A stretch of 46,410 bases of DNA, taken from the NCBI GenBank assembly GCA_947463445.1, contig CANHRS010000011.1:1-46410 (forward strand), in the 5' to 3' direction. This document shows, one piece after another, positions 1-46,410 of the stretch. How positions within the stretch are numbered: position 1 is the stretch's first letter; every line of letters starts with the position of its first letter. Both the position numbers and the translations under genes were made by a program. The stretch comes from Flavobacteriia bacterium. GTDB lineage: Bacteria > Bacteroidota > Bacteroidia > Flavobacteriales_D > Crocinitomicaceae. A model generated the notes under the pieces. The model searched no databases and was not told where the DNA came from. It was given only the letters and a program-made list of their open reading frames with translations.

Positions 1-1196
1 AAACCCATAAGCTAAATTCTAAGAAGAAAAAAATTGAAGAAAAATTAAAAATTGAATTAAGACAAAAATCAAAAGTAAATTCTGAACATTCTTTAAAAAA
101 ATATATTTATGAACTTTTAAATAGGGAGTTTCGCTCAATTGAATCAATAGTTCAAAAAATGTCTAGTAAGATATACCAAGATTTTAAGACTAAAAGTTCA
201 AAAACTAAAACAAAAAAGTTATGGGAAGAAATTAACGATGAATTGAAAAAATACAATTCAAAAGGATATTTTAAATATAAATTAGTCCCACCTCAATTAT
301 TTGAGTCAAACTATGATATTGCTTTCGAACATTTTGACAAAACAAAAAATACTTTTATTCATTTTGATTCTTTGTCAAGTGGTGAAAAAATTATTTTTGA
401 ACTAATATGTTATTATTTTGCGTCGAAAGAATCAAAACTTGAAATGATAATGCTAGATGAATTTGACGCAAATCTAAATCCAGTATTAGCTGAACAATAT
501 ATAGAAGTAATTAAAGATCAATTTAAAGATATTAAAGTTGTTTTAACAACGCATTCTCCTTCTACAGTTGTAGAAGTTAATCCAAATGAATTATTTGAAT
601 TAACTAATTCAAAAGAGCTTAAATGTGCAGATAACGAAGATGGAAAAAAAGAAATCTTAAAAAGGTTAGCGCCAAAATTCGTATATCATGGTGAATTTGG
701 AATTTTAGAAGATGTATTTAATATAAAATATGAGAAAATAGTTTTTCTTGAAGGTAAAAATGATGTAAAAAACTTTGATATTGGCTTAACTAATGAGAAA
801 TATAAATTTATTGACTCGACTGGAGTTGGTAATATGCCAGATTTGATAAAAATTTTCAAAGTAATTCCATTTTTTAAAAATTTAGCGCATCAAAAACAAA
901 TAATTTTTCTTTTTGACTTTGATAAGGAAGGAATTGAAAAATTATCCGAAAGCATAACAACTTCAATACAAGAAATATATGATAATTTTAGAGAAAAAAA
1001 ATGTTTCATTTCTAAAATTTCAAATGATTTAAATATTTATGTTTCACATTTAATTCCAAACGATAGCCATTCTTGGAAAATTGAACATGAATATAGACAT
1101 CAGGAATTAAGATCAGAAGGTTCTATTGGTATACAAAGGCAATTTGAACACATATTAAATATGGATAAAGAAACTATTTTATCAATAAACGAATAA
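1..1196 (+). CDS. ABC/OLD-like ATPase with TOPRIM-like tail, 5' truncated by the window
   Basis: The frame is open from base 3 of the window, upstream of the first ATG (159), so the N-terminal part including Walker A lies outside. Counting from the ATG at 159, an ABC-type signature (LSSGEK), a Walker B (IMLDEFDANLNP) and a switch histidine (LTTHSPST) appear in that order. Then come an EGKND motif and FDFDKEG, the Glu and DxD pattern of a TOPRIM nuclease domain. This order is that of OLD-family and related defence ATPases (AAA_15/AAA_21 type). Inferred role: ATP-dependent nuclease in phage defence, given the neighbouring DUF262, AbiE and HsdR genes. The exact defence family cannot be assigned without the missing N-terminus. 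The sequence is very A/T-rich, more so than hsdR. Confidence 0.75.
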   Translation, partial: THKLNSKKKKIEEKLKIELRQKSKVNSEHSLKKYIYELLNREFRSIESIVQKMSSKIYQDFKTKSSKTKTKKLWEEINDELKKYNSKGYFKYKLVPPQLFESNYDIAFEHFDKTKNTFIHFDSLSSGEKIIFELICYYFASKESKLEMIMLDEFDANLNPVLAEQYIEVIKDQFKDIKVVLTTHSPSTVVEVNPNELFELTNSKELKCADNEDGKKEILKRLAPKFVYHGEFGILEDVFNIKYEKIVFLEGKNDVKNFDIGLTNEKYKFIDSTGVGNMPDLIKIFKVIPFFKNLAHQKQIIFLFDFDKEGIEKLSESITTSIQEIYDNFREKKCFISKISNDLNIYVSHLIPNDSHSWKIEHEYRHQELRSEGSIGIQRQFEHILNMDKETILSINE

Positions 1197-1198
1197 TA

Positions 1199-1381
1199 TC
1201 TTTCTATGAAATAGAATCCTTGAAAAACCATTTTAACTTAGGCAAGAAAACGTGGTTTCAGTTGGTAAAAGGAAAAATGCTTGATGTAACTATTGAAAAA
1301 GGTATTGAACTAACTATAGTAGCAAGTATTTATGAGCAACTTTCAGAAGGTTTTGCAATTGCGTCAAAGTGGCTAAAATGA
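1199..1381 (+). pseudogene. Possible C-terminal remnant of a lost gene
   Basis: Directly after the ATPase stop, an uninterrupted frame runs to a TGA at 1379-1381. It encodes about 60 residues of protein-like composition (ending ...EGFAIASKWLK). It has no ATG near its beginning; the only in-frame ATG is at 1277. It looks like the tail of a gene whose front was deleted, in the position where a type I R-M island often carries hsdS or an accessory gene. I do not recognise the family. It could also be chance, as the stretch is short. Confidence 0.35.
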
Positions 1382-1407
1382 TAATAAAATACTAAAGATA
1401 AATTAAA

Positions 1408-3198
1408 ATGGCAAAATACAGCGTACACCAACAACCCGTAGAAACATTATTAAGTTGGATAAAATCTGGTGATATTGCTATTCCGGAAATTCAACGTCCA
1501 TTTGTTTGGAATGGAGCCAAAGTAAGAGATTTAATAGATTCTTTATATCAAGGGTATCCTGTAGGGTATATTATCACTTGGCGTAATCCTGATGTCAAAT
1601 TAAAAAACGGAGAATTATCCGCAGGAAAAAAGGTTTTGATAGATGGGCAACAACGTATTACCGCTTTAACAGCAGCCATTGTAGGTCAACGCGTTTTAGA
1701 TAAAAATTATAAAGAAATCAACATTCGTATCGCCTTTAATCCCTTGGAGGAAAAATTTGATGTACTCAATAAGGCCTATGAAAAAAGCCCTGAATGGATT
1801 GATAATATTAATCCAATTGTAAATGATGAAATTTCTATTTCAAAAGCAATACGAAAATATTGCCAAGACAATCCGTATGCAAACGAAGATTTAGTAGAAG
1901 AACGTATCGAAAACTTAAAACGCATCAAAACCAAACAAGTGGGTATTATTGAATTGGATGCTAGTTTGGATATTGATACGGTTACCGAGATTTTCATCCG
2001 TATCAACCAAAAAGGAGTCGTATTGAGTAATGCCGATTTCGTAATGTCTAAGATTGCTTCTGACGAACAACACGGTGGAAATAAAATGCGTAAGATGGTA
2101 GATTACTTCTGCCGTTTACTCGTTGATAAAGGTTTTATAAAACATATTCAAGACAATGACACTGCCTTTACGCAATCTGATTACTACAAAGAAATCAAAT
2201 GGATGGCTACAGGCGCGGATGATTTATACGTACCCGATTACATCGATATGCTGAGAGTTGCTTTTACGTTTAAATTCAGTAGAGGTAAATTCAGTGATTT
2301 GGTTGCTTTGTTATCTGGACGTAATTTTGAAACACGTTCTTATGAAGGAAGTATTGCTGAAGCTAGTTATGCAAAATTATCTGAAGGCTTATCTGCTTTT
2401 GTGAATCAAACAAATTACCAACGTTTTGTAATGATTATTAAATCGACTGGATTAATCAGTAAGAAATTAATATCTTCTCAAAACAGTTTAAATTTTGCCT
2501 ATGCCCTATATTTGAAATTAAGAGAAGACGGCATGGGAGAAGCAGAATCTCAAGGATATGTGAGACGTTGGATGGTGATGAGTATGTTTATCGGAAGATA
2601 TTCGGGATCTGCTGAATCACGCATAGATGAGGATATCAAACAAATTAACGATAAGGGAATAGCTGCTTATTTAATACAAATGGAGCAAGCAAATCTAGGT
2701 CCTGGATTTTGGGATTTCGGAATCATTAATGATCTTGAAACTTCCAGTGTCAATAACAATGCTTACAACCTTTATCTAGCTGCACAAGTAAATAACAATG
2801 CCGTTGCATTTTTATCTAAAAATATGAAAATTAGCGCGCTTATAGAACAACGCGGTGATGTGCACCATATTTTTCCAAAAAAATACTTGATGAATAATGG
2901 TTATCCTCAAAAAGCCTATAATCAAGTAGCTAATTTTGTATTTACGGAACAAGCAACCAATATAAAAGTCGGCATGCTTACACCTAAAGATTATTTGGAT
3001 AAAATAAAAGCTCAAATTGAAGCAGGAACAAATGAAATAAGCACTTTGGATTCTACTACTAGCCTTCAAGAAAACTTAATAAACAATGATATACCTAGTA
3101 TTATTGAAGAAGCGAGTCACTTGGTATATGAAGATTTTTTAGAAGAACGAAGAAGATTGATGGCTAAAAAATTAAAAGGTTATTATGAGTCTTTGTGA
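1408..3198 (+). CDS. DUF262 + DUF1524 (HNH) protein, GmrSD/SspE-like
   Basis: The 596-residue protein opens with a DUF262 domain: IPEIQRPFVW, DSLYQGYPVG and LIDGQQRITAL in the first 90 residues are its ParB/Srx-like NTPase hallmarks. The C-terminal third carries a DUF1524 His-Me nuclease signature, VHHIFPKKYL, followed by Asn-rich NQVANFVF. This architecture is that of type IV restriction enzymes such as GmrSD and of SspE, which use nucleotide hydrolysis to control DNA nicking of modified or invading DNA. The substrate here is unknown. The gene lies between a truncated ATPase and an AbiE pair and ends 15 bases before the first operator-like repeat. The start is the only ATG near the domain. 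Confidence 0.85.
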   Translation: MAKYSVHQQPVETLLSWIKSGDIAIPEIQRPFVWNGAKVRDLIDSLYQGYPVGYIITWRNPDVKLKNGELSAGKKVLIDGQQRITALTAAIVGQRVLDKNYKEINIRIAFNPLEEKFDVLNKAYEKSPEWIDNINPIVNDEISISKAIRKYCQDNPYANEDLVEERIENLKRIKTKQVGIIELDASLDIDTVTEIFIRINQKGVVLSNADFVMSKIASDEQHGGNKMRKMVDYFCRLLVDKGFIKHIQDNDTAFTQSDYYKEIKWMATGADDLYVPDYIDMLRVAFTFKFSRGKFSDLVALLSGRNFETRSYEGSIAEASYAKLSEGLSAFVNQTNYQRFVMIIKSTGLISKKLISSQNSLNFAYALYLKLREDGMGEAESQGYVRRWMVMSMFIGRYSGSAESRIDEDIKQINDKGIAAYLIQMEQANLGPGFWDFGIINDLETSSVNNNAYNLYLAAQVNNNAVAFLSKNMKISALIEQRGDVHHIFPKKYLMNNGYPQKAYNQVANFVFTEQATNIKVGMLTPKDYLDKIKAQIEAGTNEISTLDSTTSLQENLINNDIPSIIEEASHLVYEDFLEERRRLMAKKLKGYYESL

Positions 3199-3213
3199 AA
3201 GTGACTCATATCA

Positions 3214-3249
3214 ATTTGTCCAGTTTTTACTAAAATAAACTGGACAAAT
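3214..3249. promoter_or_regulatory. Operator-like inverted repeat, copy 1
   Basis: Perfect 13-bp inverted arms ATTTGTCCAGTTT (3214-3226) and AAACTGGACAAAT (3237-3249) flank a 10-base spacer. The first 33 bases are identical to the copy at 3421-3453. It starts 15 bases after the DUF262 stop. AbiEi antitoxins of other bacteria bind paired inverted repeats in their own promoter, so this is a good candidate operator; a hairpin at the end of the upstream mRNA is the alternative. Confidence 0.6.
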
Positions 3250-3420
3250 AAAATCTGAAATCACCTTATTTAATTGACAATTATAAATCTCACCTATATA
3301 CGATATCGCCAATAGGTGCTCTATGTAAACTCCTAAATAATTGACAAGTTTTCTGTTCAAAATGCTTGACATACTAAATCCAATAAGCTTCATAATTTAT
3401 CATTCGCAATAAAAATAAAC

Positions 3421-3453
3421 ATTTGTCCAGTTTTTACTAAAATAAACTGGACA
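3421..3453. promoter_or_regulatory. Operator-like inverted repeat, copy 2
   Basis: Second copy of the 33-bp repeat, with arms TGTCCAGTTT and AAACTGGACA. It ends 6 bases before a TATATTTG -7 element (3460-3467) and so covers the place of a -33 element, where a bound repressor would block RNA polymerase. Confidence 0.7.
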
Positions 3454-3459
3454 TTTTAC

Positions 3460-3467
3460 TATATTTG
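3460..3467 (+). promoter_or_regulatory. -7 promoter element of abiEi
   Basis: TATATTTG matches the Bacteroidota consensus TAnnTTTG at every fixed position and lies 16 bases before the abiEi ATG. No clear -33 TTTG is seen; that position is occupied by the operator-like repeat. Confidence 0.6.
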
Positions 3468-3483
3468 CTTCAAGGATATAAAA

Positions 3484-4209
3484 ATGAAAACAACTGATTA
3501 TATTACATATACAATAGACAGACTACCCAAAGGGTATATTTTCACCTATGCAGACTTTACCAATGAGGTGAACAACAAAGAAGCAATTATAAAAGCATTG
3601 AATAGAATGGCTGTTGCGGGTAAAATAGCTAAACTAAGTAAAGGTAAATTTTACAAACCTGAAAACACTGTTTTTGGCGCTTTAGAACCTAATCAATACC
3701 AAGTTGTAAAAGATTTATTGGAAGAAGATGGAAAAACAATTGGCTATTTAACTGGTTACAGTATTTATAATCGGTTAGGACTTACAACACAAGTAAGTAA
3801 CACGATACAAATAGGGAAAAATGTAGTGCGCTCTAAATTTAAAAGAGAACGTTACACCATTTCCTTTATCAAGCAAAAGAATACAATCACGAAAGAGAAT
3901 GTTTCTTTCTTGCAATTGTTAGATGCCATTCGCTACATCAAAAAAATTCCGGATGCTTCAATAGTGTTTGCATGTACACGTTTTTTATCCATCCTAAAAG
4001 ACATGACAGATAAAGACATTACTACTTTCGTACGATTGGCTCAAAAATACCCACCTTCCACCAAAGCGTTAATAGGCGCACTGCTGGATGAATTAGGCAA
4101 AGAATCAATGACGGTTACATTACAAAAATCACTGAATCCAATTACGAAGTACAACTTATCAGGAGTAGATAAAGTAATTTCTTCCACCGAAAAATGGAAC
4201 ATTGTATGA
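3484..4209 (+). CDS. AbiEi-family antitoxin (DUF6088), transcriptional autorepressor
   Basis: The 241-residue protein has an N-terminal winged-helix segment (about residues 1-60: LPKGYIFTYADF ... LSKGKFYKP) followed by the AbiEi-type C-terminal half, as in DUF6088 antitoxins. In type IV abortive-infection systems AbiEi represses its own operon and counters the AbiEii toxin without forming a stable complex. Its stop overlaps the start of the toxin gene (4194-4209), the usual coupling. A 33-bp inverted repeat precedes it and an identical copy lies 207 bp further upstream, matching the known two-site autoregulation. Start at 3484 places the wing at the expected distance and follows a -7 box. Confidence 0.85.
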   Translation: MKTTDYITYTIDRLPKGYIFTYADFTNEVNNKEAIIKALNRMAVAGKIAKLSKGKFYKPENTVFGALEPNQYQVVKDLLEEDGKTIGYLTGYSIYNRLGLTTQVSNTIQIGKNVVRSKFKRERYTISFIKQKNTITKENVSFLQLLDAIRYIKKIPDASIVFACTRFLSILKDMTDKDITTFVRLAQKYPPSTKALIGALLDELGKESMTVTLQKSLNPITKYNLSGVDKVISSTEKWNIV

Positions 4210-5195
4210 GGTTACATGAAAATCGCACCCTCTTTAGGCAATCCATTGAGTTTGCTGCTCAAAAACTGAATATGCTTCCAATATACATTGAAAAAGATTA
4301 TTGGATAACATTTGCATTACACACTATTTTTCACAATAAAATTGGTAATGAAGTTGTTTTCAAAGGTGGAACAGCATTATCGAAATGTTTCGGTATCATA
4401 GAACGTTTTTCGGAAGACATAGATTTAGTGGTGTTACAAAATGAGTCTGATTCTGGTAGTAAACTAAAGAGTAAGTTAAAAAAGATTACAGAAGTTGTTT
4501 CTCAACAGTTAAAAGAAATTGAAATAAATAAAATCACCACCAAATTAGGGATGATTCGCAAAATTGCATATCAATATCCGAAAATAACCACAGGTGTTTT
4601 TGGTCAAGTGAGAGATGTAATTATTGTAGAAGCAACCTGGTTAGGTAGATACGAACCCTATCACAAGCAACAAATTTCATCTTACATCTTTGAAATGATG
4701 CAAGGAGCAAATCAAATTGATTTAGCTAAAGAATATGGAATGCTTCCGTTTGAAGTTCAAGTATTACATGTAAACAGAACAATTTGCGAGAAAATAATGA
4801 GTCTTGTCCGATTTTCATATGGAGAACATCCATTAGAAGATCTTCACAATAAAATTCGTCATACATACGACCTTCACCAACTATTAAAAGAAACCGAAGT
4901 GAAGAATTTTTTCAATTCTACGGAATTTAATAAAATGTTATTGTTAGTCGCGCAAGATGATGTAGCAAGTTTCAAAACGAATAATAGTTGGTTAGAAAAA
5001 CACCCTAAAGATGCACTTATATTTAACGATACTGAAAATGTATGGGAAGAATTGAAGGAGACTTACAACAATGAGTTTAGTAATTTAGTTTATGGTAAAT
5101 TGCCAAAAAATGAAGCTGTTCTCGAAACATTAAAAATGATTCAAGAACGATTGAAAGCAATTTCTTGGACAATAAAAATTGAAACCAAAGAATGA
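4194..5195 (+). CDS. AbiEii/AbiGii-type nucleotidyltransferase toxin
   Basis: The 333-residue protein carries the nucleotidyltransferase motifs of AbiEii: FKGGTALSK (motif I), ERFSEDIDLVV (DxD metal site), VEATWLG, and a C-terminal RTICEKIMSLVRFSYGEH ... DLHNKIRHTYDLHQL segment of the K/R-D type. AbiEii toxins stop growth by modifying cellular RNA; related MenT/AbiE enzymes add nucleotides to tRNA. The ORF could start at 4194 or at a second Met four codons later (4206); the overlap with abiEi suits either. Its stop overlaps hsdR by 4 bp (ATGA at 5192), so toxin and restriction subunit are probably co-transcribed. Confidence 0.88.
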   Translation: MEHCMRLHENRTLFRQSIEFAAQKLNMLPIYIEKDYWITFALHTIFHNKIGNEVVFKGGTALSKCFGIIERFSEDIDLVVLQNESDSGSKLKSKLKKITEVVSQQLKEIEINKITTKLGMIRKIAYQYPKITTGVFGQVRDVIIVEATWLGRYEPYHKQQISSYIFEMMQGANQIDLAKEYGMLPFEVQVLHVNRTICEKIMSLVRFSYGEHPLEDLHNKIRHTYDLHQLLKETEVKNFFNSTEFNKMLLLVAQDDVASFKTNNSWLEKHPKDALIFNDTENVWEELKETYNNEFSNLVYGKLPKNEAVLETLKMIQERLKAISWTIKIETKE

Positions 5196-8100
5196 AATTT
5201 ACAGAAGAAAAATTAGAAAAAGCATTCATTGAATTAGTTGCGAAAGAAGGCTTTAATCATCATTTTGGGGTAGCCATTACAAGGTCTCCAGAGGAAGTAT
5301 TGATAGAAGAAGATTTACAAAACTTTTTATTGAAGCAATATCAATTTGAGGGTATTACACTAAATGAATGTAAGTCAATCATTCTGCAATTAAAATCCCT
5401 TTCATCATCTGATTTATATGAAAGTAATAAAACGTTCATGAGCATGCTTTCGGACGGTTTTATTCTAAAAAGAGAAGACCGTTCTCAAAAAGATATTTAC
5501 ATACAACTAATTGATTATTCAGGATTAGGAAACCATAAACAACCAGAAGAAAACCAATTACAAAAAGTTTTTGCTGATCCAGAGGTTCCTTATGGAAAAG
5601 ATAATAATATTTATAAGTTTGTTAATCAACTTGAAATTCAAGGTACAGAAAAACGCATACCAGACGGTATCATTTACATCAATGGCTTACCACTAGTAGT
5701 TTTTGAATTTAAAAGTGCAATTCGAGAAGAAGCCACAATTCATGATGCTTATATACAACTAACAACAAGATATAGAAGAGATATACCCGAACTTTTCAAA
5801 TACAATGCATTATGCGTGATAAGTGATGGGGTAAACAACAAAGCAGGTTCATTTTTCGCTCCCTATGATTTTTTCTATGCTTGGCGCAGAGTAGCAGGAT
5901 TAGCAAAAGAGGTAGATGGAATTGATTCTATGTTCACCTTAGTGGAAGGATTGTTAAATAAAAACCGATTGCGAGACATTATTCGCAATTTTATTTACAT
6001 TCCAGATAGTTCTAAAAAGAATGAAAAAATCGTTTGTCGTTACCCACAATATTATGCCGCAAAAGCCTTGTTTGAAAATATAAAACAAGTACAAAAGCCA
6101 AAAGGTGATGGTAAAGGAGGTACATATTTTGGTGCTACGGGCTGTGGAAAAAGTTATACAATGCTTTACTTGACTCGTTTGTTAATGAGAAGTGAGCATT
6201 TTCGAAGTCCAACAATTGTATTAATTACCGACAGGACAGATTTAGACGATCAACTTTCAGGTCAATTCACAAATGCTAAAAATTTCATTGGAGACAATAC
6301 GGTAATAAGTGTTGAAAGTAGAGCGAATCTGAGAGAGTTGATACAAGGTCGTCAAAGTGGAGGTGTATTTTTAACAACGATTCACAAATTTACCGAGGAC
6401 ACAAGATTATTATCTGATAGGTCTAATGTGATATGTATTTCAGACGAAGCACATCGTAGTCAAACCAATTTAGATCAAAAACTAAGAATTACCGAAAAGG
6501 GAGTAACAAAAACCTATGGTTTTGCGAAGTATTTGCATGATTCCTTACCAAACGCAACATTTGTTGGTTTTACAGGTACTCCGATTGATGCTACTTTAGA
6601 TGTATTTGGAAAAGTGGTAGATGCATATACAATGACAGAATCTGTAAACGATGAAATTACGGTTAGAATTGTTTATGAAGGTAGAGCAGCGAAAGTGGCT
6701 TTGAAAAATAGTGAATTAGAAAAAATAGAGAAATATTACGAGGAATCCGCAAAGCTTGGAACGAATGATTATCAGATTGATAAAAGCAAACAAGAAACGG
6801 CGAGTATGTACTCCATATTGGGTGATCCAAAACGTCTAAAAACAGTAGCAGAAGATTTTATCTTACATTACGAGCAAAGAATTGAGGAAGGTGCTACCGT
6901 AAAAGGGAAAGCGTTGTTTGTAAGCAGTAGTCGAGAAATTGCCTATGCGTTATATAAAAATATTATCGAGTTACGTCCTGAATGGGCTGAAATCAGAGAA
7001 GCCGAGGAAGGTGTTGAACTTTCGGAGAAGGACAAGCGAGAGTTGAAACCAATCCAGCGTGTGAAGATGGTGATGACAAGAGGAAAAGACGACCCTAAAG
7101 AACTTTGGGATACGTTGGGTACCTCTGAGGATAGAAAAGAACTCGATAGACAATTCAAAAATCCAAAATCCAACTTTAAAATAGCCATCGTGGTTGATAT
7201 GTGGTTGACAGGGTTCGATGTTCCATTTTTGGATAGTATTTATATCGATAAACCTATTCAACAACACAATTTAATCCAAACAATTTCAAGGGTTAACAGA
7301 AAGTTTGAAGGTAAAAACAAAGGATTAGTTATCGATTATATTGGTATAAAAAAACAAATGAATTTAGCTCTTGCTAAATACAACAAAGGAGACGAAGATA
7401 ATTTTGAGGACATTGATCAATCATTAGTAGTTGTAAAAGATCAACTAGATTTAATTTCAAAATTGATGCACACATTTGATACTTCAAAATATTTTAAAGG
7501 GAGTCCAATCGAGCAATTAAACACATTAAATCAAGGAGCAGAATTTGTTCAAAAAACAAAAGATATAGAAACTCGATTTATGGGCTTGGTGAAGCGCTTG
7601 AAAGCAGCCTATGATATTTGTGCAGGAAGTGAAAAATTAACGCAGAAAGAAAGAGATTACACCCATTTCTATTTGGCTATCCGTTCCATCATATTTAAAC
7701 TGACAAAAGGAAACGCACCAGATACAGCACAAATGAACGCAAGGGTTCGAGAAATGATAAAAGAAGCCTTAGAAAGTGATGGTGTAGAGGAAATTTTCAA
7801 GTTAGGCAACGAAGAAGAAACAGAACAAGACATTTTTGAAAAAGACTATATTGATAAAATCAATAAGATAAAGTTACCGAATACAAAAATCAAGTTACTC
7901 CAACAATTATTGGCCAAAGTAATTGGTGAAATCAAAAAGGTGAATAAAACAAAAGGAATTGATTTCACAAAGAAAATGCAAGCATTGGTAAATCGTTACA
8001 ATGAACGCGATGAAAATGATGTATTCCGAAGTGAAGTGTATGAAGAGATGGCAAATGCGTTAACCGATATGATTTGGGAAGTACACAAAGAATTTTCAGC

Positions 8101-8407
8101 AGGAGACGAATTAGGTATTGGCTTTGAAGAGAAAGCGTTTTACGATATTTTAAAAGAATTATGCATTAAATATGATTTCAACTATCCTGACGATAAAATG
8201 ATTGAACTAGCCAAATCAGTCAAAGAATTAGTTGAAAGTCAAGCAAAATTTCCCGATTGGAACAAACGAGATGATATTAAATCAGCATTAAAAGTTGGAT
8301 TAATTCTTTTATTGGATGAATTTGGTTATCCACCAGTTGAACGTGATGAAGTTTACCTTGAGATATTTGACCAAGCAGAGAATTTTAAGAAGAATCAAGC
8401 AAACTAG
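5192..8407 (+). CDS. hsdR: Type I restriction endonuclease subunit R
   Basis: The 1071-residue protein has the full HsdR layout. A PD-(D/E)xK nuclease lies near residues 155-175 (RIPDGIIYINGLP then VVFEFKSA). A SF2 translocase follows, with Walker A (GATGCGKSYTM), DEAH box (ISDEAHRSQ), motif III (FVGFTGTP) and the later motif QTISRVNRKF. A long helical C-terminal region probably binds the methylase core. HsdR cleaves unmodified DNA after ATP-driven translocation, together with HsdM and HsdS. Neither partner is in this window, so they are either upstream or lost. Length is normal and no interruption is seen. Translation is coupled to the AbiEii gene by an ATGA overlap. Confidence 0.95.
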   Translation: MKFTEEKLEKAFIELVAKEGFNHHFGVAITRSPEEVLIEEDLQNFLLKQYQFEGITLNECKSIILQLKSLSSSDLYESNKTFMSMLSDGFILKREDRSQKDIYIQLIDYSGLGNHKQPEENQLQKVFADPEVPYGKDNNIYKFVNQLEIQGTEKRIPDGIIYINGLPLVVFEFKSAIREEATIHDAYIQLTTRYRRDIPELFKYNALCVISDGVNNKAGSFFAPYDFFYAWRRVAGLAKEVDGIDSMFTLVEGLLNKNRLRDIIRNFIYIPDSSKKNEKIVCRYPQYYAAKALFENIKQVQKPKGDGKGGTYFGATGCGKSYTMLYLTRLLMRSEHFRSPTIVLITDRTDLDDQLSGQFTNAKNFIGDNTVISVESRANLRELIQGRQSGGVFLTTIHKFTEDTRLLSDRSNVICISDEAHRSQTNLDQKLRITEKGVTKTYGFAKYLHDSLPNATFVGFTGTPIDATLDVFGKVVDAYTMTESVNDEITVRIVYEGRAAKVALKNSELEKIEKYYEESAKLGTNDYQIDKSKQETASMYSILGDPKRLKTVAEDFILHYEQRIEEGATVKGKALFVSSSREIAYALYKNIIELRPEWAEIREAEEGVELSEKDKRELKPIQRVKMVMTRGKDDPKELWDTLGTSEDRKELDRQFKNPKSNFKIAIVVDMWLTGFDVPFLDSIYIDKPIQQHNLIQTISRVNRKFEGKNKGLVIDYIGIKKQMNLALAKYNKGDEDNFEDIDQSLVVVKDQLDLISKLMHTFDTSKYFKGSPIEQLNTLNQGAEFVQKTKDIETRFMGLVKRLKAAYDICAGSEKLTQKERDYTHFYLAIRSIIFKLTKGNAPDTAQMNARVREMIKEALESDGVEEIFKLGNEEETEQDIFEKDYIDKINKIKLPNTKIKLLQQLLAKVIGEIKKVNKTKGIDFTKKMQALVNRYNERDENDVFRSEVYEEMANALTDMIWEVHKEFSAGDELGIGFEEKAFYDILKELCIKYDFNYPDDKMIELAKSVKELVESQAKFPDWNKRDDIKSALKVGLILLLDEFGYPPVERDEVYLEIFDQAENFKKNQAN

Positions 8408-8860
8408 TAGTTAGTAACAAATTTGTTTGATTCTATTACTTTTTCAATTTGATCCTCCAACCTCCAAAAGAAGTCAATCCCAGTAATTTCTTCTACCTTA
8501 TCAATATTAGTTGCATAATCTTTAAAATTAACTTTGGTATTCGAATTCGGTAGGATAAAACCAATGCCTCTCAATTTCCTTTACGTTTTTGGAGTAACAC
8601 TTTATAATAGGTTTTTGTCAGCGCAACACGATAAGGTCCGATGGTTGGCATAACATAATCAAATATTGGTCCTGTAACCACATACAAGCTATCATATTCA
8701 ACCGCCCAATTTCTAACTTGCATTTCTAACTTTTTCCAAACCCCACGATAAAACGAGGTAGTTGTAGAAACATAAAATTGTGATTTTTGTTATTTCGTCA
8801 AATTGGTATAATTTAAATTTCCATAGTACAAAGGATAGGCATGTGAAGGGTAAATAAAAT
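8404..8860 (-). pseudogene. Broken DNA/RNA non-specific endonuclease (NUC family)
   Basis: Translating the minus strand gives a recognisable endonuclease in pieces. FYRGVWKKLEMQVRNWA and DSLYVVTGPIFD are followed by PTIGPYRVALTKTYYKVLL; then, after a frameshift near 8580, GIGFILPNSNTKVNF and EEITGIDFFWRLEDQIEKVIE run to the stop at 8404-8406. An in-frame TAA sits at 8790-8792, and the N-terminal part with the catalytic DRGH-type motif is missing. The family hydrolyses DNA and RNA and is often secreted. The reading is interrupted at least twice, so the gene is dead. Its stop overlaps the hsdR stop on the opposite strand. Sequence similarity is lost near 8860, a likely rearrangement junction. 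Confidence 0.8.
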
Positions 8861-8861
8861 T

Positions 8862-8893
8862 AAACTCCACTAAAAACAATTCGAGTGGAGTTT
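8862..8893 (-). terminator. Hairpin terminator after the glycosylase-like gene
   Basis: Arms AAACTCCACT (8862-8871) and AGTGGAGTTT (8884-8893) form a 10-bp stem with a 12-base loop. On the minus strand it follows the stop at 8901 and leads into AATTTTATTT. The plus side also ends in a T run, so it may act in both directions. Confidence 0.65.
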
Positions 8894-8900
8894 GTGTTTT

Positions 8901-9485
8901 TTATTTCTTTAAAATAATCTCATAATACAAGTGCTTATTAGAAACCGGAGAAGTCTCAGGAAAAGGAACGACGTACACTTTCATTGTTCGTCCTAGGAAA
9001 TTTGTTTCACCTAAATAGTCGTATGCGATCTCATCATCTTCATTTTTTCTAGACTTCCACATTTCCTTTAAGGTTTCGTCCATTTTTAAAAATTCATCGG
9101 TAACACGTTTTCCCATTAACACAATCTTATCTGGGTCAGCATTTTTCAAGCGGTCTTTCAAACTTTCCAAATGCGATGATTCTACCTTCACAGAATTCGA
9201 ATTTTTACTTGTTATAGCGTTATCATCAATCATATCTGTAAACCCCAAACCATCCGGGTATGCAGATAAGTTTCCGGAAATAAAAACTTCACTGGCCATG
9301 TGTTCGAATGGATAGGTGTTTTCTATACGCTTACATTCACTTATTAACCCAGCATCCTTAAGTATTTTCCAAAAATGAACGCGCGTACAAAAAACGGAAC
9401 CGATATTTACCGCTTCTTCAGTTGCATTTAATCCTATAAAAACAATTCCGTTTTTACCTGCTAAAAATTTTGTGTGTATTGACAT
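8901..9485 (-). CDS. Uracil-DNA glycosylase superfamily-like protein (Mug/TDG type)
   Basis: The 194-residue protein resembles single-domain Mug/TDG glycosylases. Near the N-terminus IVFIGLNATEEA takes the place of the active-site GxNPG loop and is followed by an FWKILKDAGLI helix, as in Mug. In the middle there is a TDMI motif, and DKIVLMGKRV matches the family strand before the substrate-binding helix. Near the end VPFPETSPVSNKHL replaces the usual L-P-(N/S)-(P/T)-S-G loop. Family role: removal of uracil or mismatched thymine from DNA. The divergent loops leave room for another activity. It is the last gene of the accessory minus-strand block and has its own terminator. Confidence 0.6.
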   Translation of the reverse strand: MSIHTKFLAGKNGIVFIGLNATEEAVNIGSVFCTRVHFWKILKDAGLISECKRIENTYPFEHMASEVFISGNLSAYPDGLGFTDMIDDNAITSKNSNSVKVESSHLESLKDRLKNADPDKIVLMGKRVTDEFLKMDETLKEMWKSRKNEDDEIAYDYLGETNFLGRTMKVYVVPFPETSPVSNKHLYYEIILKK

Positions 9486-9544
9486 AATAGTATAGATTTT
9501 AAATTAATTAATGAAAAAATATTTGATAATAAACGAGTTAAATA

Positions 9545-9997
9545 TTATTCAAAAGTACCTAACTCTTTTAAATAATTCCTTAGTAAAATCGTGAGATAAT
9601 TTAATACAAAATCACATTCAAGGATTGGTTCTTGGTAATTGAATAGTACTTCATCTACTATTTCGTAGTCATCTAATTCTGTTAAATTAGAGGAAGGATT
9701 AAAGATGTTGTAAATGTGTTTTTCAAGTAGGAATCGTCGTGTGTAATTTAGTTTCAGTGCAAGTTGATTATCGACTACTTCAAAATATAAATTAATAATG
9801 AATGGTTTATGAATTGATTTTGAGATTTTAAAAACATAGCAATCGACTTTTCTGTCAAATTTTACATGTAATTGATCTTTTTCAATTTCTTTTCTCCAGG
9901 AGGAGATCCATAAAAACAATTGATGATTCCATTCAGAGACTAAAAAAAATCCATTTTCAGCATGTAATTTTTCTACATTTTTTTTCCAACTTTCCAT
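9545..9997 (-). CDS. Unknown small protein, paralogue of the gene at 10834
   Basis: The 150-residue protein has no signal peptide or membrane segment. It opens with MESWKKN and has Trp-rich early segments (SEWNHQLFLWISSW) and a helical end, CDFVLNYLTILLRNYL. The protein at 10834-11253 shares this outline: MENWKRN start, EFVLSYLNILFINYY end, similar length. I do not recognise the family. Two diverged paralogues separated by one secreted protein is an arrangement seen with immunity proteins, but nothing here proves that role. Confidence 0.6.
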   Translation of the reverse strand: MESWKKNVEKLHAENGFFLVSEWNHQLFLWISSWRKEIEKDQLHVKFDRKVDCYVFKISKSIHKPFIINLYFEVVDNQLALKLNYTRRFLLEKHIYNIFNPSSNLTELDDYEIVDEVLFNYQEPILECDFVLNYLTILLRNYLKELGTFE

Positions 9998-10094
9998 ATT
10001 CTTTTAGATTAAGTGTTACATATATATAAGGAATGATTTATTTCAAATGTGACATTATCACTCAAAATAAATTTTAATTAAAATTAAAACAGTA

Positions 10095-10811
10095 TTATAG
10101 ATAGTAATAATTGTGTCGGAATCTCTTTTTTACCAAAATAACAACATTAATACTTTGACTATTTTTATGGGTAAAGACACAAATTTGAAGATTTCTCAAA
10201 CGCTTACTTCCTAGATCTTTTTTTAGTTTTTTGTTTTCAGAAATACCAACAACTATGTTTTTTAAAATCAGATCATCACATATATAGTTTAAGTGTCGCA
10301 TCATCAAACTTTTTTTGGAATAGTATACATATGCCTTAGCGAAGTCTTCAAGAAATTCATCTTGCCACAAAGTATCCAATTTTAAATGATTATTGAACTT
10401 TACATTGTTTATTAAATACAACGTATCGAGTAACGCAAAATTCATTGGGATAAAAGTTCCTAGTGTATCTATGGCGGAAACATTAACTCCCCAAGATTTA
10501 AAAAAATCGAAGTCAACTTTGGTTGGATTGATCTTATAATCAATGTGATCTTCGGAAGTGTATTTTAAATTACCATTTTCATCATATGCAGTTTCATCGT
10601 AATAGTAAAAATGATATGGGTTTTGTTCCAGTTCTAACGCTCTTTCTTTTTCTGCTTTTGCGATAGAGTCTTGCATCCTTTTTTCTTTGAAAATTTGGAG
10701 GATAGCCTTTATTTTTTTTGTGTCTCGAATACTAACTGATTCTAACTTATCGGTTTGTCCAAGTAAACAAAAACTTGTAAAAAGTAAAAATGTCATCGTT
10801 AAAAGTTTCAT
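10095..10811 (-). CDS. Secreted or periplasmic protein of unknown function
   Basis: The 238-residue protein begins with a signal peptide (MKLLTMTFLLFTSFCLLGQ; cleavage probably after Gly/Gln) followed by a charged helix (KIKAILQIFKEKRMQDS). The rest is mixed and Tyr/Lys-rich; the end (NVVILVKKRFRHNYYYL) is basic and may form a last strand. No known domain or catalytic motif is visible. It lies between two paralogous small genes (9545 and 10834) in the same orientation, 22 bases after the stop of the upstream one, so the three are probably transcribed together. Confidence 0.65.
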   Translation of the reverse strand: MKLLTMTFLLFTSFCLLGQTDKLESVSIRDTKKIKAILQIFKEKRMQDSIAKAEKERALELEQNPYHFYYYDETAYDENGNLKYTSEDHIDYKINPTKVDFDFFKSWGVNVSAIDTLGTFIPMNFALLDTLYLINNVKFNNHLKLDTLWQDEFLEDFAKAYVYYSKKSLMMRHLNYICDDLILKNIVVGISENKKLKKDLGSKRLRNLQICVFTHKNSQSINVVILVKKRFRHNYYYL

Positions 10812-10833
10812 AGTATTTAGTTTTAAAGGTGAA

Positions 10834-11253
10834 TTATAAATGATTGTATTTTGTATAATAATTTATAAATAAGATGTTTAGGTAGGATAGTACAAATTCT
10901 TTTTCATGTATTGGGTCTGTTTTTCTGGATATTTCTTCAATGGTATTTGTATATGTTTCAGTTTGATGATCGTAATGTAGCGTATATTCTATCCATAAAA
11001 TTTGATCATAAAGAGCCGTTTGTTCATCAAACTTTAAAAAATAGTACAAACTAATTGTCTGTTCGATATCATTTGAAAGTGAGATTTCGATATCCTTTCC
11101 ATTATTTTTTACTTGAATATTACCAAGCTTAATTTGTCCCATAAACTCCCCCCATTCTTCGACCCATTCTTCTAGTAGTTTATTCCATCCTATGTAGAGG
11201 ATTAACTCTTCTTTATGTAGGAATTCCAAAATGTTTCTTTTCCAATTTTCCAT
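10834..11253 (-). CDS. Unknown small protein, paralogue of the gene at 9545
   Basis: The start is chosen at 11253 (MENWKRN), not at the ATG 16 codons earlier (11301), because MENWKRN aligns with MESWKKN of the paralogue and the longer form overlaps the upstream gene. This gives 139 residues without a signal or membrane segment. The protein is acidic, with Trp pairs (GWNKLLEEWVEEWGEF) and a helical tail (KEFVLSYLNILFINYY). Function unknown; see the paralogue for the comparison. Confidence 0.6.
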   Translation of the reverse strand: MENWKRNILEFLHKEELILYIGWNKLLEEWVEEWGEFMGQIKLGNIQVKNNGKDIEISLSNDIEQTISLYYFLKFDEQTALYDQILWIEYTLHYDHQTETYTNTIEEISRKTDPIHEKEFVLSYLNILFINYYTKYNHL

Positions 11254-11290
11254 GGTTATTTTTTTTAAATAATTAGTGAAAAATGGTGAT

Positions 11291-11653
11291 TCAATCGGCA
11301 TAAGCCAATTGAATCTGAAGTTTAGATATGAGGTAAGTAGAAAGTATATCTTTTAAGTAGTTGATCCCTTTAAGACGAAGCGTTTCCCTTAAATTTTCAT
11401 CGGATCGGATTAATGAAATTGTTGTAGGTTTTTGAAGGTAAGAAGGAAGTGTTGAAATAATTAGTGTACCAGAAGATTTAGGTATCTTTTTTAATAATTG
11501 ATTAAAAGACTCTCTTATGTGATTTTCATTTTCAATGAATGCATAATCAAAACCAGACTTTTTTTGAGGATTTGGATTTGTTTTAATGCGATTTTTGGTA
11601 ATTGAAAAAGTTAAATTGTTTGCGGAATTAATTTGAATAGTTTTCATAATCAT
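11291..11653 (-). CDS. Hypothetical protein, 118-120 residues
   Basis: No family is recognised. The second Met (11647) gives MKTIQINSANNLTFSI, a more natural start than MIMKTI. The protein lacks a signal peptide and contains strand-like SSGTLIISTLP and a helical end (GINYLKDILSTYLISKLQIQ). It sits upstream of the paralogue at 10834 in the same orientation. Composition supports coding, but conservation cannot be tested here. Confidence 0.5.
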   Translation of the reverse strand: MIMKTIQINSANNLTFSITKNRIKTNPNPQKKSGFDYAFIENENHIRESFNQLLKKIPKSSGTLIISTLPSYLQKPTTISLIRSDENLRETLRLKGINYLKDILSTYLISKLQIQLAYAD

Positions 11654-11841
11654 AAAAGTTTTAAGTAAATATTAGTTGTATATTTATTTAAGCTGTGTGA
11701 CTATGATTATGTGACAATAAATTTTAATGAATTTTAATAAAAATTTATAATAACCTCAAATACAGTATTTTATTTTTTAAATTTTATCTCAAATGAAATT
11801 TAAATGAACTCAATTCTCAATGCAAGTAGAAGTAGTACGTA

Positions 11842-12486
11842 TCAATAAAACATTTCTCGACGGTAAATAAACTCGCTTCGAGCTCCTAATGGAAAATCTT
11901 CTTTATCTTCATTAAAATAGAGATACCTTCTTGTATAAATTTTTGTGATGTTTAGTTCTTTTCGATATTCAGCTATTTGTTTTTTTATCTCTTTATTTTC
12001 TTTGCCTCCTAAGGCAATAGAGTGATTTCTACCCTTTATTTTATCTTTTCCAGACACAACTACATACATCTTTTTAATGTAAAACACATCTAATACTTCA
12101 AATAAATCCATAGCGTATTTGGGTATACGACTTTCAGTTGCAATATAATCTTGGTCATCTTCCATATACTCTTTTGGTCCATTTTTCATATTTGGATCAA
12201 TATACCAGTCTGCGTCGAACAAGGTGGTGTCTATGCGCCAATAATCATATTTAATTAGATTCTCATTCCGATAGGTATCTTTGTAAATCTCGAGACAAAA
12301 CGGGTAGAATAATGTGATTTTTTTTCCGTGATTATTTGCGAAGACGCAATTATGTAGACTTTTATCGGGTCGTAAACCAAATTTAAAAATTGTATCTCTA
12401 TTCTCCCGTAATGTTACATGCCAAACAAACATCTGAGGGATGATTTTTTTGATACCAGGTACATCTGCTAAATTTTTATAAATCAT
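11842..12486 (-). CDS. Possible ADP-ribosyltransferase-fold protein
   Basis: The 214-residue cytoplasmic protein has at residues 20-50 the pattern VWHVTLRENRDTIFKFGLRP...VFA. This resembles the H-x-T...N...I...GL.P opening of small ADP-ribosyltransferase-fold proteins (Tpt1/KptA, DarT and related toxins). A WRIDTTLFDADWYID strand pair and IATESRIPKYAMDLFEVL, like the ART segment before the last strand, follow. A clear catalytic Glu motif is not obvious, so activity is uncertain. If real, it could modify nucleic acid or protein with NAD+. No adjacent antitoxin such as a macrodomain (DarG) is visible. Confidence 0.4.
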   Translation of the reverse strand: MIYKNLADVPGIKKIIPQMFVWHVTLRENRDTIFKFGLRPDKSLHNCVFANNHGKKITLFYPFCLEIYKDTYRNENLIKYDYWRIDTTLFDADWYIDPNMKNGPKEYMEDDQDYIATESRIPKYAMDLFEVLDVFYIKKMYVVVSGKDKIKGRNHSIALGGKENKEIKKQIAEYRKELNITKIYTRRYLYFNEDKEDFPLGARSEFIYRREMFY

Positions 12487-12587
12487 AGTTATAAATTTTA
12501 ATTATTAAACATTAAGAAACCACTACTAAGGAACTAGATCACTATTTCATTCAATTCATTGATTATACTATTATTAAACACTTAGAT

Positions 12588-13139
12588 TTACTTGTTTATT
12601 TGCACTCCAAAGTCTATGTTTATAGCATAATCCACATATTCTTCGTATGCTATTTCTTTTTTTACTATAGATACGCCTATAATATTTGAAGCTTCATTAA
12701 GCTCCTCACATAACATAATCGCTTTGTGTTTTGGAGACGAATCAAATGCTTTAATTGCAATTTTAACAATCTCTGAAATTGAAGTATTTTTACTAGTTAG
12801 ATTACCTTGTATTTGTATTTCTCCCCATATATTTTTATTGGGCAACATTGAAATTCTTTGTTCAAAATTCATTTCTTTATGATCATTAACATCAAATTGT
12901 TCATCATGTGGTAATTTATCATTATGAGCTGAATGATTAACCTTAGTACATTTTGCCAAATAGTTAGCATGGTATAAAGCTACTTTTGATATTTCTGCAT
13001 CATAGATTACAGGACCTAAACCATGTTTTTTACGGTAAATATTAAGTTGTTTTACAAATTCGGTTTCTAGAGCAGACTGAGCATTAGACTTTTCTACAAA
13101 TAGAAATAGGATACAAATCATATAAAATAATTTTTTCAT
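12588..13139 (-). CDS. Secreted CAP-domain protein (SCP/PR-1 family)
   Basis: The 183-residue protein has a signal peptide (MKKLFYMICILFLFVEKSNA, cut before QSALE). A CAP domain follows: LNIYRKKHGLGPVIYDAEIS then VALYHANYLAK, the HS of NHSAHND, the WGEI motif (residues ~104-108), a DSSPKHKAIML loop and IIGVSIV. The His and Glu residues that line the CAP cavity can be seen (NHSAHND, WGEIQ). CAP proteins are extracellular and bind lipids, or in some cases act as proteases. The role here is unknown. The gene stands alone, with about 100 bases on each side. Confidence 0.8.
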   Translation of the reverse strand: MKKLFYMICILFLFVEKSNAQSALETEFVKQLNIYRKKHGLGPVIYDAEISKVALYHANYLAKCTKVNHSAHNDKLPHDEQFDVNDHKEMNFEQRISMLPNKNIWGEIQIQGNLTSKNTSISEIVKIAIKAFDSSPKHKAIMLCEELNEASNIIGVSIVKKEIAYEEYVDYAINIDFGVQINK

Positions 13140-13235
13140 AATAATTTGATTTTAAATGATTAATGATTTTATTAATTCTCATTTGACCAATATTTTGTGA
13201 AAATTTCATTAGTATATTTTGAAGAAAACAAAATT

Positions 13236-13718
13236 TCATATAGAAAAACATTTTTCTAAAATTTCCATCGTTTTGTTTTCAATACCAGGGTATTTTGACT
13301 CTCTATTTCCAGCCACATTTAAAATTATTTTTCTAGATTTTTTGTTAAAAATTTCTTGCACAAAATTCACTATTTTTTCGGAAGCATCTAAATCGTTAAT
13401 ATCCACTAATACATACTCTTTCTCGAATTTTTCACAGATTTTTTTAGTTAAATCAGAACCTCTAGATTTTACCCCAGTTAGTATAACAGTAGCATCCGTT
13501 TTACGTACATTTTGTTCCGTTCTATCTTTATAATCAGATTTAGTAGACTCATACATACTATATCTAACTTTAAGACTAAGATCTATTCCGTCTTCAGTTT
13601 TACACCCTTTAGGTAAACAACCACCAGTAGCGATTCCTGCTTTTTTTGCTGCTTTTAGAGCACCTAGATCTACACCAGTTTGACCGCCTGATACAATTTT
13701 TAATGTTAAATTTTTCAT
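13236..13718 (-). CDS. SLOG-superfamily, putative molybdenum-carrier-like protein
   Basis: The 160-residue protein matches the MoCo_carrier (pfam12694) type of the SLOG fold. KIVSGGQTGVDLGAL is the N-terminal nucleotide-binding loop, followed by GIATGGCLPKGCKTEDG, YKDRTEQNVRKTDATVI and SRGSDLT. It lacks a signal peptide. The family is annotated as a molybdenum-cofactor carrier, but many members sit in accessory or phage regions, and SLOG proteins often sense or process nucleotides. No molybdenum gene is nearby, so a nucleotide-linked role is at least as likely. Confidence 0.8.
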   Translation of the reverse strand: MKNLTLKIVSGGQTGVDLGALKAAKKAGIATGGCLPKGCKTEDGIDLSLKVRYSMYESTKSDYKDRTEQNVRKTDATVILTGVKSRGSDLTKKICEKFEKEYVLVDINDLDASEKIVNFVQEIFNKKSRKIILNVAGNRESKYPGIENKTMEILEKCFSI

Positions 13719-14039
13719 AAATAATGTTTAAGAGTTTATATTTCCTTATCATTATTTATAAGTGTAGTTTCATTAAAATTGTGTCAAAAAAAAGTGTAAA
13801 TTAATTTATATTTTGAAAATAAATTGTTAACTATCATTTTTTGAGTTAGTTAACTTGTTTATTTTTTATCTGAATATTTGTTAAAACATCAATAGTTAAT
13901 GTTTCATTATTGTGTTTCATTGATTTCAAAGGAAAATATTCACTTGAAAAATTAATACTATTCAATTAATAAAATGCGAGTAATAATATATGCGTGATAT
14001 ATTATTATAATTTAAAAGATTAAATTCTTAGTCAAATAA
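13719..14039. other. AT-rich intergenic region, no gene seen
   Basis: This 321-base stretch carries stops in all frames. It contains an AT-only inverted repeat, TAATAATATAT (13981-13991) and ATATATTATTA (13997-14007), with the loop GCGTG; its role is unknown. Nothing else is supported. Confidence 0.5.
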
Positions 14040-14070
14040 AAAACGCTCCTACAATAAGTAAGAGCGTTTT
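14040..14070 (-). terminator. Terminator of the metalloprotease-like gene
   Basis: Arms AAAACGCTC (14040-14048) and GAGCGTTTT (14062-14070) form a 9-bp stem. On the minus strand it follows the stop at 14099 and continues into TTTATTT. Confidence 0.8.
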
Positions 14071-14098
14071 AATAGACGATTTATTTATTTTCAATTTT

Positions 14099-16714
14099 TC
14101 ATCTGATTCCGAAACCTAAATTCCATAGATCAGCGGACAAGTCTATAGCATCTCTTTCTATATCTGGATATGCATAAGTTAGTGGTGCTTGAGATTTGAA
14201 ATTTGTGATTATTTCAGATGGAGTTATTTCAAGTTTTGATATGCTATCCCCTTTATAAATCCAAATTGCATATTTAGGATTTTCTCCTTCTTCTGGATTT
14301 GGATTTGGCACCATGAGTTTATATAAAGTAATTTCACCAGTTTTTTCGTCAACGTATTTTTCAAAAGCACTAAAAAAACCTAGGTTTTTCATAGTGTCTT
14401 TATATTTTTCTACTTGCATTTCATTAAATTCATCTGATGGCAAAAAAACAGCAGGTGTGAGTGTTTTTCTAAATAATTCCATACGATTAGGTCCTACATT
14501 TTTATATTCCCAAGTAAATATTAGAGCTGCGTTATTCTGCGTTATTTTTTCGAGATTTTTTAAATCACTTAAACATTCTTTTAATGATTCTAAATCTTCC
14601 TTTTTTACTCCTTCTTTTAACTCTTTTTTTATTTCATCTTGTATCAGTTGAATAGTCTCTGGGTCTAATGTACAATCAGATATAGCTTCAAGCGAGTCAT
14701 TAAAAATCAGACAAGTTTTTAAGTGCATTAGCATAGGATTATCTATGTAATTTAAAGAGGAATCCGCTAAATAATGATATTGAGCTGAATCATTTAAATA
14801 ATGATGTTTTCTTAAATCTACAATCTTGTTTAATATTTCAGAAATATCTTGTGATATTAAATTTTGATATAATCGATACGGACTATCTTTCTTTGTAGGG
14901 TTCATTAATTCAAATGCTTTCTCCAAATCTTCATCGCCTTTTATCATCCAATATGCAATAATTTGAGCAATTGCTTCTTGTGTTTTTTTATGACCCGTAT
15001 TGTAACCGATTCTCCAATTGGCATTATTAGCAATAGGCCAATGAGAAACCCAATGTCCTAATTCGTGCATCAATACAATTAATCGCACATCTTTTTCATC
15101 GATGTTATCATGGTTTTTAACATATGCTTCAATAACATCTTTATACAATATAATTTTACCTTCATTTGTTACATTAAGACAACCTAATTTAGTTTTTGTA
15201 GATCTATAAACACCTAATCTATTTATGTTAAAAGATTCAGAGTTTACATAATTATCCAAATCAAGCAAATCTTTTTTCTCAACATCTGTTAAAGTTTCGT
15301 GATTTGCTATTTTATCTTTAATATTTTTGGGAAGGTCTGTTTTTATGAAATTTTCATATCGGAATATACCTTCTTCTTTATCAGAATTTTTCGTATGTAA
15401 TTCGTTAATTAATGATTCATTTAACTCTTCCAATTTGTTTTTAAAATAAACTTTTGGGAAACGATCGATTTCAAACTTGAAATTTGGTTTTTTAGTATCA
15501 TTTTTATCTTCATTTTGAAGTATCTTTTTTAATTCAAGTATTTTCTCCAACTCTTCAGGTGAAAACTGATATGCTACTAATTTATTTGAGTTAGTTTTTG
15601 TATACATATTAGCTAAAAGAAAATCTAAAGCTTCAATACCTTCTGTATTGTCTGTGTCTAGGGTAATAAAATGAAGTCCTTCCTTTATACCAGGAACACT
15701 TAGAAGTTTTTCCCGTAATCGAGATAATAATTTTCGACCATTAACTTCTTTATTACCAAGTTCAACCCATCGTTTTTGAACAAGTGCTAAAAATGATTTT
15801 TTTTTATCGATAGACTCATTGGATTCATCTTCGAAATAGGAACAATTAATTAATAATTCAAAATATTTTTTTTCTTGTGGTGATAATCTGATTGAAGAAG
15901 AAGAATATACTTTTCGGGCAAAATCTCTAATTTTTTCTACGTGGTCTTTCGTGTCAAAGTCTTCATACATTTCATCCGATAATTCAGGAAGACCATTCAA
16001 GTTTTCTATATTCGTGAATGCAGATTTTTGTGTACTGTCATACGCTTCCTTTGCTATACCATCTAAAAGAGAATTCCATTTTTGTTGTGCTTTTATAATA
16101 TTTGCATCTTCTTTAAATTCATCTTCCAGGACATTAATTGACCAAAGATTCTTCATCATTCGAATAAAATATCCTGGTCTTATGTTATTTATGGATTGTT
16201 TCGGAATCCGAGTATATCCCTCCACTAATCGATCATAGGCTGCATTTTCATCTTGATTTATTAATAATCTAAAATAATTTTCATATATTCTTATTATTGA
16301 ATTTCGTTCTTTTTTTGTCCAATGAGGAAATGTTTTTTCTAAAAATTCGTCGGATAATGTTAAATAACTTCTGATATCATTAGAATTATAAAAAAGATGA
16401 TTTAATTGATTTTGTATATTTTTTAAGGTATTTCTTTTGTATTTAATTATTTCAGGCTCAACTATTACTGCTTTTTTATCCGTGTCATCTTCTTTAATCT
16501 TCTTTTTAGGAACGTATTTTTTAATTACTTCTATATTAATTATTGCATATCTTGCTTTTTCAATAATTTCTTCATTGGTGATATCCGGATAATATTCTTT
16601 GCATTTTTCGTTGAACCAGTTAGCTAATTTTTTAGCGGATTCCTTTTTTTTATCGGATATTTTCCCTTTTTCAATTGTTAAATTTTCGAATATTCTTGTT
16701 AAATCGTTTAACAT
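14099..16714 (-). CDS. Large cytoplasmic protein with zincin metalloprotease motif
   Basis: The 871-residue protein has no signal peptide. Most of it is Lys/Glu-rich and helical, with no recognised domain. Near residue 550 there is a clear zincin motif, VLMHELGHWVSH (H550, E551, H554), preceded by a strand/helix unit (GKIILYKDVIEAY). E580 in TQEAIAQIIAYW, 26 residues after the second His, is a plausible third zinc ligand of gluzincin type. Inferred: a zinc peptidase domain buried in a large scaffold. It is the last gene of a cluster with an AAA+ ATPase, a membrane protein and a coiled-coil protein (64-base gap to the last). A TAGGTTTG -7 box at 16741-16748 may give it its own promoter. A terminator follows. 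Confidence 0.65.
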   Translation of the reverse strand: MLNDLTRIFENLTIEKGKISDKKKESAKKLANWFNEKCKEYYPDITNEEIIEKARYAIINIEVIKKYVPKKKIKEDDTDKKAVIVEPEIIKYKRNTLKNIQNQLNHLFYNSNDIRSYLTLSDEFLEKTFPHWTKKERNSIIRIYENYFRLLINQDENAAYDRLVEGYTRIPKQSINNIRPGYFIRMMKNLWSINVLEDEFKEDANIIKAQQKWNSLLDGIAKEAYDSTQKSAFTNIENLNGLPELSDEMYEDFDTKDHVEKIRDFARKVYSSSSIRLSPQEKKYFELLINCSYFEDESNESIDKKKSFLALVQKRWVELGNKEVNGRKLLSRLREKLLSVPGIKEGLHFITLDTDNTEGIEALDFLLANMYTKTNSNKLVAYQFSPEELEKILELKKILQNEDKNDTKKPNFKFEIDRFPKVYFKNKLEELNESLINELHTKNSDKEEGIFRYENFIKTDLPKNIKDKIANHETLTDVEKKDLLDLDNYVNSESFNINRLGVYRSTKTKLGCLNVTNEGKIILYKDVIEAYVKNHDNIDEKDVRLIVLMHELGHWVSHWPIANNANWRIGYNTGHKKTQEAIAQIIAYWMIKGDEDLEKAFELMNPTKKDSPYRLYQNLISQDISEILNKIVDLRKHHYLNDSAQYHYLADSSLNYIDNPMLMHLKTCLIFNDSLEAISDCTLDPETIQLIQDEIKKELKEGVKKEDLESLKECLSDLKNLEKITQNNAALIFTWEYKNVGPNRMELFRKTLTPAVFLPSDEFNEMQVEKYKDTMKNLGFFSAFEKYVDEKTGEITLYKLMVPNPNPEEGENPKYAIWIYKGDSISKLEITPSEIITNFKSQAPLTYAYPDIERDAIDLSADLWNLGFGIR

Positions 16715-16740
16715 ATTTAAAATTTTTAATTTTTATATTT

Positions 16741-16748
16741 CAAACCTA
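16741..16748 (-). promoter_or_regulatory. Possible -7 element upstream of the metalloprotease-like gene
   Basis: On the minus strand TAGGTTTG fits TAnnTTTG. It lies 26 bases before the ATG at 16714. No convincing -33 element is seen. Confidence 0.35.
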
Positions 16749-16778
16749 AATATTATATTCCGATATAAAAAATGAAAA

Positions 16779-17060
16779 TCATCTAAACCAGTTAATTAGT
16801 ATTTCAATCTCTATTTTATCTTCTTCAAAATCCTCATTTAGAAGACGTTTAATAGCATTGTACTTGATTTCAATCTGCTTTAATTGGTCATATAATTCTT
16901 TTGTTTTTACAGTATGCGCAGTAAGTAAATCATATCTCTGGTCCTTAATTAAAGTCTTGACTTTTTCAGTTTCTTCTTGTAACAAAATAAAAGCTGACTG
17001 TAGGTTTTTTAGACCATTCATTATTTCTTGTAATTCATTTTTTAAAAATTCGTTTGTCAT
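16779..17060 (-). CDS. Small coiled-coil protein in the AAA+/zincin cluster
   Basis: The start is set at 17060 (MTNEFLKNEL), because its ATG overlaps the TGA of the upstream gene by 4 bases (17057-17060), a translational-coupling arrangement. The longer frame up to 17180 lies inside that gene. The 93-residue product is almost all heptad-like helix (NLQSAFILLQEETEKVKTL, ELYDQLKQIEIKYNAI), typical of a coiled-coil adaptor or structural subunit. It ends with an acidic stretch and ILINWFR. No family is recognised. Confidence 0.6.
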   Translation of the reverse strand: MTNEFLKNELQEIMNGLKNLQSAFILLQEETEKVKTLIKDQRYDLLTAHTVKTKELYDQLKQIEIKYNAIKRLLNEDFEEDKIEIEILINWFR

Positions 17061-17554
17061 CGTAAATAAAAGTTTAGTAAATAAAATAGTCCATAAAACA
17101 AAGCACTTAATCCGAGAGAACAAAGTAAAAATGGGTAAATGTTTTTTAGATAATACCAAAAAGGTGTAATTCGATACCAATCTAAAGAATCATAGAAGAT
17201 AGAATCTCTATCCTCATTTATCACACGATTTGGACCCCATTCTTTTTCATCCATCGGATTACATTCGATATCTTCTTCTAAAATATCTTCTTGAATCAGG
17301 CATCGATCTATCACTAATTTTCGTGTTTGAACAATATAATAAACATCCATTATATACAAATTTGCAAGTATTGGTAGTATGAAATAGGTTCCTATATTGA
17401 CTTCGATGAAGAAAACTACAAAAAATAGAAATAATTGAAAATAAAAAGGAACTCCGTTTGGTAATGGAATCTTTCCAAATACTTTCCCAAATCGTTTGTG
17501 AGATTCCAATTTTCGTAAATAATAAACTGATTTGTCTAATTCATTTTCTGTCAT
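17057..17554 (-). CDS. Membrane protein in the AAA+/zincin cluster
   Basis: The 165-residue protein has a soluble N-terminus of about 35 residues, two adjacent membrane helices (around FYFQLFLFFVVFFIEVNI and TYFILPILANLYIMDVYYI), an acidic soluble loop of about 60 residues (ILEEDIECNPMDEKEWG), and one or two helices at the C-terminus (FLLCSLGLSALFYGLFYLL). No known family is seen. The gene lies 29 bases after the AAA+ ATPase and overlaps the coiled-coil gene by 4 bases, so the three are surely one operon; it may anchor the complex at the inner membrane. Confidence 0.65.
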   Translation of the reverse strand: MTENELDKSVYYLRKLESHKRFGKVFGKIPLPNGVPFYFQLFLFFVVFFIEVNIGTYFILPILANLYIMDVYYIVQTRKLVIDRCLIQEDILEEDIECNPMDEKEWGPNRVINEDRDSIFYDSLDWYRITPFWYYLKNIYPFLLCSLGLSALFYGLFYLLNFYLR

Positions 17555-17583
17555 AAGAGTTGAGTTTTTGATAATTATTATTC

Positions 17584-19005
17584 CTAACAGCGAAATCCAA
17601 TTTTCCCATTGGATTTTAATAAACCATCTTCTTGCAATATCGTTTCAATTTCATTTTGATTTAGTTCGCCTAATTCGCTTAATAATTCCATTTTAAGTTC
17701 GCAGTTTATTAATTGTGCAGGAGTCCAGTCGGATTGAATAATTTGTTTTGAAAATGCTTTTGAAATTCGTTGATTGATTGGGGAAGCATGCATTAATAGT
17801 TCTCTTACTTCTACAGATGGAAAATCAATTTTTGATTTAAATAAAAATCTTCGTTCGAATGCTTTATCCATATTTTTCTCCATATTGGTTGTCGCAATTA
17901 ATATCCCTTTGAAGTTTTCTAATAATTCTAAAATCTGCGCTTGTAGTTGATTTGAGAAGATGTCATTACTTTGGTTAACAGCAACGCGTTTATTCATTAA
18001 ACCATCCGCTTCATTCAAAAGAAGTATTACAGGACGGTCTGTTTCTCGTGCTATAGTATGATATGCTTTAAAAAGTTGTTTCATGTTTTTTTCTGATTCA
18101 CCAATCCATTTTGAAACGATTTTAGTATAATCTGCATGCATTAAAATTGCATTTGTGTTTTTTGTCAATTGATATACAAATTCTGTTTTCCCAGTGCCCG
18201 AAGGACCAAATAATAAAGTAGTCAATGAATGTTGCAAGTGTTTTTTAGCGTGTATGACTCCTTCTAGCGAATCGAAAAGTTTTCTGTTTGAAGCATTGTA
18301 ATGTAAAGTGATTGGTTTGATGTCGTTTGAATCGATTAAAGAATAAAAATCATACTGTTTTGTTTTTATTTCTTCTAAAATTGGTACATCCACTCCGTTC
18401 ATCAACATGACACATCTTTTAGTCGGAGCAATTCTAGCACAAATTCCATTCTCAATTTTTACGTTTAACAATTCTTGCTCCATGTTTTTCCCTTCTTGGT
18501 CTATAAATAATTGTGTTATTTGATAATGTTCAGTAGGGGATAATTTAATTTCACTTAAGAAAACAGGATGATCATTTTCTAAAAAATGACTAACAACATA
18601 AAGTAAAATTTTTATTTCTAGATCATTTATTTTGTTGCTAATTATAAAGTCTAAAAATGTGTTTTGAAAGTTTTTTCCAAAAAATGCATGCTTAAAATCG
18701 AGAAATTTTTTCGCAGTTGTGTTTGCTAAAAAGAAACTGAAAAGTAGATAACCTTCCTTATAAAAGAGGTTTAATTCACTTTCCTCAACATTGGAGGATT
18801 GATTTAATTCAACCGATAAGGAGGAACTATTTCTCCCAATTTTGAGTTTTATTTTACCCGATTTTAAATTTGAAAACAAACATTTTAGATTGGTTAAAGA
18901 ATGACCATTAAAGAAGTTTTCGTTTAAACAAATGGTTTCTTGGTTTGCAAGTTTTTGAATCGCTAACTTTAAACTTGACACACTATTTTTTCGGATACTA
19001 TTCAT
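17584..19005 (-). CDS. AAA+ ATPase with unknown N-terminal domain
   Basis: The 473-residue protein has about 250 residues of unrecognised N-terminal sequence and then a classic AAA module: Walker A GPSGTGKT (267-274), pore-loop-like SKWIGESEKN, Walker B LLLNEAD (328-334), sensor-1 ATTN (371-374) and arginine-finger segment FERRF. The Walker B aspartate is Asn331 while catalytic Glu332 is kept, a variant known in some bacterial AAA proteins. Such enzymes remodel or unfold protein complexes. It heads the cluster with the membrane protein (29-base gap), the coiled-coil protein and the zincin-motif protein. A FtsH-like split remodeller/protease is one guess. Confidence 0.8.
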   Translation of the reverse strand: MNSIRKNSVSSLKLAIQKLANQETICLNENFFNGHSLTNLKCLFSNLKSGKIKLKIGRNSSSLSVELNQSSNVEESELNLFYKEGYLLFSFFLANTTAKKFLDFKHAFFGKNFQNTFLDFIISNKINDLEIKILLYVVSHFLENDHPVFLSEIKLSPTEHYQITQLFIDQEGKNMEQELLNVKIENGICARIAPTKRCVMLMNGVDVPILEEIKTKQYDFYSLIDSNDIKPITLHYNASNRKLFDSLEGVIHAKKHLQHSLTTLLFGPSGTGKTEFVYQLTKNTNAILMHADYTKIVSKWIGESEKNMKQLFKAYHTIARETDRPVILLLNEADGLMNKRVAVNQSNDIFSNQLQAQILELLENFKGILIATTNMEKNMDKAFERRFLFKSKIDFPSVEVRELLMHASPINQRISKAFSKQIIQSDWTPAQLINCELKMELLSELGELNQNEIETILQEDGLLKSNGKIGFRC

Positions 19006-19160
19006 AGAGTCGGATTTATATATTATTAATAATGAGTAAATTACTAATGATTTTGTATTCTTTTAAAACCGTTAGAATCGGTTTAATCTATTATTTTAGA
19101 TAGATCAGGAAATAGAATACGATTTTTGAACTTAAATAAGTCTAATATATATTTGCACTA

Positions 19161-19628
19161 TTAATCTATACTATATATTCCATACGGATTACTAATACCT
19201 TTAAAACTTAAATTACCTCGTTCATCAACGCTAAAAGTAATTTGCCAAGGGATTAATGCATCCCCAGTTTCGGGATCTGTAGTTTGATATTGAAATCCAA
19301 GAACGTCTTTATCGTCAAGTATGTTTTTTAAACCGTGCTCTAAAATATAAACAGCAAATTCATATTCCTCAAAAGAAGATCCTTTAGAAATGGAATCAAA
19401 TTTTACTTTATCTAATGTAGTTTTACACTTTGTCTTTAAAGTGTCTATTTCAACACTAAGAGTAACGATGGAATCATTTTTTATTTCTTGACTTAATCCA
19501 GTGAATGAAATACTCGAAGAAAGGATGAATAAAACTAACATATACTTGAATTTGTTAGACTGATTGTTTTTGACATTAAAATCTAATGGGACTTTTGTTG
19601 ACATTATCAACTTACTTTTACTTTTCAT
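19161..19628 (-). CDS. Secreted protein of unknown function
   Basis: The 155-residue frame has a hydrophobic segment at about residues 29-46 (YMLVLFILSSSISFTGLSQ), preceded by a long Lys/Asn-rich stretch. The true start may be at the internal Met before LVLFILSS, which would leave a standard signal peptide ending at Ser-Gln. The mature part ends with a compact region, WQITFSVDERGNLSFKGISN, similar in style to TonB-C-like or other small periplasmic domains, but no family is assigned. It lies 155 bases upstream of the AAA+ gene in the same orientation. Confidence 0.5.
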   Translation of the reverse strand: MKSKSKLIMSTKVPLDFNVKNNQSNKFKYMLVLFILSSSISFTGLSQEIKNDSIVTLSVEIDTLKTKCKTTLDKVKFDSISKGSSFEEYEFAVYILEHGLKNILDDKDVLGFQYQTTDPETGDALIPWQITFSVDERGNLSFKGISNPYGIYSID

Positions 19629-20080
19629 AATCTTTTATTTTAAGAGTGAATATTCGCTTCTTAAATAGATAACTAACAAAAGATAATTTTTGTGACAGAA
19701 TTTTTAATGTTTTTAAAAACTATTTTAATAACGTGTAATTCTTTAATATATTGATTGTGATTTTGAATTTCAGAAAGGAGCAGAAATTAAATGGATTTCT
19801 TTAATACAGAGAGAGGGTTTAATTTTTTAAATCAGAATGTTTCAATTTTTACTTTGTTAAAATCAACTTTTAATCTTCTGCGTAACTCTGTATATAATCC
19901 CCCTTTTTTTCTCCACTAATATTTTATCCTTTTATTATTTTCTAAAATAATAGAAATTCGCCATGTTTCAAAAAATCAAAATGTTACCTATTTCGACTAT
20001 TTTTCATTTCTCATCAAAAAAATTATTTAATAGAATAAGTTTTGAGTTGTGGGCTAAATGTGGGCTAAGTTTTAAAATAA
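19629..20080. other. Intergenic region next to ssrA with short repeats
   Basis: No convincing gene; two frames of about 43 codons (from ATGs near 19790 and 19963) are too short to trust. A perfect inverted repeat TATTATTTT/AAAATAATA lies near 19934-19953. Two direct copies of TGTGGGCTAA (20048-20057 and 20059-20068) sit just before the ssrA terminator and may be recombinase or protein binding sites. Confidence 0.45.
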
Positions 20081-20119
20081 AAAAGCGTAATCTCTTTTAA
20101 ATTAAGTGATTACGCTTTT
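20081..20119 (-). terminator. Terminator of ssrA
   Basis: Arms AAAAGCGTAATC (20081-20092) and GATTACGCTTTT (20108-20119) form a perfect 12-bp stem ending in a T run on the minus strand, 17 bases after the tmRNA 3' end. Confidence 0.85.
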
Positions 20120-20135
20120 ATAATTTGTTTTAAAG

Positions 20136-20536
20136 TGGAGCTGGAGGGGGTTGAACCCTCGTCCAAACATAGAATTTTCAAGGCTTCTACATGTTTAGTT
20201 TTTGATTAATTTTCGATTGTACAACGGACAAAAACACCCAATATACAACTTATCTTCTGTTGTCTTATGCCTTCCACGAAGTAAGGTTGGCACCAGTCTT
20301 AAATGAATGATTCTCCCTAGTTCCATGCCTAAAAGACGGAGGCAGCGGAGGGAGAACTTGTTCCGCCTACTATGATTCAGCTGGAATTAAGCTTTATCTA
20401 TCTAATAGATTAAGCAGCAAGTGCGTATGACGTGTTGTCAATTATAGTTCGAGACAGGATATTAAAGAGCTCCACCTCAACGCTCTACATGCTTACACTT
20501 GACTATCGCTTATGCTGTCAAATCCAATACAGCCCC
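20136..20536 (-). ncRNA. ssrA: tmRNA
   Basis: On the minus strand the RNA begins GGGGCTGTATTGGATTTGAC (20536 downward), the conserved tmRNA 5' end, and closes with the T-arm GGACGAGGGTTCAACCCCC and CAGCTCCA. The 5' GGGGCUG pairs with CAGCUCC to form the acceptor stem, with one G-U pair. CCA is not encoded. The proteolysis tag can be read at 20410-20439: resume codon GAC, tag DNTSYALAA, then TAA. AATT before the resume codon keeps the A at -4. tmRNA rescues stalled ribosomes and tags the peptide for proteases. A hairpin terminator follows, and a GT4 gene diverges 110 bases upstream. Confidence 0.97.
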
Positions 20537-20633
20537 AGTATTGTATTGTAAAAGTACGATAAAACAGAAGAATAAACAATATAAAGTCATATAGATAAGA
20601 GAAATAAAATTCAACAAAGTATTTTCAAATTTG

Positions 20634-20641
20634 TATTTTTG
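20634..20641 (+). promoter_or_regulatory. -7 element of the GT4 gene, very close to the ATG
   Basis: TATTTTTG fits TAnnTTTG exactly and ends 5 bases before the ATG at 20647, so transcription would begin at or next to the start codon (leaderless mRNA). Confidence 0.5.
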
Positions 20642-20646
20642 TTCAA

Positions 20647-21903
20647 ATGCAAAAAAAACACATACTTTTCGTTTCTTACGATGGAATGACAGATTCACTA
20701 GGACAATCACAAGTTATTCCGTACATTATTGAATTAAGTAAAAAAGATTATAAATTCAGTCTAATCAGTTTTGAAAAAGAGACTAATTATAGGAAATTTA
20801 AAGATACTATCAAGCAACTTTGTAATACAAATAATATCGATTGGTATCCTAAAAGTTATACTAAAAAACCACCTATTTTAAGTACAATATGGGATATTTT
20901 TAGAATGTATCGAGAAACAAAAACAATTCATAAAAAATCACCAATTGACATAATTCATTGTAGAAGTTATCAAGCTGCATCCATCGGTCAACGAATGCAA
21001 TCAAAATTTAATATTCCATGGTTATTTGACATGCGTGGGTTTTGGGCGGATGAACGAGTAGATGGAGGGATATGGAAGTTATCGAATCCAATTTTTAAAT
21101 TTATTTATAAATTCTACAAGAAAAAAGAAATCGAATTTCTCATCGATGCCGGAGCTGTAATTTCTTTAACTGAAAACGGGAAGGAAGAAATTTTATCGTG
21201 GCAACACAAACAAACAACGCCTCTAGCTTTACGTGAAAAGCAATTAGATATTTCGGTAATTCCTTGTTGTGTGGATACGGAATTATTTGATAAAGATAAA
21301 GTTACTATTGATCGCCAATCGGAGTTAAGGACAAGTTTAAATATTCAAGCAGATCAATTTGTGCTAGGATATGTTGGTTCTATCGGAACTTGGTATATGT
21401 TACCTGAAATGTTAGATTTTTTCCAAGTATTAGAAAAATCGAATCCAACTGCTATATTTTTATTTATTAGTAATGAGGGGGATAAGGTGAAAGAACTTGC
21501 GGCGCAAAAAGGAATTTCGGAAGATAAAATTCGAGTTATTTCTTGTTTACATAGTCAGGTAGCAAGTTATATTTCTCTATTTACCGCATCTATTTATTTT
21601 ATTATTCCTGCCTATTCCAAAAAAGCATCTTCCCCAACCAAACAGGCAGAATTAATGTCTATGGGAATTCCGGTTATATGTAATGCTGGGGTAGGAGATT
21701 CTGATTTAATTGTCCAAAAACACAACGCAGGTTGGGTGGTTGATAATTTTACTCAAGCGAATTACGAGATGGTTGTCGATGCCATCGAAAAAAGTGATTT
21801 TTCGGAATTCAAAATGATTTCGGAAACGTGTAAATCTATTTTTGCACTTGAAAAAGGGGCGGAAATCTTCGAAAAATCCTACTTAAGAATTTTAGATAAA
21901 TAG
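20647..21903 (+). CDS. Glycosyltransferase family 4
   Basis: The 418-residue protein has a GT-B fold signature. The N-terminal half begins HILFVSYDGMTDSLGQSQV, with a donor/acceptor loop containing IDIIHCRSYQAA and a DMRGFWADER motif. The C-terminal half starts at LGYVGSIGTWYML and ends with SPTKQAELMSMGIPVICNAG, where E in the KQAE motif is the usual nucleotide-sugar phosphate ligand. It transfers a sugar from a nucleotide donor, probably for cell-surface polysaccharide. The gene stands alone, divergent from ssrA. Confidence 0.9.
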   Translation: MQKKHILFVSYDGMTDSLGQSQVIPYIIELSKKDYKFSLISFEKETNYRKFKDTIKQLCNTNNIDWYPKSYTKKPPILSTIWDIFRMYRETKTIHKKSPIDIIHCRSYQAASIGQRMQSKFNIPWLFDMRGFWADERVDGGIWKLSNPIFKFIYKFYKKKEIEFLIDAGAVISLTENGKEEILSWQHKQTTPLALREKQLDISVIPCCVDTELFDKDKVTIDRQSELRTSLNIQADQFVLGYVGSIGTWYMLPEMLDFFQVLEKSNPTAIFLFISNEGDKVKELAAQKGISEDKIRVISCLHSQVASYISLFTASIYFIIPAYSKKASSPTKQAELMSMGIPVICNAGVGDSDLIVQKHNAGWVVDNFTQANYEMVVDAIEKSDFSEFKMISETCKSIFALEKGAEIFEKSYLRILDK

Positions 21904-22098
21904 TAGCAAATACACTTCATCTATAATTTGCAACATTCTTTTTTAGACGTAACTGTCTATCAAATATATCGTTTAGATACATTTAAATCATAAAAAAAAT
22001 TATTTTGGGTGTAGTATGTTTTAAAAAAAACACTAATTTAATAGCTATGTATTTTTAGAATAAGTTGATTAACTATGTGTAACTAAAATTAATAGATT

Positions 22099-22644
22099 AT
22101 GTCTTTACCAATTTTAAATGTATTAGAAAATTTAGGAGTTCCACAAGTAGCTTCTGAAGTAATATTGTTAAATGAACCCTTTGATTGGACGAAAACAAAC
22201 GCGTTAATTGAAGAAATTGAACTTAAATTAGCTTCGGAAGTTGATTTAGGAAAACGAAAAAAAATAGTAAAAGTTGTAACAGAAGCTTTGGATAATGTGT
22301 GTAAACATTCTTCGGTGTATCCGCATCAACAAGTATCTAGTTTTATTTGTCATTTAGATAGTGAGAAACTCTATATTTCAACCAGAAATTTAGTGCCTAA
22401 CGATCAAATCGGAAATTTAATTTTAAATGTGCAAAAGTTAAATCTCGCTAATCAAGAGGAATTAAATCAACTCTATCGTAATCAGTTAAAGCATGGAAAA
22501 TTAAACGCTGAGGGAGATGCAGGTTTGGGCTTAATCGAAATCGCACGAAAATCTACTGAAAATATTCGTTTTACCGTGGAGTATTACGATGTGATGAATG
22601 CTTATTTCACGTTTTTAATCACACTTAACATTAAAACTTTATAA
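22099..22644 (+). CDS. SiaB-family protein kinase (DUF6272), HATPase type
   Basis: The 181-residue protein has a GHKL ATPase core: N-box VVTEALDNVCKHS (residues ~55-67) and G-box GDAGLGLIEIARKS (~140-153). SiaB of Pseudomonas phosphorylates SiaC, and the phosphatase SiaA reverses this in a partner-switching pathway that controls aggregation and c-di-GMP. The next gene, one base away, encodes the SiaC-like substrate, and a SpoIIE phosphatase converges from the other side. Assignment rests on family pattern and neighbourhood. Confidence 0.85.
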   Translation: MSLPILNVLENLGVPQVASEVILLNEPFDWTKTNALIEEIELKLASEVDLGKRKKIVKVVTEALDNVCKHSSVYPHQQVSSFICHLDSEKLYISTRNLVPNDQIGNLILNVQKLNLANQEELNQLYRNQLKHGKLNAEGDAGLGLIEIARKSTENIRFTVEYYDVMNAYFTFLITLNIKTL

Positions 22645-22645
22645 T

Positions 22646-23017
22646 ATGGAACATTTATACGTAGAAGGAACTAAGATGACTCCGAATGTTATATTAGATT
22701 CCGACAAAAAAGTTTATTCAATTACTGGTAGTTCAAGACCAGAAAACCCCTTACAATTCTATAAGCCAATTTTTGAATGGTTAACCAATTACTTAGAAAA
22801 TACCGAAGAAAAGATGGTATTTGAAGTCCAATTGGACTATTTTAATACTTCTACAAGTAAAGTATTATTGGATTTATTTGAACTTTTCGAAAAGTTTGCG
22901 GAAACTAAAGATATTCATGTGGTTTGGTATTATCAATCGGATGATGAAGAAATGCAAGAAGCCGGAGAGGAATTACTGGATCTTGTAGAACTTTCCCATG
23001 AGATTAAACAAATGTAA
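22646..23017 (+). CDS. SiaC-family regulatory phosphoprotein (DUF1987)
   Basis: The 123-residue protein is a DUF1987 member: it begins MEHLYVEGTKMTPNV, has a central LDYFNTSTSKVLLDLFE with the Thr/Ser that is phosphorylated in SiaC (NTS-T/S-K motif), and ends with VVWYYQSDDEEMQEAGEELL. Its switch partner is the kinase encoded one base upstream. When unphosphorylated, SiaC in Pseudomonas binds a diguanylate cyclase; the target here is unknown. The terminator at 23028-23067 ends the pair. Confidence 0.88.
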   Translation: MEHLYVEGTKMTPNVILDSDKKVYSITGSSRPENPLQFYKPIFEWLTNYLENTEEKMVFEVQLDYFNTSTSKVLLDLFELFEKFAETKDIHVVWYYQSDDEEMQEAGEELLDLVELSHEIKQM

Positions 23018-23027
23018 TTTTCGTTTA

Positions 23028-23067
23028 AAAACAACAAAGGCTACTGAAAAGTAGCCTTTGTTGTTTT
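23028..23067. terminator. Bidirectional terminator between siaC-like and SpoIIE genes
   Basis: AAAACAACAAAGGCTAC (23028-23044) and its exact complement (23051-23067) form a perfect 17-bp stem with a TGAAAA loop and T runs on both strands. It separates the convergent genes. Confidence 0.93.
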
Positions 23068-23082
23068 AAGTATATTAGGAAG

Positions 23083-26000
23083 TTAAATTTCAACTCCAAT
23101 CAATACAACATCATCCATTTGCTCATAGTTACCTCTCCAATTTTCGTAGGTAGTGTCAAAGAATTCTTTTTGAGATGCAGTTGGTTGCGCTCCAACCTCT
23201 AAAATTGCTTTTTTAAGGTTTGCGATTTTAAATCTATTTTCTTCATCATTCATTTGATCTGCATACCCGTCGCTGAACGTGTAAATTTTATCTCCTTTTT
23301 GTAATTCAAGTGTATGCTTCGTATAAGGAGTCATTTTCTTGTAGATACCAATTGGTTGTTTATCCGCTTTATATTCCAATAATTCTCCATCTCTCAATAC
23401 ATACATTGGGTTATTTGCTCCAGAATACGAAAGTGTGTTTGTATTCAAATCCCAACAACAAATGGCTATGTCCATTCCATTTCTCATTTTGTCATCTGAG
23501 TTTAAATCCACATTTTTATTCAATGTTTTTATCACGGAATCTCGAAGTAAATCTAAAATTTCATTCGTTTCTTCTATCTCTTTTTCGATGATAATCTCAT
23601 TGAGTAAAGACATTCCAATCATGGTCATAAATGCACCTGGTACACCATGTCCAGTACAATCTGCTGCTACCCAAAATACTTTGTTCGATTTTGTTTTATA
23701 CCCCCAATAAAAATCACCACTAACGATGTCTTTTGGTTTAAATAAAATGAACAAATCTTGGAAAATATTTTGGAAATATTCGTCGGATGTAATAATTGCC
23801 TCCTGAATTGTTTTTGCATATTCGATACTTTCCGTGATTAATCCATTTTTTTCCTGAATTTCATCTCTTTGTTTAACAACTTCTGCAGTTCTTTCTTTTA
23901 CGATGTTTTCCAAACGAATATTTGCTTCCCTTAATCGTCTTGTATAGATTCGGATAAATCCATATACAGAAAACACAAAGAGTAACACATAGCTGATGTA
24001 AGCATAAATAGTTCTATACCAAGGCGGCGTAATTCTAAATGAATACATTCCGATTTCAGAAACTTGCCCAAATACGTTTTGTGCACGTACCATGAATGTA
24101 TATTTTCCTTCAAATAAGTTCGTATAACTTTTAAAATTATCTGCGTTCCAAGAAGACCACTCTTCATCAAAACCTTCTAATTTATATTGGTATACAATTT
24201 TATCTTCATTATTAAAGAATGGGTTGGTAAATACAAAATTGAAGGCGTTTAAGTCATAATCAATTTTTGGAATGAATTTGTGTAATTGATGGCTTCCACT
24301 AATCACATTATTATCCGCATCCAAATGTAAAAAGGAACCTCCAAATAATAATGAATCTTTTCCAATAAACACCTGTCTTATCAATGCTTTATTGCTGTAA
24401 TTCACGTTGCGAATTTCTTTTTTATTGTATTGGTACAAGCCGAAAGGTGTTCCTAACCAAATACTATTGTTTTGCGCATAAAACGAATAGATATGCATTT
24501 TTGGCAATTGCTTCAAATGTAGGGTGTCTCTATGTTTGTTTTTTAAGTTAATACAAGAAAAACGCGCGCTATTGTCGCCATAGGTAGAGGTAAATATCAT
24601 GTTTTTACCAAATTCTTTAATACGGAATACACCGGTAACATCCTTACACATAAAATCACCAAATTCACACGATTTAAGTAATTTATTTTTACTTTCATCC
24701 ATTACATATAGTCCTGCTTTTGTGGCAACATATACTTTATTTTTAATGGAAAATACTTGATTATAACTATCGAATTGTAGTCCTTCTTTTCGCGATAATA
24801 AATGGATGTTTTTCTTCCTATCGATATAACCTACACCCGTATTTTCAGTAGCAAACCAAATTCGTTCTTTTTTATCCAATGCAATAGAACGAACAGGACT
24901 TTTTGTTTCTATAATCCGAACGGATGATTTTGTTGCTAAATCGTATGTATAAATACCATTGCTACATCCAAGAATTAAGGCATTGTCTTTTTGGTTGAGA
25001 CACCAAACGGTATTTTGGTTGAAAAGATTTGTGACCGTTTTCGTTGCGTCATTAATTTCAAATAATCCATTAGCATTCCCTAAAAACAATCGTTTGTTGA
25101 AGTTTAAAAACTGCCAATTTTCATTTTTTACTCCATCAATAGGGACAAATATGCCGTCTTTTAAATATTTCACACCTACTGCGCTCGCAATATACATCGT
25201 GTTATTAAAATGAATAACATCTTCTACCGTACCTTCAATTCCTTCGTTTTCACCCCAATTTTTAATCCCTGAATTGATTTCGACACGTGCTACTCCTTTA
25301 TCTGTACATAACCATATGTTTCCCATACGGTCATTAAATACTTTATTGATAGCGTTGTTTAATAGGCCTGTTTTGGTGGTTATTTGACTCATGAAATTAC
25401 CAGCCATGTCAAAAATCAATGCACCTTGGTTAATCGTACCTACTACAATTTTATTGTTAACTGTTTTTTCGATACTATATACATAGGCTTGCATTAGAAA
25501 ACTATTGTAAGATAAAATGTTATTGCGCGTTGCATTTATTTCTCCTGTTTTGGAATTGTAAATGATTACAGGATCTTTCCCTGTTAAAAAAAATATTTCG
25601 GTATCCGATACTTTAACTCCACCTACAACAGGGATATTAACAAACGCTTTTCCGTTCTTTAATGGTTTAATAGTTCCCTTATCGATTTCTAAAAGTCCTT
25701 CTTTTGGGGAACAAAAAATTACTTGATTCCCAATTTTATTGATAGTCATAAAAACAGGTTTCGCAATGAATTTCACTTCTTTTCCGTTCCAACTATAAAT
25801 TCCATTATCTGTCGAGAAATAAACATATCCTTCATCGCTAACACAAGTCCAAACATTCTGAAAATCTCTATATTGTTTGGGAGTTTTGTTTTTTAAAGAA
25901 ACATACTCCATTAAACCTTGTTTGTTTGGTTTTAAATAACCAAATTCTCCAACTCCACCTACGAATATTGTTCCACGATCATTTTTACAAAACGAAAGTG

Positions 26001-26235
26001 GTGGTGCTTGATTCGTTAATTGAATAGAGGTCCAATTGCGTCCATCATACATGGAAATTTTTGTTCCGGACGCAAAATAAAGAACACCATTCTGATCCTC
26101 GATTCCAGTCCATGCTTGGCCGTTTAATCCAGATGTTTTTTGGTCAAAATTTTTGATGAAGTAATTCCCCCCATCCTGGCCAAAGTAGCTAAATATTAAT
26201 AGGGTACAAACTAATGCAGCTATAATTTTATTCAT
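23083..26235 (-). CDS. Propeller/Y_Y_Y sensor with SpoIIE-type PP2C phosphatase
   Basis: The 1050-residue protein has a signal peptide and about 650 residues of regulator-propeller repeats (such as NIWLCTDKGVARVE, IWLGTPFGLYQY). A Y_Y_Y domain follows (EGKYTFMVRAQNVFGQ), then one membrane helix (YAYISYVLLFVFSVYGFI), a coiled coil (RLENIVKERTAEVVKQRD) and a PP2C domain (DIVSGDFYWG, ADCTGHGVPGAFMTMIG, SDGYADQMN) with its metal-binding Asp residues. Thus a periplasmic sensor drives a cytoplasmic Ser/Thr phosphatase. It takes the place of SiaA beside the SiaB/SiaC-like pair. A TATTTTTG -7 box lies 24 bases before its ATG. Confidence 0.93.
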   Translation of the reverse strand: MNKIIAALVCTLLIFSYFGQDGGNYFIKNFDQKTSGLNGQAWTGIEDQNGVLYFASGTKISMYDGRNWTSIQLTNQAPPLSFCKNDRGTIFVGGVGEFGYLKPNKQGLMEYVSLKNKTPKQYRDFQNVWTCVSDEGYVYFSTDNGIYSWNGKEVKFIAKPVFMTINKIGNQVIFCSPKEGLLEIDKGTIKPLKNGKAFVNIPVVGGVKVSDTEIFFLTGKDPVIIYNSKTGEINATRNNILSYNSFLMQAYVYSIEKTVNNKIVVGTINQGALIFDMAGNFMSQITTKTGLLNNAINKVFNDRMGNIWLCTDKGVARVEINSGIKNWGENEGIEGTVEDVIHFNNTMYIASAVGVKYLKDGIFVPIDGVKNENWQFLNFNKRLFLGNANGLFEINDATKTVTNLFNQNTVWCLNQKDNALILGCSNGIYTYDLATKSSVRIIETKSPVRSIALDKKERIWFATENTGVGYIDRKKNIHLLSRKEGLQFDSYNQVFSIKNKVYVATKAGLYVMDESKNKLLKSCEFGDFMCKDVTGVFRIKEFGKNMIFTSTYGDNSARFSCINLKNKHRDTLHLKQLPKMHIYSFYAQNNSIWLGTPFGLYQYNKKEIRNVNYSNKALIRQVFIGKDSLLFGGSFLHLDADNNVISGSHQLHKFIPKIDYDLNAFNFVFTNPFFNNEDKIVYQYKLEGFDEEWSSWNADNFKSYTNLFEGKYTFMVRAQNVFGQVSEIGMYSFRITPPWYRTIYAYISYVLLFVFSVYGFIRIYTRRLREANIRLENIVKERTAEVVKQRDEIQEKNGLITESIEYAKTIQEAIITSDEYFQNIFQDLFILFKPKDIVSGDFYWGYKTKSNKVFWVAADCTGHGVPGAFMTMIGMSLLNEIIIEKEIEETNEILDLLRDSVIKTLNKNVDLNSDDKMRNGMDIAICCWDLNTNTLSYSGANNPMYVLRDGELLEYKADKQPIGIYKKMTPYTKHTLELQKGDKIYTFSDGYADQMNDEENRFKIANLKKAILEVGAQPTASQKEFFDTTYENWRGNYEQMDDVVLIGVEI

Positions 26236-26259
26236 TGGTTTTGTTTAAATTGTTTTGCG

Positions 26260-26267
26260 CAAAAATA
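26260..26267 (-). promoter_or_regulatory. -7 element of the SpoIIE-phosphatase gene
   Basis: TATTTTTG on the minus strand matches TAnnTTTG and lies 24 bases before the ATG at 26235. Confidence 0.5.
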
Positions 26268-26365
26268 CACGTAATTAAATAGTTTAACAACCCTTTTTTC
26301 TATTAAAAAGATTGTTAAATAGCGTGTTATAAGTTTTTTTGCGTATTTAGTTGTTGGATTTGTAA

Positions 26366-27415
26366 TTATTGCTGATTAACAGGCTCCGCGTATTTAGGGT
26401 TACTTATAAAAGTATTATCACTCAATGTTTTCAAAAATACTATAATTGCTTTTTGTTCATCTTTGGATAAATTCAATCCGTTTTTTAACGATATGTCAAG
26501 GGTAGGGGAGTCTTGAATACCATTAGACTTAAAAGCCAGCACTTGTTCCAAATTAAATAAGCGACCATCGTGCATGTAGGGATAGGTGAACTCAATATTT
26601 CGAAGTGTAGGAACTTTGAATTTACCTCTATCTGCAGGATCTTGTGTGACTTTTTCACGACCTATGTCTTTAAATTTGGATTCCAAACCACTATTTCTGT
26701 AGGAATAATCCGTAAAAAGCGGTTCTGTATGACAATTAGCACATTTTATTTTAAACAATTCATAGCCTTGTTGTTCTTGGGGTGTAAAATTCGTTTTGCC
26801 AGCCATTACTTGATCGTATTTCGCATTGGAGGAAATAAGCATGGAGGTAAATTGTGCTAGTGCATGTAAAAGTTTTTGATCAGTTATCGTTTCAACACCA
26901 AATGCTTCCTTAAATTTTTTCTTGTAAAAAACATTTTTATTTAATTTCTCTACCAAATTTGCCATTGTTTCCCCTAGTTCATGTTCACTAGTAAGTGGTA
27001 CTAACGGTTGAACTTCAATATGATTTACACCACCATCCCACATAAACGAAGTAGACCAAGCAAGATTTATCAAAGCAGGTGCGTTTCTAGTACTCGAAAA
27101 TCCAAATATTCCTTTGCTTAATGGTACATTATGATCTGAAAATCCATGTTGTTGCGCATGACAAGTATTGCACGAAACGGAACTATCCAAGGATAAAATA
27201 GGGTCATAGAAAAGGAAGCGACCTAATTCAAATCCTTTTTGTGTAAGAGGATTGTTTGAAAAGTTGTAAAATGGATTTGGGAAACCGACTGGTTTTTCAA
27301 AAGAGAATGTGTTTGTGTCTGAATTTAGGTTAGGAATAGTAACAGGTTTAATTATGGCCTCTTTTTTACAAGAAGTTAGAATGAACAAGATTAATAATAG
27401 TGGTATAATTCTCAT
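26366..27415 (-). CDS. Di-haem cytochrome c peroxidase family protein, MbnH/MauG-like
   Basis: The 349-residue lipoprotein (LLILFILTSCKKE; Cys at 16) has two haem c motifs: CNTCH (Cys82, Cys85, His86) and CANCH (Cys225, Cys228, His229). Its TRNAPALINLAW and PYMHDGRL segments are family hallmarks. Such proteins reduce H2O2, or in the MauG/MbnH branch oxidise Trp of a partner protein. MbnH modifies Trp in MbnP to create a copper site. An MbnP-family gene two positions upstream in the same strand makes the MbnH role more likely than plain peroxidase. It is the last gene of the cluster. Confidence 0.9.
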   Translation of the reverse strand: MRIIPLLLILFILTSCKKEAIIKPVTIPNLNSDTNTFSFEKPVGFPNPFYNFSNNPLTQKGFELGRFLFYDPILSLDSSVSCNTCHAQQHGFSDHNVPLSKGIFGFSSTRNAPALINLAWSTSFMWDGGVNHIEVQPLVPLTSEHELGETMANLVEKLNKNVFYKKKFKEAFGVETITDQKLLHALAQFTSMLISSNAKYDQVMAGKTNFTPQEQQGYELFKIKCANCHTEPLFTDYSYRNSGLESKFKDIGREKVTQDPADRGKFKVPTLRNIEFTYPYMHDGRLFNLEQVLAFKSNGIQDSPTLDISLKNGLNLSKDEQKAIIVFLKTLSDNTFISNPKYAEPVNQQ

Positions 27416-27433
27416 AATCTTTAGTTTGTTCGA

Positions 27434-27829
27434 TTAGTTGTTATGCTTGCCCTGTAAAATCCAATTGGAAAATTGGTTTATTACGGAGTCGTTTAGTTTT
27501 CCGCTTGGTGGCATAGAGCCATTTTGTATTGCTTTTAATGAATTATCTGCATACTGTGAAATTTTGGAATAGGTACTTAAATCAATTTTTCCAGCACTAA
27601 ACTTAGCATTATGACAACTAATACAATATTTTTTAAACATAGGTTCAATGTGTAATGCAAAGGATATGTTAAGTGTGTCTAAGATTTTATTACTCGTATC
27701 TACTATAGAGGTATCTGTTGACTTGTTTGTATTACTAACCACTGGAGATGTAATTTTATTTTCTTCTTTTCTACAACTAAAGATAAGTAATGCTATTAAA
27801 CTTATAACATAAATAAGATTTTTTTTCAT
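27434..27829 (-). CDS. Small mono-haem cytochrome-like lipoprotein
   Basis: The 131-residue lipoprotein (signal ending LLIFSCRKEE) carries one haem motif, CISCH, followed by NAKFSAGKIDLSTY and the SMPPSGKLND loop whose Met is the likely axial ligand. Such PSCyt-type domains carry electrons at the outer face. The gene is 18 bases upstream of the MbnH-like gene and probably supplies or removes electrons for it. Confidence 0.82.
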   Translation of the reverse strand: MKKNLIYVISLIALLIFSCRKEENKITSPVVSNTNKSTDTSIVDTSNKILDTLNISFALHIEPMFKKYCISCHNAKFSAGKIDLSTYSKISQYADNSLKAIQNGSMPPSGKLNDSVINQFSNWILQGKHNN

Positions 27830-27846
27830 AGAGATTATGTATAAAA

Positions 27847-27877
27847 AGAGACTGTATCCTAAGTTGATACAGCCTCT
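27847..27877 (-). terminator. Hairpin inside the copper cluster
   Basis: On the minus strand AGAGGCTGTATC and GATACAGTCTCT form a 12-bp stem with one G-U pair, followed by TTTTTAT. It comes after the MbnP-like stop (27888) and before the cytochrome start (27829), so it is a terminator or attenuator that would lower expression of the last two genes. Confidence 0.7.
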
Positions 27878-27887
27878 CTATTTGTTT

Positions 27888-28760
27888 TTATTTTACACTT
27901 TTCACTTGAAACGAGTACATTGGATTAGCAAAGAATCCCATCCCACTATCTCCTAAAGCCATTAACTTAGCAGCAGCACCTGGCATGTGAATCATATTTA
28001 CTTCTTTCACACTTGGAGCGGAATGCCACAACAATCCTGGGTTCACTTCAACACCTACAGTACTTGTTTGGTCTTTTGTTACCGTCAACGCAGTTGCTCC
28101 CTCAAATACCATTGTACGTTTAGTAACAATATTGTTCGCACCACTAAATCCGCCTAAATGGAATGCAAACATTTTATCTGCATTGTTGTCTTTGTATGTA
28201 CCTTCTGCTTTTAACATGATGTATCCACTTTTCCAACTCCAATACATATCATTGGTAGTTGATAACGCACCAGTTTGCGCACCAGAAACATTTCTAGCAC
28301 TATCCACACCAATAGTATATTCCATTTGCGTATAGGTTCCTGCTGGTAGGTCCTTAAATGATAAATTTAAAGACTCTGGTTTTGCTAAATCCACTAAATG
28401 ATAACTTTCTCCTTCTGTCCAATACATTCCATCTGCGTTCTTAAATTTCACATTTGAAATAAAATATTTAAACTTGGAGAAGGTCATTGTATCTCCTTTC
28501 ATCGGGTGAACTACTGGTTTTCCAATTGCTAATGTTTGCTCATTCATCATTCCAAATTTGTGACTTAAATCGATGGAGATATTTCCTTTTGAGTTCACTA
28601 AATTTGAGCTTATTGTAGAATAGGTAACACTATCAATCGTGTTTACAGGTATTTCCAATGTACTTCCATTATTTCTATGAATTTTCATATATGTTTGACC
28701 GTAACTTACTTGATAAACAAGAGACATAAACATACTTGCTGCTACTAAAATCTTTTTCAT
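27888..28760 (-). CDS. MbnP-family copper-binding-like protein
   Basis: The 290-residue secreted protein (signal ending SYGQTYM) has a short N-terminal module (MKIHRNNGSTLEIPVNTIDS) and then an MbnP domain. The domain includes ISIDLSHKFG, KFKYFISNVKF, LPAGTYTQMEYTIGVD, the Trp-rich DMYWSWKSGYIMLKAEG, and FAFHLGG. In methanotroph MbnP, the MbnH partner oxidises a Trp to kynurenine and a copper site forms. Two Trp lie in DMYWSWKSG here. Together with the MbnH-like gene this forms the known pair, though the exact modified residue cannot be assigned. Confidence 0.88.
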   Translation of the reverse strand: MKKILVAASMFMSLVYQVSYGQTYMKIHRNNGSTLEIPVNTIDSVTYSTISSNLVNSKGNISIDLSHKFGMMNEQTLAIGKPVVHPMKGDTMTFSKFKYFISNVKFKNADGMYWTEGESYHLVDLAKPESLNLSFKDLPAGTYTQMEYTIGVDSARNVSGAQTGALSTTNDMYWSWKSGYIMLKAEGTYKDNNADKMFAFHLGGFSGANNIVTKRTMVFEGATALTVTKDQTSTVGVEVNPGLLWHSAPSVKEVNMIHMPGAAAKLMALGDSGMGFFANPMYSFQVKSVK

Positions 28761-28794
28761 TGTATTAATTTTTTTAAAGTTTAATTTTTAAGGT

Positions 28795-29304
28795 TTAATT
28801 TTTGATAATTTTTTTGGTAATTATCGTATTTTGATGATAAACACGTACAAAATACACTCCTGAATTTAAGTCACGTAACGAAATTTTTTCTGAAAAAATT
28901 TCGTTACTTATATCTTGTGTTTCTTTACTAAATACAAGTTCACCTGTTGCTTGGTAAATTTGTATTGCAATTGATTTTTCTGTGTTTCCAGTCATAGAAA
29001 TTGTAATTTCATCCGATGTTGGATTTGGAAATACATGAACATCTGCTGTTACTGTTTCAGTTAATGATTTAACGGTAAGTGTATTTAAATCATAATTAAA
29101 TAATGCAATGTTACTTAATGCATGATTTACGACATATCCATTCTTGTACGTAATAGTCATACTATTGTCTTTTACAGTGAAATTTCGAATACTTGATAAA
29201 GGGAAGTATTTATCTGTATGATCCTTCATTTGTAAATGTAAACTCTGTCCAAAGGATGTTATACTAAAACCTAGCATAAATAAGGACAATTTAATTGTTT
29301 TCAT
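28795..29304 (-). CDS. T9SS cargo protein with type A sorting domain
   Basis: The 169-residue protein has a signal peptide (MKTIKLSLFMLGFSITSFGQ), a short N-terminal region (LHLQMKDHTDKYFPLSSIRN) like that opening the adjacent MbnP protein, and a C-terminal type A sorting domain: HVFPNPTSDEITISM, GELVFSKETQ, LNSGVYFVRVY, KKIIKN. The signal sends the protein through the type IX secretion system to the cell surface. No catalytic domain is present, so it may be a small surface adaptor. It is in the same orientation as, and 34 bases upstream of, the MbnP gene. Confidence 0.85.
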   Translation of the reverse strand: MKTIKLSLFMLGFSITSFGQSLHLQMKDHTDKYFPLSSIRNFTVKDNSMTITYKNGYVVNHALSNIALFNYDLNTLTVKSLTETVTADVHVFPNPTSDEITISMTGNTEKSIAIQIYQATGELVFSKETQDISNEIFSEKISLRDLNSGVYFVRVYHQNTIITKKIIKN

Positions 29305-29391
29305 ATTTTTTTACTTTTTTACTTTTTGAAAGTTAGCCTGAAGGAATAGTTTTTCAGGCCAAACTTTTTTTTAAGATAGATTTAACTTAGG

Positions 29392-31800
29392 TTATTCAAC
29401 AATCAATTTTTGAACATGTGTTCCAACTTCAGAAGTCGCGTATACAAAATACACTCCTTTTTCGAATGCCGTAGTTACCTCGAATTGTGATGCATTAACC
29501 TTTTCGATTTCTTTCACTAACATTCCTAATTCATTATAAATTAGAATGTTGTTTACTAGCGTAGAAGCATTAACCGTAAAGTTTCCATTACTCGGATTAG
29601 GATATACTTGGAACGCAGTTTCAGTAGTTAATTCTGAAATACTTGCACAAGCTTCTTTTGTTAATACAATAGAATCTCTACTTTTCGCACTAGTTTTATC
29701 GGTAATCTCCACCCAATAATTACCTGCAGTTAAATTTGTTAAGAACAATGTGGTATCCCCAGTACTCCATTTGATTTTATATGGTGCAGCTGGAGAAGTA
29801 AAGATTGTTCCTCCTGTAAAAGCGATACTTAATTGACCGCCTTTATTATCACAAGCAGCAGCTTTTACTTCTTGGAAAGCAACATTTAACGGAACTTCCG
29901 ATAAGGCATTGGAATAGATACAATTGTTTTCTGTTGTGACAAATACGCGTTCTCCAGCAAAACCAATTTTGTTCACGTCTGTGAAACTTGGTAAGTTGAA
30001 TTGGTTTCCACCTCTTTCCCATGTTTTACCTTCGTCAGATGTAGCTAATAATCCACCTTTGTAAGAAGCAAATACATAACCACCATAGTTACTTAACGCT
30101 TGGATAGCATCCCCGTCTAAACCTAATAATGTTGTATGATCAATGGATGTTTCAGCAGTCGCTTTCCAATCGATGTTGTTAATATCCGAAACATAAACAC
30201 CACCATGGTGCGCACCAACATAAACATTTGTCCCCAATGCTGTAATACTTGTTAAATGATTTGTTGCTAGGTTTTTGTTGATGTCTTTCCATTCTCCACT
30301 ACCTTCTGGTTTCACAAAAGCACCTTGACCATGAGCAGCTAAGAATACTTTACCGCCTAAGAATGCTAAAGAAACTGGTTTCGATCCGTTTGGTAATCCT
30401 GCTTGAATTAATTTCCAATCCGCAGTTCCATTTGTTTCATATACATTACCAGTACTACAAATTACATAGACATATCCTTTAGAAGCGAATACTTTTTCAA
30501 TCGCCATGTTCGTTAAACCTTTATTAAATGCAGTCCAAACTTTACCAGAATCAGCACTTACAAATACTCCAGCATTTTCAGTAACAGCGAATACTTTGGA
30601 ACCAAATATTGCTAAGTCATTAACACGTAAACTATCTGTTAATCCTTTGTTTGCGCGTGTGTATGAAGTTGCAAGATTTTTAGTGACGAAAACACCTTTT
30701 TCAGTAGCAACATAAATCAATGAAGAACCATTAGTTGCTAGAGCCGAAGTTTTTAAATTGTTGAATCCTGTATTCGCATCTCCCCAAGCAAGTGTTTGCG
30801 GGTTTACAATTTTGAAAATTCCTTTATCTTCTGTTCCTGCAATTCCTGATTTTTTAAAAAGCGTAACCACATGTACATTAACATCTGCAGGTAAACCATT
30901 ATTTAATTCCGTCCACACAATTTGATTGGAGGAAGAAACTTGTACACCTTTGTTTGTAGCTACATACCAAAACCCTCCATTGTTCGAAATTGAATTTATT
31001 ACTCCTTCTTTAGGTAGAATTAAATAAGGTGTGGTTACTTTGTTATATTTAGCAGTAATCGTTGATTTAGCAGCACTCAATACGAATAATCCTGAAGCGT
31101 TTGCAAGCATTAATTCGTCGGTACTTTTATTGTACGAAAAGGAAGCTTTACCTAGAACGTTTTCTGTATTGGCGTCATTTAAAGCAGTCCAATTCGCTCC
31201 TTGGTTGTCGGAGTAATAAATACCTTTTCCTTCTACTAATACAAAAACTCTTGAGCCAGCTAATTCAATTCCAGCAACTTTTTTCCCTGTAAATGCTAGT
31301 CCAGTTACTTCTGTCCAGTTTGCTCCTAAATCGGTTGATTTAAAGATTTTACCTGTACTTGTACCTGCAATCAAAGTGTTTGCATCCAATGCACTCACAG
31401 AAGTAATGTTTAAATCTGTTAAACCTTTATTGATTTTTACCCAATAGCGGTCTGAACCAACGTATCCGGAAAAACGGAAGATTCCACTATCTGCAGTTGC
31501 TGCAATCGCATATTTTCCTGTGTGTGCTAAGGAAACGATTTTCCCGCTTTTTAAACCTACAGGTTTAGCTGACCAATTTGAAAGGATAGAGTCATTTACA
31601 ACAACTGCACCTTTTGTCCAGGTTGCAGCATATACTCCTCCGTTTGCGGTACCAACATAAATGGTGTCTTTTTGAATTACATAAGAAGTAACCGTTCCTC
31701 CTCCATATGGTCCTTTCGAACCAAAATGTGCTAATGCAGAAGTAGCTGTAAGTGCGACTGCTGTTAGCGCCAAGGATAATTTAGTAATTGTTTTTTTCAT
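29392..31800 (-). CDS. T9SS-secreted beta-propeller protein with predicted N-terminal His
   Basis: The 802-residue protein has a signal peptide ending TATSALA, an AxA site, which would leave HFGSKGPYGGG as the mature N-terminus. About 600 residues of BNR/sialidase-like blades follow (such as IYVGTANGGVYAAT, IYYSDNQGANWTALN, VFVSADSGKVWTAFN). Near the C-terminus there is a SprB-like repeat (YKIKWSTGDTTLFLTNL, AGNYWVEITD) and a T9SS type A sorting domain (FQVYPNPSNGNFTVN ... KLIVE). It is surface exposed. In a copper cluster, an N-terminal His suggests a copper site, as in histidine-brace proteins; this is inference. Confidence 0.85.
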   Translation of the reverse strand: MKKTITKLSLALTAVALTATSALAHFGSKGPYGGGTVTSYVIQKDTIYVGTANGGVYAATWTKGAVVVNDSILSNWSAKPVGLKSGKIVSLAHTGKYAIAATADSGIFRFSGYVGSDRYWVKINKGLTDLNITSVSALDANTLIAGTSTGKIFKSTDLGANWTEVTGLAFTGKKVAGIELAGSRVFVLVEGKGIYYSDNQGANWTALNDANTENVLGKASFSYNKSTDELMLANASGLFVLSAAKSTITAKYNKVTTPYLILPKEGVINSISNNGGFWYVATNKGVQVSSSNQIVWTELNNGLPADVNVHVVTLFKKSGIAGTEDKGIFKIVNPQTLAWGDANTGFNNLKTSALATNGSSLIYVATEKGVFVTKNLATSYTRANKGLTDSLRVNDLAIFGSKVFAVTENAGVFVSADSGKVWTAFNKGLTNMAIEKVFASKGYVYVICSTGNVYETNGTADWKLIQAGLPNGSKPVSLAFLGGKVFLAAHGQGAFVKPEGSGEWKDINKNLATNHLTSITALGTNVYVGAHHGGVYVSDINNIDWKATAETSIDHTTLLGLDGDAIQALSNYGGYVFASYKGGLLATSDEGKTWERGGNQFNLPSFTDVNKIGFAGERVFVTTENNCIYSNALSEVPLNVAFQEVKAAACDNKGGQLSIAFTGGTIFTSPAAPYKIKWSTGDTTLFLTNLTAGNYWVEITDKTSAKSRDSIVLTKEACASISELTTETAFQVYPNPSNGNFTVNASTLVNNILIYNELGMLVKEIEKVNASQFEVTTAFEKGVYFVYATSEVGTHVQKLIVE

Positions 31801-31820
31801 TTTTAAGTTTTTTTTTTAAG

Positions 31821-31864
31821 TTTTTCAATGTGATTTCGACTCCGCTCAACCTGACATTGAAAAA
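31821..31864. repeat. Hairpin repeat of the type dispersed in Bacteroidota genomes
   Basis: Perfect arms TTTTTCAATGT (31821-31831) and ACATTGAAAAA (31854-31864) enclose GATTTCGACTCCGCTCAACC, a motif I know from many Bacteroidota intergenic regions. A related TTTCGACAGGCTCTCGAAG follows at about 31875. It lies in the 92-base gap before the propeller gene and could pause or stop transcription. Confidence 0.55.
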
Positions 31865-31892
31865 GTGTTTAGGTTTCGACAGGCTCTCGAAG

Positions 31893-32270
31893 TCAATTGT
31901 TTTTTGCTTTTTGTTCGATCCATTTCAAAATGAGGTCCGTCGTACATTTACTCAATTTACCATTTGGTGGCATTGGGTTTGTAATGGAAGTCATCGAAGT
32001 ATAGAGCAAACTAGCTTTCGGATGCACCGTGTCTAAATAGCCACTTTTTGAATCCGTTAAGTTTTCATATGCAACAGATGCTTCTAAATTTAACGTTCCC
32101 GCTGGTTTTGTTCCAGCATGACACCCGGATGTAGCGCAATTCGTATTGAAAATTGGCTGAATGTCTTTTTGAAAAGAAACCGTTGCAGGTGTTGTACAAA
32201 CATCTTCCACCTTTGCTTTCGTGCACGAGAACAAGGATGAAAGAGAAAGAAGTACAACGAATTTAGACAT
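31893..32270 (-). CDS. Small cytochrome-like lipoprotein with CX4CH motif
   Basis: The 125-residue lipoprotein (MSKFVVLLSLSSLFSCTK) has NCATSGCHAG, a CX4CH haem site with one extra residue over the usual CXXCH, then AGTLNLEASVAYENL and a NPMPPNGKLS loop with the likely axial Met. Surface cytochrome-like domains of this kind are common in Bacteroidota. It follows the MbnP-like lipoprotein gene by 11 bases, which suggests coupled work in copper or electron handling. Confidence 0.8.
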   Translation of the reverse strand: MSKFVVLLSLSSLFSCTKAKVEDVCTTPATVSFQKDIQPIFNTNCATSGCHAGTKPAGTLNLEASVAYENLTDSKSGYLDTVHPKASLLYTSMTSITNPMPPNGKLSKCTTDLILKWIEQKAKNN

Positions 32271-32281
32271 GCGTTCTGTTT

Positions 32282-33067
32282 TTAATTTTCGTAAATAAAT
32301 AGTTTCTGGATGTTTTTCTTCAACGTTTCCACGATTGGCAATGCGTTGTCCGCTTTTGTCTTAACATGCAAATTCGCATGGTTGGAAAGTTGGACTCCCT
32401 CAAACAAGCGATCGTATTCGATCTTCATGTGCACATAACCAACGACATCTTTGTAAATCGTAAAGTTTTGAGCAGGCATTTCAATTTGAGTCAAGTTAGC
32501 ATTGGTACCAATTTTGTATTCAAACGGAACTTTATCACCTGTTTTTGTAAGTGTCGTATCTATACTACCAGAAAAATTCAGGAAAGTATATCCGTCTGGT
32601 TGTGCTGAAGAAGAAAACCACATTTCGGGTTGATTTAACAAATTTGCATAACCGGAAGTAGTAGGTTCTAATGCATTCACAGTTGGAGATAATCCTACCT
32701 TGAATCGCACAGTTTTATAATTCCCAACAGGAACATCTCCAATGGTTACACTTTCAGATTCAAATACTTTCAAAACACCGTTGCTTGGAACATTGTAATA
32801 AGAACCATCTAATTTAACAAGTTGTATGTCCGAAATATAAAGTTGTGCCATATCCAAGGAAATCAAACGACCGTCAGGCATCATCATTTCGATACCATAA
32901 GCATCTACTTCGTTTTCACCAATAAAAGTATGTAAGTGAAATTTTAGTTGCCCGGTTGGTACGGATTCCGTTGGAGTAGTTGGATTAGGAGTGGGATCTA
33001 CTTTTTTACAGGATGTAAAAAGCGAGAAGCTAACTAATACCATTAAAATTCCGAATGTATACTTCAT
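32282..33067 (-). CDS. Second MbnP-family lipoprotein
   Basis: The 261-residue lipoprotein (SFSLFTSCKKVD) has a Pro/Thr-rich linker and then an MbnP-like domain: GQLKFHLHTFIGENEV, RLISLDMAQLYISDIQLV, VPVGNYKTVRFKVGL, EMWFSSSAQPDGYTFLNFSG. The two-Trp DMYWSWKSG of the other MbnP copy is replaced by EMWFSSS, with one Trp. It may bind metal differently or be a carrier. The gene is 9 bases after the Met-rich outer-membrane gene and 11 before the CX4CH cytochrome. Confidence 0.8.
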   Translation of the reverse strand: MKYTFGILMVLVSFSLFTSCKKVDPTPNPTTPTESVPTGQLKFHLHTFIGENEVDAYGIEMMMPDGRLISLDMAQLYISDIQLVKLDGSYYNVPSNGVLKVFESESVTIGDVPVGNYKTVRFKVGLSPTVNALEPTTSGYANLLNQPEMWFSSSAQPDGYTFLNFSGSIDTTLTKTGDKVPFEYKIGTNANLTQIEMPAQNFTIYKDVVGYVHMKIEYDRLFEGVQLSNHANLHVKTKADNALPIVETLKKNIQKLFIYEN

Positions 33068-33076
33068 AATTTCGCA

Positions 33077-34138
33077 TTAAAAAGAATAGCTCCAAGAAGC
33101 TATCCAGGTTTGATTTAACTTGTTTTGAATTCCTTTCCAATGTTGGTAAATTGGTAATCCCACCTCAACAGCAATACGATGATTAGCTATGAATCCTTCT
33201 TCGAATTGATACGAGAGTCCTAGATTTCCTTGGACACGTGAACCCCCATAATTGGTTGGGTTTGCAGAGATTTCATTGAAAGCATAGATACTTTTGTCAG
33301 TACCACGTAATGCAGACATCCAATTTCCTTCTACACGAATCGTACTGACGAAACCTTTCCACCAATTATATCCCAACCAAGCAGTTGTATTTAGTTCATT
33401 ACCATACCGATATCCTACTGAATTTACAAATGGACGAATAGTTCCTTGTGCTTGAACACTATATGCTAGTTTATCTTTTTGATACACAAAGGTGATTCCT
33501 GGTTGAAAATCAATCGTTCCAGAACCTAATTGCATCATGTAAGGTAAACGAGAAGTAGGATAGAACATATCCTCTGCATTTCCTTTTTGTTGAATCGATC
33601 CTGTCGGAATCGACGCTCCGAAATTTGCTACAAGTTGTGTACGTTCATTTTTTACAATGCCATATAGTACCTGTAATTTCGTGTCGCCTAAGCCTTGGGT
33701 GTTCATCTCCATGGTGGAAGCGGAAGACATAGGTATGCCATTCATCATATGATTATGCCCTGCCAACATGTGCATATCCATCTTCGTTGCAAGGTAGTTA
33801 AACATCACCATGGCAGTTAGTCGATCCGTAAGTCCAACCATTCCCATTACCATGTGCATATCCATTTGCATGGAAGGGGTATGTGCTATATAGGAAGTAT
33901 AGATTGCTAAATCAGCAATTGAATTACTTCCTTGCATGGGTGTTCCCATACCCATTTGCATATAGCGATAACTCACCATCCATTCGTTTTTTGGATGAAC
34001 GTGACTAATCATTACACCTGCAGGTGTCAAATTTCGTATGCAATGGCAAGCCGCATCGCATGTTGTTGTGTCTTCTTGTGCAACGAACCAATGGCTAATG
34101 CACAAAACAAACACAAGGCAAAGTTGTTTGAAAAACAT
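33077..34138 (-). CDS. Met/His-rich outer-membrane beta-barrel, transporter-like
   Basis: The 353-residue protein has a signal peptide, a Cys cluster just after it (TTTCDAACHCIRN), and a remarkable Met/His-rich region in residues ~55-150 (YRYMQMGMGTPMQG, MQMDMHMVMGMVG, KMDMHMLAGHNHMMNG). The second half alternates polar and aromatic residues in strand-like units, ending in Phe (WIASWSYSF), as outer-membrane barrels do. Met and His motifs bind Cu(I)/Ag(I), so copper passage or storage at the outer membrane is inferred from composition and from the MbnP neighbours. Confidence 0.75.
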   Translation of the reverse strand: MFFKQLCLVFVLCISHWFVAQEDTTTCDAACHCIRNLTPAGVMISHVHPKNEWMVSYRYMQMGMGTPMQGSNSIADLAIYTSYIAHTPSMQMDMHMVMGMVGLTDRLTAMVMFNYLATKMDMHMLAGHNHMMNGIPMSSASTMEMNTQGLGDTKLQVLYGIVKNERTQLVANFGASIPTGSIQQKGNAEDMFYPTSRLPYMMQLGSGTIDFQPGITFVYQKDKLAYSVQAQGTIRPFVNSVGYRYGNELNTTAWLGYNWWKGFVSTIRVEGNWMSALRGTDKSIYAFNEISANPTNYGGSRVQGNLGLSYQFEEGFIANHRIAVEVGLPIYQHWKGIQNKLNQTWIASWSYSF

Positions 34139-34310
34139 CCTTTGATTGTTTAATTACGAAAAAGTGATTTATTGGATGAACTTCAAGAAAAAATGAGGTT
34201 CAAGCCAGGTTTACGATCTAACAATAGAACGTAACGCGTATTAAGAATAAAGAATATCATTCATTACCGTATAAAAAGGGAATGAAAATAGAAAACTTAA
34301 TACGAAGTAA

Positions 34311-34700
34311 TTATACCGTTGGTGGGTGGAATATTTCCACTAAATGAGCATCAGAGCGCGCTTCTGAGTATGCGTAATGATTGTTTGTGCTTTTAGTTTG
34401 AATTGGATAAACAAATGTAATCGCTTCGTTAATTTGTGCAGCAATTTCTACACTCTCTACTTTGAATTTTTGTGTTTCAGAGGTTGATTTTTCCTGTTTA
34501 TCTTGTTTTGCGAATTGTTTTGCTAAATGACATTTACCATTACAATTTAGTTTTGGTTTAGCTTTATTTTCACAAAATTGTTTTGTGATTTCCGCTTGGT
34601 TTACCAAATAATTTACAAATAAAGCACCTTTGATCAGTGAGTTGGATAACAACATACCAACCATAACTAACAAAAATATTTTGTAGAATGCTTTATTCAT
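34311..34700 (-). CDS. Cys-rich small protein at the head of the copper cluster
   Basis: The 129-residue protein has an N-terminal membrane or signal helix (FLLVMVGMLLSNSLIKGALF), then FCENKAKPKLNCNGKCHLAK, a conserved Cys pattern (C-x9-C-x3-C-H), a Lys/Gln-rich stretch and a His-containing end (HLVEIFHPPTV). Such proteins are widespread in Bacteroidota near metal genes; their role is unknown, but the Cys/His set suggests metal binding. A TACATTTG -7 box lies 4 bases before its ATG, so it probably starts the operon. Confidence 0.7.
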   Translation of the reverse strand: MNKAFYKIFLLVMVGMLLSNSLIKGALFVNYLVNQAEITKQFCENKAKPKLNCNGKCHLAKQFAKQDKQEKSTSETQKFKVESVEIAAQINEAITFVYPIQTKSTNNHYAYSEARSDAHLVEIFHPPTV

Positions 34701-34704
34701 GGTG

Positions 34705-34712
34705 CAAATGTA
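34705..34712 (-). promoter_or_regulatory. -7 element at the head of the copper cluster
   Basis: TACATTTG on the minus strand fits TAnnTTTG; only 4 bases separate it from the ATG at 34700, so the transcript would start at the initiation codon. Confidence 0.5.
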
Positions 34713-34829
34713 GGGAATATGTTTTTAAACGATAATTAAAATTTAGAAGATTCTTTAGTTTATATTTTTTCTAAAGCATAATTAGTTTTTATCGTAGATT
34801 TATAAAATATTATTTTAGTTAAAAAAAAG

Positions 34830-35924
34830 ATGCGATTATTTCTGAAGATATTGTTAAGTAGCTTATTTTTTAATTGCTACGCTCAAAACACTATACCTAC
34901 TAACAAGTTTCAACAAGTACTTGATAAATCTATTAATAATAAAACCGTATTTGGAACACAAGTAAGTATCCAAACTCCAACTGAATCTTGGACGGGAGCA
35001 GCAGGAAATTTAGAGAAAGAAAGTTCTTTTTACATTGCAAGTACAACTAAACTATATGTTACAGCAGTGATTATGCATTATCGTTCTCTTGGAAAGTTAA
35101 CGTTGGAAGATACTTTAGGAAAATATTTACCTCAAACCTTGCTCAAAGGATTACATGTGCTTAATGGAAATGATTACAGTCATGTGCTTACCATCCGACA
35201 TTTACTAGCGCATACTTCTGGATTACCGGATTATTTTTTAGGTAAATTGGAGAATGGAAACAGTTTGTATGGTGAGTTAACAAAAGGGAATGATCAGTCT
35301 TGGGATGTGGAAAAAGCAATAGCACTTTCCAAAACGATGCAACCCTTATTTGTTCCTGGAGAGCCTGGTAAAGCGAATTATTCCGATGCTAACTTTCAAT
35401 TGCTTGATGCTATCATAGAGAAAATTTCCGGTAAAAAGTTAGAGGAGGTTTTTCAAGAACTTATATATAAACCTTTGGGATTATCCAAAACGTATATCTA
35501 TAGAGATATTAATGATAAAACACCGAAGGTGATGTATTACAAAGACCAACCTTTACCGATACCGAAAGCAATGACTTCGTTTCAAGGGGATGGAGGGATT
35601 GTTTCTAATTCTCAAGAATTGTTGATTTTTCTTAAAGGATTTTTTAATGGAACCTATTTTCCGGTTGCCTATTTGGAAGAAATGAAAGACTTTAATCCTA
35701 TTATGTTTCCATTAGAAAACGGAGTAGGAATGATGCGTTTTAAATTGCCGCGCATATTTTCACCTTTTAAAGCAATGCCTGTTTGTTATGGCCATTCTGG
35801 ATTATCAGGAGCATTTGCTTACTATTGTCCTGAGAAAAATGTATTTATTACTGGTACCGTAAATCAAATTAGTCAGCCACAATTATCGTATCAAATTATG
35901 TTGAAACTATTGTTGGATTTGTAA
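34830..35924 (+). CDS. Serine hydrolase, beta-lactamase/PBP class C family
   Basis: The 364-residue secreted protein (signal MRLFLKILLSSLFFNCYA) has the class C-type catalytic set: S71-T-T-K74 (IASTTKLY), the Tyr motif in NYSDANF, and HSG in CYGHSGLSGAF. HLLAHTSGLPDYF is the conserved segment found in esterase-like and D,D-peptidase-like members. It probably cleaves peptides or esters in the periplasm, not necessarily antibiotics. Its stop touches that of the convergent lipoprotein gene. Confidence 0.9.
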   Translation: MRLFLKILLSSLFFNCYAQNTIPTNKFQQVLDKSINNKTVFGTQVSIQTPTESWTGAAGNLEKESSFYIASTTKLYVTAVIMHYRSLGKLTLEDTLGKYLPQTLLKGLHVLNGNDYSHVLTIRHLLAHTSGLPDYFLGKLENGNSLYGELTKGNDQSWDVEKAIALSKTMQPLFVPGEPGKANYSDANFQLLDAIIEKISGKKLEEVFQELIYKPLGLSKTYIYRDINDKTPKVMYYKDQPLPIPKAMTSFQGDGGIVSNSQELLIFLKGFFNGTYFPVAYLEEMKDFNPIMFPLENGVGMMRFKLPRIFSPFKAMPVCYGHSGLSGAFAYYCPEKNVFITGTVNQISQPQLSYQIMLKLLLDL

Positions 35925-36527
35925 TTATTGTATACCAAATACTTTCACCCAACCTTTGTTTTCGTGATAGAGCATACATACCATTTCATCTCCTTTTTCA
36001 GAGCATTCCGTTAATGTATAAAAACTAGCTAGAATCCAATCACCGTCATTGTATTTTGCTAATAAGTCTTTATTACATACATGGTAATCCGCATTCTCAT
36101 ATTGAATATACGTTCCAGAACAATCTTTAACGACCTTCATTTTTTGATTAGAGATCGTAATCTCCTTGGTTGGTCTGTATAATAATTCAGATTTTTTGAT
36201 TTGAACCTGATGCACAAACATATGTGCCATTTTACATGTTAATTGCTCAGGGTTCAAATTTTTACATGCACCGATGGAATCATAAGATACTTTAAGCACA
36301 TCACCACTTTCGAAGTTTTTTACATCTTGGTAATTACAAATTTTATAATCGTTACTATCTATGCGTATATATGAACCGGTACAATCACGAACAAACGTAA
36401 CTTTTCTCACGTTATCCTTAACTTCCGTATTGGTTGTATTTGTTGTGTCGTCTGGGTTTTCGATTTTAAATTTTTCACAGTTAACAAAAAGAAAAACTGT
36501 TACGAACAGTAAAATAAATATTTTCAT
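35925..36527 (-). CDS. Lipoprotein with two tandem copies of one domain
   Basis: The 200-residue lipoprotein (FVTVFLFVNCEKF) contains two copies of an about 70-residue unit. Copy 1 has VTFVRDCTGSYIRID and YKICNYQDV; copy 2 has MKVVKDCSGTYIQYE and YHVCNKDLL. Each keeps a DC(T/S)G(S/T)YI core and further Cys (ACKNL...LTC; ECSEK...MVC), suggesting two disulphides per copy. No family is recognised. It ends with no gap to the convergent hydrolase gene. Confidence 0.7.
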   Translation of the reverse strand: MKIFILLFVTVFLFVNCEKFKIENPDDTTNTTNTEVKDNVRKVTFVRDCTGSYIRIDSNDYKICNYQDVKNFESGDVLKVSYDSIGACKNLNPEQLTCKMAHMFVHQVQIKKSELLYRPTKEITISNQKMKVVKDCSGTYIQYENADYHVCNKDLLAKYNDGDWILASFYTLTECSEKGDEMVCMLYHENKGWVKVFGIQ

Positions 36528-36844
36528 AATAAAGAGTTTAATAATTATTTAACCACACATAAAAATAATAAAAATTCAGCATATATAAAATACCTTTTAT
36601 TTTCTATCAAAATTCGGTTTAAACAATTTGGTTTTCACAACTTTTCTATCGCTTCAAAAACACAATTTCATTTAAACCTATTTTTGTATAGCGACACATT
36701 TGCGCATTCGTTTAGAGTACCTGTTATTTTACTTTAGATAAACCTAGTATATAAATTGATAATTATATATTAAGCATTATCTATCTAAAGTATATTCTAT
36801 CTTATTTTTTGAACATACTATATTCGAGAATCATTATTTTTTAG
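36528..36844. other. Intergenic region before the repeat element
   Basis: No gene is seen. It holds a 10-bp inverted repeat ACTTTAGATA (36731-36740) and TATCTAAAGT (36782-36791) in AT-rich sequence. The rest is unremarkable. Confidence 0.5.
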
Positions 36845-37176
36845 CATTATTGTCCGATAAAAGTTCATTAACAGCGATCAAACCTGCTAGATTACAAGTT
36901 GTTTAGCGTTATTGAAAGAAGATAGACTTGATTTTTGTAATTAACGTTAATCGCCCTTAAAAATGATTTTACTTAAACAAGGATAAATGAAAGGAAATGC
37001 ACCCTTGTTTGAGCTCAGCAGTCTTGCATCCTGAAAGGGGCAAGTAAACTGCGTTTGCGAGTTTGGGTAAATGACTGGAATGTTCCATAGTTTTAGAAAA
37101 TTATTTTTACAGGCTTGACTTTTTGGTTCTTTTGGGTCAAGCCAAAAGAATAGAAAAAATTAATCGGACAATAATG
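36845..37176. mobile_element. MITE-like element with 14-bp terminal inverted repeats
   Basis: CATTATTGTCCGAT (36845-36858) and its exact complement ATCGGACAATAATG (37163-37176) bound a 332-bp stretch. Inside, the GC content rises above the surroundings, and there is a hairpin GGCTTGAC (37112-37119) / GTCAAGCC (37136-37143). No frame of useful length exists. Size, perfect ends and lack of coding suggest a non-autonomous transposon-derived repeat. No clear target duplication was found at the ends, so a structured regulatory element remains possible. Confidence 0.5.
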
Positions 37177-37328
37177 ATTTTCTAGTATAGATATCGTTTC
37201 CTTTTTATGTCTTGTTTTACTTCTTTATTTTTTTGTTTGTAGAAAATACTATTTTTTTTTAATTTCATATTAAACCTTTTTAGGTTTTAGTCGTCTATAT
37301 AGATATAACCCAATAAAAATTAAGGAAT

Positions 37329-38171
37329 ATGAAATTAAAATCAATTTTTTCCGTTAAGTCATTACTATTAGTTGGTTCTTTCGCACTTGTTGTTGCGTGT
37401 AAAAAAGAGAATCTTGTTGTCTCAGAAGATCCAAGTGCTGCCTCCTCGGCAATTTCTACAAGTGCGAATGATGATAATACTGCTGATGCTGCTTTTATGG
37501 ATTTAAAAGAAGTGACAGATCAAACAGGAGTAGAAGCCACTGTTAAAGGAATTGATTCTACAAAGTATCCTTGTGCAAAGATTACTACCAAAGTAGATAC
37601 AATTGCTAAGTCAATTACTGCTACAATTGATTTTGGAGATAAAAACTGTTTGTGTAAGGATGGTAAAAATAGAAGAGGTAAAATTCAAGTTAAAATCATT
37701 GGAAATAAAAATACACCTGGTTCTTCTATTGTATATACCGCTGTTGATTATTACGTAAATGACCATGGTGTTTCTGGAACAAAAACTTTAACTGTTGTAG
37801 ATGATCATTCTTTCCGTATTGTTGTTGTAAATGGTAAAGTAACAAAAGCAAATGGAGGGATCATTACATGGAATACAGATAGAACACGAACAATGACAGC
37901 AGGGTTTGATACTAAAGATAACCCTTCTGACGATGTTTTTGAAGTTTCAGGTACAACTTCTGGAATCAATGCAGCTGGTAATGCGTATAAATTTACTACG
38001 TTGACACCAATAGTAAAAGCAAGAGCGTGTCAATGGATTACCGCTGGTAAATTAAAAATTGAACGTGCTGGTAAATTAGATGCAGTTGTAGATTATGGAG
38101 ATGGTACATGTGATAGCTTAGCAACAATAACGGTTGCCAATAAAACATTCCCATTTGTGATGAAACACTAA
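37329..38171 (+). CDS. Lipoprotein of unknown function
   Basis: The 280-residue lipoprotein has a signal ending in LLLVGSFALVVACKK, then a Ser/Asp-rich linker and a strand-rich body (SIVYTAVDYYVNDHG, SFRIVVVNGKVTKANG, TDRTRTMTAGF). Two Cys pairs (NCLCKDGKN and RACQWITAGK...CDSL) may form disulphides. No family is assigned. A terminator shared with dusB follows the stop. It lies downstream of the MITE-like element, which may supply or affect its promoter. Confidence 0.75.
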   Translation: MKLKSIFSVKSLLLVGSFALVVACKKENLVVSEDPSAASSAISTSANDDNTADAAFMDLKEVTDQTGVEATVKGIDSTKYPCAKITTKVDTIAKSITATIDFGDKNCLCKDGKNRRGKIQVKIIGNKNTPGSSIVYTAVDYYVNDHGVSGTKTLTVVDDHSFRIVVVNGKVTKANGGIITWNTDRTRTMTAGFDTKDNPSDDVFEVSGTTSGINAAGNAYKFTTLTPIVKARACQWITAGKLKIERAGKLDAVVDYGDGTCDSLATITVANKTFPFVMKH

Positions 38172-38188
38172 TTAGTTCCTAGTATACT

Positions 38189-38226
38189 AACAAGAAAAGG
38201 GCGATTTTTATCGCCCTTTTCTTGTT
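38189..38226. terminator. Bidirectional terminator between the lipoprotein and dusB
   Basis: AACAAGAAAAGGGCGA (38189-38204) and its exact complement (38211-38226) form a 16-bp stem around TTTTTA. It overlaps the dusB stop codon. Confidence 0.92.
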
Positions 38227-39217
38227 ATATAAATGTAAATTCATCTGCGTGATCCTGAATGTAATCTAAGGTATCGTAGATTTCTTGCAGGTTAAAGGAA
38301 GTTACTAATTTCATGCGGTATTCTTTCATGTGAGAAATTCCTTTGAAATAATTGGAGTAGTGACGTTTCATTTCTGCAATTCCTAAACCTTCGCCTTTCC
38401 AAGCTACACTCATTTGTAAATGTTCTTTTGCAATGGCAACACGATCGGCTACGGAAGGTGGCGCAAGATGTTGGCCTGTTTTCATGAAATGTTTCACTTC
38501 ATTAAAAACCCATGGGTAACCAATACTTGCGCGACCAATCATGATACCATCGACACCATAGCGGTTTTTATATTCCAATGCTTTTTCTGGTGTGTCAATA
38601 TCCCCATTCCCAAATATAGGTATGTGCATACGTGGATTGTTTTTGACTTCTCCAATTAAGGTCCAATCTGCATCTCCTTTATAGAGTTGTTGTCTGGTAC
38701 GACCATGAATAGAAACTGCTTCTACACCAACATCTTGCAGTTTTTCAGCGGTGGAAACCACAAATTTCGATTTGTCGTCCCAGCCTAAACGTGTTTTTAC
38801 GGTAACAGGAAGATTCGTGATTTTCACAATTTCTTCTGTCATTTTGATCATCTTTGGAATATCTTGTAGCATCCCGGCGCCAGCACCTTTACAGGTAACT
38901 TTTTTTACCGGACAACCAAAATTAATGTCAATAATATCTGGATTTGTTTTCTCGATAATTTGCGCCGAGGTTTTCATACTTTCGATATCATACCCGAAAA
39001 TTTGAATTCCAACAGGTCGCTCGTATTCGTAGATGTCTAATTTTTTAACACTTTTTGCAGCATCGCGAATCAATCCTTCCGAAGAAATAAATTCGGTGTA
39101 CATTAAGTCTGCTCCATGTTTTTTGCATAATGCACGAAATGGCGGATCACTTACATCCTCCATTGGAGCTAATAATAATGGGAATTCTCCCAATTCAATA
39201 TCTCTAATTTTTACCAC
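38225..39217 (-). CDS. dusB: tRNA-dihydrouridine synthase B
   Basis: The 330-residue protein has the Dus FMN barrel: LLLAPMEDVSDPPFRALC, MYTEFISSEGLI, IDINFGCPVKKV with the catalytic Cys (NFGCP), VTVKTRLGWD, SIHGRTRQQLYKG, IFGNGDID and IMIGRASIGYPW. It reduces uridines in tRNA. The start is a GTG (39215-39217), as no ATG fits the family N-terminus (VKIRDIELGEFP). A TACTTTTG -7 box lies 4 bases upstream. Confidence 0.96.
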   Translation of the reverse strand: MVKIRDIELGEFPLLLAPMEDVSDPPFRALCKKHGADLMYTEFISSEGLIRDAAKSVKKLDIYEYERPVGIQIFGYDIESMKTSAQIIEKTNPDIIDINFGCPVKKVTCKGAGAGMLQDIPKMIKMTEEIVKITNLPVTVKTRLGWDDKSKFVVSTAEKLQDVGVEAVSIHGRTRQQLYKGDADWTLIGEVKNNPRMHIPIFGNGDIDTPEKALEYKNRYGVDGIMIGRASIGYPWVFNEVKHFMKTGQHLAPPSVADRVAIAKEHLQMSVAWKGEGLGIAEMKRHYSNYFKGISHMKEYRMKLVTSFNLQEIYDTLDYIQDHADEFTFI

Positions 39218-39221
39218 GATA

Positions 39222-39229
39222 CAAAAGTA
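39222..39229 (-). promoter_or_regulatory. -7 element of dusB
   Basis: TACTTTTG on the minus strand fits TAnnTTTG and is 4 bases from the GTG start, again compatible with a leaderless mRNA. Confidence 0.5.
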
Positions 39230-39264
39230 AAGATTAATCTATTCGAAAACTTTTTTTGCTTGAT

Positions 39265-40158
39265 TTATAATTTACTTGGGTTTGTCGGTTCAATATGAAT
39301 TAACACATGTCCGAGCGTTTTAATTTCTTTGCGTAAGGTGTCTTTCAGTAAATGGGAAATGGTATGTCCTTCCGTAACCGAAATTGAACCATCTACACGT
39401 GCATGTAAGTCCACGTGGTATTTCATTCCAGCTTTGCGAATAAAACATTTTTCGGTGCCATAGACCCCTGGAACTTCTAGTGCTACAATTCGTATTTCTT
39501 CTACTAATTCGTCGTAGGTATGTTCATCCATGATTTCTCCCAATGCTGGTCTAAAGATGAGGTAACTATTATAAATAATAAAGCCAGAGGCAAAAAGCGC
39601 TGCCCAATCGTCTGCAGATTCATACCCTTTTCCGAAATATAAAGCGATAGAAATTCCGATAAAGGCAGAGATAGAGGTGATTGCATCGCTTCGGTGGTGC
39701 CAAGCATCTGCTTTTAAGGAAGAACTATTAATTTCTTTTGCTTTTTTAATGACTAAACGGTAGGAGATTTCTTTCCATAAAATGATACCTCCTAATATAA
39801 ATAGGGTCCATGGTTTTGGTAATGCATGCGGAGTTCCAATTTTCAAGATACTTTCATAGGCAATAATGCATGCGGAGGTTATCAAGAAGGCAACGACGAT
39901 AAAGGTGATGAGCGGTTCTGCACGACCATGTCCATAGGGATGGTTTTCATCGGCTGGACGACTAGTATATTTGATTCCAAATAAGACTAAAAAAGAAGCA
40001 AAGATGTCGGTAGTCGACTCAATTGCATCTGCAATTAATGCATAAGAATTACCAAAAAAACCAGCTAGAACTTTGATTATCGCCAAACTCGTATTCCCGA
40101 AAATACTAAACCAAGTGGTTTTGATTGCTGTTTGTTCGTCGGTAATGTCTTGGTGCAT
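39265..40158 (-). CDS. Cation diffusion facilitator family transporter
   Basis: The 297-residue protein has the CDF layout: five or six membrane helices in the first 200 residues, with the metal-site motifs ALIADAIESTTDI in helix 2 and DAWHHRSDAITS in helix 5, and a cytoplasmic C-terminal domain (YHVDLHARVDGSISVTEGH, VLIHIEPTNP). It exports Zn2+, Fe2+ or Mn2+ in exchange for protons. The His/Asp pair of helix 5 (HHRSD) is present; the helix 2 site keeps both Asp. Metal choice cannot be told. Confidence 0.93.
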   Translation of the reverse strand: MHQDITDEQTAIKTTWFSIFGNTSLAIIKVLAGFFGNSYALIADAIESTTDIFASFLVLFGIKYTSRPADENHPYGHGRAEPLITFIVVAFLITSACIIAYESILKIGTPHALPKPWTLFILGGIILWKEISYRLVIKKAKEINSSSLKADAWHHRSDAITSISAFIGISIALYFGKGYESADDWAALFASGFIIYNSYLIFRPALGEIMDEHTYDELVEEIRIVALEVPGVYGTEKCFIRKAGMKYHVDLHARVDGSISVTEGHTISHLLKDTLRKEIKTLGHVLIHIEPTNPSKL

Positions 40159-40239
40159 GTGAAAAAAATCTAGTATGTAAAGTTCCGAATAAAAGTTTGA
40201 ATTACAAGCTGTAAATAGCAGTCAGGAAGGAATAAAGGG

Positions 40240-40611
40240 CTATAAAAATTTCGGTATAAATATGAACAATCCAATGACAACTGCTATCAGTGCCGCAATG
40301 AGTACTGCCCCGGATGCAACATCTTTTGTTTTTTTAGCAAGTGGATGTATTTCTGGAGAAACTAAATCCGTCAAATATTCAATCGCTGTATTAAACATTT
40401 CAGAAAGGATTACTAGTCCAATCGCTAGGGTAATCCAACACCATTCCATTCGGTTCAACTTGCAATACCAACCTAAAGCAATTACCACAACCGATGCAAC
40501 CGCATGTATCCTCGCATTGTGTTCATTTTTGAAGAACGTAATTATACCTTGGATGGTGTAGTCAAAACTTTTGATGCGATTACGCAGGGAGAAAGGTTGT
40601 TTTTGTTGCAT
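40240..40611 (-). CDS. dgkA: Diacylglycerol kinase family protein
   Basis: The 123-residue membrane protein has an N-terminal amphipathic segment and three membrane helices. NEHNARIHAVASV and SEMFNTAIEYLTDLVSPEIHPLAKKTKDVASGAVLIAA-type motifs (here NTAIEYLTDL and KDVASGAVL) are the family hallmarks with the catalytic Glu and the ATP site. It phosphorylates diacylglycerol or undecaprenol. It lies 4 bases after dinD. Confidence 0.93.
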   Translation of the reverse strand: MQQKQPFSLRNRIKSFDYTIQGIITFFKNEHNARIHAVASVVVIALGWYCKLNRMEWCWITLAIGLVILSEMFNTAIEYLTDLVSPEIHPLAKKTKDVASGAVLIAALIAVVIGLFIFIPKFL

Positions 40612-40615
40612 TTAC

Positions 40616-41449
40616 TTATTTTTTCGGTTTTATTTTCACCACTTTTTTTTCTTCGTTTGCTAATTTACGTTGCAATTTTTTGACATCCTCACTTGGCGGC
40701 AGTTTTTCTAGCTGAATACCTCGATTTACAAGTACACCACGCACTGCTTTATTATTATCGATGTGTTCTTTTTCGATGGGTGAATGTCCTTTCAATGCTT
40801 TAGTTTGTACGTTCATGCTAGTCATTTCAGCTGCGAGGTCTTTTGCTTTTATGCCGATTGTTGGTAGGAAATCTGCTACAGGTCTGTTTGTTGGTACACC
40901 CATTTTTTTCTTTAACTCGTGGGTACTTATATTAAAAAGTGCTTGATCTCCTTTAGAACGAATTAGTGCAAAACCTTTTTCATTGATTCCACGTTCGAAT
41001 AATATTCCAGATAATTGTTTTTCTGTTTGGCTTAATTTTTCCCTTGCTTTTATTCGTTCGTAATCTAATAATCGTTGTTCAACTACTTCAGCTTTACGTG
41101 TTTGAACAGCAAAATAGGTTTGAGCAAAAGCGATTTCGACTTTACGAGCATCACCATTTTGTGCAATTAAGTAGCATGCGTAGCGTGTTAAAAGGATGTC
41201 ATCTATCTGTTTTTCAGTTCTTTTACCTGTGATTATTGACTTCCTGACGTCAGGAAAATGATGTTCTATTTTTTCACCTGAATTAACACATGAAAACTTT
41301 GCTTTTTCTATGACTTTCACAAAATTTTCCCATTTGCTATACCCTAATAATATTTGTAATTCTCGCGCACTCCAACATTCGACTCCATTATATTCGGAGG
41401 TGATGTTTTCAAATTGTTTAAATAAAGATTTAATGTCGTCACTTTTCAT
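40616..41449 (-). CDS. dinD: DNA-damage-inducible protein D family
   Basis: The 277-residue protein matches DinD: CWSARELQILLGYSKWENF, TRYACYLIAQNGD, IAFAQTYFAVQTRK and, in the second half, LFERGINEKGFALIRSKGDQALF, PTNRPVADFLP and NKAVRGVLVNRGI. In E. coli DinD inhibits RecA filaments and is SOS-induced. The N-terminal half is related to Bro-N/KilA-N phage proteins. A perfect 16-bp palindrome lies within the gene (41241-41256) and a related 28-bp palindrome upstream. A TATATTTG box at 41565 would give an about 110-base leader. Confidence 0.9.
   Translation of the reverse strand: MKSDDIKSLFKQFENITSEYNGVECWSARELQILLGYSKWENFVKVIEKAKFSCVNSGEKIEHHFPDVRKSIITGKRTEKQIDDILLTRYACYLIAQNGDARKVEIAFAQTYFAVQTRKAEVVEQRLLDYERIKAREKLSQTEKQLSGILFERGINEKGFALIRSKGDQALFNISTHELKKKMGVPTNRPVADFLPTIGIKAKDLAAEMTSMNVQTKALKGHSPIEKEHIDNNKAVRGVLVNRGIQLEKLPPSEDVKKLQRKLANEEKKVVKIKPKK
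41241..41256. repeat. Palindrome in dinD, core CTGACGTCAG
   Basis: TTCCTGACGTCAGGAA is a perfect 16-bp palindrome inside the dinD coding region. The core CTGACGTCAG recurs at 41643-41652. Confidence 0.6.
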
Positions 41450-41564
41450 AGTTGATTGTTTTTTGATTAATTTACAATCTAATTTAGTGATTAATTTTTA
41501 ATCTTTTTAATTTTTTAAAAGATTTTTTCGTAAACGAATTACTATATTATTTCACGAATTTAAA

Positions 41565-41572
41565 CAAATATA
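41565..41572 (-). promoter_or_regulatory. Possible -7 element of dinD
   Basis: TATATTTG on the minus strand fits TAnnTTTG; it lies 115 bases before the dinD ATG, between the gene and the upstream palindrome. Confidence 0.4.
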
Positions 41573-41633
41573 GTTGTGAGAAAGGAGTTTTTTTTAATTT
41601 ATTTAATTGGTTTTAAATGTTTTGTGTTTTATT

Positions 41634-41661
41634 ATCATCTTACTGACGTCAGTAAGATGAT
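41634..41661. repeat. 28-bp perfect palindrome upstream of dinD
   Basis: The two 14-base halves ATCATCTTACTGAC and GTCAGTAAGATGAT are exact complements with no loop, sharing the core CTGACGTCAG with the site inside dinD. It follows the DUF5522 gene stop (41674). No clear T run follows on the minus strand, so it may be an operator and not only a terminator. Confidence 0.7.
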
Positions 41662-41673
41662 CGGTTGATTTTT

Positions 41674-41862
41674 CTACTGATTCTTAATCCTTCCGCTTTT
41701 TTTATCGAAGCCATACGGACAATGTCTGCAACCATTTTTGCAACAATATCCACGTTTGAGTAAATATTTTTCGGTAAATACTCTGTACCCCTCAGGCGTG
41801 AGGTAGAAATCATCTTTGTCTAATTGATTGGCTTTGGAGAAAGCGCTGTAATCGTCTTCCAT
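41674..41862 (-). CDS. DUF5522 protein with Cys motif
   Basis: The start is set at 41862 (MEDDYSAF), one base after the miaE stop; the longer frame lies inside miaE. The 62-residue product has DFYLTPEGYRVFTEKYLLKR followed by GYCCKNGCRHCPYGF, the CC-x3-C-x2-C pattern of DUF5522. It may bind a metal or Fe-S cluster. Its place directly after miaE suggests a link to tRNA hydroxylation. Confidence 0.88.
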   Translation of the reverse strand: MEDDYSAFSKANQLDKDDFYLTPEGYRVFTEKYLLKRGYCCKNGCRHCPYGFDKKSGRIKNQ

Positions 41863-41863
41863 G

Positions 41864-42445
41864 TTATCCGTGGACTGTTTCTTTGTTTCCGTATTTGGTG
41901 ATGATAGAATCTTCAAAGTCGATCCATTCTTTCCAACGTTTTTCCACATCTACACTTAAGGTGTATTTGCGGGCATAGCCTAAAAATGTCGTGTAATGAC
42001 CTGCTTCACTTGCCATTAAATCTCGGTAAAATACTTTTAATTCTTCGTCTTGTATGTTTTCGGAAAGTACCTTGAAACGTTCGCAACTACGCGCTTCAAT
42101 CATGGCAGCAAAAAGCAAACGATCGATTAATGCATCGTTGCGACTTCCATCTTTTTTCATGAATTTGTATAGCTCATTAACGTAGTCATCCTTACGTTCA
42201 CGACCAAGTACATATCCTCTGCGTTTCATGAGTTCATGTACCTGTTGGAAATGTTCTACTTCTTCCTTCGCAATCGCCAATAGATCCGTAACCAAATCCT
42301 CTAATTCAGAATTATAAGCCACCAACGAAATCGCGTTCGATGCAGCCTTTTGCTCACACCAAGCATGGTCTGTCAATAATTCTTCTAAATTTGATTCTGC
42401 GATGTTTACCCAACGCGGATCGGTACGTAATTTTAGTCCTAACAT
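41864..42445 (-). CDS. miaE: tRNA-(ms2io6A)-hydroxylase
   Basis: The 193-residue protein matches MiaE: DHAWCEQKAASNAI, KEEVEHFQQVHELMKRRG, MIEARSCERFKVLS and MASEAGHYTTFLGYAR, giving the Glu and ExxH ligands of a ferritin-like di-iron site. It hydroxylates the isopentenyl group at A37 of tRNA, using oxygen. It shares an operon with DUF5522, and a TAAATTTG -7 box lies 20 bases before the ATG. Confidence 0.93.
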   Translation of the reverse strand: MLGLKLRTDPRWVNIAESNLEELLTDHAWCEQKAASNAISLVAYNSELEDLVTDLLAIAKEEVEHFQQVHELMKRRGYVLGRERKDDYVNELYKFMKKDGSRNDALIDRLLFAAMIEARSCERFKVLSENIQDEELKVFYRDLMASEAGHYTTFLGYARKYTLSVDVEKRWKEWIDFEDSIITKYGNKETVHG

Positions 42446-42465
42446 AAGTTTGCCTTTTGCGCGTG

Positions 42466-42473
42466 CAAATTTA
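42466..42473 (-). promoter_or_regulatory. -7 element of miaE
   Basis: TAAATTTG on the minus strand matches TAnnTTTG, 20 bases upstream of the miaE ATG. Confidence 0.5.
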
Positions 42474-42680
42474 CGAAAAAATCACACGTTTTATTTATCT
42501 CTTTCTAGCTTCACTTTTACTATTTCTCCAATCGCTTTTCCCTTGTCAAATATTTAGATTTTCGTCACTCTTCTCTCGTCACTCGTCGCTCATTTTGTGC
42601 TATCATCTGACACGATTGTGCTATTCGTTTGGAATTTCGTTCGTTATAATTGCAGTATAAACCTATTAAAACTTAAAGTC

Positions 42681-44180
42681 ATGACACACGTTAGACCAAC
42701 TTTCAAAGCTCAATATGATAATTTTATCGGAGGTAAATTTGTTGCTCCAGTAAATGGGGTTTATTTTGAGAATACAAGTCCAATTGATGGTAAAGTATTT
42801 ACAACAGCTGCTCGTTCGGGTAAAGAAGATATTGAATTAGCGTTAGATGCTGCACATGAAGCATTTAAAACGTGGAGCAAAACATCCGCTGCATACCGTG
42901 CAGGGATTATGCATAAAATTGCAGACATCATGGAGGCCAATTTAACTTATTTGGCAACGGTGGAAACGATTGATAATGGAAAGCCTATTCGTGAAACAAT
43001 CAACGTGGATTTGCCTTTGTGTATCGACCATTTACGTTATTTTGCAGGCGTGATTCGTGCAGAAGAAGGTTCTATTTCAGAGCACGATGAAACCACAGTA
43101 AGTATCGTTTTGCATGAACCATTAGGTGTTGTTGGACAAATTATTCCATGGAATTTCCCGCTGTTAATGGCGATATGGAAAATAGCACCTGCCTTGGCTG
43201 CTGGATGTTGTGCAGTAGTTAAACCTGCGGAACAAACACCAACTTCCATCATGTGTTTTATGGAATTGATCCAAGATGTATTGCCTGCAGGGGTGATAAA
43301 TGTGGTGACAGGATTTGGTCCTGAAGCAGGAAAACCATTGGCGCAATCTCCGCGTATTGCGAAAGTTTCCTTTACGGGAGAAACTACTACTGGTCGTTTG
43401 ATAATGCAATATGCATCGGAAAATTTAATTCCGGTGACCATGGAACTAGGTGGTAAATCCCCGAATATTTTCTTCCCATCCATAGCGGATGCAGACGATG
43501 AATTCTTCGATAAAGCGATTGAAGGTGCAGTATTATTTGCGGTAAACCAAGGTGAAGTTTGTACTTGTCCTTCGCGTATCTTGGTACATGAAAGTATTTA
43601 CGACAAATTTATGTCTCGAGTGATCGAACGTACCAATGCAATTGTAATGGGAAATCCTTTGGATCCAAACACAATGATGGGAGCGCAAGCATCGAATGAT
43701 CAATACGAAAAAATTCAATCGTATTTGAAATTAGGCAGAGAAGAAGGCGCTGAATTACTTTGCGGTGGGGATGTGAAAAAATTAGATGGTGAATTGGAGG
43801 GCGGATATTACATTCAACCAACACTATTTAAAGGACACAACAAAATGCGCATTTTCCAAGAAGAGATTTTCGGTCCTGTGGTATGTGTGACTACGTTTAA
43901 AACTACCGAAGAAGCGATTGAAATTGCGAATGATACCATGTATGGATTAGGTGCAGGAGTTTGGACCCGCGACGCACACGAATTATATCAAGTACCAAGA
44001 GCGATTCAAGCGGGTAGGGTATGGGTAAATTGTTACCATGCGTATCCAGCACACGCACCATTTGGAGGCTACAAAAAATCTGGATTTGGTCGTGAAAACC
44101 ACAAAATGATGTTGGGTTATTACCGTCAAACGAAAAATATGTTGATTTCTTACAGCAAAAACAAATTAGGTTTCTTTTGA
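42681..44180 (+). CDS. Aldehyde dehydrogenase, AldB/ExaC type
   Basis: The start is set at 42681 ([15 protein letters not shown]); the ATG 28 codons upstream lies in non-coding sequence. The 499-residue protein has NAD-binding [20 protein letters not shown], the general base Glu in MELGGKSPN, and the catalytic Cys in [11 protein letters not shown], which is the version found in AldB/ExaC acetaldehyde dehydrogenases. It oxidises aldehydes to acids. The DUF779 gene next to it, and the AraC regulator beyond, are its usual neighbours. Confidence 0.94.
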
Positions 44181-44193
44181 TAAATTAATCATT

Positions 44194-44220
44194 CCCCTCG
44201 GCTATGTTCGAGGGGTTTTT
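44194..44220 (+). terminator. Hairpin between the aldehyde dehydrogenase and DUF779 genes
   Basis: CCCCTCG (44194-44200) and CGAGGGG (44209-44215) followed by TTTTT form a terminator. It lies between two genes expected to be co-transcribed and so may allow read-through or act as an attenuator. Confidence 0.8.
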
Positions 44221-44233
44221 AATGAATTACGCC

Positions 44234-44611
44234 ATGAAAACAGTAGCAAGAATTCAGATGACCGATGCAGCACGTGCGTTGGTAGAAACGTTGAAACAAC
44301 AATTTGGCGAACTCTTATTTCATCAAAGCGGTGGATGTTGTGATGGTTCACAACCGATGTGTTTTGAAAAAGGAGATTTTATCATTGGTGCCAGCGATGT
44401 CTGTCTGGGAGAAATTGCAGGCTGTGAATTTTGGATGGCAAAAGACCAATTTGAATATTGGCAATATACCGAACTCACCATAGATATTACGGTTGGTCGA
44501 GGTTCGAGTTTTTCCTTAGAAATCCCAATGGGATATCGATTTATAGTACATTCCCGTATGTTTACCCCTGAAGAATTGGAACATCTCCACGCACTAAAAT
44601 ATGGTGAATAA
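44234..44611 (+). CDS. DUF779 protein
   Basis: The start is chosen at 44234 (MKTVARIQMTDAARALVE), because the first ATG of the frame (44204) lies in the terminator loop; 44222 is a possible alternative. The 125-residue product has LLFHQSGGCCDGSQPMCF, with the conserved CC and C, DVCLGEIAGCEFWM and GRGSSFSLEIPMGYRF, as in DUF779. The family nearly always sits next to AldB/ExaC-type dehydrogenases; it may bind metal by its Cys. Biochemical role unknown. Confidence 0.9.
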   Translation: MKTVARIQMTDAARALVETLKQQFGELLFHQSGGCCDGSQPMCFEKGDFIIGASDVCLGEIAGCEFWMAKDQFEYWQYTELTIDITVGRGSSFSLEIPMGYRFIVHSRMFTPEELEHLHALKYGE

Positions 44612-44648
44612 TACTGTAGTTTTCAATCTTCTCTTTTTTCGTCACTCC

Positions 44649-44702
44649 CGTCACTCTTCACTTCCGTCACTCTTCACTTCCGTTACTCTTCACTTCCGTC
44701 AC
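44649..44702. repeat. 16-bp tandem repeat, about 3.4 copies
   Basis: CGTCACTCTTCACTTC occurs at 44649-44664 and 44665-44680, then with one change at 44681-44696, and partly after. It runs into the stop end of the AraC gene (44699). A related sequence (CGTCACTCTTCTCTCGTCAC) occurs near 42562, upstream of the dehydrogenase. Confidence 0.8.
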
Positions 44703-45625
44703 GCCCCTCGATTCAACAATTGGTATTGTTTCGGCGTTATACCTTCATGTAATTTAAATGCGCGAATAAAATAGTTACTATCTTCAAAACCAGTTTCGTA
44801 GCACACATTTTTGATGTAAGCGTTTTGGTCTTTGAGAAGCTGTTTGGCAAGTTTGATACGTTCTAACATGATGTATTCCAAAGGACTCATTCCTAATTCT
44901 CGTTTAAACAAGCGATAAAAAGAAGTAGTGCTAAGTCCTACTTTATTGGCGATGTCTTGTAGGTTGATTTTCGCGGTTAGGTTTGCTTGGATGTACGCTA
45001 AAATTTCGGTTAGGTAGGAATTTTGTTCCATCGTACGGTTGTTGTTTATTGCTGTTACATTCTGACTTTGTGAAATTTGCACAATTAATTCTTGGAGTGC
45101 TAAATCCGCAAGTACGTCTTTGGTAAGGTTAGTACTTTGACATATCGTGATGAGTTTATTGATTGTTTGAGATAACTCTGGATTGTTATAGAAAAAGAAA
45201 TTGCGTTCATCGAGTGTCCAGAAGTTGTTGACGCCTTCTTTTGGGTATTTTTCGTTCAGGAATTCGAGTGTCTGCATGATTTTTTTATTGTCGATAGCTA
45301 GTGCTAAACATTGGGTAGGATTGTTGAGTTCGGCTTCCGGAAAATCAATTTTCATTTCAACTTGGGAAGGAACCAATACCGATTGTCCTGGGACATAATC
45401 AAAGCCATCTTGATCAAAGAGGTGCATGATTTTTTTACCGCGCAACATACTCGTAACTACCAAATCATTAAATTTCAAGGAAACCATATCTGCTTGTTGG
45501 TAGGTTTCAAAGAGGTTTAGTTCACAATGTTCTAAATTGTAGATCGTACGATTTTCCACCAAGGTTTTAAGAGAATTTACCTTCGTTAATTGTGGGAGGG
45601 CTGGTTTGTTGGTGTTTGTTGCCAT
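44699..45625 (-). CDS. AraC-family transcriptional regulator
   Basis: The 308-residue protein has an AraC_N-type sensor half (MLRGKKIMHLFDQDGFDY, SVLVPSQVEMKIDFPEA) and a C-terminal AraC HTH pair: LQDIANKVGLSTTSFYRLFKRELG, NVCYETGFEDSNYFIRAFK (quoted in parts: LQDIANKVGLS; FKRELGMSPLEYI; CYETGFEDSNYF). It most likely controls the convergent aldehyde dehydrogenase/DUF779 genes, which commonly have such a regulator. The effector is unknown, perhaps an aldehyde or alcohol. Its end touches the 16-bp tandem repeat. Confidence 0.92.
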   Translation of the reverse strand: MATNTNKPALPQLTKVNSLKTLVENRTIYNLEHCELNLFETYQQADMVSLKFNDLVVTSMLRGKKIMHLFDQDGFDYVPGQSVLVPSQVEMKIDFPEAELNNPTQCLALAIDNKKIMQTLEFLNEKYPKEGVNNFWTLDERNFFFYNNPELSQTINKLITICQSTNLTKDVLADLALQELIVQISQSQNVTAINNNRTMEQNSYLTEILAYIQANLTAKINLQDIANKVGLSTTSFYRLFKRELGMSPLEYIMLERIKLAKQLLKDQNAYIKNVCYETGFEDSNYFIRAFKLHEGITPKQYQLLNRGA

Positions 45626-45705
45626 GACGAAGTTTAGTTGGATTACTGCCTAGTGTACTAAATGTACTCAAAAAACGCCAAAATAACAAACGAATTACCT
45701 GCAAA

Positions 45706-46410
45706 TTAGCGTGCAACTCTTCTTCTTGGCGAAGGTGTTGAAGGAGGCTCTGGGGTAGGGTAGGTAGGTACTTCTTCCTCTTGGGGAGTTTGCTCAGTGG
45801 TACTTCGTATGCGGTTGAATTTAGGAAGATTAAAACGGATTATAGCGTTTATTCCCAACCAAAGCAATGGAGTATTTGTTTCTTTATATTGGAAATTCTT
45901 AGGATCGTTTTTGATATCTTGTTCCTTGAATGCATCTAAATCTAGACAAGTTGCTTTTTGTCCAAAATCAATTCTGGAGTATGCATCCAATGAAAATCTG
46001 TCATTCAATCGAAAAAGTACACCAACTGTAATTCCAGTAAAAAAAGTTTTTTTTTGAATAAACAAATTGGAATAATTTGGCGATTGATTTGTTGTAGTTT
46101 GGTTATAAGCAAGTGCTTGCGTTGAATTAAACTCACGATTTCCTAGGTCGATGTCTAAGTGATAGCGAAATGTGTTTTCTTGTGTAAGAAACCGTGCTTT
46201 GAAACTGTATGCGTTATGGTAGTTGTTCAGATAGTAATCTGCTGTATTTCCGTTGCTTGTTTGGATATTGGAAAATTTTCTTTGTCCTGCAGCAAACACA
46301 TTAAAATCGACACCTATTTGAACTTGTATGCGGCTATATTGCGGAAATGCTTTGCTTAAAATGTAGATATCGACACCACTTCCATTTTTGTATTTATTGG
46401 ATTCTAAGTC
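45706..46410 (-). CDS. Outer-membrane beta-barrel-like protein, 5' truncated by the window
   Basis: The frame stays open to the window edge (46410). The GTG at 46299 is therefore probably internal, and the N-terminus is outside. The visible 234 residues alternate aromatic and polar residues in strand-like units (YSFKARFLTQENTFRYHLDI, FFTGITVGVLFRLNDRFSL, LLWLGINAIIRFNLPKF), as in porin-like proteins. A Pro/Thr-rich tail ends in RRRVAR, which is unusual for a barrel, whose last residue is normally Phe. No family is assigned. Confidence 0.6.
   Translation of the reverse strand, partial: DLESNKYKNGSGVDIYILSKAFPQYSRIQVQIGVDFNVFAAGQRKFSNIQTSNGNTADYYLNNYHNAYSFKARFLTQENTFRYHLDIDLGNREFNSTQALAYNQTTTNQSPNYSNLFIQKKTFFTGITVGVLFRLNDRFSLDAYSRIDFGQKATCLDLDAFKEQDIKNDPKNFQYKETNTPLLWLGINAIIRFNLPKFNRIRSTTEQTPQEEEVPTYPTPEPPSTPSPRRRVAR

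Follow-up and report, generated by a model that had tools for sequence, protein, structure and literature searches.

The four-gene AAA+ cluster at 14099–19005 of the window (the whole stretch of 46,410 nucleotides analyzed here) appears to form a self-contained gene switch, linked to a protease, that serves its island. Its 871-aa product appears, from sequence profiles, to carry a divergent ECF-type sigma-70 domain at residues ~120–345 with a zincin behind it, and each of the four apparent transcription units in the surrounding locus has the two-part site TGTCACA-N17-CTTAT in front of it. We assign a probability of about 0.6 to the reading that the sigma/zincin fusion and the AAA+ unit drive a private TGTCACA-N17-CTTAT regulon, with release by the zincin.

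Organization of the locus

The locus (8901–19628) comprises 13 genes in ~11 kb, all on the minus strand, as are the sites and the hairpin described below. The initial annotation had described an operon-like cluster of four ORFs, and both the ORFs and their coordinates were confirmed: the AAA+ ATPase, a membrane protein, a 93-aa helical protein and the 871-aa protein follow each other with a 29-base gap, a 4-base overlap and a 64-base gap. The cluster itself thus stands as described; the ~11-kb extent of the functional locus and its shared promoter had been missed. The AAA+ unit probably starts one gene before the ATPase, with a 155-aa gene (19161–19628) that is kept in G001, G006 and G007 and whose product has a hydrophobic N-terminal segment by eye. 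The ATPase (17584–19005, 473 aa) belongs to the classic AAA clade and is followed by the 165-aa membrane protein (17057–17554), assigned as such from the start and bearing hydrophobic stretches at residues 31–75 and 139–162, with a homologue in L244. The 93-aa helical protein (16779–17060, taking the ATG at 17060 as its start; the mechanically called ORF extends further) gave a weak MobC-like match under the Pfam cut-off. The 871-aa protein (14099–16714) contains the sigma-like domain (15680–16354, residues ~121–345) and the zincin domain (14705–15577, residues ~380–670; HELGH at 15053–15067). A terminator-like hairpin of 13 pairs with a T tail (14040–14070) comes after the last gene of the AAA+ unit; six terminator-like sites were found in 11.6 kb, with 3.4 expected.

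Downstream are genes for a circularly permuted YpsA protein of the SLOG superfamily (cpYpsA; 13236–13718; PF12694, 2.1e-39), a CAP-domain protein with a signal-peptide-like N terminus by eye (12588–13139; PF00188, 8.2e-6) and a 214-aa protein (11842–12486) without a library match, a putative ADP-ribosyltransferase on the basis of a pattern seen by eye. These are followed by a 120-aa protein conserved in the locus (11291–11653), a p150-family protein (10834–11301; 139 aa if translation starts at the internal ATG, as in relatives), a 238-aa protein whose N terminus resembles a signal peptide by eye (10095–10811), a second p150-family protein recurrent in the loci (9545–9997) and a protein of the uracil-DNA-glycosylase (UDG) superfamily (8901–9485; PF03167, 1e-6). 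NADAR proteins are found in 8 of 17 zincin loci. A direct-repeat search gave nothing useful. Restriction- and AbiE-type genes adjoin the locus.

Sigma-like domain of the 871-aa protein

The initial annotation had overlooked any sigma-like domain in the N-terminal ~345 residues. When a profile of 12 domain sequences was compared with one of 10 ECF sigmas by hhalign, a match with 92.4% probability (score 53.3, P = 5e-7) was obtained over 157 columns, spanning sigma regions 2 and 4 in order; the best of 200 column permutations scored 16.3. A first version with nine domain sequences and five sigmas of the own genome had given 62% and a score of 38.5, compared to 14.0 for the top of 100 permutations, 14.3 for the reversed profile and at most 19.7 for 14 control families. 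Searched against 889 ORFs of the loci plus the 10 sigmas at E values up to 1, the domain profile matched its own family and three ECF sigmas (L249, 6.8e-7; L072, 2.3e-5; L147, 0.0014) and nothing else. Single-sequence Pfam scans of nine domain members gave no sigma call reaching the cut-off, with Sigma70_r4 at 0.0086 in one member and Myb_DNA-bind_4 at 0.0015 in another. Two AlphaFold models reached mean pLDDT values of 55 and 67, a low to intermediate confidence, and neither had a Foldseek match in the PDB at E 0.001 or better. PDB profile searches with the sigma/zincin, 214-aa and IGEAPP-family alignments returned no credible match.

Shared promoter-like site

Site 1 (19669–19697, TGTCACA-N17-GTTAT, 11/12 positions) precedes the 155-aa gene heading the AAA+ unit by 69 nt, and site 2 (13758–13786, TGACACA-N17-CTTAT, 11/12) precedes the cpYpsA gene by 68 nt. 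Site 3 (11688–11716, TGTCACA-N17-CTTAA, 11/12) and site 4 (10026–10054, TGTCACA-N17-CTTAT, 12/12) are found 63 nt upstream of the 120-aa gene and 57 nt upstream of the second p150-family gene, respectively. The 2.56-Mb own genome contains two exact cores, both inside this 11 kb, and 4 of its 22 matches with one mismatch or none fall there as well (binomial P = 2e-6).

At a cut-off of 11/12 or better, the 15 loci that encode the sigma-like domain had the promoter at 29 of their 214 upstream regions, distributed over 13 loci; with G005 set aside, the 33 loci lacking the domain had it at 0 of 456. Five of the 29 regions belong to loci identified once the motif had already been defined; three of the 15 domain loci are orthologs from a single genus, and one genome contributed both L066 and L107. 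L248 fell short of the strict cut-off at 10/12. L109 had no promoter within 120 nt; TGTCATA-N17-CTTAT was seen by eye at 136 nt upstream. In L011, where the sigma-like domain is 29% identical, all three sites read TGTCACT. The exception, G005, has four promoter copies at 11/12; the sigma-like domain was not found there by profile search, and a 289-aa HTH protein with weak alignment to sigma region 4 takes its place.

The promoter claim rests on position, because a reversed control pattern was equally common genome-wide (38 versus 22 matches with one mismatch in the own genome; 30 versus 28 exact matches in 32 genomes). The window showed no enrichment of plain TGTCACA (4 occurrences, 5.6 expected), and a generic promoter scan was uninformative (63 found, 70.9 expected); only the two-part motif at the right position was enriched.

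The promoter could in principle be read by ECF sigmas of the own genome, six of whose proteins carry Pfam sigma-70 region 2. According to this explanation, a separate ordinary ECF sigma uses the sites, and the sigma-like domain binds RNA polymerase or that sigma, as a decoy, an adaptor or an anti-regulator. The persistence of the promoters in G005 and the divergence of a domain that Pfam misses are in agreement with such an arrangement. We nevertheless consider it unlikely, as the promoter tracks the domain across several families in the counts given above and the site changes in step in the divergent locus L011. Exact cores confined to this locus in the own genome would also not be explained by an independent general sigma.

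Zincin and AAA+ ATPase

The HELGH motif and downstream Glu recorded in the initial annotation were borne out. HELGH corresponds to residues 550–554, and H550, E551, G553, H554, W555, H558 and W559 are invariant in all 16 aligned relatives; E580, within T-x-E-x-x-A, is the candidate third zinc ligand. Looser relatives outside this alignment have HEMGH (L033) or HELSH (L246). Pfam Zincin_1 matched 4 of the 16 relatives at E up to 0.1, the best (0.00056) being under its cut-off. The fused zincin is missing from L034 and L011 and is a separate gene in L246.

In the ATPase, Pfam recognized only the AAA domain (residues 264–394, E = 9e-22), with no family above cut-off in the first ~250 residues, a region already reported as unrecognized. 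The nearest relatives of the AAA domain are CDC48/Vps4-type proteins. The larger AAA relatives of ~560 aa in Bacteroidota form a separate group; among 10 examined, three stand beside an ECF-like gene (L072, L077 and L080), and the TGTCACA-N17-CTTAT promoter was absent from the loci of all 10. The AAA+ protein was found with the sigma-like domain in 11 of 15 genomes, at the same locus or, in G007, on the contig end that abuts it; a close AAA+ was not found in the other four (L011, L109, L111 and L244, on contigs of limited length). The AAA+ and zincin combination, initially seen in this one operon, recurs in other Bacteroidota. The zincin protein was not found in the viral contigs, plasmids or phages searched, nor was the IGEAPP family in the viral contigs searched; in viral contigs, the AAA search yielded 22 loci with 23–36% identity.

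A second explanation is an FtsH- or IetAS-like effector, in which the AAA+ protein unfolds substrates and the zincin that receives them degrades proteins of the host or of phages. The AAA+ gene adjoins a protease, the AAA domain is matched by PADLOC IetA models (1.5e-20) and restriction- and AbiE-type genes are neighbors. We judge this quite improbable. The best IetA match is confined to residues 253–413, and the protease is a zincin fused to the sigma-like domain rather than to the AAA+ protein, whereas IetS is a serine protease (subtilisin-like); no serine protease family was detected among the 10 proteins scanned. Moreover, L034 keeps the AAA+ protein, the sigma-like domain and the promoter without the fused zincin. 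Both FtsH-like and IetAS-like systems were rejected as assignments: NCBIfam IteA scored 72 of 510 bits against the ATPase, FtsH models, whose cut-offs are 600 and 1008, gave it ~16 bits, and Pfam listed no M41 match for the zincin protein. The earlier analogy to FtsH-like motor/protease assemblies is not supported.

The tail of the 871-aa protein is variable, G001 and G007 being 96% and 83% identical to it over residues 1–744 with differing tails, and G001 has a degraded second copy of residues ~276–345 downstream; a polymorphic-toxin-like protein with exchangeable C-terminal modules is nevertheless very improbable and was dropped, because the G001 fragment is a degraded piece of the sigma-like domain, not a toxin cassette, and the N-terminal part aligns to sigma factors, while the G001 and G007 tails still align to that of the 871-aa protein at 42–44% and Pfam lists no secretion or delivery family for the N terminus.

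Proposed mechanism

The AAA+/zincin unit looks like a regulator in our preferred reading, a private regulon driven by the fusion protein. The 871-aa protein would consist of an ECF-type sigma (~121–345), a zincin protease (~380–670) and the variable tail. Its sigma part would direct RNA polymerase to the TGTCACA-N17-CTTAT promoters, including that of its own unit; since the promoter fronts every apparent unit, the locus would be a self-amplifying private regulon. The AAA+ protein most likely exerts control by holding or remodeling the fusion protein; the membrane protein would act alongside it as a sensor or tether. Cleavage by the zincin, of the fusion itself or of an inhibitor, would then free the sigma domain.

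The regulon brings together the SLOG and UDG families, the ART-like protein (by eye) and, in relatives, NADAR; its proteins may act on nucleic acids and ADP-ribose-type modifications. Only the occurrence of NADAR and cpYpsA suggests control of ADP-ribosylation, and the response would most likely be to stress or invaders. More tentatively, and with the odds against it, the AAA+-gated fusion may cleave itself upon invasion or nucleic-acid damage, switching on a private Bacteroidota regulon of ADP-ribose- and base-processing enzymes.

Control of alternative sigma factors usually lies with separate anti-sigma proteins, and proteolysis is coupled to transcription through anti-sigma degradation or through repressor cleavage by ImmA/IrrE. 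If true, a self-cleaving sigma/zincin would be a third route; an AAA+-linked sigma-like domain fused to a protease would join regulator and protease in one chain. With a locus-restricted promoter, membership of genes in the response can be directly tested.

Comparison with known systems

Within the libraries and literature searched, the set matched no described system, in agreement with the initial annotation; no description of a sigma-like/zincin fusion with an AAA+ protein was found in the titles and abstracts searched, a search largely outside subscription literature. Like FtsH, the locus has an AAA+ and a zincin together with a membrane segment; FtsH combines AAA and M41 in one chain, whereas here they are on separate chains, the AAA belongs to another clade and M41 is not matched. 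IetAS shares an AAA domain detected by IetA models, although the match is limited to the AAA core and the protease partner here is a zincin. ImmA/IrrE proteins are cytoplasmic HExxH proteases that act on transcription regulators by cutting a separate repressor. The zincin is likewise tied to a transcription switch here but is fused to a sigma-like domain, with no Pfam match to that family listed.

EACC2/caspase systems are proposed conflict systems with a neighboring ECF sigma gene and, like this locus, encode a peptidase and an ECF sigma together (PMC8195603); as described in the available part of that source, their peptidase is caspase-type and encoded separately, without a zincin fusion or such an AAA+ protein. 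The available part of PMC8999054 mentions AAA ATPases solely next to ECF257 and treats proteases as distinct enzymes. The same source describes ECF sigmas with regulatory C-terminal extensions, namely ECF41 (SnoaL-like), ECF42 (TPR) and CorE (Cys-rich). The putative sigma/zincin protein would resemble these in having a sigma2–sigma4-like core followed by a C-terminal extension, which controls activity in those proteins, and differs in its zincin extension, in the strong divergence of its sigma core and in being encoded with an AAA+ ATPase.

Domain content of the four-gene cluster

ORF coordinates confirmed the layout of four minus-strand genes in the initial annotation, encoding an AAA+ ATPase (17584-19005), a membrane protein (17057-17554), a 93-aa helical protein (16779-17060) and an 871-aa protein (14099-16714) with a zincin domain at residues ~380-670. 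The AAA core of the ATPase, whose closest known structures are CDC48/Vps4-type proteins, was the sole part of the four proteins recognized by Pfam; the membrane, 93-aa and 871-aa proteins gave no Pfam matches above cut-off, and the zincin protein had no matches in PADLOC or NCBIfam at E up to 0.1.

Judged from sequence, the N-terminal part of the 871-aa protein (residues ~121-345) is sigma-like, which makes the protein a sigma-like/zincin fusion. By eye it resembles sigma regions 2 and 4. Alignment of nine domain sequences to five ECF sigmas of the same genome by hhalign gave a probability of 62% and a score of 38.5 across 140 columns, with the regions correctly ordered, compared to 14.0 for the top of 100 column permutations, 14.3 for the reversed profile and ≤19.7 for 14 other gene families. 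With 12 domain sequences and 10 ECF sigmas, the values were 92.4% and 53.3 (top of 200 permutations, 16.3). Against 889 ORFs and 10 sigmas, the domain profile matched only three ECF sigmas beyond its own family. Against this reading, single members gave no sigma match at cut-off in Pfam scans and neither of two AlphaFold models had a PDB match.

Distribution of the fusion protein and its partners

The 871-aa protein was matched in 5 of 13 congeneric genomes, 16 of 200 sampled from the family and 15 of 399 sampled from the order, all 15 within the same family. The sigma-domain profile returned 11 of 240 family genomes, one of which (G072) contributed an ordinary ECF sigma, leaving ten with the domain, and five of 395 class genomes, including the doubtful G848, where an 880-aa protein (locus L245) matches the end of the profile at 5.6e-6. 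Genome G001 contains a degraded second copy (L103, 12480-13306; domain residues ~276-345) followed by a gene of the IGEAPP family; intact domain copies were found elsewhere.

A pattern-based scan of an 84,980-genome collection yielded at least 17 zincin loci, a lower bound because further loci turned up in later searches. Every record was named as Bacteroidota, and metagenome-bin names (for example, 'Chitinophaga pinensis') are untrustworthy as taxonomy of these loci. The zincin stands alone in eight loci (L108, L112-L117 and L119) and follows the conserved N-terminal part in another eight (L103-L107 and L109-L111, the start being cut off in L107); in L118 the zincin gene itself is cut off. 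The catalytic block was invariant across 16 aligned sequences. A small gene of the p146 family directly follows the zincin in five of these 17 loci (L107, L113, L114, L116 and L119), and its product is a possible substrate or inhibitor.

The 470-500-aa-type AAA+ was present in 10 of 200 family genomes (matches below 1e-150), with a gene carrying the N-terminal part nearby in seven, in G007 across abutting contig ends. Among the 15 domain genomes (G000, G001, G006, G007, G009, G026, G111, G162, G894, G979, G1133, G1136 and the records of L109, L110 and L111), the AAA+ gene shares the locus with the domain in 11, again counting the abutting contig end of G007; no AAA+ was found within the available stretch of G009, G894, L109 and L111. 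In L110, a record named Sphingobacteriaceae, the AAA+ gene end is followed by a 73-aa gene and the fusion gene. G002 and G106 contain the AAA+, with domain and promoter absent from the stretches examined. Proteins of ~75 aa, alike by eye, are encoded near the AAA+ or fusion gene in L025 (6364-6600), L109 (5104-5328), L110 (354-575) and L246 (10385-10615). In L072, L077 and L080, a gene for a ~560-aa AAA+ relative adjoins genes for two further proteins, one ECF-sigma-like and one of ~200 aa; the AAA+/sigma pairing may, therefore, be wider.

A promoter-like motif accompanies the sigma-like domain

TGTCACA was first seen in upstream regions of genes in the window. The full motif, TGTCACA-N17-CTTAT, lies at the head of four apparent units, at distances of 57, 63, 68 and 69 nt from their leading genes. 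The units comprise 13 genes on a single strand (8901-19628): 155-aa (19161-19628)/AAA+/membrane/93-aa/fusion, cpYpsA/CAP/214-aa, 120-aa/p150-like/238-aa and p150/UDG. Unit boundaries were drawn from gaps and, for the first unit, also from a terminator-like hairpin. Both exact copies of the core in the 2.56-Mb genome are in this locus; when a single mismatch is allowed, the genome has 22 sites, 4 of them here (P = 2e-6). The reversed control pattern had 38 one-mismatch sites versus 22 for the motif; the motif is, therefore, without genome-wide enrichment and its placement is the distinctive feature.

In 32 other genomes, 28 exact cores were counted versus 30 for the reversed control. All those of G001 (two), G007 (two), G006, G026 and G005 (one each) fall within the homologous locus, as does one of two in both G111 and G162. 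Sites matching ≥11 of 12 positions ≤120 nt from a start were then compared with shuffles. The promoter was found in 12 of 51 upstream regions in the same genus (shuffle mean 0.02), 12 of 113 in domain loci outside it (0.02) and 5 of 50 in later-found domain loci (0.04). Zincin loci without the domain had none in 83 regions, three further zincin loci none in 45 and AAA loci without the domain none in 328. Pooled, 29 of 214 regions from the domain loci carry the promoter (13 of the 15 loci have it), versus 0 of 456 in 33 non-domain loci with G005 set aside, counts that are partly non-independent because same-genus loci are orthologous and L066 and L107 share one genome. The domain loci under the cut-off are L248 (best site, 10 of 12) and L109, where TGTCATA-N17-CTTAT was seen by eye 136 nt upstream. 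The three sites of L011 all have TGTCACT, as though the motif had shifted in step with the divergent domain of this locus. L011 and L106 each have a pair of sites that point towards one another in the space separating divergent genes.

G005 is the exception, with four promoter copies over two contigs and no sigma-like domain found by profile search. Its gene order is AAA+, CAP-like, membrane and 93-aa, then 91- and 289-aa proteins in place of the fusion. The 289-aa protein shows only a weak alignment to sigma region 4. There are two readings: this protein takes the place of the domain, or the promoter is read by a different factor.

Gene content and surroundings of the locus

NADAR (PF08719) occurs in 8 of 17 zincin loci. 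Also recurring are UDG-family, cpYpsA, CAP and PcfJ-like proteins, the p150 and p120 families, small genes, the IGEAPP family (motif I-G-E-A-[AP]-P) and a 214-aa family of ADP-ribosyltransferase-like appearance with no library support. Published work describes NADAR enzymes as stripping ADP-ribose off guanine bases (PMC11125620, PMC11833690) and links SLOG and NADAR domains to NAD/ADP-ribose conflicts (PMC9503650). L246, from another family, combines a similar AAA+, the sigma-like domain, CAP, p150, the promoter and, by eye, a cpYpsA-like gene, with the zincin as a separate gene; this set argues for a single old system and against a local accident.

Beside the locus, window 159-8407 contains defence-type genes: AAA_21/Toprim-type, GmrSD-type, DUF6088 paired with AbiEii, and one resembling the R subunit of type I restriction systems. 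No M or S subunit was among the five ORFs scanned there. A tmRNA gene (20135-20536) adjoins the locus; such genes are frequent insertion sites for islands.

A possible self-amplifying switch

Three features suggest a self-amplifying switch: the joining of a sigma-like domain to a zincin, an operon that also encodes the AAA+ and membrane proteins, and a copy of the promoter ahead of this same unit. In such a switch, the sigma domain would be released by proteolysis or remodelling. We infer the release by cleavage, the roles of the AAA+ and membrane proteins and a trigger. A zincin extension is not named among ECF sigmas in the consulted parts of two reviews (PMC8999054, PMC8103513), which describe regulatory C-terminal extensions of ECF sigmas and their control by separate proteases.
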